Positions 1 to 33,948 of a DNA stretch of 33,948 nt are shown here, piece after piece. Numbering within the stretch: position 1 is the first letter of the stretch; every line of letters starts with the position of its first letter. The DNA comes from an uncultured Rhodospirillales bacterium (lineage in GTDB: Bacteria > Pseudomonadota > Alphaproteobacteria > Acetobacterales > Acetobacteraceae), in NCBI GenBank assembly GCA_903843125.1, contig CAIMOR010000541.1, forward strand, positions 1 through 33,948, in the 5' to 3' direction. Made by a program: the position numbers and the translations under genes. Under the pieces are notes generated by a model. The model was not told the origin of the DNA, made no database searches, and worked only from the letters and a program-made list of their open reading frames with translations.

Positions 1-1851
1 GCTCAGCGCCTTCATCAGCGTGGACTTGCCGGCGCCGTTCGGCCCCAGCAGCGCCACCATCTCGCCGCGCTGCACATGCAGGTCCAGGCCCCGCAGCACC
101 GGCAGGGCGCCGTAGCCGGCCATCAACGCGGCGGCGTCGAGCAGCGTTTCGCCGGCCGGGCGCGGCGGGTGCGGTGCGGTGGGGGCGCCGCCATGGCCCA
201 GATAGGCCTCCCGCACCGCCGGGTTGGCGCGTATCTCGACCGGCGTGCCCTCGGCGATCCTGCGCCCGGCATCCAGCACCACGATGTGATCGGAGACCTG
301 CATCACCAGGCCCATGTCGTGCTCCACCAGCACCACGGCGACGCCGGTGCCGGCGATGCGCCGCAGCAGCGCGCCGAGCCGGGCGGTGTCGGCCTGGTCC
401 AGCCCGGCGGCGGGTTCGTCCAGCAGCAGGGCGCGCGGGCGGGTGGCCAGGGCGCGGGCAATCTCCACCAAGCGGCGGTCCACATGCGGCAGGCCCGCGC
501 TTTCCGCCGCCGCGCCACCAACGAAGCCGACCAGCGCCAGCAGCGCCTCCACGCCAGGCGCCGCGCCGTGCCACTGGCCACGAAGCGCCGCGACCCGCAG
601 GTTGTCGCCGACGCTCAGGCTGTCGAACAGCTGACTGGTCTGCCAACTGCGGGCAATGCCCGCGCGGCTGGTGGCATGCGCGGGCAGCCCCGCCAGCTCG
701 GCCCCGCCCAGCTTCACGCTGCCCCGGTCGGCGGCCTGGAAGCCGCTGATCAGGTTCAGCAGCGTGGTCTTGCCGGCACCGTTCGGGCCGATGACGCTGG
801 TGATGGCGCCGGGCCGGGCGGTGAAGCCAACCCCCTCCACTGCCTTCAACCCGCCGAAGGCGACCGAAAGCCCGCTGACCTCCAGCGCGGCCGGCGCAGC
901 GGCGGGCGGCAAGGGGGCGGCGGCTTCCGGCGTGGGCGCGCGTGTCCAACGCCGCTCCAGCGCGCCGACCACGCCGGTCGGCGCCAACCGCAGCACCAGC
1001 AGCAGCCCCGCGCCGAACAGCAGCAGCCGATACTCCGCCAGGCCCGACAGCAGTTCCGGCAGCAGCGTTACCAGTACCGCGCCGACCAGCGGCCCCAGCG
1101 TGGTGCCGGCGCCACCGACCACCACCACCAGCAGGAACAGGATGGACTGGGTGAAGGGAAAGGAGCTCGGCGCGATGAAGCCACCCAGCGGCGCCTGCAG
1201 CCCGCCCGCCAGCCCCGCCAGCCCGGCCGAGACCACGAAGGCCAGCGTCCGCACCGGCAGCAGTGCCACGCCGACCGAGCGCGCCGCGACCGGCGCCGCG
1301 CTGGCCGCGCGCATCGCCAGGCCGAGCGGGCTGCGCTTCAACCATGCAAAGGCCCAGAGCGCGGCGGCGCAGACCAGCACGGAGAGCAGCGCCGTCTCGC
1401 CGGTGCTGAAGCCGTGCCCGGCGAGCGACGGCGGCGGAATGCCCGGCAGCCCGACCGAGCCGCCGGTCAGCCCGGCCCATTCCACGCTGACGCTCTCGAC
1501 GATGAAGCCGAAGGCGATGGTGACCATGGCGAGGTATGGCCCGGTAAGCCGCAATGCGGGCACCGAAAGCAGCGCGCCGATGACCAGCGCCAGCAACACC
1601 GCCAACGGCAGCGCCGCCCAGAAGCCGAGGCCGACAGCCGTGGTGAGGATGCCCACGGCATAGGCGCCGATGGCGACGAAGCCGACCTGGCCGAGCGAGA
1701 CCTCCCCCGCCAGCCCCAGCAGCACGTTCAACCCGACGCCGACCAGGGTGGTGGTGGCGACAGTGGCCAGCAGATAGGCGAAATAACCGGGCAGCAGCAG
1801 GCAGGCCGCACCAGCCGCGACCAGTGTCACGAGGGCCAGCAGCAGCCTCAC
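1..1851 (-). CDS. LivM-LivG-LivF fusion of a branched-chain amino acid-type ABC transporter (partial)
   Basis: One open frame runs from a GTG at 1851 through the left edge, 617 codons with no stop. Residues about 1-300 are a LivM-type permease with many hydrophobic segments. After a Pro/Ala-rich linker (about 302-322) comes a LivG ATPase with Walker A GPNGAGKT at 355-362 and Walker B LLLDEPAAGLD, ending near 556. A second linker leads straight into a LivF ATPase with Walker A GPNGAGKS at 603-610; the rest lies outside the window. The GTG overlaps the livH stop codon (GTGA), so translation is probably coupled. LivM-LivG fusions are known; a continuous LivM-LivG-LivF chain is less usual. The LivG signature region reads LPHVDRR where LSxGQ-like residues are expected. 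The substrate (branched-chain amino acid, amide, urea or aromatic acid) cannot be told from sequence. Confidence 0.9.
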   Translation of the reverse strand, partial: MRLLLALVTLVAAGAACLLLPGYFAYLLATVATTTLVGVGLNVLLGLAGEVSLGQVGFVAIGAYAVGILTTAVGLGFWAALPLAVLLALVIGALLSVPALRLTGPYLAMVTIAFGFIVESVSVEWAGLTGGSVGLPGIPPPSLAGHGFSTGETALLSVLVCAAALWAFAWLKRSPLGLAMRAASAAPVAARSVGVALLPVRTLAFVVSAGLAGLAGGLQAPLGGFIAPSSFPFTQSILFLLVVVVGGAGTTLGPLVGAVLVTLLPELLSGLAEYRLLLFGAGLLLVLRLAPTGVVGALERRWTRAPTPEAAAPLPPAAAPAALEVSGLSVAFGGLKAVEGVGFTARPGAITSVIGPNGAGKTTLLNLISGFQAADRGSVKLGGAELAGLPAHATSRAGIARSWQTSQLFDSLSVGDNLRVAALRGQWHGAAPGVEALLALVGFVGGAAAESAGLPHVDRRLVEIARALATRPRALLLDEPAAGLDQADTARLGALLRRIAGTGVAVVLVEHDMGLVMQVSDHIVVLDAGRRIAEGTPVEIRANPAVREAYLGHGGAPTAPHPPRPAGETLLDAAALMAGYGALPVLRGLDLHVQRGEMVALLGPNGAGKSTLMKALS

Positions 1852-2717
1852 ACCCGCACCCGCCTCGCCCGCGTGAACAGCCCGGCCGGCGCGAAGGCCA
1901 GCGCCAGGATCACGGCCGAGAATGTCACGATCTGCGTCGCCGAGGACCCCAGCCAGGTGGTGCTGGCCGCCTCTACCAGCCCGTACAGCAGCCCCGCCGC
2001 CACCACGCCCCAGGGGTTGGTCAGCCCGCCCAGGATGGCGACCGCGAAGGCCTTGATGCCGAACAGCGTGCCCATGCCGTAGGAGACATTGTACAGCGGC
2101 GCCACCATGATGCCGCCGATGCCCGCCAGCAGCGCCGCCGCCGCATAGGTGCCAGCGACCATGCGGCCGACATCGATGCCCATCAGCCGCGCCGCCGCGC
2201 TGTTCTGCACCGCCGCCTGCAGGCGCAGCCCCAGCGGCGTCCGCTGCATCACCAGGTGCAGCGCCACCGCCACCGCCAGCGCCACAGCTGGGATGAGCAA
2301 TTGCAGCGGATAGACGCCGATACCGCCCATGGGTATCGGCTCATCCGCCAGCACGGAGATCAGCGCCCGCGGCTCCTTGCCGAACAGCGCCATCACAGCG
2401 TTGTCCAGCACGATGCCGAGTGCCACGGTCGCCATCAGCCAGGCATTGCTGCCGCGCGCCACGAAGGGCCGCACCGCGAAGCGCTCTACCACCAAGCCCC
2501 ATACCGCGCAGCCCAGCAGCGCCAGCGGAATGGCAAGCACCATCGGCCAGCGCAGCGTGGTGCCCAGCGTGTAGCAGAGCACCGCGCCCAGCATCACGGA
2601 GCTGCCCTGGGCGAAGTTGACCGTACCGGAGACTGCGAAGGTCAGCGTGAAGCCGAGCGCGATCAGGCCGTAGATCGAACCCAGCCCAAGCCCAGAAACC
2701 AGCGCGATCTCAAGCAT
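1848..2717 (-). CDS. livH: LivH-type ABC transporter permease
   Basis: A 289-residue inner-membrane permease of the branched-chain amino acid transporter family (HAAT). It begins MLEIALVSGLGLGSIYGL, typical of LivH, and carries the conserved NFAQGSSVMLGA and GLRLQAA segments followed by a glycine-rich AILGGLTNPWG motif near the C-terminus. About eight hydrophobic helices are visible. The frame is open further upstream, but the ATG at 2717 is chosen because it overlaps the livK stop by one base (TGATG) and fits family length. It forms the membrane channel with the LivM half of the downstream fusion protein, energised by the fused ATPase domains. Confidence 0.93.
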   Translation of the reverse strand: MLEIALVSGLGLGSIYGLIALGFTLTFAVSGTVNFAQGSSVMLGAVLCYTLGTTLRWPMVLAIPLALLGCAVWGLVVERFAVRPFVARGSNAWLMATVALGIVLDNAVMALFGKEPRALISVLADEPIPMGGIGVYPLQLLIPAVALAVAVALHLVMQRTPLGLRLQAAVQNSAAARLMGIDVGRMVAGTYAAAALLAGIGGIMVAPLYNVSYGMGTLFGIKAFAVAILGGLTNPWGVVAAGLLYGLVEAASTTWLGSSATQIVTFSAVILALAFAPAGLFTRARRVRV

Positions 2718-3898
2718 CAGCCGGTGACGGGTTCGATCTGCTCGCCCACGTAATGCACCATGACGTAGTCGTTCTCGGTCAGCGCGTCGTGGTTCGCGGG
2801 AGTGAAGGGCTTGGCGTAGGTCTTGATCAGGCCGGCGTAATTCTCCACCCCATAGAAGCCCTGCTGGATCTTCGGGCCTTCCGTGCTGCCGGCCTTGGCG
2901 ATGGCCAGCGCGGTCAGGTGCAGCGCGTCGTAGGCATTGGCCACGCCAACAGGCGGGCTGACATCGCCCGGGCCCTTGATGTCCGGGTACTTCGCGCGCA
3001 GCGCCGCCAGCACGCGCTGGCCGGTGGCGTTGAGGTTGCCGAAGAAGCTGTAGGTCTGGATGAACTCCACGTTGCGCGCGGCCGACCCGGCCAGCTCCGG
3101 GAAGCGGCCGCCCGAGATGCCCCAGTGGGAGATGATCTTCGCGGTCCAGCCGATCCGCTGCATGCCGCGCACAACCTGCGCACCAGGCGCAGCATTGCCG
3201 ACCAGGAACACCGTATCCGCCCCCGCCGCACGCAGGCGGGAGAGCTGCGGCGTCATGTCGACGTCGCCATCCTCGAACTTTTCGATGCCGGCGATCTTCA
3301 GCCCGGCGGCCTCGGCGGCTGCGGTCATGCCCAGGCGGTTGCTCTCGCCCCAGCCATTGTTCACCAGCATCAGCCCGGCGGATTTCGTGCCGTGCTTGCG
3401 CATGGCGTATTGCACCAGCGCCTTGTCCACCAGCACGTCCACGGCGGAGACGCGGAAGCAAAAATTGGGGTCGGCGCCGTTGCGGGTGATGTTGGTCGCC
3501 GCCGCCCATACGCCCATGAACGGCACCTTAGCCTGGTTCATGATAGGCACCAGCGCCACCGAAACCGGGCTGTCGATGCCGCCGAACAGCACGCTGCACC
3601 CCTCGCGGTCCAACAGCTCGCGCGCCGCGATCTGGCCCTTGCCCGGGTTGCTCTCGTCGTCGCGTCGCACCAGCTCCAGCTTGCGGCCGCCGAGCAGCCC
3701 GCCGGCGGCATTCACCTCATCAATCGCGATGGTCAGCCCGCGGGTAATGCCCTCGCCGGACTTGGCGGATTGGCCCGACAGCGCGGCCACCAGGCCCAGC
3801 TTGATCGGCGCCGGCTGCGCCCGCAGCAGCGCCGGCGTCGCCACGGTAAAGGCGGCGCTGCCCAGCAGCAGGGAACGCCGGTTGAGGGAGTGCTGCAT
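2717..3898 (-). CDS. livK: LivK-type periplasmic substrate-binding protein
   Basis: A 393-residue type-1 periplasmic binding protein, first gene of the transporter operon. The N-terminus NRRSLLLGSAA followed by a hydrophobic stretch and LLRAQ resembles a twin-arginine (Tat) signal with cleavage near residue 27. The mature part starts IKLGLVAALSGQSAKSGEG, the usual opening of the Peripla_BP_6 fold, and contains GGIDSPVSVALVPI, the conserved ligand-pocket region. The ATG at 3898 is preceded by an AGGAAAG ribosome site. The operon order livK-livH-livMGF is compact. The family binds branched-chain amino acids but also amides, urea and aromatic acids, so the ligand is open. Confidence 0.92.
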   Translation of the reverse strand: MQHSLNRRSLLLGSAAFTVATPALLRAQPAPIKLGLVAALSGQSAKSGEGITRGLTIAIDEVNAAGGLLGGRKLELVRRDDESNPGKGQIAARELLDREGCSVLFGGIDSPVSVALVPIMNQAKVPFMGVWAAATNITRNGADPNFCFRVSAVDVLVDKALVQYAMRKHGTKSAGLMLVNNGWGESNRLGMTAAAEAAGLKIAGIEKFEDGDVDMTPQLSRLRAAGADTVFLVGNAAPGAQVVRGMQRIGWTAKIISHWGISGGRFPELAGSAARNVEFIQTYSFFGNLNATGQRVLAALRAKYPDIKGPGDVSPPVGVANAYDALHLTALAIAKAGSTEGPKIQQGFYGVENYAGLIKTYAKPFTPANHDALTENDYVMVHYVGEQIEPVTG

Positions 3899-4047
3899 CT
3901 TTCCTGCCCTTCCTGTCGCGGCAGGGGCGACGCCCCGCTACGCGCTGATGCACGAGCAAAGCAAGCGATGTGCCATGGTAAACGGCTGCACAGCCCTGGC
4001 CGGGGGCGCACACTCACGCAGCGGTTGCCGCCAAAACGGGCAGAAGC

Positions 4048-5544
4048 TCAGGCCGCCGTCTGCCAACCGCCGCCGAGCGCCTTGTAGGCCGCCACCAGGT
4101 CGGTTGCGGCCAGCGCCGCGCTTTCGGCTGCCGCCAGCTCGGCGGCCAGCCGCGTCCGCTCGGCGTCAAGCACGTCCAGGAACGTGCCCAGCCCGGCCAG
4201 GAACCGCGTGCGGGACAGCCCCGCTGCGCGCCCGGCCGCCTGCGCCTGGCGCAACAGCCCAGCATGGCGGCCCTGCTCGCCATACCAGGCGGCCAGCGCG
4301 TTCTCGGCTTCATGCAGCGCGTCCAGCACCGTCCGCCGCCAGGTGATCGCGGCCGTCTGCGCCCGCGCCTCCTCCAGCCGAACCTGGGCGCGCAGTCGGC
4401 CACCCTCGAAGATCGGCACCACCAGCGCCGGGCCGATGGAGAAGAACCGGCTGGCCAGATCGAACAGGTTGGCGGTGTTGCCGCTCTGCAGGCCGATGCT
4501 GCCGTTGATCCGCAGCGACGGATACAGCTGCGCCACCGCCACGCCGATCCGCGCCGTCTGTGCCGCCAGCGCTGCCTCCGCCGCCGCCACGTCCGGCCGC
4601 CGGCGAATGACATCGATCGGCACACCGACCGCGACGACCGTCGGCATCGACGACAGCGGCGGCGGCTCCGCCAGCCGCGCCGTCAGCCCGCCCGGCGGCA
4701 GTCCGAGCAGGCGGGCCAGCCGGTTCATCGCCTGGGTCTCCTGCGCCTGCAACTGAGGGATCGTCGCTTCGGTACCAGCCTGCTGCGCCTCGGCATTGGC
4801 CACGTCCACCTCGGTGGCGAAGCCGGAGCGGAAGCGCGACCGGGTCAGCCCCGCGGTATCGCGCTGCAGCCCCAGGCTGCGTTCGGCGATGCCGCGGCGC
4901 GCCTGCAGGCCGCGCAGCTCAAGGTAGGTCCGCGCCGCCTCCGCCCGCAGCGAGAGCCGGGCATTGTCCAGCAGCCGCTGAGCTCCCAGCAGGTCGGCAT
5001 CGGCCGCCTCGATGCCGCGGCGGGTGCGGCCCCACAGGTCAACCTCCCAGGCCGCATCGAAGCCGAGTTGATAGATCGCCAGGCCCGGCTTCGGCCCGGT
5101 CGGGATCGTCACGCCCTGCGACGCACTGGGCTGGCCGCCCACGCTGGGCTGGCCGCCAGCCAGCGCGGCGAAGGGACTGTTCTGGCTGATCCGTAGCCGC
5201 GTGTCGGAGCCATTGGCCGAGAGCGTCGGCCAGAAGCCGGCGAAGGCGATGTCGCGCTGCTGCCGGGTCTCGGCGATGCGCGCAGCGGCTTCCTCAAGGT
5301 CCGGGTTGCCCGCCTCCACCGCCAGCACCAGGTCGGCCAGCAGCGGATCGTTGAAGCTGTTCCACCAGAGATTGTCGACCTCGGCAGGCACGGCCCGGCC
5401 TTCCGCGAAGCGCGGTGGCGTCAGGGCTGCCGGGCTCCAGCCCGCCGGGGTGGCGGCCTGCGGCCGGCGGAAGTTCGGCCCCACGTTGCAGCCGGCCAGC
5501 AGCAGTGGCGCCGCCAGCAAGGCCCGTCTTCGGCTAATGGCCAC
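4048..5544 (-). CDS. NodT/OprM-family outer-membrane efflux lipoprotein
   Basis: A 498-residue outer-membrane channel lipoprotein, third component of the EmrAB efflux pump upstream. The N-terminus has a lipobox LLLAGC with Cys19 as the lipidation site, followed by NVGPNFRRPQ, the hallmark opening of the NodT/OprM family. Two OEP repeats with long Ala-rich helices are visible, including RRPDVAAAEAALAAQ in the second repeat. The start is a GTG at 5544, preceded by AAGGGGAAG about eight bases upstream, and overlaps the end of the MFS gene by 11 nt, so the genes are translationally linked. It would form the trimeric channel through the outer membrane. Confidence 0.93.
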   Translation of the reverse strand: MAISRRRALLAAPLLLAGCNVGPNFRRPQAATPAGWSPAALTPPRFAEGRAVPAEVDNLWWNSFNDPLLADLVLAVEAGNPDLEEAAARIAETRQQRDIAFAGFWPTLSANGSDTRLRISQNSPFAALAGGQPSVGGQPSASQGVTIPTGPKPGLAIYQLGFDAAWEVDLWGRTRRGIEAADADLLGAQRLLDNARLSLRAEAARTYLELRGLQARRGIAERSLGLQRDTAGLTRSRFRSGFATEVDVANAEAQQAGTEATIPQLQAQETQAMNRLARLLGLPPGGLTARLAEPPPLSSMPTVVAVGVPIDVIRRRPDVAAAEAALAAQTARIGVAVAQLYPSLRINGSIGLQSGNTANLFDLASRFFSIGPALVVPIFEGGRLRAQVRLEEARAQTAAITWRRTVLDALHEAENALAAWYGEQGRHAGLLRQAQAAGRAAGLSRTRFLAGLGTFLDVLDAERTRLAAELAAAESAALAATDLVAAYKALGGGWQTAA

Positions 5545-7117
5545 GTGGCGCTTCCCCTTTCGGCATGTCGCGCATCAGGAAGACCAGCGGCCACAGCAAC
5601 AGCACCGCCACGCCCAGCTCCCAGAAGGCATCTATGTAGGCCAGCGCCTGAGCCTGCGCCGCCCATTGCTGCGCCAGTTGCGGCAGGGCCGCCGCGCTGG
5701 CCGCCCAGTCACCAACGCCGGCGCCGCGCAGCGCCTGTTCGGCCTGATGGAGCTGGTCGGTCCACAGCGGGTTGCTGGCGCTGGCGCTCTCCACCAGCCG
5801 GCTCTGATGGAACTGCGCGCCATGGGTGATGGAAGCGTTCATGACCGATATGCCGACCGAGGCGCCGAGGTTGCGCATCAGGTTGATCAGGGCAGATGCG
5901 TCGTTGGTGCGCTCCGGCGGCAGACCGACATAGGCCGCGGTGGTGATCGGCACGAACAGGAAGGGCAGCGCCATCACCTGCAGGATGCGCAGCCAGGACA
6001 CCATCCAGAACGACACCTGAAGGTCGATCCGCGTGGCGTACAGCAGGGCACCACCAGACCACAGCAGCGCCACCATTATCACCCAGCGTGGCTGCACCCA
6101 GCCGGTTACCCGGCCGGCCAGCGGCATGACGAAAACGGTGGCCAGGCCGCCCACCGCCAGAGTCAGCCCCGCCGTGGTCGCGTCGTAGCCCATCAGGTCC
6201 TGGGTCAGCTGCGGCAGCAACTGCGTGGTGCTGAACAGCGTGAAGGCCACCAGGAACATGATCAGCCCAGCACCGAGGAACGACCGGTAGCCGAACAGCC
6301 GAACATTCACCGCCGGCGCCCGCTGCCGCCGTTCCCACGGCACCAGCGCGACGAAGCCGACCACGCAGGCCACCGTCAACCAGGTGATGGTGGGCGACCA
6401 GAAGCCGTCATCGATCACGGCGCGGTCCAGCACGATCTGCAGGCTGCCGAGCGCCACCGCCGCCAGCAGGAAACCCACCCAGTCGATGCCGCCGCCTTCG
6501 CGCAGGAAGCTGGCGCGGTCCTGCTTCACCGCCTCCGGTTCCTGCACGAAGACCGAGACCAGGAACAGCGACAGCGCGCCGACCGGCAGATTGATCAGGA
6601 AGATCCAATGCCAGGAGTAGTTGTCGGTGATCCAGCCGCCCAGCGCGGGACCGATGGCCGGCGCCGTCACCACCGTCAGGCCATAGAGCGCGAAGGCGCG
6701 GCTGCGCTGCTCCGGCGGAAAGCTGTCGGCCAGGATGGATTGCTCGGCCGGTGCCAGCCCGCCACCGCCGATGCCCTGGACAGCCCGGCACAGCAGCAGC
6801 ACGCCGAGCGATGGCGACAGCGCGCAGCCAAGCGAGGCCACGGTGAACAACGCCACGCAGCCCATGTAGAAGCGCTTGCGGCCGAGTGCGGTCGCCAGGT
6901 AGCCGGAGACCGGCAGGACGATGGCGTTGGTGACCAGGTAGGTGGTCAGTATCCAGGTGCTCTCGTCCTGGCTCGCCCCCACGCCGCCGGCCATGTGGCG
7001 CAGCGCGACATTGGCGATGGTGGTGTCCAGCACCTCCATGAAGGTGGCCAGCGAGACGATGCAGGCGATCAACCAGGGGGAGCGGTTGCCGGCGGCGGAA
7101 CGAGGCAGGTCGGCCAT
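5534..7117 (-). CDS. emrB: DHA2-family (EmrB-type) MFS multidrug exporter
   Basis: A 527-residue inner-membrane proton-driven drug exporter with about 14 hydrophobic helices, the length and layout of the DHA2 family. FMEVLDTTIANVAL in the first helix and the antiporter motif C region GPALGGWITDNYSWHWIF are clear. It starts two bases after the membrane-fusion gene stops and overlaps the following outer-membrane gene, which makes a three-gene tripartite pump operon (EmrA-EmrB-OprM order). The exported compound is unknown. No TetR or MarR regulator is immediately adjacent on the same strand. Confidence 0.94.
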   Translation of the reverse strand: MADLPRSAAGNRSPWLIACIVSLATFMEVLDTTIANVALRHMAGGVGASQDESTWILTTYLVTNAIVLPVSGYLATALGRKRFYMGCVALFTVASLGCALSPSLGVLLLCRAVQGIGGGGLAPAEQSILADSFPPEQRSRAFALYGLTVVTAPAIGPALGGWITDNYSWHWIFLINLPVGALSLFLVSVFVQEPEAVKQDRASFLREGGGIDWVGFLLAAVALGSLQIVLDRAVIDDGFWSPTITWLTVACVVGFVALVPWERRQRAPAVNVRLFGYRSFLGAGLIMFLVAFTLFSTTQLLPQLTQDLMGYDATTAGLTLAVGGLATVFVMPLAGRVTGWVQPRWVIMVALLWSGGALLYATRIDLQVSFWMVSWLRILQVMALPFLFVPITTAAYVGLPPERTNDASALINLMRNLGASVGISVMNASITHGAQFHQSRLVESASASNPLWTDQLHQAEQALRGAGVGDWAASAAALPQLAQQWAAQAQALAYIDAFWELGVAVLLLWPLVFLMRDMPKGEAPRGH

Positions 7118-7119
7118 GC

Positions 7120-8229
7120 TCAGTCGCGCACCCGCACCTGCGGCACCACCGACATGCCCGGCGCCAGCGGCAGGTCGCGGGCACGGTCGTCCTCCAGCAC
7201 GATCTTCACCGGCACGCGCTGGGTTATCTTCACATAGTTGCCGGTGGCATTCTGCGCCGGCAGCACCGAGAAGCGCGAGCCGGTGCCGCGCTGGATGCTG
7301 TCCACCCGGCCATGCAGCACCGGCCGCGGAAAGGCGTCCACCGTGATCTCCACCGGCTGCCCGGGGCGGATGCCGCGCAGCTGGGTTTCCTTGAAGTTGG
7401 CGGTGACCCAGACGTCGTTCTCCACCACCGAAAGCAAGGCCTGGCCGGGCGTGACGAAGTTGCCGACCTCGACACCGCGATTGGCCACGCGCCCGGCCAC
7501 CGGCGCCACGATGCGGGTATAGGAAAGCTGCAGCTCCGCATTCGCCACCGCCGCCTCGGCCTCGCTCAACGCGGCGCCGGCCGCGGCGGCCTGGGCACCG
7601 CTCGCCGCCTCCTGCGCCTGCGAGGCGACCACCGCCTGGCGCGCCGCCTCCAACCGGGCGCGGGCGCTGCGGCTGGCGGCATCGGCATCGTCGCGCGGCT
7701 GCTGCGTCACCGCGCGCGGGTCCACGCTGCGGAAGCGGCGCAGGCTCGTCTCCGCGTTCTGCAGGTCGGCCTCGGCCACCACCACATTGGCGGCGGCCTG
7801 GCCGGTGGCGGCGCTGCGCACATGCACCTCGGCCTGGGACTGTGCCGCCTGCGCCGCGGCGCTGCCCTGCCGCGCCCGGGCGGTTGCCAGCGCCACCTCG
7901 AAGTCGCGCGGGTCGATCTCCACCAGCAGCGCGCCCTCCGCCACGGGCTGATTGTCGTCCACCAGCAGTCGCAACACGCGGCCCGCCACCTGCGGCGCCA
8001 AACGCGTCACATGCGTCTCAAGGAAGGCGTCGTCCGTGCTCTCCCATTGGCGCGATTGCGACCACCACCAGCCACCCCCAGCCAGCAGCAGCACGACCAC
8101 CAGGGCGCCGGCCGCGATCAACCAGCGCCGCCGCCGCGGATGCTGTTCCGGCTGATCCTTCGGCGCCTCGCCCTCGCGGGTTTGGCCGGGCGGGCGCTCC
8201 TCGGCGTCCCGCGGGCGTACGTCGTCCAT
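7120..8229 (-). CDS. emrA: EmrA-type HlyD-family membrane fusion protein
   Basis: A 369-residue periplasmic adaptor of the tripartite pump. The acidic/proline-rich cytoplasmic N-terminus ends in PRRRR, followed by one transmembrane helix (about residues 36-57). The mature part has WESTDDAFLETHVTRLAPQVAGRV split around a long Ala/Gln-rich coiled-coil hairpin, then the returning lipoyl half (SYTRIVAPVAGRVANR) and a beta-barrel domain. A TTG eight codons upstream (8253) is also in frame, but the ATG at 8229 has GAAGAAAG in front of it and is preferred. It bridges EmrB and the OprM-like channel encoded just downstream. Confidence 0.92.
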   Translation of the reverse strand: MDDVRPRDAEERPPGQTREGEAPKDQPEQHPRRRRWLIAAGALVVVLLLAGGGWWWSQSRQWESTDDAFLETHVTRLAPQVAGRVLRLLVDDNQPVAEGALLVEIDPRDFEVALATARARQGSAAAQAAQSQAEVHVRSAATGQAAANVVVAEADLQNAETSLRRFRSVDPRAVTQQPRDDADAASRSARARLEAARQAVVASQAQEAASGAQAAAAGAALSEAEAAVANAELQLSYTRIVAPVAGRVANRGVEVGNFVTPGQALLSVVENDVWVTANFKETQLRGIRPGQPVEITVDAFPRPVLHGRVDSIQRGTGSRFSVLPAQNATGNYVKITQRVPVKIVLEDDRARDLPLAPGMSVVPQVRVRD

Positions 8230-8401
8230 GCGGCTTTCTTCGAAATCCGCCAAACCAGCGCGGCACGCCGCCGCCGGTTCCGCCGCCGCCTGCCTTCACG
8301 CCTGCGCCAGCACCCCACGGGCCGCCGCGTGACCGGCCGGCATCGCCGGCAGCCAGCCCCGGAGCCAGGCTGCGTACGCCACCAACCGCAGCGTGAGGCG
8401 A

Positions 8402-9670
8402 CTACTCCGCCGCCTGGTCCACGGCGGTGACCCGATGGCTCGGGATCAGCGTGCGCCAGTGCGCGCCGGCCGGGCGCGGCGCATCGATCGCCTCGATCAG
8501 CCGATGGTCGGCCTGCACGCCCACGGGGTCGCCGCCGCGGGCCATGTCGTCCACCGAATCCAGCAGCCGGCGGCGGAACCGCACCACCGCCATGTCGGAA
8601 GCGATCAGGTGTTCGCCGCTGCGGTCGTAGATCGGCCCCTGCGAGGTGGCGATGGCGGCATCCTCGGTCGCGATGCCGCGCAGGCCGGAGAAGTTGCGGT
8701 CCATGATCGCGCGGTTCTGCTTGTAGTCGCCGCGCGACATCTTCAGCTTGTTGTCCTCGAAGCTGTAGATCGCCGGGTCGTCGAAGCCGGTCTCGTGGTG
8801 CCGCGCCGCCGGGTCGATCGGCTCGCTGCCGTAGCGCACCGAATAGGTTGCGGTGTGTTCGTCATCGATGGGAATCTCCAGCACCAGGGTGGAGTTGCTG
8901 GCCCCCTGCAGCGCGCCGCCCGGGATGATTCGCCCGCTGGGCATGATGAACGGCACGATCCGGCAGTTCTCCGCCTCGCCTGGCCGCGCCGGGCGACGGA
9001 AGGCGGCATAGTGGTAGCCGAATTCGGTCTCCTCCAGTTCCAGCGCCGGGCCGGTGTCGTCGAAGGCGCCGACCTGGTCGCTGCTCTGGCCCAGCCAGCC
9101 TGGTCGCGCACCGTTGGTGTGCAGGATGGAGACATGGCTGCTGTCCAGCCCGCCCTCGGTCGCCTGCACCCAGTTGTAGTGGCTGTCGACGCGCATCACC
9201 ACGCGGTGGTTGTCCGGCACGTCCAGGTACTGCCAGTGCGGGAAGGGCGGTTGCCGCTCGGCCGGGCCGAGATAGGTCCAGATGATGCCGCCGGCTTCCA
9301 CCACCGGGTAGGCCTTGGCCTTCAGCTTCGGCGGCCGCTTGCCGGGCGGCATGTTCATGATGTCGAGGATCTCGCCATCGGTGCCGAACTTCCAGCCATG
9401 GTACAGGCAGCGGATGCCGCAGTCCTCCACGCGCCCCAGCACCAGCGAGGCGCCGCGATGCATGCACAGCTCATCCAGCACGCCGACCTTGCCCTGCTGG
9501 CTGCGGAACACCACGAAGTCCTCGCCCAGCAGCTTCTCATGCCTGACCGCGCCGGGTTCCGGCAGCTTCTCGGCCAGCGCTATCGGCATCCAGAAGCGGC
9601 GGAACAGCGCCCCCATCGGCGTTCCGGGGCCGATCCGGCACAGGCGGTCGTTTTCCTCACGCGTCATCAT
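8402..9670 (-). CDS. Rieske non-heme iron aromatic ring oxygenase (phthalate 4,5-dioxygenase-like alpha subunit)
   Basis: A 422-residue oxygenase. The Rieske cluster ligands are Cys69-x-His71 and Cys88-x2-His91 (CMHRG and CLYHGWKF). The mononuclear iron motif NWVQATEGGLDSSHVSILH (166-184) supplies His179, His184 and conserved Asp176, very close to phthalate 4,5-dioxygenase/carbazole dioxygenase-type enzymes. The frame is open to 9727, but the tandem ATGs at 9670/9667 follow a good GGGAGGAA site and match family starts. No reductase or ferredoxin gene is adjacent, so electrons must come from elsewhere. It is divergent from a MarR regulator that probably controls it. The substrate is unknown. 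Confidence 0.93.
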   Translation of the reverse strand: MMTREENDRLCRIGPGTPMGALFRRFWMPIALAEKLPEPGAVRHEKLLGEDFVVFRSQQGKVGVLDELCMHRGASLVLGRVEDCGIRCLYHGWKFGTDGEILDIMNMPPGKRPPKLKAKAYPVVEAGGIIWTYLGPAERQPPFPHWQYLDVPDNHRVVMRVDSHYNWVQATEGGLDSSHVSILHTNGARPGWLGQSSDQVGAFDDTGPALELEETEFGYHYAAFRRPARPGEAENCRIVPFIMPSGRIIPGGALQGASNSTLVLEIPIDDEHTATYSVRYGSEPIDPAARHHETGFDDPAIYSFEDNKLKMSRGDYKQNRAIMDRNFSGLRGIATEDAAIATSQGPIYDRSGEHLIASDMAVVRFRRRLLDSVDDMARGGDPVGVQADHRLIEAIDAPRPAGAHWRTLIPSHRVTAVDQAAE

Positions 9671-9698
9671 CGCGGCGTTCCTCCCTGGCGGTTGCCGC

Positions 9699-9727
9699 AT
9701 CTGAGGCCGGCCATGCGCCGCTGTCAA
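9699..9727 (-). promoter_or_regulatory. Candidate sigma-70-type promoter of the Rieske oxygenase gene
   Basis: On the minus strand a perfect TTGACA (-35, at 9727-9722) is followed after 17 nt by TCAGAT (-10, at 9704-9699), about 30 nt upstream of the ATG at 9670. The -35 is strong and the -10 weak (three of six), a common pattern for an activated or high-GC promoter. Confidence 0.4.
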
Positions 9728-9731
9728 CGTG

Positions 9732-9753
9732 AATGTCTTACTTGGAAGATGTT
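9732..9753. promoter_or_regulatory. Imperfect palindrome, candidate MarR operator
   Basis: A 22-nt stretch with dyad pairing AA-N2-TCTT-N-C / G-N-AAGA-N2-TT (seven of eleven positions pair). It sits just upstream of the -35 of the Rieske gene and upstream of the MarR gene, in an otherwise GC-rich spacer. Size and position fit an operator for the divergent MarR protein. The assignment is inferred from location only. Confidence 0.4.
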
Positions 9754-9810
9754 ATGCCACCCCCTGCCGGCTGGGCTACACTCGGCGCGCCGCCCGCCGA
9801 AGGAGCATCG

Positions 9811-10362
9811 ATGCGCGCCGACGATACGCTGACCCGGGAAGCCAGGACCAAGGGGCCGGTGCGCTTCGACGACATCGCCGAATCCTGGCGACGGGAACAG
9901 CCCGAACTGGCGATGGACGATCTGCTGCTGTCGATCTGCCTGACCCGGCTCGGCCGCATGCTGGACGCGCGCTATCACCGCCGCTGCCAGGACCGCTTCG
10001 GCGTCTCCGGCGCCGACCTGCGGGTGTTGCTGGCGCTGCGCCGCGCCGGGCGCCCCTACGCCCGGCGCCCGACCGACCTGTTCCGCGCGCTGATCGTGAC
10101 GTCCGGCGCCATCACCAAGCAGGTCGACCGGCTGCTGGCCAAAGGCCTGGTCGCCCGCATGCAGGACCCGTTGCACGACGGCGGCTTCCTGGTGCACCTG
10201 ACGCCGAAGGGGCTGAAGCTGGTCAACGCCGCCCTGGTGGACCTGGCCGCCGACGCCACGCTGGCCGGCGCCATGGCGCAGCTGAGCCCGCGGGAGCGCG
10301 AGGCCGGCATCCGCTTCTGCACCCACCTGATCCGCCAGCTGGAACAGCAGCCGAGCGACTGA
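9811..10362 (+). CDS. MarR-family transcriptional regulator
   Basis: A 183-residue winged-helix regulator. Hydrophobic helix LLLSICLTRLGRMLDARYH (38-56) and the C-terminal helix form the dimer interface. The DNA-binding part has DLFRALIVTSGAITKQVDRL (89-108) as helix-turn-helix and ARMQDPLHDGGFLVHLTPKG (115-134) as the wing, the MarR pattern with an Asp/Arg-rich wing. The frame is open from 9733, but the ATG at 9811 follows GAAGGAG at ideal spacing. It is divergent from the Rieske oxygenase, so it likely controls that gene in response to an aromatic acid. Ligand and direction of control are inferred. Confidence 0.88.
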   Translation: MRADDTLTREARTKGPVRFDDIAESWRREQPELAMDDLLLSICLTRLGRMLDARYHRRCQDRFGVSGADLRVLLALRRAGRPYARRPTDLFRALIVTSGAITKQVDRLLAKGLVARMQDPLHDGGFLVHLTPKGLKLVNAALVDLAADATLAGAMAQLSPREREAGIRFCTHLIRQLEQQPSD

Positions 10363-10397
10363 CCCCCGGTGGGCGCCCCTTGCGAGTGGCGTTGTGG

Positions 10398-10426
10398 TTG
10401 ACGCCGCCGACCGGCGCTGCAAGACT
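10398..10426 (+). promoter_or_regulatory. Weak candidate promoter of the Bug binding-protein gene
   Basis: TTGACG (10398-10403) and AAGACT (10421-10426) are separated by 17 nt and lie about 50 nt before the start codon at 10474. The -10 matches only three of six positions, so this is tentative. Confidence 0.28.
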
Positions 10427-10473
10427 CCTTCCACGGATGAAGACGCCCGGAATGGCGTGGTGGGAGGATGACG

Positions 10474-11472
10474 ATGACCCGGCCAGTCCAGGGACTGCTG
10501 CGGCGCCGCGACGTGCTCGCCGGCGCCGCCACCGCGTTGGCCAGCCCGGCCGTGTTGGCGCAACCGCGCGGCTTCCCGACCCAACCCATCAAGATCATCG
10601 TCGGCTTCCCCGCCGGCGGTACCTTCGACAGCCTGCTGCGCGTGGTCGGCGCCGAGCTGCGCGAATTGCTCGGGCAGAACGTGGTGTTGGAGACCCGCTC
10701 CGGCGCCGGCGGCGCGGTCGCCTTCACCGCGGTCAAGGCCGCCCCGCCTGATGGCTATACCCTGGGTGGCCTGTCGACCGCCGTGGTCAGCTCCGCCTTG
10801 CTGGAGAACGTGCCCTACGACCCGCTGAAGGACTTCACCTACATCTCCAGCCTGGTGGAGATTCCCTTCGCCGCCGCGGTGCCGGCGGAAAGCCCGTTCA
10901 AGACCTGGGCCGACCTGATGGCCTTCGGCCGCGCCCACCCGGACCAGGTGTTCTACGGCTCCGCCAGCGGCTTGGCGCAGACGCCCCATTTGCTGATCTC
11001 GGAGGTGGCCGCCCGCGACAACCTGGCCTGGACCGTGGTGCCGTTCCGCGGCAGCGCGGACTGCATGGTGGCGCTGCTGGGGGGTCAGATTACCTTCGCC
11101 ATGGATACCATGGTCAGCGTGCTGCCCTTCGTGCGCTCCGGCCGCGTACGCCTCCTGGCCATCGGCAGCGACCGCCGTACCCGCAGCCTGCCGGACGTGC
11201 CGACGCTCGCCGACCTGGGCTATTCCACGTTGATCCGCAGCTTCTACGGGGTGGGTGGCCCCGCCGGCATGGCGCCCGAGGTGATGCATACCCTGCAGGA
11301 AGCGCTGCGCGTGGCGGTGCAGAAGCCCAGCGTGCTGCACATGCTGCAGGAGGCCGACCAGGAACCTCGGTACCTGGACGCAGCGCAGATGACGGAGCTG
11401 GTCGCCGCCACCATGCGTACCCAGGGCGAGTTGATCGCCCGCTACGGCCTCGGCCGCCGCCAACCACGGTAG
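10474..11472 (+). CDS. Bug/TctC-family tripartite tricarboxylate transporter binding protein
   Basis: A 332-residue periplasmic solute receptor. The N-terminus RRRDVLAGAAT with a following hydrophobic stretch looks like a Tat signal, cleaved after VLAQ. The mature protein starts FPTQPIKIIVGFPAGGTFD, the canonical Bug opening, and has VAFTAVKAAPPDGYTL and the C-terminal DVPTLADLGY motif. Two ATGs lie close together (10468, 10474); the second is better spaced from GGGAGG at 10462-10467. No TctA/TctB membrane subunits are adjacent, so it is an orphan receptor, as is common in this lineage. Its place next to a ring oxygenase and MarR regulator suggests a carboxylated or aromatic ligand; this is inference only. 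Confidence 0.9.
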   Translation: MTRPVQGLLRRRDVLAGAATALASPAVLAQPRGFPTQPIKIIVGFPAGGTFDSLLRVVGAELRELLGQNVVLETRSGAGGAVAFTAVKAAPPDGYTLGGLSTAVVSSALLENVPYDPLKDFTYISSLVEIPFAAAVPAESPFKTWADLMAFGRAHPDQVFYGSASGLAQTPHLLISEVAARDNLAWTVVPFRGSADCMVALLGGQITFAMDTMVSVLPFVRSGRVRLLAIGSDRRTRSLPDVPTLADLGYSTLIRSFYGVGGPAGMAPEVMHTLQEALRVAVQKPSVLHMLQEADQEPRYLDAAQMTELVAATMRTQGELIARYGLGRRQPR

Positions 11473-11524
11473 GCCGGCCCGCGCCGGGTCGGCGCAGGCG
11501 GCAGGGCCGGAGCAGCGGCGCGGC

Positions 11525-13564
11525 TCATGGTTCGGCCAGCAGGCCTCGCTTGCGCAGCAGCGGCGTCACCGCGGGGTCGCGGCCGCGGAACGCGCGGTAC
11601 AACTCCATCGGGTCGCGGGTGTCGCCCGCCTCGTAGATATCGCGCAGTCCCGCCGCCAGCGCCGGATCGAAAGCGTTGCCTGCCGTCTCGAAGGCGTCGA
11701 AGGCATCGGCGTCCAGCACCTCCGCCCACAGGTAGGCGTAGTAGCCCGCGGCGTAGCCGCCGCCGGCGAACAGGTGCTGGAAATGCGCGGGGCGGTGTCG
11801 CAGACCGATCGCCTCCGGCATGCCGATGCCGGCGAGGAACGCGGTTTCAAACGCCTCCAGGTCCAGCGTCTCCGGCGCCGGATGGGTATGCAATTCCAGG
11901 TCGATCAGCGCCGAGGAGACGAACTCCACGGTGGCGAAGCCCTGGCCGAAGCGGCGTGACGCCAGCAGCTGTGCCAGCATCGCCTCGGGCAGCGGCTCGC
12001 CGCTGGCATGATGGCGGGCGTGGCGGCGCAGCGTCTCCGGCACCGTCAGCCAATGCTCCAGCACCTGGCTGGGGAACTCGACGAAGTCGCTGAGCACGGC
12101 GGTGCCGCTCTGCGATGGATAGCGCGCGGTGCTGAGCAGCCCGTGCAGCGCGTGGCCGAACTCATGGAACAGCGTCCGCGCCTCATCGAAGGACAGCAGC
12201 GCCGGCTGCGCCTTGGCGATGTTGTTGTTGTTGACGATGATCGGCGTGACCGCGCCGGCGAAGCTCTCGGCGACGCGGTAGCTGCTCATCCAGGCGCCGG
12301 AACGCTTGCCGGCGCGGGCGAAGGCATCCAGCAGGAACAGCCCGCGGTGCGCGCCATCGGCACCCAGCATCTCGAAGGCGCGGACATCCGGATGATACAG
12401 CGGAATGTCATGCCGCTCGGCAAAGCTGACGCCGAACAGCCGCGCCGCGGTCTCGAACGCCGCCTGCAACATCCCTTCCAGCGGGAAGTACGGCTTCAGC
12501 AGGCTCTCGTCGAAGTCATGCAGCGCACGGCAGGCCTGTTCCGCCCAATGCCGCCAATCCCAGGCCTCCAGCGGGCCGTTGTGGCCGGCCGCGCTGGCCT
12601 GGGCGGTCAGCACCGCGCGCTCGGCCTCCACCTGGCGCTTCGCCGGTTCCCAGACCTGCTGCAACAGGCGCGAGACCGCGGCGGGCTCGCGCGCCATGTT
12701 GTCGGCCAGTCGCCAATGCGCATGGTCGGCATGGCCCAGCAACCGGGCACGCTCGGCCCGCAGCGCCAGGATGTCGCGGATCAGCGGCCGATTGTCGCGC
12801 GGGCCGGGGCTGCTGCCGCGGGAAATCCAGGCGCGCCAGGCCCGCTCACGCAGGTCCCGCCGGGCGGAGAAGGTCAGGAACGGTTCCACCGAGGAGCGCG
12901 ACAGCGTGACCACGTACCCCTCGGCCAGGCCGCGCTCGGCGGCCGCCTGGCGCGCCGCATCACGGGCGAAGCCTGGCAACCCGGCCAGATCGGCCTCGGC
13001 CAGCAGCATGTGCCAATCGTTCTCATCCTGCAGCACGTTCTGGCCGAAGGCGGTGTGCAGTTCGGCCAGCCGGGTCGAGATCTCCGCCATGCGTGCACGG
13101 GCCGCGGGCGCCAGCGCCGCGCCGGCGCGCACCAGGCCGGTGTGCATCCGCTCCAAAAGCCGCAGCTGGTCCGGCTCCAGCGCCAGGGTGGCGCGCTCTG
13201 CATGCAGCACGCCGATGCGGGCGAACAGCGCCGGGTCCAGCGCCACTTCGGTGCGGTGGCGCGCCAGCCGTGGCGCGTAGTCCCGCTCCACCGCCTGCAT
13301 CGCGTCGCTGGCCTGGCTGCCGACCAAGTTGAAGAAGCAGGCGCGGACCCGGTCCAGCAGCCGCCCGGCGCCCTCCAGCGCCGCCACGGTATTGGCGAAA
13401 CTCGGCGCCGCCGGCGCCGTGGCAATGGCCGCCACTTCGGCCCGGTGCATGGCCATGGCCTGGTCGAAGGCGGCAGGGAAGTGCTCCGGGCGGATCAGGT
13501 CGAAGGGCGGCACGCCGAACGGGGCGGTCCAGGGCTGCAGCAGCGGATTGTCGGACATGGGCAT
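11525..13564 (-). CDS. M3-family zinc metallopeptidase (oligopeptidase A / peptidyl-dipeptidase type)
   Basis: A 679-residue cytoplasmic oligopeptidase. The zinc site HEFGH is at 467-471, with the third ligand Glu496 in DFVEFPSQ, 25 residues after the second His, as in thimet-type peptidases. Other family marks are HPDVRAFEM, SGAWMSSYR and the C-terminal YLWAEVLDADAF. Length fits PrlC/Dcp. Two ATGs (13564 and 13558) are possible and neither has a strong ribosome site. It converges with the Bug gene, leaving about 50 nt with no clear terminator. It trims short peptides. PrlC cannot be firmly separated from Dcp here. Confidence 0.93.
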   Translation of the reverse strand: MPMSDNPLLQPWTAPFGVPPFDLIRPEHFPAAFDQAMAMHRAEVAAIATAPAAPSFANTVAALEGAGRLLDRVRACFFNLVGSQASDAMQAVERDYAPRLARHRTEVALDPALFARIGVLHAERATLALEPDQLRLLERMHTGLVRAGAALAPAARARMAEISTRLAELHTAFGQNVLQDENDWHMLLAEADLAGLPGFARDAARQAAAERGLAEGYVVTLSRSSVEPFLTFSARRDLRERAWRAWISRGSSPGPRDNRPLIRDILALRAERARLLGHADHAHWRLADNMAREPAAVSRLLQQVWEPAKRQVEAERAVLTAQASAAGHNGPLEAWDWRHWAEQACRALHDFDESLLKPYFPLEGMLQAAFETAARLFGVSFAERHDIPLYHPDVRAFEMLGADGAHRGLFLLDAFARAGKRSGAWMSSYRVAESFAGAVTPIIVNNNNIAKAQPALLSFDEARTLFHEFGHALHGLLSTARYPSQSGTAVLSDFVEFPSQVLEHWLTVPETLRRHARHHASGEPLPEAMLAQLLASRRFGQGFATVEFVSSALIDLELHTHPAPETLDLEAFETAFLAGIGMPEAIGLRHRPAHFQHLFAGGGYAAGYYAYLWAEVLDADAFDAFETAGNAFDPALAAGLRDIYEAGDTRDPMELYRAFRGRDPAVTPLLRKRGLLAEP

Positions 13565-13657
13565 CCCGGCGCGAGAATGAGGAGGTGGCGGGCCGCCGAA
13601 GGCCAGTGGCGATGATTTCCGAGCCGCTGGCCGCTGTCCATCCCCGTACGGCGCGAC

Positions 13658-14551
13658 TCAGCCCGGCTGCGGCCGGCTGCGGACCGTCACCCCGGCCCAG
13701 CCTTCCAGCAGCGTGATCAGGCTGGTGAAGTCCTGCGCCCCCATCCCCTGCTGCTCGGCCAGGCGCCAGAGCGTGGCGGATTGCTGGTGCACCAGCAGGG
13801 GCACCCCCAGCACCTCGGCTTCCTGCAGACCGAGCGTCACGTCCTTCACCATGGTCGCCAGGCTGGCGCCGTAGTCGAAGGAGCCGGTCAGCACGGCCTT
13901 CGGCACCTTGGTCAGGGTTGCGCTGTTCTGGCCGGTGGAGACGTTCAGCATCGCCACCATCTGGTCCGGGTCCAGCCCGCCCTTGGCGCCCAGCACCAAC
14001 GCCTCGAAGGCGGTGGCCAGGTTGGCGGCGTTGATCAGGTTGTTCACCAGCTTCATCAACTGCGCCTGGCCGGTCCTGTCGCCCATCTCGAAGATGGTGC
14101 GGCCGACCTGTTCCAGCAGCGGGCGGATTCGGGCACGGATGTCCGGCGGTGCGGCGCAGAGCACCGTCAGCGTGCCGGCCCGCGCGCCCTTCGGCCCGCC
14201 GCTGATCGGGCAGTCGGCCAGGTCGATGCCGCGGGCGGCCACCGTCTGGCGTACCTGCTCCAGCGCCGGGCTGCCGATGGTGGACATCTCGACATAGGTC
14301 CGCACCGCCCGGCCACCGGCCACCTCGCGGGCCACCGCCTGGCTGACCGCACCGTTCGGCAGGCAGGCGAAGACGATGGGCGCCGCATCGGCAACGGCTG
14401 CGGCGGAGGTGCAGGCAGCGGCGCCGCCCTGGGCGAAGCCGGCCAGCGCCGCCGCGCTGGGGTCGTAGACGTGCAGGTGGTGGCCGGCCGCCTGCAGGCG
14501 CTCCGCAATAGCCGAGCCCATCTGGCCCAGGCCGAGAAATCCCAGTTCCAC
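13658..14551 (-). CDS. 3-hydroxyisobutyrate dehydrogenase-family NAD(P) oxidoreductase
   Basis: A 297-residue beta-hydroxyacid dehydrogenase. The N-terminal nucleotide motif GLGQMG lies at 7-12, the substrate motif DCPISGGPKGARAGTL at 113-128, and the catalytic Lys167 with Asn171 in GQAQLMKLVNN. The GTG at 14551 is chosen over the ATG at 14563 because GGAGGGAAG sits just before it and because VELGFLGLGQMG is the usual family start. The family acts on 3-hydroxyisobutyrate, tartronate semialdehyde and related acids, and residues here do not settle the substrate. It follows no obvious operon partner. Confidence 0.9.
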   Translation of the reverse strand: MELGFLGLGQMGSAIAERLQAAGHHLHVYDPSAAALAGFAQGGAAACTSAAAVADAAPIVFACLPNGAVSQAVAREVAGGRAVRTYVEMSTIGSPALEQVRQTVAARGIDLADCPISGGPKGARAGTLTVLCAAPPDIRARIRPLLEQVGRTIFEMGDRTGQAQLMKLVNNLINAANLATAFEALVLGAKGGLDPDQMVAMLNVSTGQNSATLTKVPKAVLTGSFDYGASLATMVKDVTLGLQEAEVLGVPLLVHQQSATLWRLAEQQGMGAQDFTSLITLLEGWAGVTVRSRPQPG

Positions 14552-14630
14552 GCTTCCCTCCATCGCCGGCGGCGGCATTGCGCCGCAGGTTCCGGCCTCG
14601 GCGGCCGAAACGCAACGGGCGCCGGTCGGC

Positions 14631-15665
14631 TCAGCCGCGTGGCGGCGCAGACGCGCCGAGGCCATAGGCCGCCAGGATCCGCGCCACGCCAGCCTCGCGC
14701 CCGTAGCCAAGCGCCACCGTGTCCCGTGCGGCAGCGCCGAGGGCGGCGCGCCCCTGGCCATCAAGGGCAGCCCAGCGGCGCACGGCGCCTGCCAGCGCGT
14801 CCATGTCGCCGGGCGGCACCAGGAAGCCGTTCTGGCCGTCGCGGATGACCTCCGGCAGGGCGCCCAGGGCGAAGGCCGCCACCGGGACGCCGGCGGCCAT
14901 CGCTTCCAGCGCGGCCAGCGGAAGGCCCTCGGCCCGGCTGGTAATGGCGAGCAGTCCAAGGTCCCGCCAATGCGGGGCCATGGTGGGTACCGCGCCGCGA
15001 AATGCCACCGTGCCGCTGCCGCGGGCTTCGACGGCGGCTCGCTCGGGGCCGTCGCCGAACGCCACCCAGGCTGGGCCGGCCACCATGCGCGACAAGTCAA
15101 CAAAGCGGTCCGGACCCTTCTCATGGCTGAACCGGCCGACGAAGCCGACGCTGTTCGGCGCTGCCGTCGTCGGTGCCGGCGGCAGCGCAACGAAGTTCGG
15201 GACATGGATGGCGCCGAAAGGAATCCGCGCCAGGATAGGCCGGCTGACGGCGATGCGCCGGCCCATCCATGCGGTGCAGCGATCTGCCAGGTCCCAAAGG
15301 GCAACCCACCCGGGTGGACGCTCGCCGGCGTGGTAGCTGGCCACGTGGCGGGTGCCGGTCAGCAGGGCGGCGGCGCGGCCCAGCAGATTGGCCTTGTAGC
15401 CGTGGGTATGCAGCACGGCCGGCCGGCCGCGGTGCAACCTGCGAACCAGGTTGCCCGCCAGGGCTTCCCACGCCACGCCATCCTGGTCCAGCCGCTGCCG
15501 CAGCGGATGCGGCCCGTGGTCGGCCAGGAACAGCACGCGCGGCCGCCACCCCGTCGCCGCCAGGCCGGCCGCGAGTTCCGCCACGTGGCTCTCGATGCCT
15601 CCCATACCGCGGCTGTCCAGCAGCAGCCAAAGTTCACCCGCATCCATGACATTCGCATCCTGCAT
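14631..15665 (-). CDS. Family 4 glycosyltransferase (GT-B)
   Basis: A 344-residue GT-B glycosyltransferase at the left border of the EPS locus. It has GGIESHVAELAAGLAATGW near the N-terminus (acceptor side), HTHGYKANLLGR, the central GFVGRFSHEKGPDRF donor motif and the C-terminal E-x7-E region SRAEGLPLAALEAM. Starts at 15665 and 15647 are both plausible, with no strong ribosome site at either; the frame extends to 15734 but homology begins only after the later Mets. A sigma-54-like element on this strand lies about 50 nt upstream. It transfers a sugar, identity unknown, probably to the EPS repeat unit. Confidence 0.88.
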   Translation of the reverse strand: MQDANVMDAGELWLLLDSRGMGGIESHVAELAAGLAATGWRPRVLFLADHGPHPLRQRLDQDGVAWEALAGNLVRRLHRGRPAVLHTHGYKANLLGRAAALLTGTRHVASYHAGERPPGWVALWDLADRCTAWMGRRIAVSRPILARIPFGAIHVPNFVALPPAPTTAAPNSVGFVGRFSHEKGPDRFVDLSRMVAGPAWVAFGDGPERAAVEARGSGTVAFRGAVPTMAPHWRDLGLLAITSRAEGLPLAALEAMAAGVPVAAFALGALPEVIRDGQNGFLVPPGDMDALAGAVRRWAALDGQGRAALGAAARDTVALGYGREAGVARILAAYGLGASAPPRG

Positions 15666-15714
15666 TGCAGCCTGCAGCCCGATGGGCGGCCTCGGCTGGC
15701 TCCAGGCCGGGTTT

Positions 15715-15730
15715 TGCAAGGCAAGTGCCG
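15715..15730 (-). promoter_or_regulatory. Sigma-54 (-24/-12) promoter of the minus-strand glycosyltransferase
   Basis: On the minus strand CGGCACT-TGCC-TTGCA matches the RpoN consensus TGGCACG-N4-TTGCA in 14 of the 16 positions, counting the free spacer, with the required GG-N10-GC. The predicted transcription start near 15704 gives a leader of about 39 nt to the ATG at 15665. It is divergent from a second sigma-54 element at 15751. Confidence 0.6.
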
Positions 15731-15750
15731 GCAATTCGGCATGCCGCCGG

Positions 15751-15766
15751 TGGCACGCAGCTTGCG
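15751..15766 (+). promoter_or_regulatory. Sigma-54 (-24/-12) promoter of the STAS/EPS-export operon
   Basis: TGGCACG-CAGC-TTGCG is an almost perfect RpoN site (GG at 15752-15753, GC at 15764-15765). The predicted start near 15777 gives a leader of about 29 nt to the ATG at 15806. A weak dyad-like CGGCAATTCGGCA lies upstream at 15729-15741 but matches the regulon dyad in only 8 of 13 positions. Confidence 0.75.
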
Positions 15767-15805
15767 GTTAATCCCCCAGCAACAGTTTGAGCAAAGGGTT
15801 ACTCC

Positions 15806-16165
15806 ATGATCAGCAGCATCAACTCCGGCCCGCACGGCAATCACCTTGCCATTTCCGGCGCGCTGGATGCCGAGGGCGCTCTCGCGCTACGTCCCTTGTT
15901 GGAAGTGCTGGCAGCCGATGCGAGTCGGGACCTGGCCATCGACATCAGTGAGGTCACCTACATGGACGGTTCCGGCGTTGGCGCCCTGGCCTTCACCTTC
16001 AAGCGGCTGGCGGCGCATGGCTACACGCTGAAGCTGGCAGGCGCCTCCGGTCAGCCGTTGGCGCTGCTGCGCAAGCTGGGGCTGGACCGCACCCTGGGCA
16101 TTGCCGCCGCCGCCCCGCGCCGCCTGGGCTTCGCCGCCGCCCTGGGCCTGGCCCGCGCCGCATGA
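15806..16165 (+). CDS. STAS-domain protein (anti-sigma-factor antagonist-like)
   Basis: A 119-residue soluble single-domain STAS protein. The conserved loop YMDGSGVGALAF (52-63) aligns with the phosphorylation loop of SpoIIAA-type antagonists, with Ser56 at the phosphoacceptor position and Asp54 before it. It is the first gene behind a sigma-54 promoter and overlaps the next lipoprotein gene by four bases (ATGA), so it belongs to the EPS-export operon. No partner kinase (RsbW/SpoIIAB type) is visible in the window. It could act in a partner switch that gates EPS production, or as a scaffold; neither can be decided from sequence. Confidence 0.88.
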   Translation: MISSINSGPHGNHLAISGALDAEGALALRPLLEVLAADASRDLAIDISEVTYMDGSGVGALAFTFKRLAAHGYTLKLAGASGQPLALLRKLGLDRTLGIAAAAPRRLGFAAALGLARAA

Positions 16166-16545
16166 GAAGCGCCGCCCTGCTGTCGCTGCTCCTCGCCCTG
16201 GCCGGCTGCACCAGTTGGCCGGAGACCGGACATGGCGGCATGGCGGAATACCGCGCGCCCCGGTTGGCGGAGGATGCCACGCCGGACCCCGCGGCCGCGA
16301 CCCTGCGCCTGCGCCTGGGCTGCGTCATCAACCGTCTGGACACGCTGCACCAGCAGGCCGAGCAACGCGGCGTGCTGACCGGCCGGTTCATGCTGGCGCA
16401 GGCTGAATCGGCGCTGGTCCAGCGCGAATTCGCCGCCGGCTTCCTGGCGGATGCCGAGCGCAGCCTGCAACGCCTGCGCCTCACCACCGACACCCTGGCG
16501 GCCGAGCTGCCGCCCGGCACCACCCTCGCCCCGGAGTGTTCCTGA
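16162..16545 (+). CDS. Small lipoprotein of unknown function in the EPS-export operon
   Basis: A 127-residue predicted lipoprotein with signal MRSAALLSLLLALAGC and Cys16 as lipidation site. The mature part is mostly helical, with a region around residues 50-115 rich in Leu, Gln, Ala and Arg that suggests a coiled coil. It also contains Cys54 and a Cys next to the C-terminus (ECS). I do not recognise the family. It overlaps the STAS gene by four bases and abuts the SLBB export gene directly. Co-transcription with the export channel suggests a helper (pilotin- or assembly-type) role in the outer membrane; this is inference. Confidence 0.8.
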   Translation: MRSAALLSLLLALAGCTSWPETGHGGMAEYRAPRLAEDATPDPAAATLRLRLGCVINRLDTLHQQAEQRGVLTGRFMLAQAESALVQREFAAGFLADAERSLQRLRLTTDTLAAELPPGTTLAPECS

Positions 16546-18657
16546 ATGCACCGCCCGCCGCGTCTGCTCCTGGCCCTGGTCCTGCTGCTGCTGGCCGTGG
16601 CGCCCGCCTGGGCGCAACCGGGCGCGCAGCCGCGGCTGAACGTGGGCGACGTGCTGCAGGTGGTGCTGCCGGGCGAGGATGCCTTCGCCAATACCTTCCA
16701 GATCGACCGCGAAGGCCGCATAGACCTGCCCGAGGCCGGGCCCACGGAGCTGGCCGGGCTGACGCTGCGCGAGGCGCGCGACCGGGTGCGCGAAACCCTC
16801 TCGCGCCATTACCGCGACCTCTCCCGCTTCAACCTGGTGCTGCGCGAGCGAAAGCTGCTGCTCTCGGTGTTCGGCTATGTGAAGACGCCCGGCCCGGTGG
16901 AGCTGCCGGCCGGCGCCAACGTGCAGCAGGCCCTCGGCGCCGCCGGCGGATTGAACGCGGGCGCCCAGCTCGACAGGTTGCAGCTTCGCCGCCAGGGCCA
17001 GGAGCCGATCACCTTCGACTACAAGCGCTACCTGGATACCGGCGACGCCCGGCTGCTGCCGCCGCTGCGCCCGCTGGACGAGGTGTTCGTGCCGGCCAGC
17101 CCACAGACCGGCAATGTGGAGATGCCGTTCGACGGCCATGCCGCCAGCAGCGATGCCGATGACCGGCAGGCGGTGCGGGTGTTCGGCGAGGTCAACAACG
17201 CCGGCAGCTTTTCATGGCGCCAGGGCATGACAGTGATGGACGCGCTGCTGCGCGCCGGCGGCGTCACCCGCTTCGCCGGCACCGAACAGGTGCGGATCAT
17301 CAGCGGCACGGAACCGCGGCTGTTCAACCTGAAGACCTATCTGGACAGCGGCAATGCCAGCCTGAACCCGGAAGTGGCGGCCGGCACCACGCTGTTCGTG
17401 CCCGCGCTGACGGAAGCGGTGCGCACCGGGCCGAGCGTGATCTACATGATGGGCGAGGTACAGCGCGCCGGCGCCTTCGAGGTGCGGGCCGGCACCAGCT
17501 TCTTCGACATATTGGCCAATGCCGGCGGCCCCACCCGTTTCGCCGATACGCGCAACCTGAAGATCATCCGCGCCGATGGCCGCACGGTGGAGATGTTCGA
17601 CCTGGGCGGCTTCATCGAACGCGCCGGCGGCCGCCCGCCCGAGGTCCGCCCGGGCGACGCCATCTTCATTCCGGAAAAGCAGCAGCAGGAAAGCACCAGC
17701 TGGCTGCGGACGCCGCCTTCCCGCGCGGTGCGGGTGCTGGGCGCGGTGAAGAGCCCCGGCCGGTTGGAGTGGGCCGACGAGATGAGCCTGCTGGATCTCA
17801 TCGCCCAGACCGGTGGGCCGACCGAGCGCGCCGACATGGCCAACGTGCAGATCCTCCCGGGCGACAGCCGCGGCGCCGCGCTGCACTTCAATCTGAAGCG
17901 CTTCCTGGAACAGGGCGGTTCGCTGGCCAGCCTGCCGGTGATCCATGCCGGCTACACCATCTCCATCGCCGAACTGCCGCCGGCCCCGCCGGGCGACAGC
18001 CGCACCACCTGGCTGCGGCAGCGCTCGGACAGTTCCATCTACGTGATGGGCGCGGTGGGCGCGCCGGGGCGCTACGCCTTCGAACGCGGCCTCAGCTTCC
18101 TCGACATCGTCAGTGCCGCCAACGGCCCGACGCCCGCCGCCGATATCATCAATATCCGCGTCTCGCATCGCAGCGAGGCGCGCGACCGCGTCACCCGGGT
18201 GAACCTGGCGGCCTATTTCGAGACCGGTGACGACACGCTGCTGCCCGTGCTGCTGCCCGGCGACGTGATCTTCGTGCCCGACCGCAACCGCAACTGGCTG
18301 GAGATTGCGCCCAACAACGTGGTGCGCGTGCTGGGTGCGGTGGGCAAGCCGGGCCGCTATCCGCTCGGCGCCGGCATGACGATCCTGGACCTGCTGGCGG
18401 AATCCGGCGGCCCCACCGGCTCGGCGATGGACAACCGCATCGTCGTGGTGAACCTCAGTTGCTGCGGCAACGAGGCCCGCACCTTCGACCTGCCGCGCTT
18501 CGCCCGCACCGGCGACTTTGCCATGCTGCCGCTGGTCCGGCCCGGCGACACGATCTACGTGCCGAACCAGCAGCAGAGCGACTGGCGCTTCTTCTTCGAC
18601 AACCTGCGAGACGTGGTCACCGCCATCTCCATCCTCGCGCTGCTCAAGGTGATTTGA
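16546..18657 (+). CDS. Polysaccharide export protein with six tandem SLBB domains
   Basis: A 703-residue Wza-related export protein. A signal peptide (cleaved after APAWAQ, about 24; no lipobox) precedes a Poly_export domain (about 29-100, LNVGDVLQVVLPGED). Six SLBB repeats follow at roughly 104-182, 209-286, 298-376, 394-476, 497-578 and 592-673. Each begins with a VxGxVxxPG-like strand and most end in PGDxIFVP. The C-terminus (about 690-703) is a hydrophobic helix like the membrane anchor of Wza. Classical Wza has two to three SLBB-type domains in about 380 residues, so this would build a much taller periplasmic tube. It directly follows the small lipoprotein and precedes the CpsD-like gene. 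Confidence 0.92.
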   Translation: MHRPPRLLLALVLLLLAVAPAWAQPGAQPRLNVGDVLQVVLPGEDAFANTFQIDREGRIDLPEAGPTELAGLTLREARDRVRETLSRHYRDLSRFNLVLRERKLLLSVFGYVKTPGPVELPAGANVQQALGAAGGLNAGAQLDRLQLRRQGQEPITFDYKRYLDTGDARLLPPLRPLDEVFVPASPQTGNVEMPFDGHAASSDADDRQAVRVFGEVNNAGSFSWRQGMTVMDALLRAGGVTRFAGTEQVRIISGTEPRLFNLKTYLDSGNASLNPEVAAGTTLFVPALTEAVRTGPSVIYMMGEVQRAGAFEVRAGTSFFDILANAGGPTRFADTRNLKIIRADGRTVEMFDLGGFIERAGGRPPEVRPGDAIFIPEKQQQESTSWLRTPPSRAVRVLGAVKSPGRLEWADEMSLLDLIAQTGGPTERADMANVQILPGDSRGAALHFNLKRFLEQGGSLASLPVIHAGYTISIAELPPAPPGDSRTTWLRQRSDSSIYVMGAVGAPGRYAFERGLSFLDIVSAANGPTPAADIINIRVSHRSEARDRVTRVNLAAYFETGDDTLLPVLLPGDVIFVPDRNRNWLEIAPNNVVRVLGAVGKPGRYPLGAGMTILDLLAESGGPTGSAMDNRIVVVNLSCCGNEARTFDLPRFARTGDFAMLPLVRPGDTIYVPNQQQSDWRFFFDNLRDVVTAISILALLKVI

Positions 18658-18659
18658 CC

Positions 18660-19349
18660 ATGCGGGAGAACCTGCTGCCCGAAGCCATGACCGAGGAGGT
18701 GGAGGCGTTGTGGCGCACTTTGGTACAGGGCGGCCAGCGCTGCGTCTGCGTCACCTCCGCGGGGCATGGCGAGGGCGCCTCCACGCTGGCCGCCGCGCTG
18801 GCGCGGCGCGCCGTGTTGGCGGGCGAGACGGCGCTGCTGGCCGAGCTCAGTCCGCGCCAGCCAGCCCTGGCGGCGCGGCTGGGCCAGCAGTTGGAACCCG
18901 GCGTGCCGCTGCGGATCGGTGCCGATGGCTTCGGTGCCGTCAGCGTACCGGCCGATGCCGGCGGCAACTGGAAGGAGCCTAGCTACCTGGCCTGGAAGCT
19001 GGCGGAATGGCGGCGCGACTGGTCCATGGTGGTGCTCGATGCGCCGCCGCTGCTGGCCGCCGCGCAGTCGAACGGACCGGGCGGCCTGGCCGTGGCCTCC
19101 AGGGCCGCCACCACGGTGCTGGTGGTGCTGGCCGGCCGCACCAGGGCCGAAAAGGTCCGCCAGGCGCAGGCCAAGCTGCTGCGCGCCGGCGGACACCTCT
19201 CCGGCGTGGTGCTGAACGACCGCGAGAACCCGTCGCTGCGCGCCGAGATGGAACGCGAGTTGGGCCGCCTGGCGCGTTGGGCACCGCGCCTGGTGGATAA
19301 GGTGCGCAACCGGCTGCGGCGCTCCGCCGTGCTGGGGATGCGGGTCTGA
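18660..19349 (+). CDS. CpsD/CapB-like P-loop protein with degenerate Walker A
   Basis: A 229-residue protein of the BY-kinase (CpsD/Wzc kinase) fold that starts two bases after the SLBB gene. The P-loop region reads SAGHGEGASTLA (33-44): Ala40 replaces the invariant lysine of GKST. The Walker A' segment is ALLAELSPRQP (58-68), where the usual two Asp are Glu62 and Ser64. Walker B VVLDAPP (124-130) with Asp127 is kept. The C-terminus is basic (KVRNRLRRS) and has no tyrosine cluster. The sequence suggests a pseudokinase or regulatory partner of the separate Wzz-like protein at 21929 rather than an active tyrosine kinase. The upstream frame is open, but the ATG at 18660 is the sensible start. 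Confidence 0.85.
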   Translation: MRENLLPEAMTEEVEALWRTLVQGGQRCVCVTSAGHGEGASTLAAALARRAVLAGETALLAELSPRQPALAARLGQQLEPGVPLRIGADGFGAVSVPADAGGNWKEPSYLAWKLAEWRRDWSMVVLDAPPLLAAAQSNGPGGLAVASRAATTVLVVLAGRTRAEKVRQAQAKLLRAGGHLSGVVLNDRENPSLRAEMERELGRLARWAPRLVDKVRNRLRRSAVLGMRV

Positions 19350-19391
19350 GCCACCGCGCCGGGGTGCCCGCCTGAGCGGCTGCGACCACCG

Positions 19392-19404
19392 CCGCATTCT
19401 GCAA
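19392..19404 (+). promoter_or_regulatory. Regulon dyad upstream of the sigma-54 promoter at 19416
   Basis: CCGCATTCTGCAA matches the dyad TTGCATTCCGCAA (reverse complement of the copy at 31487) in 10 of 13 positions. It ends exactly 11 nt before the -24 element, the same spacing as at 31487 and 33016. Confidence 0.55.
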
Positions 19405-19415
19405 GGCGGCCTGCA

Positions 19416-19431
19416 TGGCACGGCGGCTGCC
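19416..19431 (+). promoter_or_regulatory. Sigma-54 (-24/-12) promoter of the acyltransferase operon
   Basis: TGGCACG-GCGG-CTGCC keeps the full -24 box and the GG-N10-GC spacing (GG 19417-19418, GC 19429-19430). The predicted start near 19441 gives a leader of about 26 nt to the ATG at 19467. It lies in the only sizeable gap between 15806 and 26295, so it probably drives the block from 19467 to 26295. Confidence 0.68.
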
Positions 19432-19466
19432 TTGCCAGCCGCGAACCCGATGCGGAGACCGAGGCG

Positions 19467-20177
19467 ATGAGTGCAGTGCTGGCCGTCAGGCAACATATCA
19501 AGGCTCAGCAGACGCCCCTGGCCAAGCTGGCCTGGCGCGGCGTGCAGGCGGTGCGTGGCGCCCGCGTGCCGATGGTGCGGCCGCTCCACGCGGCGCTCTA
19601 CGCGCTGCACACCGGGCTGCGCGATACGCTCTCGCAGGTGGCGCGGGCGCTGTACTGGACCCCATTGCTGCTCTCGCGCTGCGAAACCCCGGCGCCCGGC
19701 CTGCGGCTCGAGGGCGGCATGCCTTTCATCGCCGGGCCGCTGCGGCTGCGGCTGGGGCGCGACGTGCGGCTTTCCGCCGCTGCCACGCTTTCGGCGCGGC
19801 CCTCCTCGCGCCCCCGGCCGATGCTGGAGGTGGGCGATAATGTGGATATCGGCTGGCAGACCACCATCGCGGTGGGCACCCGGGTAGTGCTGGGCAACAA
19901 TGTGCGGCTGGCCGGTCGCAACTTCCTGGCGGGCTACCCCGGCCATCCGCTGGACCCCGTGGCGCGTGCCGCCGGTCTGCCCTGCCAGGATGCGCAGTGC
20001 GGCGACATCGTGCTGGAGGACGATGTCTGGCTCGGCACCGGCGTCACCGTGCTGGCGGGCGTGCGGATTGGCCATGGCACCGTGGTGGGCGCCGGCTCCG
20101 TGGTGACGAAGGATCTGCCGCCGATGGTGCTGGCCGGCGGCAACCCATGCCGCGTCCTCCGCGCGTTGGCGGGCTGA
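19467..20177 (+). CDS. Left-handed beta-helix (hexapeptide-repeat) acyltransferase
   Basis: A 236-residue transferase related to WbbJ/maltose O-acetyltransferases. After a basic amphipathic N-terminal region of about 75 residues, hexapeptide repeats run from about 110 to the end, for example VGDNVDIGWQTTIAVGTRVV and IVLEDDVWLGTGVTVLAG, closing with the family ending AGGNPCRVLRAL. It probably adds acetyl or another acyl group to a sugar of the EPS. It heads a polycistron behind a sigma-54 promoter, and the next gene starts six bases after its stop. Confidence 0.87.
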   Translation: MSAVLAVRQHIKAQQTPLAKLAWRGVQAVRGARVPMVRPLHAALYALHTGLRDTLSQVARALYWTPLLLSRCETPAPGLRLEGGMPFIAGPLRLRLGRDVRLSAAATLSARPSSRPRPMLEVGDNVDIGWQTTIAVGTRVVLGNNVRLAGRNFLAGYPGHPLDPVARAAGLPCQDAQCGDIVLEDDVWLGTGVTVLAGVRIGHGTVVGAGSVVTKDLPPMVLAGGNPCRVLRALAG

Positions 20178-20182
20178 GCGGC

Positions 20183-21343
20183 ATGGCCCGCGACCTGATC
20201 GTCTTCGGCGAGGATTGGGGCGCGCACCCCTCCTCCACCCAGCACCTGGTTCGGCTGCTGGCGGCGGACCGTGGCGTGCTGTGGGTCAACAGCATCGGCC
20301 TGCGCCGCCCGCGGCTGTCGGTGCGCGACCTCGGCCGGGCCTGGCGCAAGCTGCGTGCCGCGCTGGCACGGCCTGCGGCTGATGGCGCGCCGGCACGGCC
20401 GGGCGCCGCCATCCAGTGTGAGACGCTCGGCCCGCTCGCGCCGTTCCCCGTGGTGCAACCGCTCGCGCTGCCCATGGCCCAGGGCATGTGGGCGCGGGCG
20501 CTGAACCGGGTGTTGCTGGGTCGCCGGGTGCGCGGCGCCGCGGGCGCGTTGCGGCGGCCGGTGGTATGGGCCAGCCTGCCCTCCGCGGTGCAGGCGCTCG
20601 GCGCCTGTGGCGAGAGCGCGGTCGTGTACTACTGTGGCGACGATTTCGGCGCCCTGGCCGGCGTGGACCACGCGGCCGCCCTGGCCATGGAAGCCGAGAT
20701 GGCCGCCCGCGCCGACCTGATCCTGGCGGCATCGCCAGCCCTGGCGGCGCGCTTCCCCGCGCACAAGACGGCGCTGCTGGAACATGGCGTGGACTACCGG
20801 CTGTTTGCCACGCCGGCGCCCCGCCCAGCCGATCTGCCGAAGGGCCCGGTAGCCGGCTTCTACGGCTCCCTGGCGCCCTGGCTGGACCTGCGGCTGGTAG
20901 CGGCCACCGCCCGCCTGCTGCCTGACTGGCGTTTCCTGTTCATCGGCAACCCCTCGGCCGGCACCGATCTTGCGGCGCTGGAGGGGGTGGGCAACATCGT
21001 ACGGCTGGGGCCGAAGCCGCATGCCGCGCTGCCGGGCTATGCCCAGCATTGGACGGCGGGGCTGATCCCGTTCCTCGACAACGACCAGATCCGCGCCTGC
21101 AATCCGCTGAAGCTGCGCGAATACCTGGCGGCCGGTCGGCCCGTGGTCAGCACGCCATTCCCGGCGCTGCAGCCCTATGCCGGGCTGGTGCACCAGGCGA
21201 CGACGGCCGCTGGCTTCGCCGCCGCCCTGCAGGCCGCCGCCGCGGCGGCGCCCGGCCCTGATGCCGCCCGCCAGCGGGCAGTGGCCGCCGAATCCTGGTC
21301 GGCCCGGGCCGCCCGGGCGGCACAACTGATCGAAGCGCTGTAG
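20183..21343 (+). CDS. Glycosyltransferase, GT-B fold (TuaH-like)
   Basis: A 386-residue glycosyltransferase. It opens with DLIVFGEDWGAHPSSTQHL, typical of the TuaH-like branch that acts on exopolysaccharides and teichuronic acids. In the middle is YYCGDDFGALAGVD, then AGFYGSLAPWLDLRLV as the start of the donor domain, and near the end NPLKLREYLAAGRPVVSTPF, the nucleotide-sugar region. The frame is open about 60 codons upstream, overlapping the acyltransferase gene, so the ATG at 20183, five bases after that gene ends, is preferred. Donor and acceptor are unknown. Confidence 0.87.
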   Translation: MARDLIVFGEDWGAHPSSTQHLVRLLAADRGVLWVNSIGLRRPRLSVRDLGRAWRKLRAALARPAADGAPARPGAAIQCETLGPLAPFPVVQPLALPMAQGMWARALNRVLLGRRVRGAAGALRRPVVWASLPSAVQALGACGESAVVYYCGDDFGALAGVDHAAALAMEAEMAARADLILAASPALAARFPAHKTALLEHGVDYRLFATPAPRPADLPKGPVAGFYGSLAPWLDLRLVAATARLLPDWRFLFIGNPSAGTDLAALEGVGNIVRLGPKPHAALPGYAQHWTAGLIPFLDNDQIRACNPLKLREYLAAGRPVVSTPFPALQPYAGLVHQATTAAGFAAALQAAAAAAPGPDAARQRAVAAESWSARAARAAQLIEAL

Positions 21344-21395
21344 GATGCCCCGGCGCAGCCCGATTCAGCGTTGCGCGGGAAGGAGTTGCCTTCGC

Positions 21396-21890
21396 ATGTC
21401 GCGCCGCCTGCTGCCCCTGTTGCTGTTGCTGGCCGCCTGCCAGCCCTCGCCCGAGCAAACCCTGGCGCTGGCCCAGCTCCGCGCCACGGGTGGCGGGGAT
21501 GCCAGCGGTGGCACCAGCGTAGCTGCCATGCTGGCTCGCGCCCGTGCCGCCGCTGCCGGGCCGCCGGGGCAGCTGGTGCTGCGCTACGGCGCCACCGAGG
21601 TATTGCCCGACGCGGCCCAGCGCAGCGAGCTCAGCCGCTTCGCCACCGCCAACCACGGCGCGCCCGCGGTGGTGGTGCTGGCGCGCGCAGCCGGAGCCGC
21701 GGGCGAGGATGCCTCGCTGCTGAGCCAGCGCCGGGCGTTGGCCGTTGCTCGCCTTTTGCAGGCGGATTTCCGCGAAGTGCAATTGCGATTCGAGAAGGAA
21801 GCCCCCGTCGGCCAGGTCTTGGTGCTGCGGGAGGCTGGCACACCGCTTGCCCCAGGCGCTGCTGTCCCCACGCCATCGCGCCAGCCCTGA
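21396..21890 (+). CDS. Small OmpA-like lipoprotein
   Basis: A 164-residue predicted lipoprotein with lipobox LLLLAAC and Cys15. The ATG at 21396 follows GGGAAGGAG with a ten-base spacer and directly precedes the signal; an upstream in-frame ATG at 21345 would spoil the signal peptide. The C-terminal half (GQLVLRYGATEVLPDAAQ, then LSQRRALAVARLL) has the spacing of an OmpA-like peptidoglycan-binding fold, but the usual NxxL/DxxG/R signature is incomplete. It probably sits at the outer membrane facing the cell wall. Position between a glycosyltransferase and the Wzz-like gene ties it to EPS assembly. Confidence 0.8.
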   Translation: MSRRLLPLLLLLAACQPSPEQTLALAQLRATGGGDASGGTSVAAMLARARAAAAGPPGQLVLRYGATEVLPDAAQRSELSRFATANHGAPAVVVLARAAGAAGEDASLLSQRRALAVARLLQADFREVQLRFEKEAPVGQVLVLREAGTPLAPGAAVPTPSRQP

Positions 21891-21928
21891 TCCAGGGGCG
21901 GCGGCGGTTGTGGGACACCGGAGCCGCC

Positions 21929-23401
21929 ATGACCGCCGCATCCACCGCCGCCGGCAACACCGCCGCCCCTCCGCCGCTGGCCGAGGTGATCCACGGGCTG
22001 TTGGCCGCTGCCTGGCGCCGGCGCTACGTGATCGCGCTGCCTATCCTGGTACTGCCGGTCGTCGGCGGCATCATCGGTGGCTTCGCCCCGCGCAGCTATG
22101 AGGCGCGGATGAGCGTGCTCATCCAGGACCCGGCCAAGTTCAACCCATTCATGGAAGACCTGACGGTCCATTCCAACCTGCGCGACCGCATGGAGGGCCT
22201 GCGTGCCCTGGTGACCAGCCGCTACGTGCTGGCCGAGGTGGCCAAGGACCTGGAGATGATCCCGCGTGACGCTTCCGAGCGCCGGCAGAGCGAGGCGGTG
22301 AGCTACCTGGCCGCCGGCGTCTCGGTGCAGTTGGTCGGGCAGGAAATGGTGGAGCTGCGCTACCGCGCCGCCAACCCCACCGGCATGGACCAGGTGCTCA
22401 CCCGCATCGGCGAACGGTTTATCGAACGCGTACGCGGACCGGAGGACAGCAGCCTGCGCAGCAGCACGCGCTTCCTGGAGGGACAGATGCGCACCGCCAC
22501 CGCCGAGCTGGACGACGTGGAAACCCGCCTCTCGGCCTTCAAGACCGAACACGCCGCGCAACTGCCGGACCTGCGCGCCACCAATATCCAGCGCCTGGCC
22601 GCGCTGCGCGAGCAGCTGGCGGACCGCGAAGTGAAGCTGGCCGGCGCCGAGGGCGAGGTGGGCGCGATGCGCGAACGCCTGCTGGCCACCAACCCGGTGC
22701 TGGGCCGCATCGAGCAGGACATCGTCACCACCATGGGCGAGCTGGCCCTGCTGCGTGCCCGCTACACCGACGACCATTCCAGGGTTCAGGCGGCGCAATT
22801 CAAGCTGGACCGGCTGGAGCAGGAGCGCCTGGCCCTGCTGGAAGCCGCCCGCACCGCACCGAACATGGACCCCAACCGGCTGTGGAACCTGGCCGCCATG
22901 GCCGAGCCGCGCAGCGAGCGCGCGCAGCCACTGCTCATCAGCCAGGTCGGCGCCATGGCCGGCGTGCGCGACCGCGTGGAGCAGTATCGCGCCGAGGTGG
23001 CCAACCTGCGGGCCGGCATCACCGAGGTCGAGGCCCGCATCGCCGGCAGCGGCGAGGTGGAACGCCAGATCCGCGGCCTGGAACGCGACGTGGCGGTGAA
23101 GGCCGAGCTCGTCACCACGCTGCGCCGCCGCTACGAGATGGCGCAGGTGACCACGGACCTTGCCATCCAGCAGGCCCCGGAACGCATCAAGATCATCGAC
23201 CGCCCGTTCGTGCCGACCGCGCCGATGAAGCCGATGCAGCTGATCTTCACCATCGTCGGCCTGGTCGCCGGCATCGGGCTGGGTATCGGGCTGGCGGTGC
23301 TGATGGAGTTGTTCGACAGCACCTTCCGCCGCGCCCGCGACGTGGAAAAGGCTACCGGCGTGACGGTGCTGGCGCGCATGCCGCCGCTGGCCCGGGCCTG
23401 A
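21929..23401 (+). CDS. Wzz/GumC-type polysaccharide chain-length determinant
   Basis: A 490-residue inner-membrane polysaccharide co-polymerase. The first transmembrane helix is at about 33-53 (YVIALPILVLPVVGGIIGGF) and the second at about 437-460 (LIFTIVGLVAGIGLGIGLAV), preceded by the proline-rich PTAPMKP. Between them lie the Wzz domain (ARMSVLIQDP at about 59-68) and long coiled coils of roughly 175-375 (LEGQMRTATAELDDVETRLS). There is no fused kinase domain; the CpsD-like partner is separate at 18660. The ATG at 21929 is chosen because the hydrophobic N-terminus follows it; the frame itself is open from 21371. It sets EPS chain length and links to the SLBB exporter. Confidence 0.92.
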   Translation: MTAASTAAGNTAAPPPLAEVIHGLLAAAWRRRYVIALPILVLPVVGGIIGGFAPRSYEARMSVLIQDPAKFNPFMEDLTVHSNLRDRMEGLRALVTSRYVLAEVAKDLEMIPRDASERRQSEAVSYLAAGVSVQLVGQEMVELRYRAANPTGMDQVLTRIGERFIERVRGPEDSSLRSSTRFLEGQMRTATAELDDVETRLSAFKTEHAAQLPDLRATNIQRLAALREQLADREVKLAGAEGEVGAMRERLLATNPVLGRIEQDIVTTMGELALLRARYTDDHSRVQAAQFKLDRLEQERLALLEAARTAPNMDPNRLWNLAAMAEPRSERAQPLLISQVGAMAGVRDRVEQYRAEVANLRAGITEVEARIAGSGEVERQIRGLERDVAVKAELVTTLRRRYEMAQVTTDLAIQQAPERIKIIDRPFVPTAPMKPMQLIFTIVGLVAGIGLGIGLAVLMELFDSTFRRARDVEKATGVTVLARMPPLARA

Positions 23402-23412
23402 GGAGCGCCACC

Positions 23413-24486
23413 ATGCAGAACCCCCTCATCCACGTGGTGCAGCACCTGGCGCCCGGCGGGTTGGAGGTGATGGCGCTGGAACTGGCCCGCGCCCAGGCGG
23501 CGCAGCGCCCCACGCTGGTGCTCTCGCTGGAAGGCGATGCCGATCGCGCCCTTGCCGCCTGGCCCCGGCTGGCGCAGCACCGGGAACAGCTGCTGTTCCT
23601 GGGCAAGCGCCCCGGGCTGGATGCGGCGCTGCCGGCGCGGCTGGTGGCGCTGTTCCGCCGGCTCAAGCCCTGGGCGGTGCATACGCACCATGTCGGCCCG
23701 CTGCTCTATGCCGGCCCCGCCGCGCGCCTAGCCGGGGTGAAGCGCCGGCTGCACACGGAACACGATGCCTGGCACCTGGCTGACGCGAAGCGCCGCGCCG
23801 TGGTGAAGCTGGCGCTGCGGCTGGCCAGGCCGGTGCTGGTGGCCGATGCGCCGCATGTGGCGGAGGCCGTGCGGGAAGCGATCGGCGTGGTGCCGCGCGT
23901 GGTGCTGAACGGCGTGGACACCCTGCGCTTCGCCCCTGGCGACAAGGCCGCCGCCCGCGCCACGCTGGGCCTGCCGGCCGGCCGTGTCATCCTGGGCGTG
24001 GCGGCGCGGCTGGAGCCGGTGAAGGGCGTGGACATCGCCATCGCCGCCCTGGCGCTGCTGCGGGGCGATGCCCTGCTGGCGGTAGCCGGCGATGGCGGCC
24101 AGGCCGCCGCCCTGCAGCAACAGGCGCAGGCGCTGGGCGTGGCGGATCGGGTGCGCTTCCTCGGCCTGGTGCAGGACATGGCTGGCTTCTACCAGGCGCT
24201 GGATGGCTATTGCCTGCCCTCCCGCAATGAAGGCCTGCCGCTGGCACTGCTGGAAGCGCAGGCAACCGGGCTGGGCGTGGTGGCGGCGCGGGTCGGCGGC
24301 GTGCCGGCGGCCTGCGACCCGCATTCTGCATGGCTGGTTGCCACCGAAGACCCGGTGGCACTGGCATTGGGAATGCAGTCCCTGCTGGCTAACCGCGGCG
24401 GCGACCCGCGTGGCTTCGTGCTGGCCCATGCCAGCCTGGCCGCCGCCGCCGGGGCTTACCTGAAGCTCGCCGAGGAGGCCGCCTGA
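23413..24486 (+). CDS. Family 4 glycosyltransferase
   Basis: A 357-residue GT-B enzyme. N-terminal HVVQHLAPGGLEVMALELA is the acceptor-side glycine loop. VHTHHVGPLLYAG and RRLHTEHDAWHLAD follow. VLGVAARLEPVKGVDIAI-type sequence opens the donor domain, and SRNEGLPLALLEAQATG carries the E-x7-E motif. The ATG at 23413 follows AGGAGC. It is tightly packed after the Wzz gene and overlaps the next glycosyltransferase by one base (TGATG). Confidence 0.9.
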   Translation: MQNPLIHVVQHLAPGGLEVMALELARAQAAQRPTLVLSLEGDADRALAAWPRLAQHREQLLFLGKRPGLDAALPARLVALFRRLKPWAVHTHHVGPLLYAGPAARLAGVKRRLHTEHDAWHLADAKRRAVVKLALRLARPVLVADAPHVAEAVREAIGVVPRVVLNGVDTLRFAPGDKAAARATLGLPAGRVILGVAARLEPVKGVDIAIAALALLRGDALLAVAGDGGQAAALQQQAQALGVADRVRFLGLVQDMAGFYQALDGYCLPSRNEGLPLALLEAQATGLGVVAARVGGVPAACDPHSAWLVATEDPVALALGMQSLLANRGGDPRGFVLAHASLAAAAGAYLKLAEEAA

Positions 24487-25637
24487 TGCTTGCCACCGCT
24501 ACGCTCTCCGCGCTGGGTCTTGCCGCCTGGCACCACGCCGGCTGGCCGTTGCTGCTGCGCCACGCCGCGCGCACCGCGGCCCCAGCCCCGGCGCCGCTGG
24601 CCGAGGCCGCGCTGCCCGTGGTGACCGTGGTGATGCCGGCGCATAACGAGGCCGCCTTCATCGCGGCCAAGCTGCGCAACCTGGCCGCCCTGGACTACCC
24701 ACGCGAAAAGCTGCGCGTGGTGGTGGCCTGCGACGGCTGCAGCGACGCCACCGTGGCCCTGGCTCGCGAAGCCCTGCCCGGGCTGGACCTGCACGCCGAG
24801 ATCCGCGACCTGCAGCCCAACCGCGGCAAGCTGGCGGTGCTGAATGAGACCATCGCGGCCATTGCCGAAGGCATCGTCGCGCTCAGCGACGTCTCGGCCA
24901 TGCTGCCGGCGGATGCGCTGCGGCTGGCCACCGGGCATTTCGCCGAAGCGACGCTGGGTGCGGTGGGCGGCACCTACCTGCTTGCGCGCCCCGGTTCGGC
25001 CGGCGAGGCGACCTATTGGCGCTACCAGGTGGCGGTGAAGCGGGGCGAGGCCGCGCTGGGCGCGCCGCTCGGGCTGCACGGCGCCTTCTGGTGCTTCCGG
25101 CGCGAGGCTTGGCAGCCGCTGGAGGCGGATACCATCAACGACGACTTCATCCTGCCGCTGCGGATGCACCTGGCCGGCTGGCGCCTGGCCTACGATGACC
25201 GCATCCGCGTGCTGGAGGCCGAGGTCTCCAACCCCGCGCTGGAAGCGCGGCGGCGGCGGCGCATCGCGGCCGGCAACGCGCAGCAGTTGTGGCGGCTCAG
25301 GGCGCTGCTGCACCCGCGCCAGGGCGGCGTGGCCTTGGCGTTCGCCTCCGGCAAGGCGCTGCGGGTGGTGATGCCCTTCCTGTTGGGCTTCGCGATGCTG
25401 GGCAGCTGGGCGCTGGCGACATCCAGCGCCTTCTTCGCGGTTCTCGCAGGTTGCGAGGCGTTGGGCCTGACACTGGCCGCATTGGGCGCATTCTGCGGCG
25501 CGGCGGCGCCGAAACCCTTGGCGGTATTGAGGTATCTGGCCTCAGGGCACCTCGCCAGCGCGGTTGGCGTGGCACGCTACCTGCTGCTGCGTCCCCGCCA
25601 ACCCTGGCGCCGTGCAATGACGCCGGCCGCCGCCTGA
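24486..25637 (+). CDS. Membrane-anchored family 2 glycosyltransferase
   Basis: A 383-residue GT-A enzyme. VVTVVMPAHNEAAF (45-58), CDGCSD (82-87) and SDVSA (134-138) form the nucleotide-binding Asp sites. NDDF (218-221) holds the acceptor Asp, and RRRRRIAAGNAQQLW (255-269) occupies the place of the QxxRW motif of processive synthases. One N-terminal hydrophobic segment and two or more C-terminal ones (after about 297) anchor it in the membrane. The layout fits GT2 enzymes that build EPS backbones, but the sugar is unknown. Its ATG overlaps the stop of the previous gene. Confidence 0.88.
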   Translation: MLATATLSALGLAAWHHAGWPLLLRHAARTAAPAPAPLAEAALPVVTVVMPAHNEAAFIAAKLRNLAALDYPREKLRVVVACDGCSDATVALAREALPGLDLHAEIRDLQPNRGKLAVLNETIAAIAEGIVALSDVSAMLPADALRLATGHFAEATLGAVGGTYLLARPGSAGEATYWRYQVAVKRGEAALGAPLGLHGAFWCFRREAWQPLEADTINDDFILPLRMHLAGWRLAYDDRIRVLEAEVSNPALEARRRRRIAAGNAQQLWRLRALLHPRQGGVALAFASGKALRVVMPFLLGFAMLGSWALATSSAFFAVLAGCEALGLTLAALGAFCGAAAPKPLAVLRYLASGHLASAVGVARYLLLRPRQPWRRAMTPAAA

Positions 25638-25653
25638 GACGGAGAGACCGACC

Positions 25654-26295
25654 ATGCCGGAGAACCTGCACCTGCCGTTGCACGTGGCCTACGCCAAGCG
25701 TGGCTTCGACATACTCGTCGCGCTGCTGGCGCTGGCCATCACCCTGCCGCTGTTCCCGTTGATCGCGCTGGCGGTGAAGCTGGACAGCCGCGGCCCCGCC
25801 GTGTTCCGCCAGCTCCGCGTCGGCCGGATGCGGCCCGACCGCACCGAGCTGTTCGTGATGTACAAGTTCCGCAGCATGCGCCGGGATGCCGAGGCGAAAT
25901 CCGGCGCGGTCTGGGCGGCCAAGCGCGACCCGCGCATCACCCGCGTCGGCAACTTCCTGCGCAAGACCCGGCTGGACGAGTTGCCGCAGCTGTTCAACGT
26001 GCTGAAGGGCGAGATGAGCATCGTCGGCCCGCGACCGGAGCGCCCAGGCTTCTACGGCCGCCTGGAGAAGGCGGTGCCCTTCTTCGCCGAGCGCACGGCG
26101 GGGCTGCGGCCCGGCATCACCGGCATGGCGCAGGTCTACCAGGGCTACGACACCTGCCTGGACGACGTGCGCAAGAAGGCCGGCTGGGACCACGCCTATG
26201 CGCTGAGCCTGACCAGCCTGTACAGCTGGCTGGCGGTGGATGCCCGCGTGGCGCTGACCACGGTGCAGGTGATGGTGACCGGACGCGGCCAATAG
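25654..26295 (+). CDS. Undecaprenyl-phosphate sugar phosphotransferase (EPS initiation)
   Basis: A 213-residue bacterial sugar transferase of the short WcaJ/PglC-like type. A single membrane helix (about 17-42) is followed by KFRSM (71-75), TRLDELPQLFNVLKGEMSIV (105-124, with the conserved Asp-Glu) and GPRPER (125-130). The family moves a sugar-1-phosphate to undecaprenyl phosphate, the first step of a Wzx/Wzy-made polysaccharide. It is the last gene of the block that starts at 19467 and is followed by the hairpin at 26418. Confidence 0.93.
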   Translation: MPENLHLPLHVAYAKRGFDILVALLALAITLPLFPLIALAVKLDSRGPAVFRQLRVGRMRPDRTELFVMYKFRSMRRDAEAKSGAVWAAKRDPRITRVGNFLRKTRLDELPQLFNVLKGEMSIVGPRPERPGFYGRLEKAVPFFAERTAGLRPGITGMAQVYQGYDTCLDDVRKKAGWDHAYALSLTSLYSWLAVDARVALTTVQVMVTGRGQ

Positions 26296-26417
26296 CGTCC
26301 GATCGGCGCCGGCGAGGGCTGGCCCGAATCAGCTGCTCGATACACCAGGCTAGGACCTGGTCGAAGACCACCGTGAGCGTCTGGGCGGACTCCCGCCTGC
26401 TGCCGCTCGCCGGTCGG

Positions 26418-26460
26418 CGCGGTATCGCCCCGGGGTGCAGACGCCCGGGGCGATACCGCG
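26418..26460. terminator. Strong 17-bp hairpin without T-run
   Basis: Arms 26418-26434 and 26444-26460 are perfectly complementary over 17 bp, GC-rich, with a 9-nt loop. It lies 122 nt after the sugar transferase stop. There is no T-run on either side, so it is an mRNA-stabilising or Rho-assisted end of the operon or some other structural element rather than a classical intrinsic terminator. Confidence 0.5.
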
Positions 26461-26578
26461 TGTCTACGCGGGCAAGCAACGGGGTGCGGGCCTGCGGCCC
26501 ATCCGCGCCAAGCTGCGTCCTTGCCGGCAAAGCCGCTTCGGCACCCCGGCCACTGTGCCGGAGCGTTCTGCATTCAAC

Positions 26579-26607
26579 AAAAAACCCCCGCGACGGTGTC
26601 GCGGGGG
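26579..26607 (-). terminator. Rho-independent terminator of the minus-strand GT2 gene
   Basis: Arms 26585-26594 and 26598-26607 pair over 10 bp with a 3-nt loop. On the minus strand the stem is followed by six Ts (26584-26579). It lies 28 nt past the stop codon of the GT2 gene at 26635. Confidence 0.9.
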
Positions 26608-26634
26608 ACAATGCAGCCTGGGCATGCGGTGTGG

Positions 26635-27570
26635 TCAGGCTGCCGGGCGCAACGCCTGCAGCAGCAGCGCGGCGGCATGGCGCACCGCCCGTCGGCCTGG
26701 CTGGTGCAGTGCGGCGCCGCATTGCTTGGCCACCGCGCTCCAGGGCTGGCCGGCGGCCATCGCGGCTTCGGCCTCGGCGGCCAGCAGCCTGGCCTCGCAG
26801 CGGCGCAGCGCCGCGGGGTCCAGCGCCCCGGCGGCGGCGCGATGCCATTCCGCCACGGACCGCAGCGCGCTGGCCCGCTCGGCGGCCTTGTGCGAGAGAT
26901 TGCCGGGGCGGTGCATCAGGTAGTCGGTGCCGACCAGCTTCAGGCAGCCCACCGGCGCCTCGGCGGCCAGGCGCAGCCATAAATCCCAGTCCTCGGCCGA
27001 AACCAGTAGCTCGCCGAAGCCGCCACAATGGCGCAGCAACCGGGTCTGCGCCACCACCGTGGAGGTGCCGACCACGTTCTCGGCGTACAGCTGCGCCAGC
27101 GCATCCGCGCCCAGCAGGAAGCCGCCGCGCGCCTTTGCGTGGCGGGCAGCGAAGCCCGGCCAGTATTGGAAGCACGTGCCGCGATCCTCGCCCTCCGGCG
27201 TCACGTGGCGGTAGTCCGTAAAGCTGAAGCCAAGGTCCGGGAAGGCCCGATGCAAGGCAAGCTGCACCGCCAGCTTGCCAGGGCGCCAGGTATCGTCGGC
27301 GTCCAGGAACGCCACCAGCGGCGCGCGTGCCACGGCCAGGGCCAGGTTGCGGGCGGCGGAGGGACCGCGCCCGGCGCCCGGCAGCACCCGCAGCCGCGGC
27401 TCGCGGGCGGCCAGGTCGGCCAGCACTTCCGGCGTCTCGTCGGTGGAGCCATCGTCGACGACGATGATCTCCAGCGCCGGGTCGGATGCGATGCTGCCGA
27501 TGCAGGCCGGCAGGTAGCCGGCCACGTTGCGGGCGGGGATGATGACCGAAAGGTCCAGGGGCTTGTGCAT
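26635..27570 (-). CDS. Family 2 glycosyltransferase (GT-A)
   Basis: A 311-residue GT2 enzyme with DLSVIIPARNVAGYL at the N-terminus, VVDDGSTD (37-44) and FLDADDTW (88-95), the two Asp motifs that bind UDP-sugar and metal. The later SAEDWDLWLRL is the family's acceptor-loop Asp. The frame is open to 27711, but the ATG at 27570 (MHKPLDLSVI) is the natural start. No Shine-Dalgarno sequence precedes it, and a sigma-54-like element on this strand would place transcription start almost at the ATG. It is oriented against the surrounding EPS genes and has its own terminator. Confidence 0.9.
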   Translation of the reverse strand: MHKPLDLSVIIPARNVAGYLPACIGSIASDPALEIIVVDDGSTDETPEVLADLAAREPRLRVLPGAGRGPSAARNLALAVARAPLVAFLDADDTWRPGKLAVQLALHRAFPDLGFSFTDYRHVTPEGEDRGTCFQYWPGFAARHAKARGGFLLGADALAQLYAENVVGTSTVVAQTRLLRHCGGFGELLVSAEDWDLWLRLAAEAPVGCLKLVGTDYLMHRPGNLSHKAAERASALRSVAEWHRAAAGALDPAALRRCEARLLAAEAEAAMAAGQPWSAVAKQCGAALHQPGRRAVRHAAALLLQALRPAA

Positions 27571-27581
27571 GCGCGGGCCGA

Positions 27582-27597
27582 GGCAACCCGCGTGCCT
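27582..27597 (-). promoter_or_regulatory. Possible sigma-54 element in front of the minus-strand GT2 gene
   Basis: On the minus strand AGGCACG-CGGG-TTGCC has correct GG-N10-GC spacing. The predicted start near 27571 leaves essentially no leader before the ATG at 27570, so either the mRNA is leaderless or the match is fortuitous. It shares one base with the regulon dyad. Confidence 0.35.
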
Positions 27598-27609
27598 TGC
27601 GGATTGCAA
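27597..27609. promoter_or_regulatory. Regulon dyad TTGC-N5-GCAA between divergent glycosyltransferases
   Basis: TTGCGGATTGCAA is a clean dyad, differing from the copy at 31487 in one base. It ends 21 nt before the -24 box at 27631, ten more than the 11 nt at the other promoters, i.e. one helical turn further. Confidence 0.65.
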
Positions 27610-27630
27610 GGCAGCGTGCAGTGCCGCGCA

Positions 27631-27646
27631 TGGCATGGCCGATGCA
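27631..27646 (+). promoter_or_regulatory. Sigma-54 (-24/-12) promoter of the glycosyltransferase-flippase pair
   Basis: TGGCATG-GCCG-ATGCA keeps GG-N10-GC (27632-27633, 27644-27645) with two departures from consensus. The predicted start near 27657 gives a leader of about 21 nt with AAGGA at 27664-27668 before the ATG at 27678. Confidence 0.55.
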
Positions 27647-27677
27647 GTGACGCCGCCGAACGCAAGGAACCTCACTG

Positions 27678-28916
27678 ATGCCCGACGGCAACCCGCTTCG
27701 CGACCTGCCAACCGACCTGCGGACGGGCCTGCCCGCGGCTGGCCTGAACCTGCTCTACGTACTGGCGGCCTTCCCGGTGCTGTCAGAGACCTTCGTCAGC
27801 AACGAGATCCGCGCCATGCGCATCGCCGGCCACCGGGTGACGCCGCTGGCCCTGGCACCGTTCGACGGCCCCTGCCAGCCGCAGGACGAGGCGTTCCGCG
27901 ACGAGACGCTGATGCTGGCCAGCCAGCACGCCGCCGGTGCGGTGGCGGCCAGCGCGCGGAATCCGGCAGGGTTGGCCCGCGCCTTGGCCTTCGCGCTGCG
28001 TCAGCGCGGCATCGGCGCCGCCGCCCTGCTGCTGGCAGGCGCCCGGGTGGCACAGGTGGCGCGGCGGGTTGGTGCCACGCATATCCACGCACACTTCGCC
28101 CATGTGGCCGCGGCCACCGCCATCGTCGGTGCCCGGCTGGCTGGCCTGAGCGTCTCCTTCATCGGCCATGGCTACGACGTGTACGGCACGCCGACCGACC
28201 TGGCGCCCAAGCTGGCCGCCGCCGACCTGGCCATTGCCACCTGTGACGACATGGCTGCCGACTTCCGCCGCCAGGCCCCAGGCGCCCGTGTGGCGGTCGT
28301 TCGCTGCGGTATCGACCCCAACCGCTTTCGCCGGCCGGCTGGCATGGTGCGGCGCAATCGCCGGCTGCTGGCCATCGGCCGGCTGACCGAACAGAAGGGC
28401 TACCCGGTGCTGCTGCGCGCGCTGGCGCTGCTGCCCGAGGCCAGCCGCCCGGTGGTGGACGCGGTGGGCACCGGCCCGCTGCTGGACGAGTTGCGCGCCA
28501 TGGCGCTGGCCCTCGGCGTCAGCGACAGCTTTCGGTTACTCGGCGCCCGCGACAGCGACTGGATCGCCGAGCACGGGCCGCACTACCTCGGCTTCGTCGC
28601 GCCCTACGTCATCTGCGCCAATGGCGACCGCGATACCGGCCCGATGGCGGTCAAGGAGGCCATGGGCATGGAGCTGCCGGTGGTCGGCTCCGCGCTGATG
28701 GGCGTGAAGGAGATGGTCACCCCGGAGAGCGGCCGCCTGGTCACGCCCGGCGACCCCGCCGCGCTGGCCGAGGCACTGGCCTGGCTGGCAACATTGCATG
28801 AGCCGGAGCGCCGCCTGATGGGGCAGCACGGTCGGGCGCATCTGCTGCGCGGCTTCACCCTGGCGGCGCAGGTCGCCCAACTGGGCAGCGCCTTCGCCAG
28901 CTGCCGCGGGCGCTGA
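27678..28916 (+). CDS. Family 4 glycosyltransferase (colanic-acid type)
   Basis: A 412-residue GT-B enzyme of the branch that includes colanic acid and amylovoran transferases. LLYVLAAFPVLSETFVSNEI is its typical N-terminus, HIHAHFAHVAAATA the acceptor region, and RLLAIGRLTEQKGYPVLLRA the donor motif. The E-x7-E position reads DTGPMAVKE, with Asp in place of the first Glu. The ATG at 27678 has AAGGA at good spacing. It precedes the flippase gene by three bases. Confidence 0.9.
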   Translation: MPDGNPLRDLPTDLRTGLPAAGLNLLYVLAAFPVLSETFVSNEIRAMRIAGHRVTPLALAPFDGPCQPQDEAFRDETLMLASQHAAGAVAASARNPAGLARALAFALRQRGIGAAALLLAGARVAQVARRVGATHIHAHFAHVAAATAIVGARLAGLSVSFIGHGYDVYGTPTDLAPKLAAADLAIATCDDMAADFRRQAPGARVAVVRCGIDPNRFRRPAGMVRRNRRLLAIGRLTEQKGYPVLLRALALLPEASRPVVDAVGTGPLLDELRAMALALGVSDSFRLLGARDSDWIAEHGPHYLGFVAPYVICANGDRDTGPMAVKEAMGMELPVVGSALMGVKEMVTPESGRLVTPGDPAALAEALAWLATLHEPERRLMGQHGRAHLLRGFTLAAQVAQLGSAFASCRGR

Positions 28917-28919
28917 GCC

Positions 28920-30335
28920 ATGCTGGCCCGCCTGCCCGCCCCGCTGCGCGCTGCCGGGCTGTATGCCGGCGCCATGGTTTGGACCAAGGGGCTCGGCCTG
29001 CTGCTGCTGCCCGTGATCACCGCGCTGCTGCCGGCGGCGGAATATGGCCGCATGGAGTTCCTGTGTTCCGCCGCAGAGATTGCCGCGCTGGTGGCCGGCG
29101 CTGGGCTGGTGGACACCCTGTACCGCTTCGGCTCCGAGCCTGGCTCGGCCGGCCGCCGCTCCGCCGCGCAGGTGGCAGGCCTGGCGCTGATGGTCAGCCT
29201 GGGCGGGCTGGGATTGGCGCTGCTGCTCTCGCCGCTGGGGGCGCTGCTCCCCATGCCGGCAACCACCACCGAGGTGGCGCTGCTCGGTGTGACCGTGGCG
29301 CTCGAAGCCGCGATCGGCGTGCCGCTGGCGTGGTTGCGCATGCAGGGCCGCGCGGCGCACTACGCGGCCTTGGTGGTGGCGCGCGGCACGCTGCATTCGG
29401 CGCTGCTGGCGCTGCTGCTCTGGCAGGGCTTCGGCGTTGCCGGAATGCTGGCGGCGGGCGCGGTGGGTTCGCTCCTGGCGGCGTTGGCGCTGCTGGGCAG
29501 CCAGGCGAGGTCCACCGGCATCCGGCTGGCGCCGAACGCCTGGAAGCACCTGCTGGCCTACGGGCTGCCGCTCACCGCGGGCGGCCTGGCCTCCTTCTTC
29601 CTCGGCACCGCGGACCGCTGGTTTCTGGCCGGCACCGTCTCGGCGGCCGAACTCGGGCAATACGCGCTGGCCGCCAAGCTGGGCCTGGTGATGGCCTTCC
29701 TGACGCAGCCATTTGATCTTTGGTTCTACCCGCGTCGCATCGCGCTGTACGGCACCGCCACCGGGCCGGGGCAGGTGGCGAAGCTTTCCGCAACCGGTGC
29801 CGCCGTCACGCTCTGCGCCGCCGCCCTTGCCGCGCTGGCCGGGCCGTTGCTGATCCGTTGGGCGACTCCGGCGGCCTACCACGGCGCTGCCGGTTATGTG
29901 CCCTGGCTATGCGCGGCGCTGGCACTGCAGAGCCTGGGCAGCCTGTTCAACATCGGTTGCTACCTGCAGCGCACCGGCCGGCAGAGCTTGTTGGTGAATG
30001 GCGGTGCCGGGTTGGTGGCGCTGGCGGCCTACGCCGTGCTGATCCCGCGCTGCGGCGTGGCCGGCGCCGTGGCGGCTACGCTGCTGGCGCAAGCCGTGCG
30101 GCTGGTGTGGTTTGCCTGGCTGTCGCAGCGCAGTGCACCGCTGGCGTATGGCTTCGGCCGGGTGGCGCTGCTGGGGCTGGCCTGCGCGGCGGTGGCGGCG
30201 CTGCCGCAGCTGCTGGCGCCGTTGCCCACCCTGGCCATGGCACCGGCAGCGCTAGTGTGCCTGGCGACGCTGGCGGTGCGGCTGGGGTTGCTGCCTCGGC
30301 CGCGGTTGGGCACCGCGCGGCTGGTCCTGGGGTAG
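28920..30335 (+). CDS. Wzx-type oligosaccharide flippase (MATE-like/MVF fold)
   Basis: A 471-residue polytopic membrane protein with about 12 hydrophobic helices. The N-terminus GAMVWTKGLGLLLLPVITAL followed by AEYGRMEFLCS is the typical opening of Wzx/RfbX flippases, and a second similar half starts near GLPLTAGGLASFFLGTADRW. It would flip undecaprenyl-linked EPS repeat units across the inner membrane. It is the second gene of the unit driven from 27631 and ends before a bidirectional terminator. Confidence 0.9.
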   Translation: MLARLPAPLRAAGLYAGAMVWTKGLGLLLLPVITALLPAAEYGRMEFLCSAAEIAALVAGAGLVDTLYRFGSEPGSAGRRSAAQVAGLALMVSLGGLGLALLLSPLGALLPMPATTTEVALLGVTVALEAAIGVPLAWLRMQGRAAHYAALVVARGTLHSALLALLLWQGFGVAGMLAAGAVGSLLAALALLGSQARSTGIRLAPNAWKHLLAYGLPLTAGGLASFFLGTADRWFLAGTVSAAELGQYALAAKLGLVMAFLTQPFDLWFYPRRIALYGTATGPGQVAKLSATGAAVTLCAAALAALAGPLLIRWATPAAYHGAAGYVPWLCAALALQSLGSLFNIGCYLQRTGRQSLLVNGGAGLVALAAYAVLIPRCGVAGAVAATLLAQAVRLVWFAWLSQRSAPLAYGFGRVALLGLACAAVAALPQLLAPLPTLAMAPAALVCLATLAVRLGLLPRPRLGTARLVLG

Positions 30336-30397
30336 CCGGCTACGTCGTCTGCGGCGCAGCGGCGCCCGGCCTGGCCGAACCCGACGGCAAGAATTGA

Positions 30398-30430
30398 AAA
30401 GGCCCGGGCGCGTGCGGCGCGCCCGGGCCT
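30398..30430. terminator. Bidirectional terminator between flippase and epimerase genes
   Basis: Arms 30398-30411 and 30417-30430 pair over 14 bp with a 5-nt loop. On the minus strand the stem is followed by TTTTC-type sequence; on the plus strand only by TT. It lies midway between two convergent genes. Confidence 0.85.
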
Positions 30431-30451
30431 TCTGCCGTCGCGGCGCGGCGC

Positions 30452-31396
30452 TCAGGCTGCGCGGTCGAGCGCGCTGAGCAGGCTCTCGCAGGTCAGCCGC
30501 AGACCTTGTTCCAGCGGCACCCTCGCCTGCACGCCCAGCGTCGCAATGGCAGCCCGCGGGTCGCCCAGGCTCTGGCGTATGTCGCCGGCGCGGCCAGCGG
30601 TGAAGCTCAGCGCGGCCGGGCGCCCGCTGATGCGCGCCAGGGTCTGCGCCAACGTCAGCACGCTGGTGGCGCGACCGGTACACACGTTGAACACGGCGGC
30701 CTGCGGCGCATGGTGCAGCAGCTTCATGCCGGCCATCAGGTGCGCCACCACGTCGGCGACGTAGACGAAGTCACGGGTCTGGCCGCCATCGCCATGAATG
30801 GTGACGCCCTGGCCGCTGGCCATGCGCGCGGCGAAGATGGAGATGACCCCACTGTAGGGCGACTTCGGGTCCTGCCGCGGCCCGTACACGTTGAAGAAGC
30901 GGCAGCCCAGCGTGGGCACGCCATGCACGCCGAAGCCGACCCGGGCATGCAGCTCGCTGCCGTATTTGTCGGCGCCATAGGCGGTGGCTGGGGTCGGCGT
31001 GGCGGCCTCGACGATCGGGCCGGCGCCCTGGTCGCCGTAGATGGCCGCCGAACTGGCGTAGACCACGGGGATGCCACCGGCATCCCGCGCCGCCGCCAGC
31101 ACGGCGATGGTCCCGCCGAGGTTGGTGCGGTGAGTGCCGAGCCAATCTTCGTTCGACCGCTGGACCGAGGCGATGGCAGCCAGGTGGAATACCCCGGCGG
31201 TGCCGGCGGCGGCCTGGCGCATCAAGGCGGCATCGGCGACATCGCCCACCAGCAGCTCGCAGCGCGGGTCCAGGTTGACGCGATGGCCGGTAGAAAGGTC
31301 GTCCACCACACGCACGCGGTGGCCATGGGCCAGCAGCGCATCCGCCAGGTGGGAGCCGATGAAGCCGGCGCCGCCGGTGACAAGGTAAAGAGCCAT
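30452..31396 (-). CDS. NAD-dependent UDP-sugar epimerase/dehydratase (GalE-like SDR)
   Basis: A 314-residue extended short-chain dehydrogenase. TGGAGFIGSH (7-16) binds NAD, SSAAIYG supplies the catalytic Ser near 116, and Tyr140-x3-Lys144 is the catalytic pair (YGADK). RFFNVYGPRQDP is the substrate-loop signature of UDP-hexose 4-epimerases and related enzymes. The ATG at 31396 starts MALYLVTGGAGFIG directly. It provides a nucleotide sugar for the EPS. The exact epimer (UDP-Gal, UDP-GalNAc or UDP-GalA) is not resolved. Confidence 0.92.
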   Translation of the reverse strand: MALYLVTGGAGFIGSHLADALLAHGHRVRVVDDLSTGHRVNLDPRCELLVGDVADAALMRQAAAGTAGVFHLAAIASVQRSNEDWLGTHRTNLGGTIAVLAAARDAGGIPVVYASSAAIYGDQGAGPIVEAATPTPATAYGADKYGSELHARVGFGVHGVPTLGCRFFNVYGPRQDPKSPYSGVISIFAARMASGQGVTIHGDGGQTRDFVYVADVVAHLMAGMKLLHHAPQAAVFNVCTGRATSVLTLAQTLARISGRPAALSFTAGRAGDIRQSLGDPRAAIATLGVQARVPLEQGLRLTCESLLSALDRAA

Positions 31397-31486
31397 CTAT
31401 GAAGCCTCCGCTTGGGTTGCGGTGGCCCTGGTCCAAGCGCTGTGCCGGCAGTTTGCGGCGATTTCAACGAGCCGGTGGCCGAATGC

Positions 31487-31499
31487 TTGCGGAATGCAA
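31487..31499. promoter_or_regulatory. Regulon dyad TTGC-N5-GCAA upstream of the exosortase unit
   Basis: TTGCGGAATGCAA is a clean dyad with 4-bp arms (TTGC/GCAA). It ends exactly 11 nt before the -24 box at 31511. Copies related to it stand before four other EPS promoters or candidates. Confidence 0.7.
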
Positions 31500-31510
31500 C
31501 GCGATGCGCC

Positions 31511-31526
31511 CGGCACGCGGGTTGCA
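31511..31526 (+). promoter_or_regulatory. Sigma-54 (-24/-12) promoter of the CTERM protein-exosortase operon
   Basis: CGGCACG-CGGG-TTGCA differs from the RpoN consensus only at the first base; GG at 31512-31513 and GC at 31524-31525. The predicted start near 31537 gives a leader of about 32 nt containing AGGAG before the ATG at 31569. Confidence 0.78.
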
Positions 31527-31568
31527 GAACGGCCGGTCGGTGAAATCCAACCTGAACAGGAGAGAACG

Positions 31569-31793
31569 ATGAGATACGTCAGCCTGCCCACGGCGCTGCT
31601 GGCCTGCGCGCTGGCCGCCAATGCCGCCCGCGCCGAAGACGGCAATGACCGGAAGGACGGAGGCGGCGCCGGGTTTACGGCCGGAGCGGTTTCCCAGGCA
31701 CCGCTGCCGCTGGCGGGCATTCCCACCGCTGTCGCGCTGCTGGTCGGCGCCGGCCTGACCCTACGTCGCCGCCGTTCCGGTTCTGCTGCCTGA
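31569..31793 (+). CDS. Tiny exosortase-substrate candidate with C-terminal sorting tail
   Basis: A 74-residue protein. Residues 1-22 form a signal peptide ending in ARA. Residues 23-44 are a short Gly/Asp/Lys-rich segment. The C-terminus has PLP (45-47), a hydrophobic helix (about 48-65) and RRRR (66-69), the tripartite plan of PEP-CTERM/VPLPA-CTERM sorting signals. The upstream frame to 31422 lacks a signal; the ATG at 31569 has AGGAG at good spacing and lies in the predicted leader of the sigma-54 promoter. The exosortase gene starts two bases after its stop. If both ends are removed the mature product would be only about 22-28 residues. It could instead be a plain small membrane protein. 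Confidence 0.8.
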   Translation: MRYVSLPTALLACALAANAARAEDGNDRKDGGGAGFTAGAVSQAPLPLAGIPTAVALLVGAGLTLRRRRSGSAA

Positions 31794-31795
31794 AC

Positions 31796-32620
31796 ATGGC
31801 TGCGCGCGTCCTGCCCTGCGCCAGACTCCAGGACCCGGAACCGGTGGGGCGAGGACTGGCGGTACCGGCGGTGTCGGTGCCTAATCTGCGGGTTCGTGAG
31901 TTGCTGCTGCCGGCAGGGACGGCTGCTTTCGTACGCCTGTCATGGGCGGGGGCGCCCGGTTGGGCCTCGCCACCGATGCTGCTGGCTCTTGCCGCCACGG
32001 TCCTGCTGCTATGGCAGATGCCAGCGCGGCGGGCCGGGCCGCGTGACGTCGCCGGCTTCGCGCTGGCACTGGCGGCCATTGCGCTGCCAGGCGGCCTGCC
32101 CTGGCTGGCGCTGCCCTGCCTGGCGGTGCTGGCGTTGCCAGGGGCGCAGCTGGCCGGCGTGCTGCTGCTCGGACTGGGCGCCGAAGGCCTGAGCCACGGC
32201 TTGGCCGGCCAGCTGGTACTGGTGCCGGTGGTCGCGGCGGAGGCCTGGGCCACGGCGACGTTGGCCAATCTCTGCGGGACGCCGGCGCACCCTTCCGGCG
32301 CAGCCGTGCTGCTGCCGCATGGCCGGGTGCTGCTGCTGCTGCGCGCGTGTTCCGTGGTTTCGCTGTTCTGGCCCACGCTGCTCGCCACTCTGGCCTTGCC
32401 CGCGCTGCTGCACCGTGCGACGCGGCCTGTCTGGGGCCCGGCGTTGGCGGCCCTTGGACTGATGCTGCTGCTGAACCTGCTGCGTCTGCTGGCCATGGCG
32501 CTGTCGCCCGGCGCGCACGCCTTCCTCCACACGCCCGCCGGCGAGGAGCTGACGGAAATCACCTTCGCCCTGCCGCTCCTGCTGGCTTTGGTATCGGTGC
32601 CGCCGTGCGCTGGCCGCTGA
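31796..32620 (+). CDS. Divergent exosortase (exosortase/archaeosortase family)
   Basis: A 274-residue multi-pass membrane protein with about seven to eight hydrophobic segments. The family triad is visible: Cys185 in RACSVVSLFWPTLLA (compare the ACSG loop of exosortases), Arg230 in LNLLRLLAM (compare ANxxR) and His245 followed by Gly249 in FLHTPAGEE (compare HExxG). Spacing of 45 and 15 residues suits the family. The expected Gly after CS is Val187. The start has no ribosome site and relies on coupling to the substrate gene two bases upstream. It would cleave the sorting tail of the 74-residue protein at the membrane. I cannot assign a named Xrt subfamily. Confidence 0.82.
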   Translation: MAARVLPCARLQDPEPVGRGLAVPAVSVPNLRVRELLLPAGTAAFVRLSWAGAPGWASPPMLLALAATVLLLWQMPARRAGPRDVAGFALALAAIALPGGLPWLALPCLAVLALPGAQLAGVLLLGLGAEGLSHGLAGQLVLVPVVAAEAWATATLANLCGTPAHPSGAAVLLPHGRVLLLLRACSVVSLFWPTLLATLALPALLHRATRPVWGPALAALGLMLLLNLLRLLAMALSPGAHAFLHTPAGEELTEITFALPLLLALVSVPPCAGR

Positions 32621-33015
32621 GCAGCGCCGCGCTGGCCCTGGCGCTGGGCCTGGCCTGGCCCCCCGCCCAGCCGCCGGCCGCGGCCACGGCGCCACGCCAG
32701 GGATTGCCCGGATTCCGCTTGGTGGCGCAGCACAACCTGGTGGCCGAGGGCCGCCTGCACTATGCGCTGCTGCGCAACGCCGCCGGTTGCCAGTTGGTGC
32801 TGGCGCCGCTGGACCAGCCGGAGGAAATGCTGCCGTTGCTGCAACAGGCGCTGCCGGACCACACTTGGCGGTCCGCGGTGCTGCTGCTTGATCAGCAGGC
32901 CTACCCGCTGGGCTCGGCGCTTGGGGTGAACCTGCGGCGCCTGCGCGAAAGGCTGCTGACCGGCACCGCCCCGGCAGCGTGGTTCCTGGCCGACCCGGAG
33001 CAGTGCCGGCGCTGA
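32605..33015 (+). CDS. Unknown exported protein coupled to the exosortase
   Basis: A 136-residue protein starting at a GTG at 32605, inside the last 16 bases of the exosortase gene. The frame is open further upstream, but this start places a hydrophobic segment (SSAALALALGLAW) at the N-terminus as a signal peptide or anchor. The rest is soluble with two Cys (in GCQLVL and near the end, EQCRR) that could form a disulfide in the periplasm. I do not recognise the family. Its place after an exosortase is where EpsI-type partners often stand, but EpsI is longer and no resemblance is evident. Confidence 0.7.
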   Translation: MRWPLSSAALALALGLAWPPAQPPAAATAPRQGLPGFRLVAQHNLVAEGRLHYALLRNAAGCQLVLAPLDQPEEMLPLLQQALPDHTWRSAVLLLDQQAYPLGSALGVNLRRLRERLLTGTAPAAWFLADPEQCRR

Positions 33016-33028
33016 TCGCATTCCGCCT
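33016..33028 (+). promoter_or_regulatory. Regulon dyad-like half site upstream of the 33040 promoter
   Basis: TCGCATTCCGCCT keeps nine consecutive core bases (GCATTCCGC) of the dyad and matches 10 of 13 overall. It ends exactly 11 nt before the -24 box, overlapping the stop region of the preceding gene. Confidence 0.5.
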
Positions 33029-33039
33029 CGCAGTCTGCA

Positions 33040-33055
33040 TGGAACGCGGCTTGCG
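33040..33055 (+). promoter_or_regulatory. Sigma-54 (-24/-12) promoter of the terminal glycosyltransferase
   Basis: TGGAACG-CGGC-TTGCG has GG at 33041-33042 and GC at 33053-33054, with one mismatch in the -24 box. The predicted start near 33066 gives a leader of about 20 nt with CCAGGGA before the ATG at 33086. Confidence 0.65.
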
Positions 33056-33085
33056 ATGCCGCCGCGGACGCCAGGGAACCCTACC

Positions 33086-33948
33086 ATGCACACCCCCGCC
33101 TTCGACTGGAGCATCGCCGTTTTCGCCCGCAATGAGGCCGCCAGCCTGGCACCTTGCCTGGAGGCGATATACGCCGCGCTCGGCGGCCGCTGCGCCGCGG
33201 TGACGCTGGTGCTGAATGGCTGCACCGATGGCTCGGCCGCGCTGGCCGTCGCGCTGGCCGCCCGAGCGCCCGTGCCGGTCCAGGTCTGGCAGATCGGCTT
33301 TGCCGACAAGGCCAATGCCTGGAATCAGTTCATTCACGCGCTGCGCCCCGCCGCCCGCCACTACGCCTTCGTGGACGCCTATGCGCGGGTACAGCCCGGC
33401 GCGCTGGCCGCGCTGCAGGCGGCATTGCAGGCGGCGCCCGAGGCGAATGCCGCCGCCGCGGTCCCGAGCTGCGGCCGCAGCGCCGCTGCCACCCGCGCCG
33501 CCATGCTGGCCAGGCCGGCACTGCATGGCTCCCTGCACGCGTTGCGCGGCAGCTTCGTGGACCGCCTTGCCGCTGCTGGGCAGCGCCTGCCGGTCGGGCT
33601 GTATCGCGGCGACGGGCTGCTGGGCAGCCTGCTGATGCACGACCTCAACGCAGCAGCCAACCCGTGGAACCCCGCGCGCATTGCGGTGGCCGATGGCGCC
33701 AGCTGGGTGACAAGCCCGCTTTCACCGCTACGCCCCGCCGACCTCAAGCGCTACTGGAACCGCCGCATTCAGCAGGCGCGTGGCCGGCTGGAGGACGCGG
33801 CGCTGCGCGAGGCCATCTACCGCGACGGTTTCGCCGGCCTGCCGCGTCACGCCGACGCCATGCTGCTGGAGTGGCTGGCCACCAACCCGGCCCCTGCGGA
33901 CCACTTCACCCGCCTGGCGCTGCAGCGCCTGCGCCAGCCCCGCACCCC
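33086..33948 (+). CDS. Family 2 glycosyltransferase-like protein (partial, runs off the right edge)
   Basis: An open frame of at least 287 codons that continues past the window. The N-terminus FDWSIAVFARNEAASLAPCL and LVLNGCTDGS (41-50) match the GT-A nucleotide-binding fold of family 2. The metal motif region reads FVDAYARV, with Asp97-Ala-Tyr99 where DxD is usual, so metal binding may differ. The ATG at 33086 follows CCAGGGA and a sigma-54 promoter. It is likely an EPS glycosyltransferase, but the substrate and full length are unknown. Confidence 0.85.
   Translation, partial: MHTPAFDWSIAVFARNEAASLAPCLEAIYAALGGRCAAVTLVLNGCTDGSAALAVALAARAPVPVQVWQIGFADKANAWNQFIHALRPAARHYAFVDAYARVQPGALAALQAALQAAPEANAAAAVPSCGRSAAATRAAMLARPALHGSLHALRGSFVDRLAAAGQRLPVGLYRGDGLLGSLLMHDLNAAANPWNPARIAVADGASWVTSPLSPLRPADLKRYWNRRIQQARGRLEDAALREAIYRDGFAGLPRHADAMLLEWLATNPAPADHFTRLALQRLRQPRT

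Follow-up and report, generated by a model that had tools for sequence, protein, structure and literature searches.

Organisation of the locus

The stretch of DNA analysed, here called the window, is a whole contig of 33,948 bases from a draft genome of 5.56 Mb (572 contigs, 98% complete). At 31511-33015 it contains a near-consensus sigma-54 site, followed by genes for a 74-residue secreted protein, a 274-residue membrane protein and a 136-residue exported protein. The promoter, of the -24/-12 type (CGGCACGCGGGTTGCA, 31511-31526, forward strand), has one mismatch to TGGCACGNNNNTTGCW and sits 58 nt before the ATG of the first gene. All three genes are on the forward strand: the ORF for the 74-residue protein, the predicted sorting substrate (31569-31793); the divergent exosortase (31796-32620); and the exported partner, which has a GTG start (32605-33015). 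Two nucleotides lie between the stop of the substrate gene and the start of the enzyme gene, and the enzyme and partner genes overlap by 16 nt. Promoter and ORFs are where an earlier reading, made from the letters of the DNA, had placed them. The true start of the enzyme is uncertain: besides the ATG at 31796, a GTG some 80 nt downstream could serve, and it is this one that the L008 relative suggests.

Six other type-1 loci carry these three genes in this order. In the closest pair of loci (L025 and L027), dN/dS is 0.26 for the enzyme, 0.31 for the partner and 0.85 overall for the tiny ORF. Judged by this conservation of order and these dN/dS values, none of the three ORFs arises by chance. 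No relatives were found among viral contigs.

Positions 15806-30335 form an EPS biosynthesis and export locus of the XrtA/PEP-CTERM type, as indicated by the matches of its OPX exporter (TIGR03027, 182.4 bits against a cut-off of 180) and its chain-length protein (best match TIGR03007, below its cut-off). Its genes encode a STAS-domain protein, a lipoprotein, the OPX exporter, a kinase, the chain-length protein, a sugar transferase, glycosyltransferases and a flippase. The first three, in the order STAS-domain protein, small lipoprotein and OPX exporter (15806-19349), stand behind a sigma-54-type site with one mismatch (15751-15766, forward strand), 55 nt before the STAS gene. This order is kept across the class (window, L008, L120-L122, L124, L125), and the STAS genes of L008, L120-L122, L124 and L125 have an equivalent site.

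Between the EPS genes and the unit lies a divergent gene for an SDR sugar epimerase/dehydratase (30452-31396, reverse strand; Pfam Epimerase, 3.5e-50), and a similar gene is found beside the unit in L117-L119. Downstream, a glycosyltransferase-2-like gene (33056-33946; Pfam 20.8 bits, below 23.3) ends at the contig edge. Linkage to EPS genes was found in the window, at L008 and at most of the loci from outside the Acetobacteraceae, and not at L009, L010, L011, L025 or L027. The proposal that the unit is embedded in an EPS locus therefore stands for the former and not for several of the Acetobacteraceae units; since these lie outside EPS loci, the three-gene unit is portable.

The enzyme

Current models do not recognise the enzyme. 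Its score on TIGR04178 (exo_archaeo) is 16.7 bits, below the cut-off of 23; no NCBIfam model passes, Pfam (including PF09721) gives no exosortase match, and the XrtA model does not match it, one relative reaching 14.1 bits against a cut-off of 208. Scores on TIGR04178 range from 16.7 to 20.4 bits, and none of the approximately 17 members scanned exceeds the cut-off of any curated exosortase model. The relatives match several different exosortase/archaeosortase models, all below cut-off. The AlphaFold model has about nine predicted helices at a confidence (pLDDT 50) too low to confirm the eight-helix membrane fold of the superfamily, and a sequence search of the PDB gave nothing meaningful.

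When 29 family members are aligned with eight canonical exosortases, Cys185 (codon at 32348-32350), Arg230 (32483-32485), His245 (32528-32530) and Gly249 are invariant. Profile comparison using hhalign against canonical exosortases, collected from the same class with PF09721, gave 90% for the close (type-1) relatives, 94.4% for 13 sequences (E 9e-8) and, with 29 sequences, 95.1% (E 3e-8); none of the three unrelated membrane families used as controls went above 0.3%. The model misses weaken the formal family assignment only, and the homology given by profile comparison is unaffected. The sequence-only reading had called this protein an exosortase and proposed an HMM search as a check. The call is supported by the invariant residues and the profile comparison; in the HMM search itself, no exosortase model reaches its cut-off.

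In the tree, a fully supported split (100/100) divides the family from the canonical set. In the alignment, its Arg-to-His loop is six columns shorter than that of the canonical enzymes, and all members have an acidic residue at position 149 (Glu149 in the window, 32240-32242), which is absent from the canonical enzymes. On the basis of sequence comparison, the 274-residue protein is an exosortase relative, of a subfamily that lies outside current models.

The predicted substrate and its tail

The signal peptide of the 74-residue protein (31569-31634) terminates in ANAARA, its cleavage site being set by the A-x-A rule rather than by a predictor. It is followed by a linker of 21 residues, rich in Gly, Asp and Asn (31635-31697), and by the tail (31698-31790; APLPLAGIPTAVALLVGAGLTLRRRRSGSAA), which consists of APLPLAGIP, a hydrophobic stretch and RRRR. 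TIGR02595, the model of the PEP motif tail, does not match the protein.

In the closest pair, the tail motif is identical and the linker varies freely. The length of the linker runs from 9 to 234 residues across the loci, and one orthologue of the substrate has 288 residues, with Ser/Gly repeats. In six of the seven close loci the predicted hydrophilic part, from signal peptide to tail motif, is 9-38 residues long. Because the linker evolves freely (the substrate gene has a dN/dS of 0.85) and differs so widely in length, its behaviour is that of a spacer or scaffold and not of a signal under conservation. The type of tail tracks the enzyme subclade, being AGIP in the window, L008 and L010 and FGW or FGL in L024-L027 and L120, which suggests, at the level of sequence, that tail and enzyme have coevolved.

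The partner protein

A homologue of the partner lies directly downstream of the enzyme, or is fused to it, in all 27 loci; the five fusions are at L010, L032, L034, L069 and L076. Two cysteines, Cys62 (32788-32790) and Cys134 (33004-33006), are conserved in 26 and 27 of the 27 respectively. Profile comparison (98.5%, E 2e-15) places the partners of the Acetobacteraceae and those of other families in one family. The same comparison with the EpsI domains of canonical enzymes gave 0.6%, no NCBIfam model matches the partners that were tested, and the AlphaFold model (pLDDT 61.6) has no Foldseek match at E ≤ 0.001. From these profiles, the partner belongs to a new family with no detectable match to EpsI, whose place it occupies, in agreement with the earlier suggestion of a third component other than EpsI.

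Distribution and substrate exchange

Among the Acetobacteraceae sampled, the family was found in 17 of 397 genomes and 11 of 102 genera, the window's genome being counted. The rest of the class, the Alphaproteobacteria, adds nine further genomes from eight other families, among 289 sampled. L006 and L007 were rejected as relatives, as they look like chance matches: the aligned stretches are short, the E-values marginal and no companion genes are recognised. Distant exosortase-like proteins also occur beside mraZ/rsmH-like genes in two related genomes (L073 and L074; G391 and G282), where no partner or substrate was recognised. The enzymes of L073 and of L074/L022, beside rsmH-like genes, are left out of the 27, no partner being shown for them.

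The tail protein, enzyme and partner keep the same order in 7/7 close type-1 loci, so that the small tailed neighbour is conserved as had been anticipated. A secreted protein with a tail adjoins 23 of the 27 partner-linked enzymes; none was found next to the EPS-linked enzymes of L121, L122, L124 and L125. The substrates themselves are of several kinds: tiny low-complexity proteins, Npun_F0296-domain proteins, DUF4114-domain proteins and other large proteins. Small or Pro-rich tailed substrates occur at five further loci (L072, L120, L123, L126 and L130), DUF4114 substrates at two (the domain was scanned in one), and at two loci a large substrate is encoded divergently. The enzyme tree labels L126, L130, L032 and L034 as having no substrate, these having been found later; counts taken from the labels are outdated, and the topology is not. 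The description of the unit as miniature thus fits the tiny substrates of the close loci, and does not extend to the enzyme subfamily, which is not restricted to them.

In more distant relatives, of which three belong to the same genus as the window, the gene order is kept but the substrate is an Npun_F0296 protein. This domain, which is annotated as exosortase-dependent, was matched with scores of 79-85 bits, its cut-off being 29. The Npun_F0296 proteins beside the divergent enzyme (L028-L031, L069, L070, L076) have tails of the ASPL/RRRR type, and that of G436 (G436:C76:15589-16242) ends in an ordinary PEP-CTERM tail. By sequence, this comparison is one of tail swapping on a single surface-protein family.

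It is worth adding that a conserved, secreted-looking protein of about 143-171 residues (LPEIRLWLARLMESLDAGL...) is encoded beside units of the Npun_F0296 type (L028:6703-7185, L029:7361-7843, L030:6780-7295, L070:3166-3645 and L076:114-545). Neither NCBIfam nor Pfam has a match for the copies that were tested, and the protein is a possible fourth component of this subtype.

Number of substrates

A search of the window's genome with the tail profile gave one strong match, the neighbour of the enzyme (E 2e-13). A second match (E 6e-4, L083) was rejected, since it runs antisense to an acyltransferase gene. The profile likewise gave a single strong match, adjoining the enzyme, in each of five other genomes, making six in all. 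The window's genome has no PF09721 match, and its best exo_archaeo match is the enzyme of the window; other TIGR04178 matches, L037 and L038, fall in an ABC-type permease and a long unrelated frame and were discarded. It has no PEP-CTERM (TIGR02595) match at E ≤ 1 and no Npun_F0296 protein, and G571 similarly has no PEP-CTERM match.

The dedicated arrangement that had been proposed, with one enzyme and one adjacent target in the genome, is therefore what is found in the window's genome, where the search for further tails of the PLP type returned the neighbour as its one strong match and there is no canonical exosortase or PEP-CTERM protein. The count comes from a profile search, and is limited by the sensitivity of the tail profile and by the assembly (572 contigs, 98% complete). 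Besides their type-1 units, five genomes contain 14-62 PEP-CTERM matches, and presumably have another exosortase for these proteins; strict one-to-one pairing is thus shown only where PEP-CTERM proteins are absent.

Promoter and regulation

Sigma-54-type sites lie upstream of 11 of 15 substrate genes, against 13 of 101 control genes (Fisher p = 2.7e-6). Up to two mismatches were allowed, at 35-130 nt upstream, and the controls were genes whose intergenic DNA measured 60 nt or more; several of the 13 are themselves EPS genes. Sigma-54 control of PEP-CTERM genes is already known (PMC1569441, PMC9850573).

A putative enhancer element (TGCGGAATGCA, 31488-31498, forward strand) fits the palindrome-like pattern YGCRNAATGCR, which recurs upstream of sigma-54 sites in the window, L008, L024, L031, L069, L120, L124 and L125. 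It is present in 10 of 28 promoter regions of substrate and EPS genes, with 0.028 expected per region, although the pattern was partly derived from the sequences in which it was counted. It is unlike motif 1 of Haft 2006 (PMC1569441), which ends in TTTACA, and is a candidate activator site. PrsR (TIGR02915) was considered as the activator and set aside, the best match being 363.7 bits, below the cut-off of 502.6. The EPS operon that holds the miniature unit of L120 has as a neighbour a gene (L120:11170-12630) for a response regulator whose C-terminus is Fis-like; this protein is a candidate sigma-54 activator.

Proposed function and alternatives

On the basis of these observations, we hypothesise that the three genes form a dedicated unit of one exosortase and one substrate, which here lies inside an XrtA-type EPS locus, and we consider this likely. 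Sigma-54 RNA polymerase would transcribe the three genes, probably under an activation shared with the EPS operon next door. Guided by its signal peptide, the 74-residue protein would leave the cytoplasm through Sec and stay in the inner membrane, anchored by the motif, the hydrophobic stretch and the cytoplasmic arginines of its C-terminal tail. The polytopic enzyme would recognise the APLPLAGIP-type motif, with Cys185 attacking and Arg230 and His245 aiding, and remove the tail. The hydrophilic peptide, of about 20-30 residues, would then be released or passed on to an acceptor, for which a glycan or lipid belonging to the EPS machinery is the most likely choice. The partner, with its conserved pair of cysteines, would act in the periplasm and may assist the enzyme or present the acceptor. 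What is said here of cleavage and transfer, of the acceptor, of the partner's task and of EPS retention is extrapolated from known exosortase systems.

A more specific form of this proposal is that the unit represents a minimal, peptide-scale exosortase subfamily with its own non-EpsI partner, in which a short disordered peptide is attached to the exported glycan or released with it. We put this forward tentatively, as the less probable part of the picture.

Several other functions could be imagined for these genes. The enzyme could serve many targets, the neighbour being one of several substrates whose tails are too divergent for the profile. This would fit the four family enzymes that have no adjacent substrate, the difficulty of detecting short tails and the many PEP-CTERM proteins held by some genomes. 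However, there is one strong tail match per genome in six genomes, always adjacent; neither the window's genome nor G571 has PEP-CTERM matches; and the type of tail shifts with the enzyme subclade. We regard a many-target enzyme as unlikely.

It is less probable still that the enzyme acts on a polysaccharide or lipid, in the manner of a flippase or polymerase, with the tiny protein as an uncleaved membrane-anchored accessory. A flippase or polymerase role was at one time proposed for EpsH (PMC1569441), and the EPS location in the window, L008, L120-L122, L124 and L125 would suit such a role, but the Cys, Arg and His of exosortases are conserved, several units lie outside EPS loci, and the slot of the tiny protein is taken elsewhere by known exosortase-dependent surface-protein domains. 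The shortness of the hydrophilic part in six of the seven close loci might also bring to mind a secreted peptide (a signal, a toxin or a bacteriocin-like product), with the enzyme as its maturation protease. This we consider very improbable: the linker sequence is not conserved (dN/dS of the substrate gene in the closest pair, as above), the 288-residue orthologue with its Ser/Gly repeats fits a spacer and not a signal, and no immunity or exporter gene is recognised in the unit.

Relation to known systems

The dedicated exosortase unit proposed here most closely resembles the system of exosortase A (XrtA/EpsH) and PEP-CTERM (Haft 2006, PMC1569441). The two have in common the Cys, Arg and His residues, a tail made up of motif, transmembrane stretch and basic residues, a small exported protein encoded directly downstream of the enzyme or fused to it, EPS genes of the XrtA type, and sigma-54 promoters before the substrates. 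They differ in that the enzyme here is below the model cut-offs, has six residues fewer between Arg and His, and has the acidic residue at 149; the tail lacks PEP, the partner is not detectably EpsI, and no PrsR is above cut-off. A single adjacent substrate takes the place of many scattered ones.

Dedicated sorting systems, with one enzyme and one neighbouring target, have been defined for rhombosortase/GlyGly-CTERM and for a Gram-negative sortase (PMC3237569). As in these, the single target is encoded beside the enzyme; unlike these, the enzyme is an exosortase relative, there is a third conserved gene, and the product can be tens of residues long. Aquincola PepA, a small RpoN-dependent PEP-CTERM protein with an experimentally known role in EPS retention (PMC9850573), is likewise a sorting-tail protein under a sigma-54 promoter, but has a PEP-CTERM tail and a PrsK/PrsR context. 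Cyanoexosortase B, whose system has an EPS-linked surface phenotype, similarly has a small associated gene downstream (PMC12188702). Its genome, unlike that of the window, has 35 predicted PEP-CTERM substrates, and the partner in the window has no NCBIfam match.

What is new is a subfamily of a known kind and not a new kind, and the suggestion of an undescribed subtype holds in this sense. Exosortase relatives reach beyond current models, and annotation pipelines miss them in about 3-5% of sampled genomes. With the unit comes a partner family that stands where EpsI would be. The usual exosortase systems have dozens of substrates, and to our knowledge the reaction of bacterial exosortases (cut site and attachment target) is not settled. 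Here there are three small genes and one substrate of 62-90 residues, a set that could be transferred complete to a laboratory host, where the product could be weighed by mass spectrometry. The unit would thus be valuable as a minimal system in which to test the chemistry of exosortases.

Follow-up and report, generated by a model that had tools for sequence, protein, structure and literature searches.

The VPEID-CTERM/exosortase E (XrtE) system of alphaproteobacteria combines a dedicated or nearly dedicated enzyme-substrate pairing with tiny substrates. The complete VPEID-CTERM substrates inspected here are 64-91 aa long, lengths being given only for rows with a start that could be fixed; between signal peptide and motif lie about 7-35 residues, often rich in Gly. 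The sole VPEID gene above cut-off in our first class-wide search adjoined an exosortase E/protease gene (590 bits, L098), and 16 of the 149 searched relatives of that genome have a VPEID gene. The VPEID/XrtE pairing is not always one to one, since the genome G820 contains four VPEID matches.

The XrtA/PEP-CTERM system with PrsK/PrsR has many substrates per genome. A sigma-54 promoter upstream of the substrate genes has been described for proteobacterial PEP-CTERM genes (Haft 2006, PMC1569441). Archaeosortase A, a distant relative, is reported to join its substrates to lipid (PMC7157517).

The locus described here lies in a window (the whole stretch of DNA that was analysed) of 33,948 nucleotides from an uncultured Rhodospirillales bacterium. 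It contains a small gene, an adjoining exosortase-family gene and an accessory gene (Table 1). We consider it likely that the small gene codes for a dedicated, and probably the sole, substrate of the downstream exosortase, and that it belongs to an EPS cluster under sigma-54 control, the core of which resembles syp.

A single, tiny and probably dedicated substrate is what the window has in common with the XrtE system. The motifs differ, APLPLAGIP standing in place of VPEID; XrtE carries a fused CAAX-type protease; and filing under VPEID-CTERM/XrtE was rejected, as there was no VPEID motif and no match to TIGR04161 (substrate) or TIGR04162 (exosortase). With the XrtA system the locus shares the tripartite C-terminal signal, the exosortase catalytic residues, nearby EPS genes and sigma-54 promoters. 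However, the motif is not PEP, the exosortase is not XrtA, PrsR is absent above cut-off, and a search of the window's genome with the PEP-CTERM model (TIGR02595) gave nothing up to E 1, for which reason this filing was also rejected. The original prediction held that typical CTERM proteins are far larger; this applies to XrtA substrates but not to those of VPEID-CTERM, which are equally short, so that the small size of the window substrate is no longer surprising.

By eye the PLP motif resembles that of VPLPA-CTERM, with which the tail also shares its architecture, but neither the VPLPA model nor TIGR04152 (XrtD) matched at E up to 1, and VPLPA-CTERM/exosortase D was rejected. The LPXTG anchor model (TIGR01167) gave 16.1 bits, 0.2 above its cut-off, yet the LPXTG motif is absent; this filing was rejected as well, and automatic annotation may mislabel such genes. 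GVDTG-CTERM (NF058571) matched all four homologues below threshold (best E 0.0022, 18.3 bits, cut-off 29), and membership was not assigned.

The small protein and its gene neighbours

The 74-aa protein has the general tripartite CTERM architecture, with signal peptide, motif, hydrophobic helix and terminal basic cluster. The signal peptide, judged by eye, has R2, the hydrophobic core LPTALLACALAA and ARA before E23. Residues 23-44 (EDGNDRKDGGGAGFTAGAVSQA) comprise six Gly, four Ala, three Asp and one Lys, and the PLP, in the context APLPLAGIP, is followed by LAGIPTAVALLVGAGLTL and then RRRR. From these features the protein appears to be exported and would be trimmed by the adjoining exosortase to a peptide of about 22-28 residues. 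The original prediction, a sorting substrate of which the mature part would be very small, is supported: translation and coordinates are correct, residues 1-22 look like a signal peptide, and a 22-residue segment separates them from PLP at 45-47. It had called the segment rich in Gly, Asp and Lys, which is true of Gly and Asp but not of the single Lys.

The reading frame is open upstream as far as a GTG at 31422. The start at 31569 is well supported by the AGGAG 6 nt 5' of the ATG, by homologues with the same start and by the sigma-54 box, which lies within the upstream extension of the frame; the misassigned start named earlier as a possible refutation did not materialise. A scan of the whole window for a signal peptide, soluble middle and CTERM returned this protein and two fragments of multi-spanning proteins. 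In a C-terminal block of 27 codons, which aligns with G076 without gaps, 18 of the 29 substitutions fall at third codon positions, an excess that marks a protein under selection. With a relative beside another exosortase copy, the third-position substitutions and the scan result as sequence evidence, the open reading frame is more than chance.

Table 1 Features of the locus and of related copies (window coordinates unless a locus handle is given)
Feature	Position	Strand	Basis or remark
Predicted CTERM sorting substrate, 74 aa	31569..31793	+	whole gene
Predicted signal peptide, residues 1-22, ARA before E23	31569..31634	+	sequence; equivalent N-termini in homologues
Predicted mature segment, residues 23-44, Gly/Asp rich	31635..31700	+	sequence; not conserved among homologues
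Predicted C-terminal sorting signal: PLP 45-47, hydrophobic 48-65, RRRR 66-69	31701..31775	+	homologue alignment
Shine-Dalgarno AGGAG	31558..31562	+	sequence; 6 nt 5' of substrate ATG
Sigma-54 (-24/-12) promoter CGGCACGCGGGTTGCA	31511..31526	+	score 22.2 of 22.7, empirical p 0.0016
Weaker sigma-54-like site TGGCCGAATGCTTGCG	31476..31491	+	18.5 of 22.7; could be chance
Exosortase-family protein, 274 aa	31796..32620	+	TIGR04178 sub-cut-off; catalytic residues; orthologue L041
Exosortase residues C185, N227xxR230, H245xxxG249	codons 32348, 32483, 32528	+	
Accessory protein, 136 aa, GTG start overlapping exosortase stop	32605..33015	+	kept in five genomes
Family-2 glycosyltransferase-like gene, cut by window end	33056..33948	+	PF00535 20.8 bits, gathering cut-off 23.3
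NAD-dependent sugar epimerase/dehydratase of EPS cluster	30452..31396	-	Pfam PF01370; 57% identity to G519-locus relative
Sigma-54 box CGGCACTTGCCTTGCA upstream of divergent glycosyltransferase gene	15715..15730	-	score 21.5
Sigma-54 box TGGCACGCAGCTTGCG upstream of STAS gene	15751..15766	+	21.7; GC 41 nt from start
STAS-domain protein (SypA-like), head of EPS operon	15806..16165	+	Pfam STAS
Small lipoprotein (CTSWPETGHGGMAEYRA)	16162..16545	+	relatives in G519, G076 clusters
Multi-SLBB polysaccharide export protein	16546..18657	+	Pfam SLBB; TIGR03027 182.4 bits, cut-off 180
Wzc/EpsG-type tyrosine kinase-like protein	18660..19349	+	TIGR01007 E 1.3e-7, sub-cut-off; relatives in syntenic clusters
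Wzz-type chain-length determinant, start not fixed	21956..23401	+	TIGR03007 210 bits, under cut-off 278.85
Small-substrate copies with TAY...ANCN[AS]...C	L079:4591-4821; L092 near 5433-5690		

The window exosortase scores 16.7-20.4 bits against TIGR04178 (exosortase/archaeosortase), under the cut-off of 23, and its superfamily assignment therefore rests on the catalytic residues and on the G519 orthologue (L041), which clears the cut-off with 24.6-27.9 bits and was detected with a profile of five such exosortases at E 7.7e-41. Among 14 divergent relatives the sole invariant residues are G176, C185, N227, R230, H245 and G249. The window exosortase lacks the Gly of the classical Cys-x-Gly, and profile comparison with true XrtA proteins gave E 3.5e-4 across the catalytic region. 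By these sequence comparisons it is a divergent exosortase in no named NCBIfam Xrt subfamily. Exosortases are expected to have about eight transmembrane helices; the structure model of the window protein is helical but poor (pLDDT 53.5). A sequence search for a PDB relative found none, and plasmids searched by tblastn with the exosortase and with a VPEID substrate gave no match.

The accessory protein has an N-terminal anchor and an alpha/beta domain with conserved Cys62 and Cys134. It is modelled with a pLDDT of about 90 across residues 40-130, but comparison of the predicted fold with the PDB gave no match and no Pfam or NCBIfam family was assigned. In G208 it forms a single open reading frame with the exosortase (L009). 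It may represent a new family of exosortase partner.

Homologues and the probable pairing of enzyme and substrate

When the 74-aa protein was searched against 299 genomes of the same family, it found, besides itself, a relative in G076 (E 5.9e-8), immediately upstream of the exosortase copy of that genome. An independent search with the downstream protein recovered G076 again, at the adjacent position (E 3e-54), and G208 was likewise recovered by both searches at adjacent positions. Ten other weak matches in the family were inspected; none had the signal peptide and CTERM architecture, and they look like chance. The trio of substrate, exosortase and accessory genes is kept in G000, G076, G020, G208, G148 and G519, i.e. 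in Acetobacteraceae/Rhodospirillales genomes and one genome from another alphaproteobacterial family.

The substrates beside the closest exosortases have 74 aa in the window, 77 in G076 and in G020, 86 in G519, 90 in G208 and 288 in G148. In the alignment the N-terminus and CTERM, as well as the promoter, are conserved, while the middle is variable and mostly of low complexity. The G148 protein has the N-terminus (MKRILGTAAV...ADDSQG) and tail of the G020 protein, with a long Gly/Ser/Asp/Asn middle between them. Short length is thus usual but not required. The expectation that homologues would also be short holds for all of these but the 288-aa protein, and conservation of the Gly/Asp region was contradicted. 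A conserved PLP motif was found in part: it is strict in three substrates (APLP[LI]AGIP), but the others have ELPAHGFG, ALPAPDFG and PGPDFGLG.

More distant exosortases of the same superfamily adjoin substrates of 94 and 129 aa and others of 256-258 aa; those of 256-258 aa have a tail of the same type and carry the NCBIfam domain 'Npun_F0296 family exosortase-dependent surface protein'. As the middle ranges from 22 to more than 200 residues, the mature peptide may lack any function tied to its sequence. In G508, G622 and G608, which have the same EPS genes and a distant exosortase, no CTERM substrate was found within 18 kb, which counts against a dedicated pair. The mature parts of the G076 and G519 substrates share TAY...ANCN[AS]...C, with two cysteines, despite belonging to genomes of different families; the window copy is without this motif.

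In the genome of the window (98% complete, 572 contigs) the only exosortase-family match is that in the window, and a search of this genome for a second substrate-like protein gave nothing below E 0.15. A single exosortase, no PEP-CTERM protein and no second substrate point to a dedicated one-to-one pair, although a second substrate may have been missed because the genome is fragmented. In G519, too, there is a single exosortase match, and PEP-CTERM matches are absent. In G076, G020, G208 and G148 the small pair is accompanied by a strong TIGR04178 match at another position and by 14-62 PEP-CTERM matches per genome, with PrsR above cut-off in three of them. That these four PEP-CTERM-rich relatives still keep the small pair argues that it is a separate, dedicated system. 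On this genomic evidence the 74-aa protein is probably the only substrate of the adjoining exosortase.

Promoters and the EPS cluster

Candidate sigma-54 boxes were scored with our own weights, built from the general consensus. The strong regulation expected of the substrate gene is supported by the box upstream of it, the GC element of which lies 44 nt from the ATG. Such a box was found upstream of all eight substrate genes combined, i.e. that of the window and seven homologous or analogous ones, at a distance of 86 nt in G208, 59 nt in G368 and 34-44 nt in the other six. The empirical p per gene, derived from these loci themselves, was 0.0016-0.046 (Fisher combined 3e-9); a ninth gene, in the distant G616, had no good site (16.5) and was left out of the combination. 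Boxes equivalent to that of the STAS gene are present in G519 and G076. A further near-consensus box, TGGCACATCGCTTGCT, scores 22.0 of 22.7 on the minus strand at 3960-3975, about 60 nt upstream of a gene for a binding protein of a branched-chain amino-acid type ABC transporter, and is unrelated to the EPS cluster.

The polysaccharide genes with which the substrate gene had been said to be encoded are present as an EPS cluster, identified from Pfam and NCBIfam matches. In the syp polysaccharide locus of Vibrio fischeri the gene order is STAS, small protein, SLBB export and tyrosine kinase; an exosortase or CTERM gene is not known to us from that locus. The same core order is found in the window, but in the window's genome the regulators are not beside the EPS cluster. 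Genes of the G519 cluster code for a LuxO-like sigma-54 regulator, a hybrid kinase and a second STAS protein, and also for a kinase-REC-phosphatase protein, the domains of which follow the order seen in SypE (PMC3610818); this regulatory set (L092:11170-17085) has the domain architecture of Vibrio SypG, SypA, SypE and SypF (PMC3610818, PMC4517449). As PrsR was not found above cut-off in the window's genome, another activator is to be expected. A regulator on another contig (L100) is 49% identical to that of G519, and we infer that a SypG-type regulator drives these promoters.

EPS clusters with the syp-like core (window 15806-23401; L092, L079, L095, L096, L097) recur across alphaproteobacterial families, each with an exosortase relative. 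The core consists of STAS, small lipoprotein, multi-SLBB export protein and tyrosine kinase, usually with a glycosyltransferase (SRGMGGIESHV) and a sugar epimerase. Three of the genomes (L095, L096, L097) have the EPS cluster, exosortase and accessory genes and no recognisable CTERM substrate within 18 kb.

Possible processing and fate of the peptide

The protein architecture and gene pairing argue for export, membrane retention and processing by the exosortase. A sigma-54 activator, acting at the promoters described above, would switch on the substrate, exosortase and accessory genes together with the EPS operon. The pre-protein would be exported and cleaved by signal peptidase after Ala22, and its C-terminal helix would hold it in the inner membrane, so placed that PLP is at the periplasmic face and RRRR reaches into the cytoplasm. 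The exosortase, through Cys185, Arg230 and His245, would then cleave at or near PLP and hand the 22-28-residue peptide to an acceptor, which by analogy with archaeosortase A and sortase is most likely an envelope molecule linked to lipid or polysaccharide. The peptide could plausibly become attached to EPS or to some other acceptor in the envelope, and more speculatively it may decorate or anchor the EPS or envelope. The specific proposal that the exosortase links the C-terminus of the Gly/Asp peptide to the polysaccharide or lipid carrier of the cluster, giving a peptide-capped EPS, we regard as tentative and on balance unlikely.

The protein could instead remain uncut, as a small helical hairpin in the inner membrane that serves the exosortase or the EPS machinery as a subunit or regulator, the PLP being a helix cap. 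Both ends are indeed hydrophobic and the middle is not conserved, but the AxA-type end of the signal peptide, the tripartite CTERM, the long soluble middle of the 288-aa homologue and the exosortase-dependent-domain substrates of 256-258 aa in the same position beside distant enzyme relatives make this improbable. We give just as little credence to an exosortase that acts as a protease only, releasing a diffusible signal or EPS chaperone: the peptide is of the size of signalling peptides, but its sequence differs between close relatives, which argues against a signal read by a receptor, and none of the neighbouring EPS genes was recognised as coding for a receptor. Least probable is a degenerate remnant, in which the exosortase stayed and the substrate lost a functional middle such as the Cys pair ANCN...C of G076 and G519; two mature-part cysteines occur in G076, G208 and G519 and none in the window or G020, and G148 has its 288-aa version, but the frame is intact, the ribosome site and promoter are strong, substitutions in the CTERM are concentrated at third codon positions, and VPEID-CTERM substrates are equally short.

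The preferred reading, a dedicated substrate processed by its neighbouring exosortase, bears on a wider question. To our knowledge the acceptor molecule of bacterial exosortases is still unknown, largely because organisms with XrtA have dozens of substrates. The small substrate/exosortase pair is real and little studied, while the known XrtE system already uses equally tiny substrates; tiny dedicated substrates thus occur outside VPEID-CTERM/XrtE too. A genome with a single exosortase, a single 74-aa substrate and a single EPS cluster would be a minimal system, in which mass spectrometry and genetics could reveal the product. Were the peptide-capped EPS to prove true, this would be a one-substrate enzyme with a modified sugar polymer as its real product.
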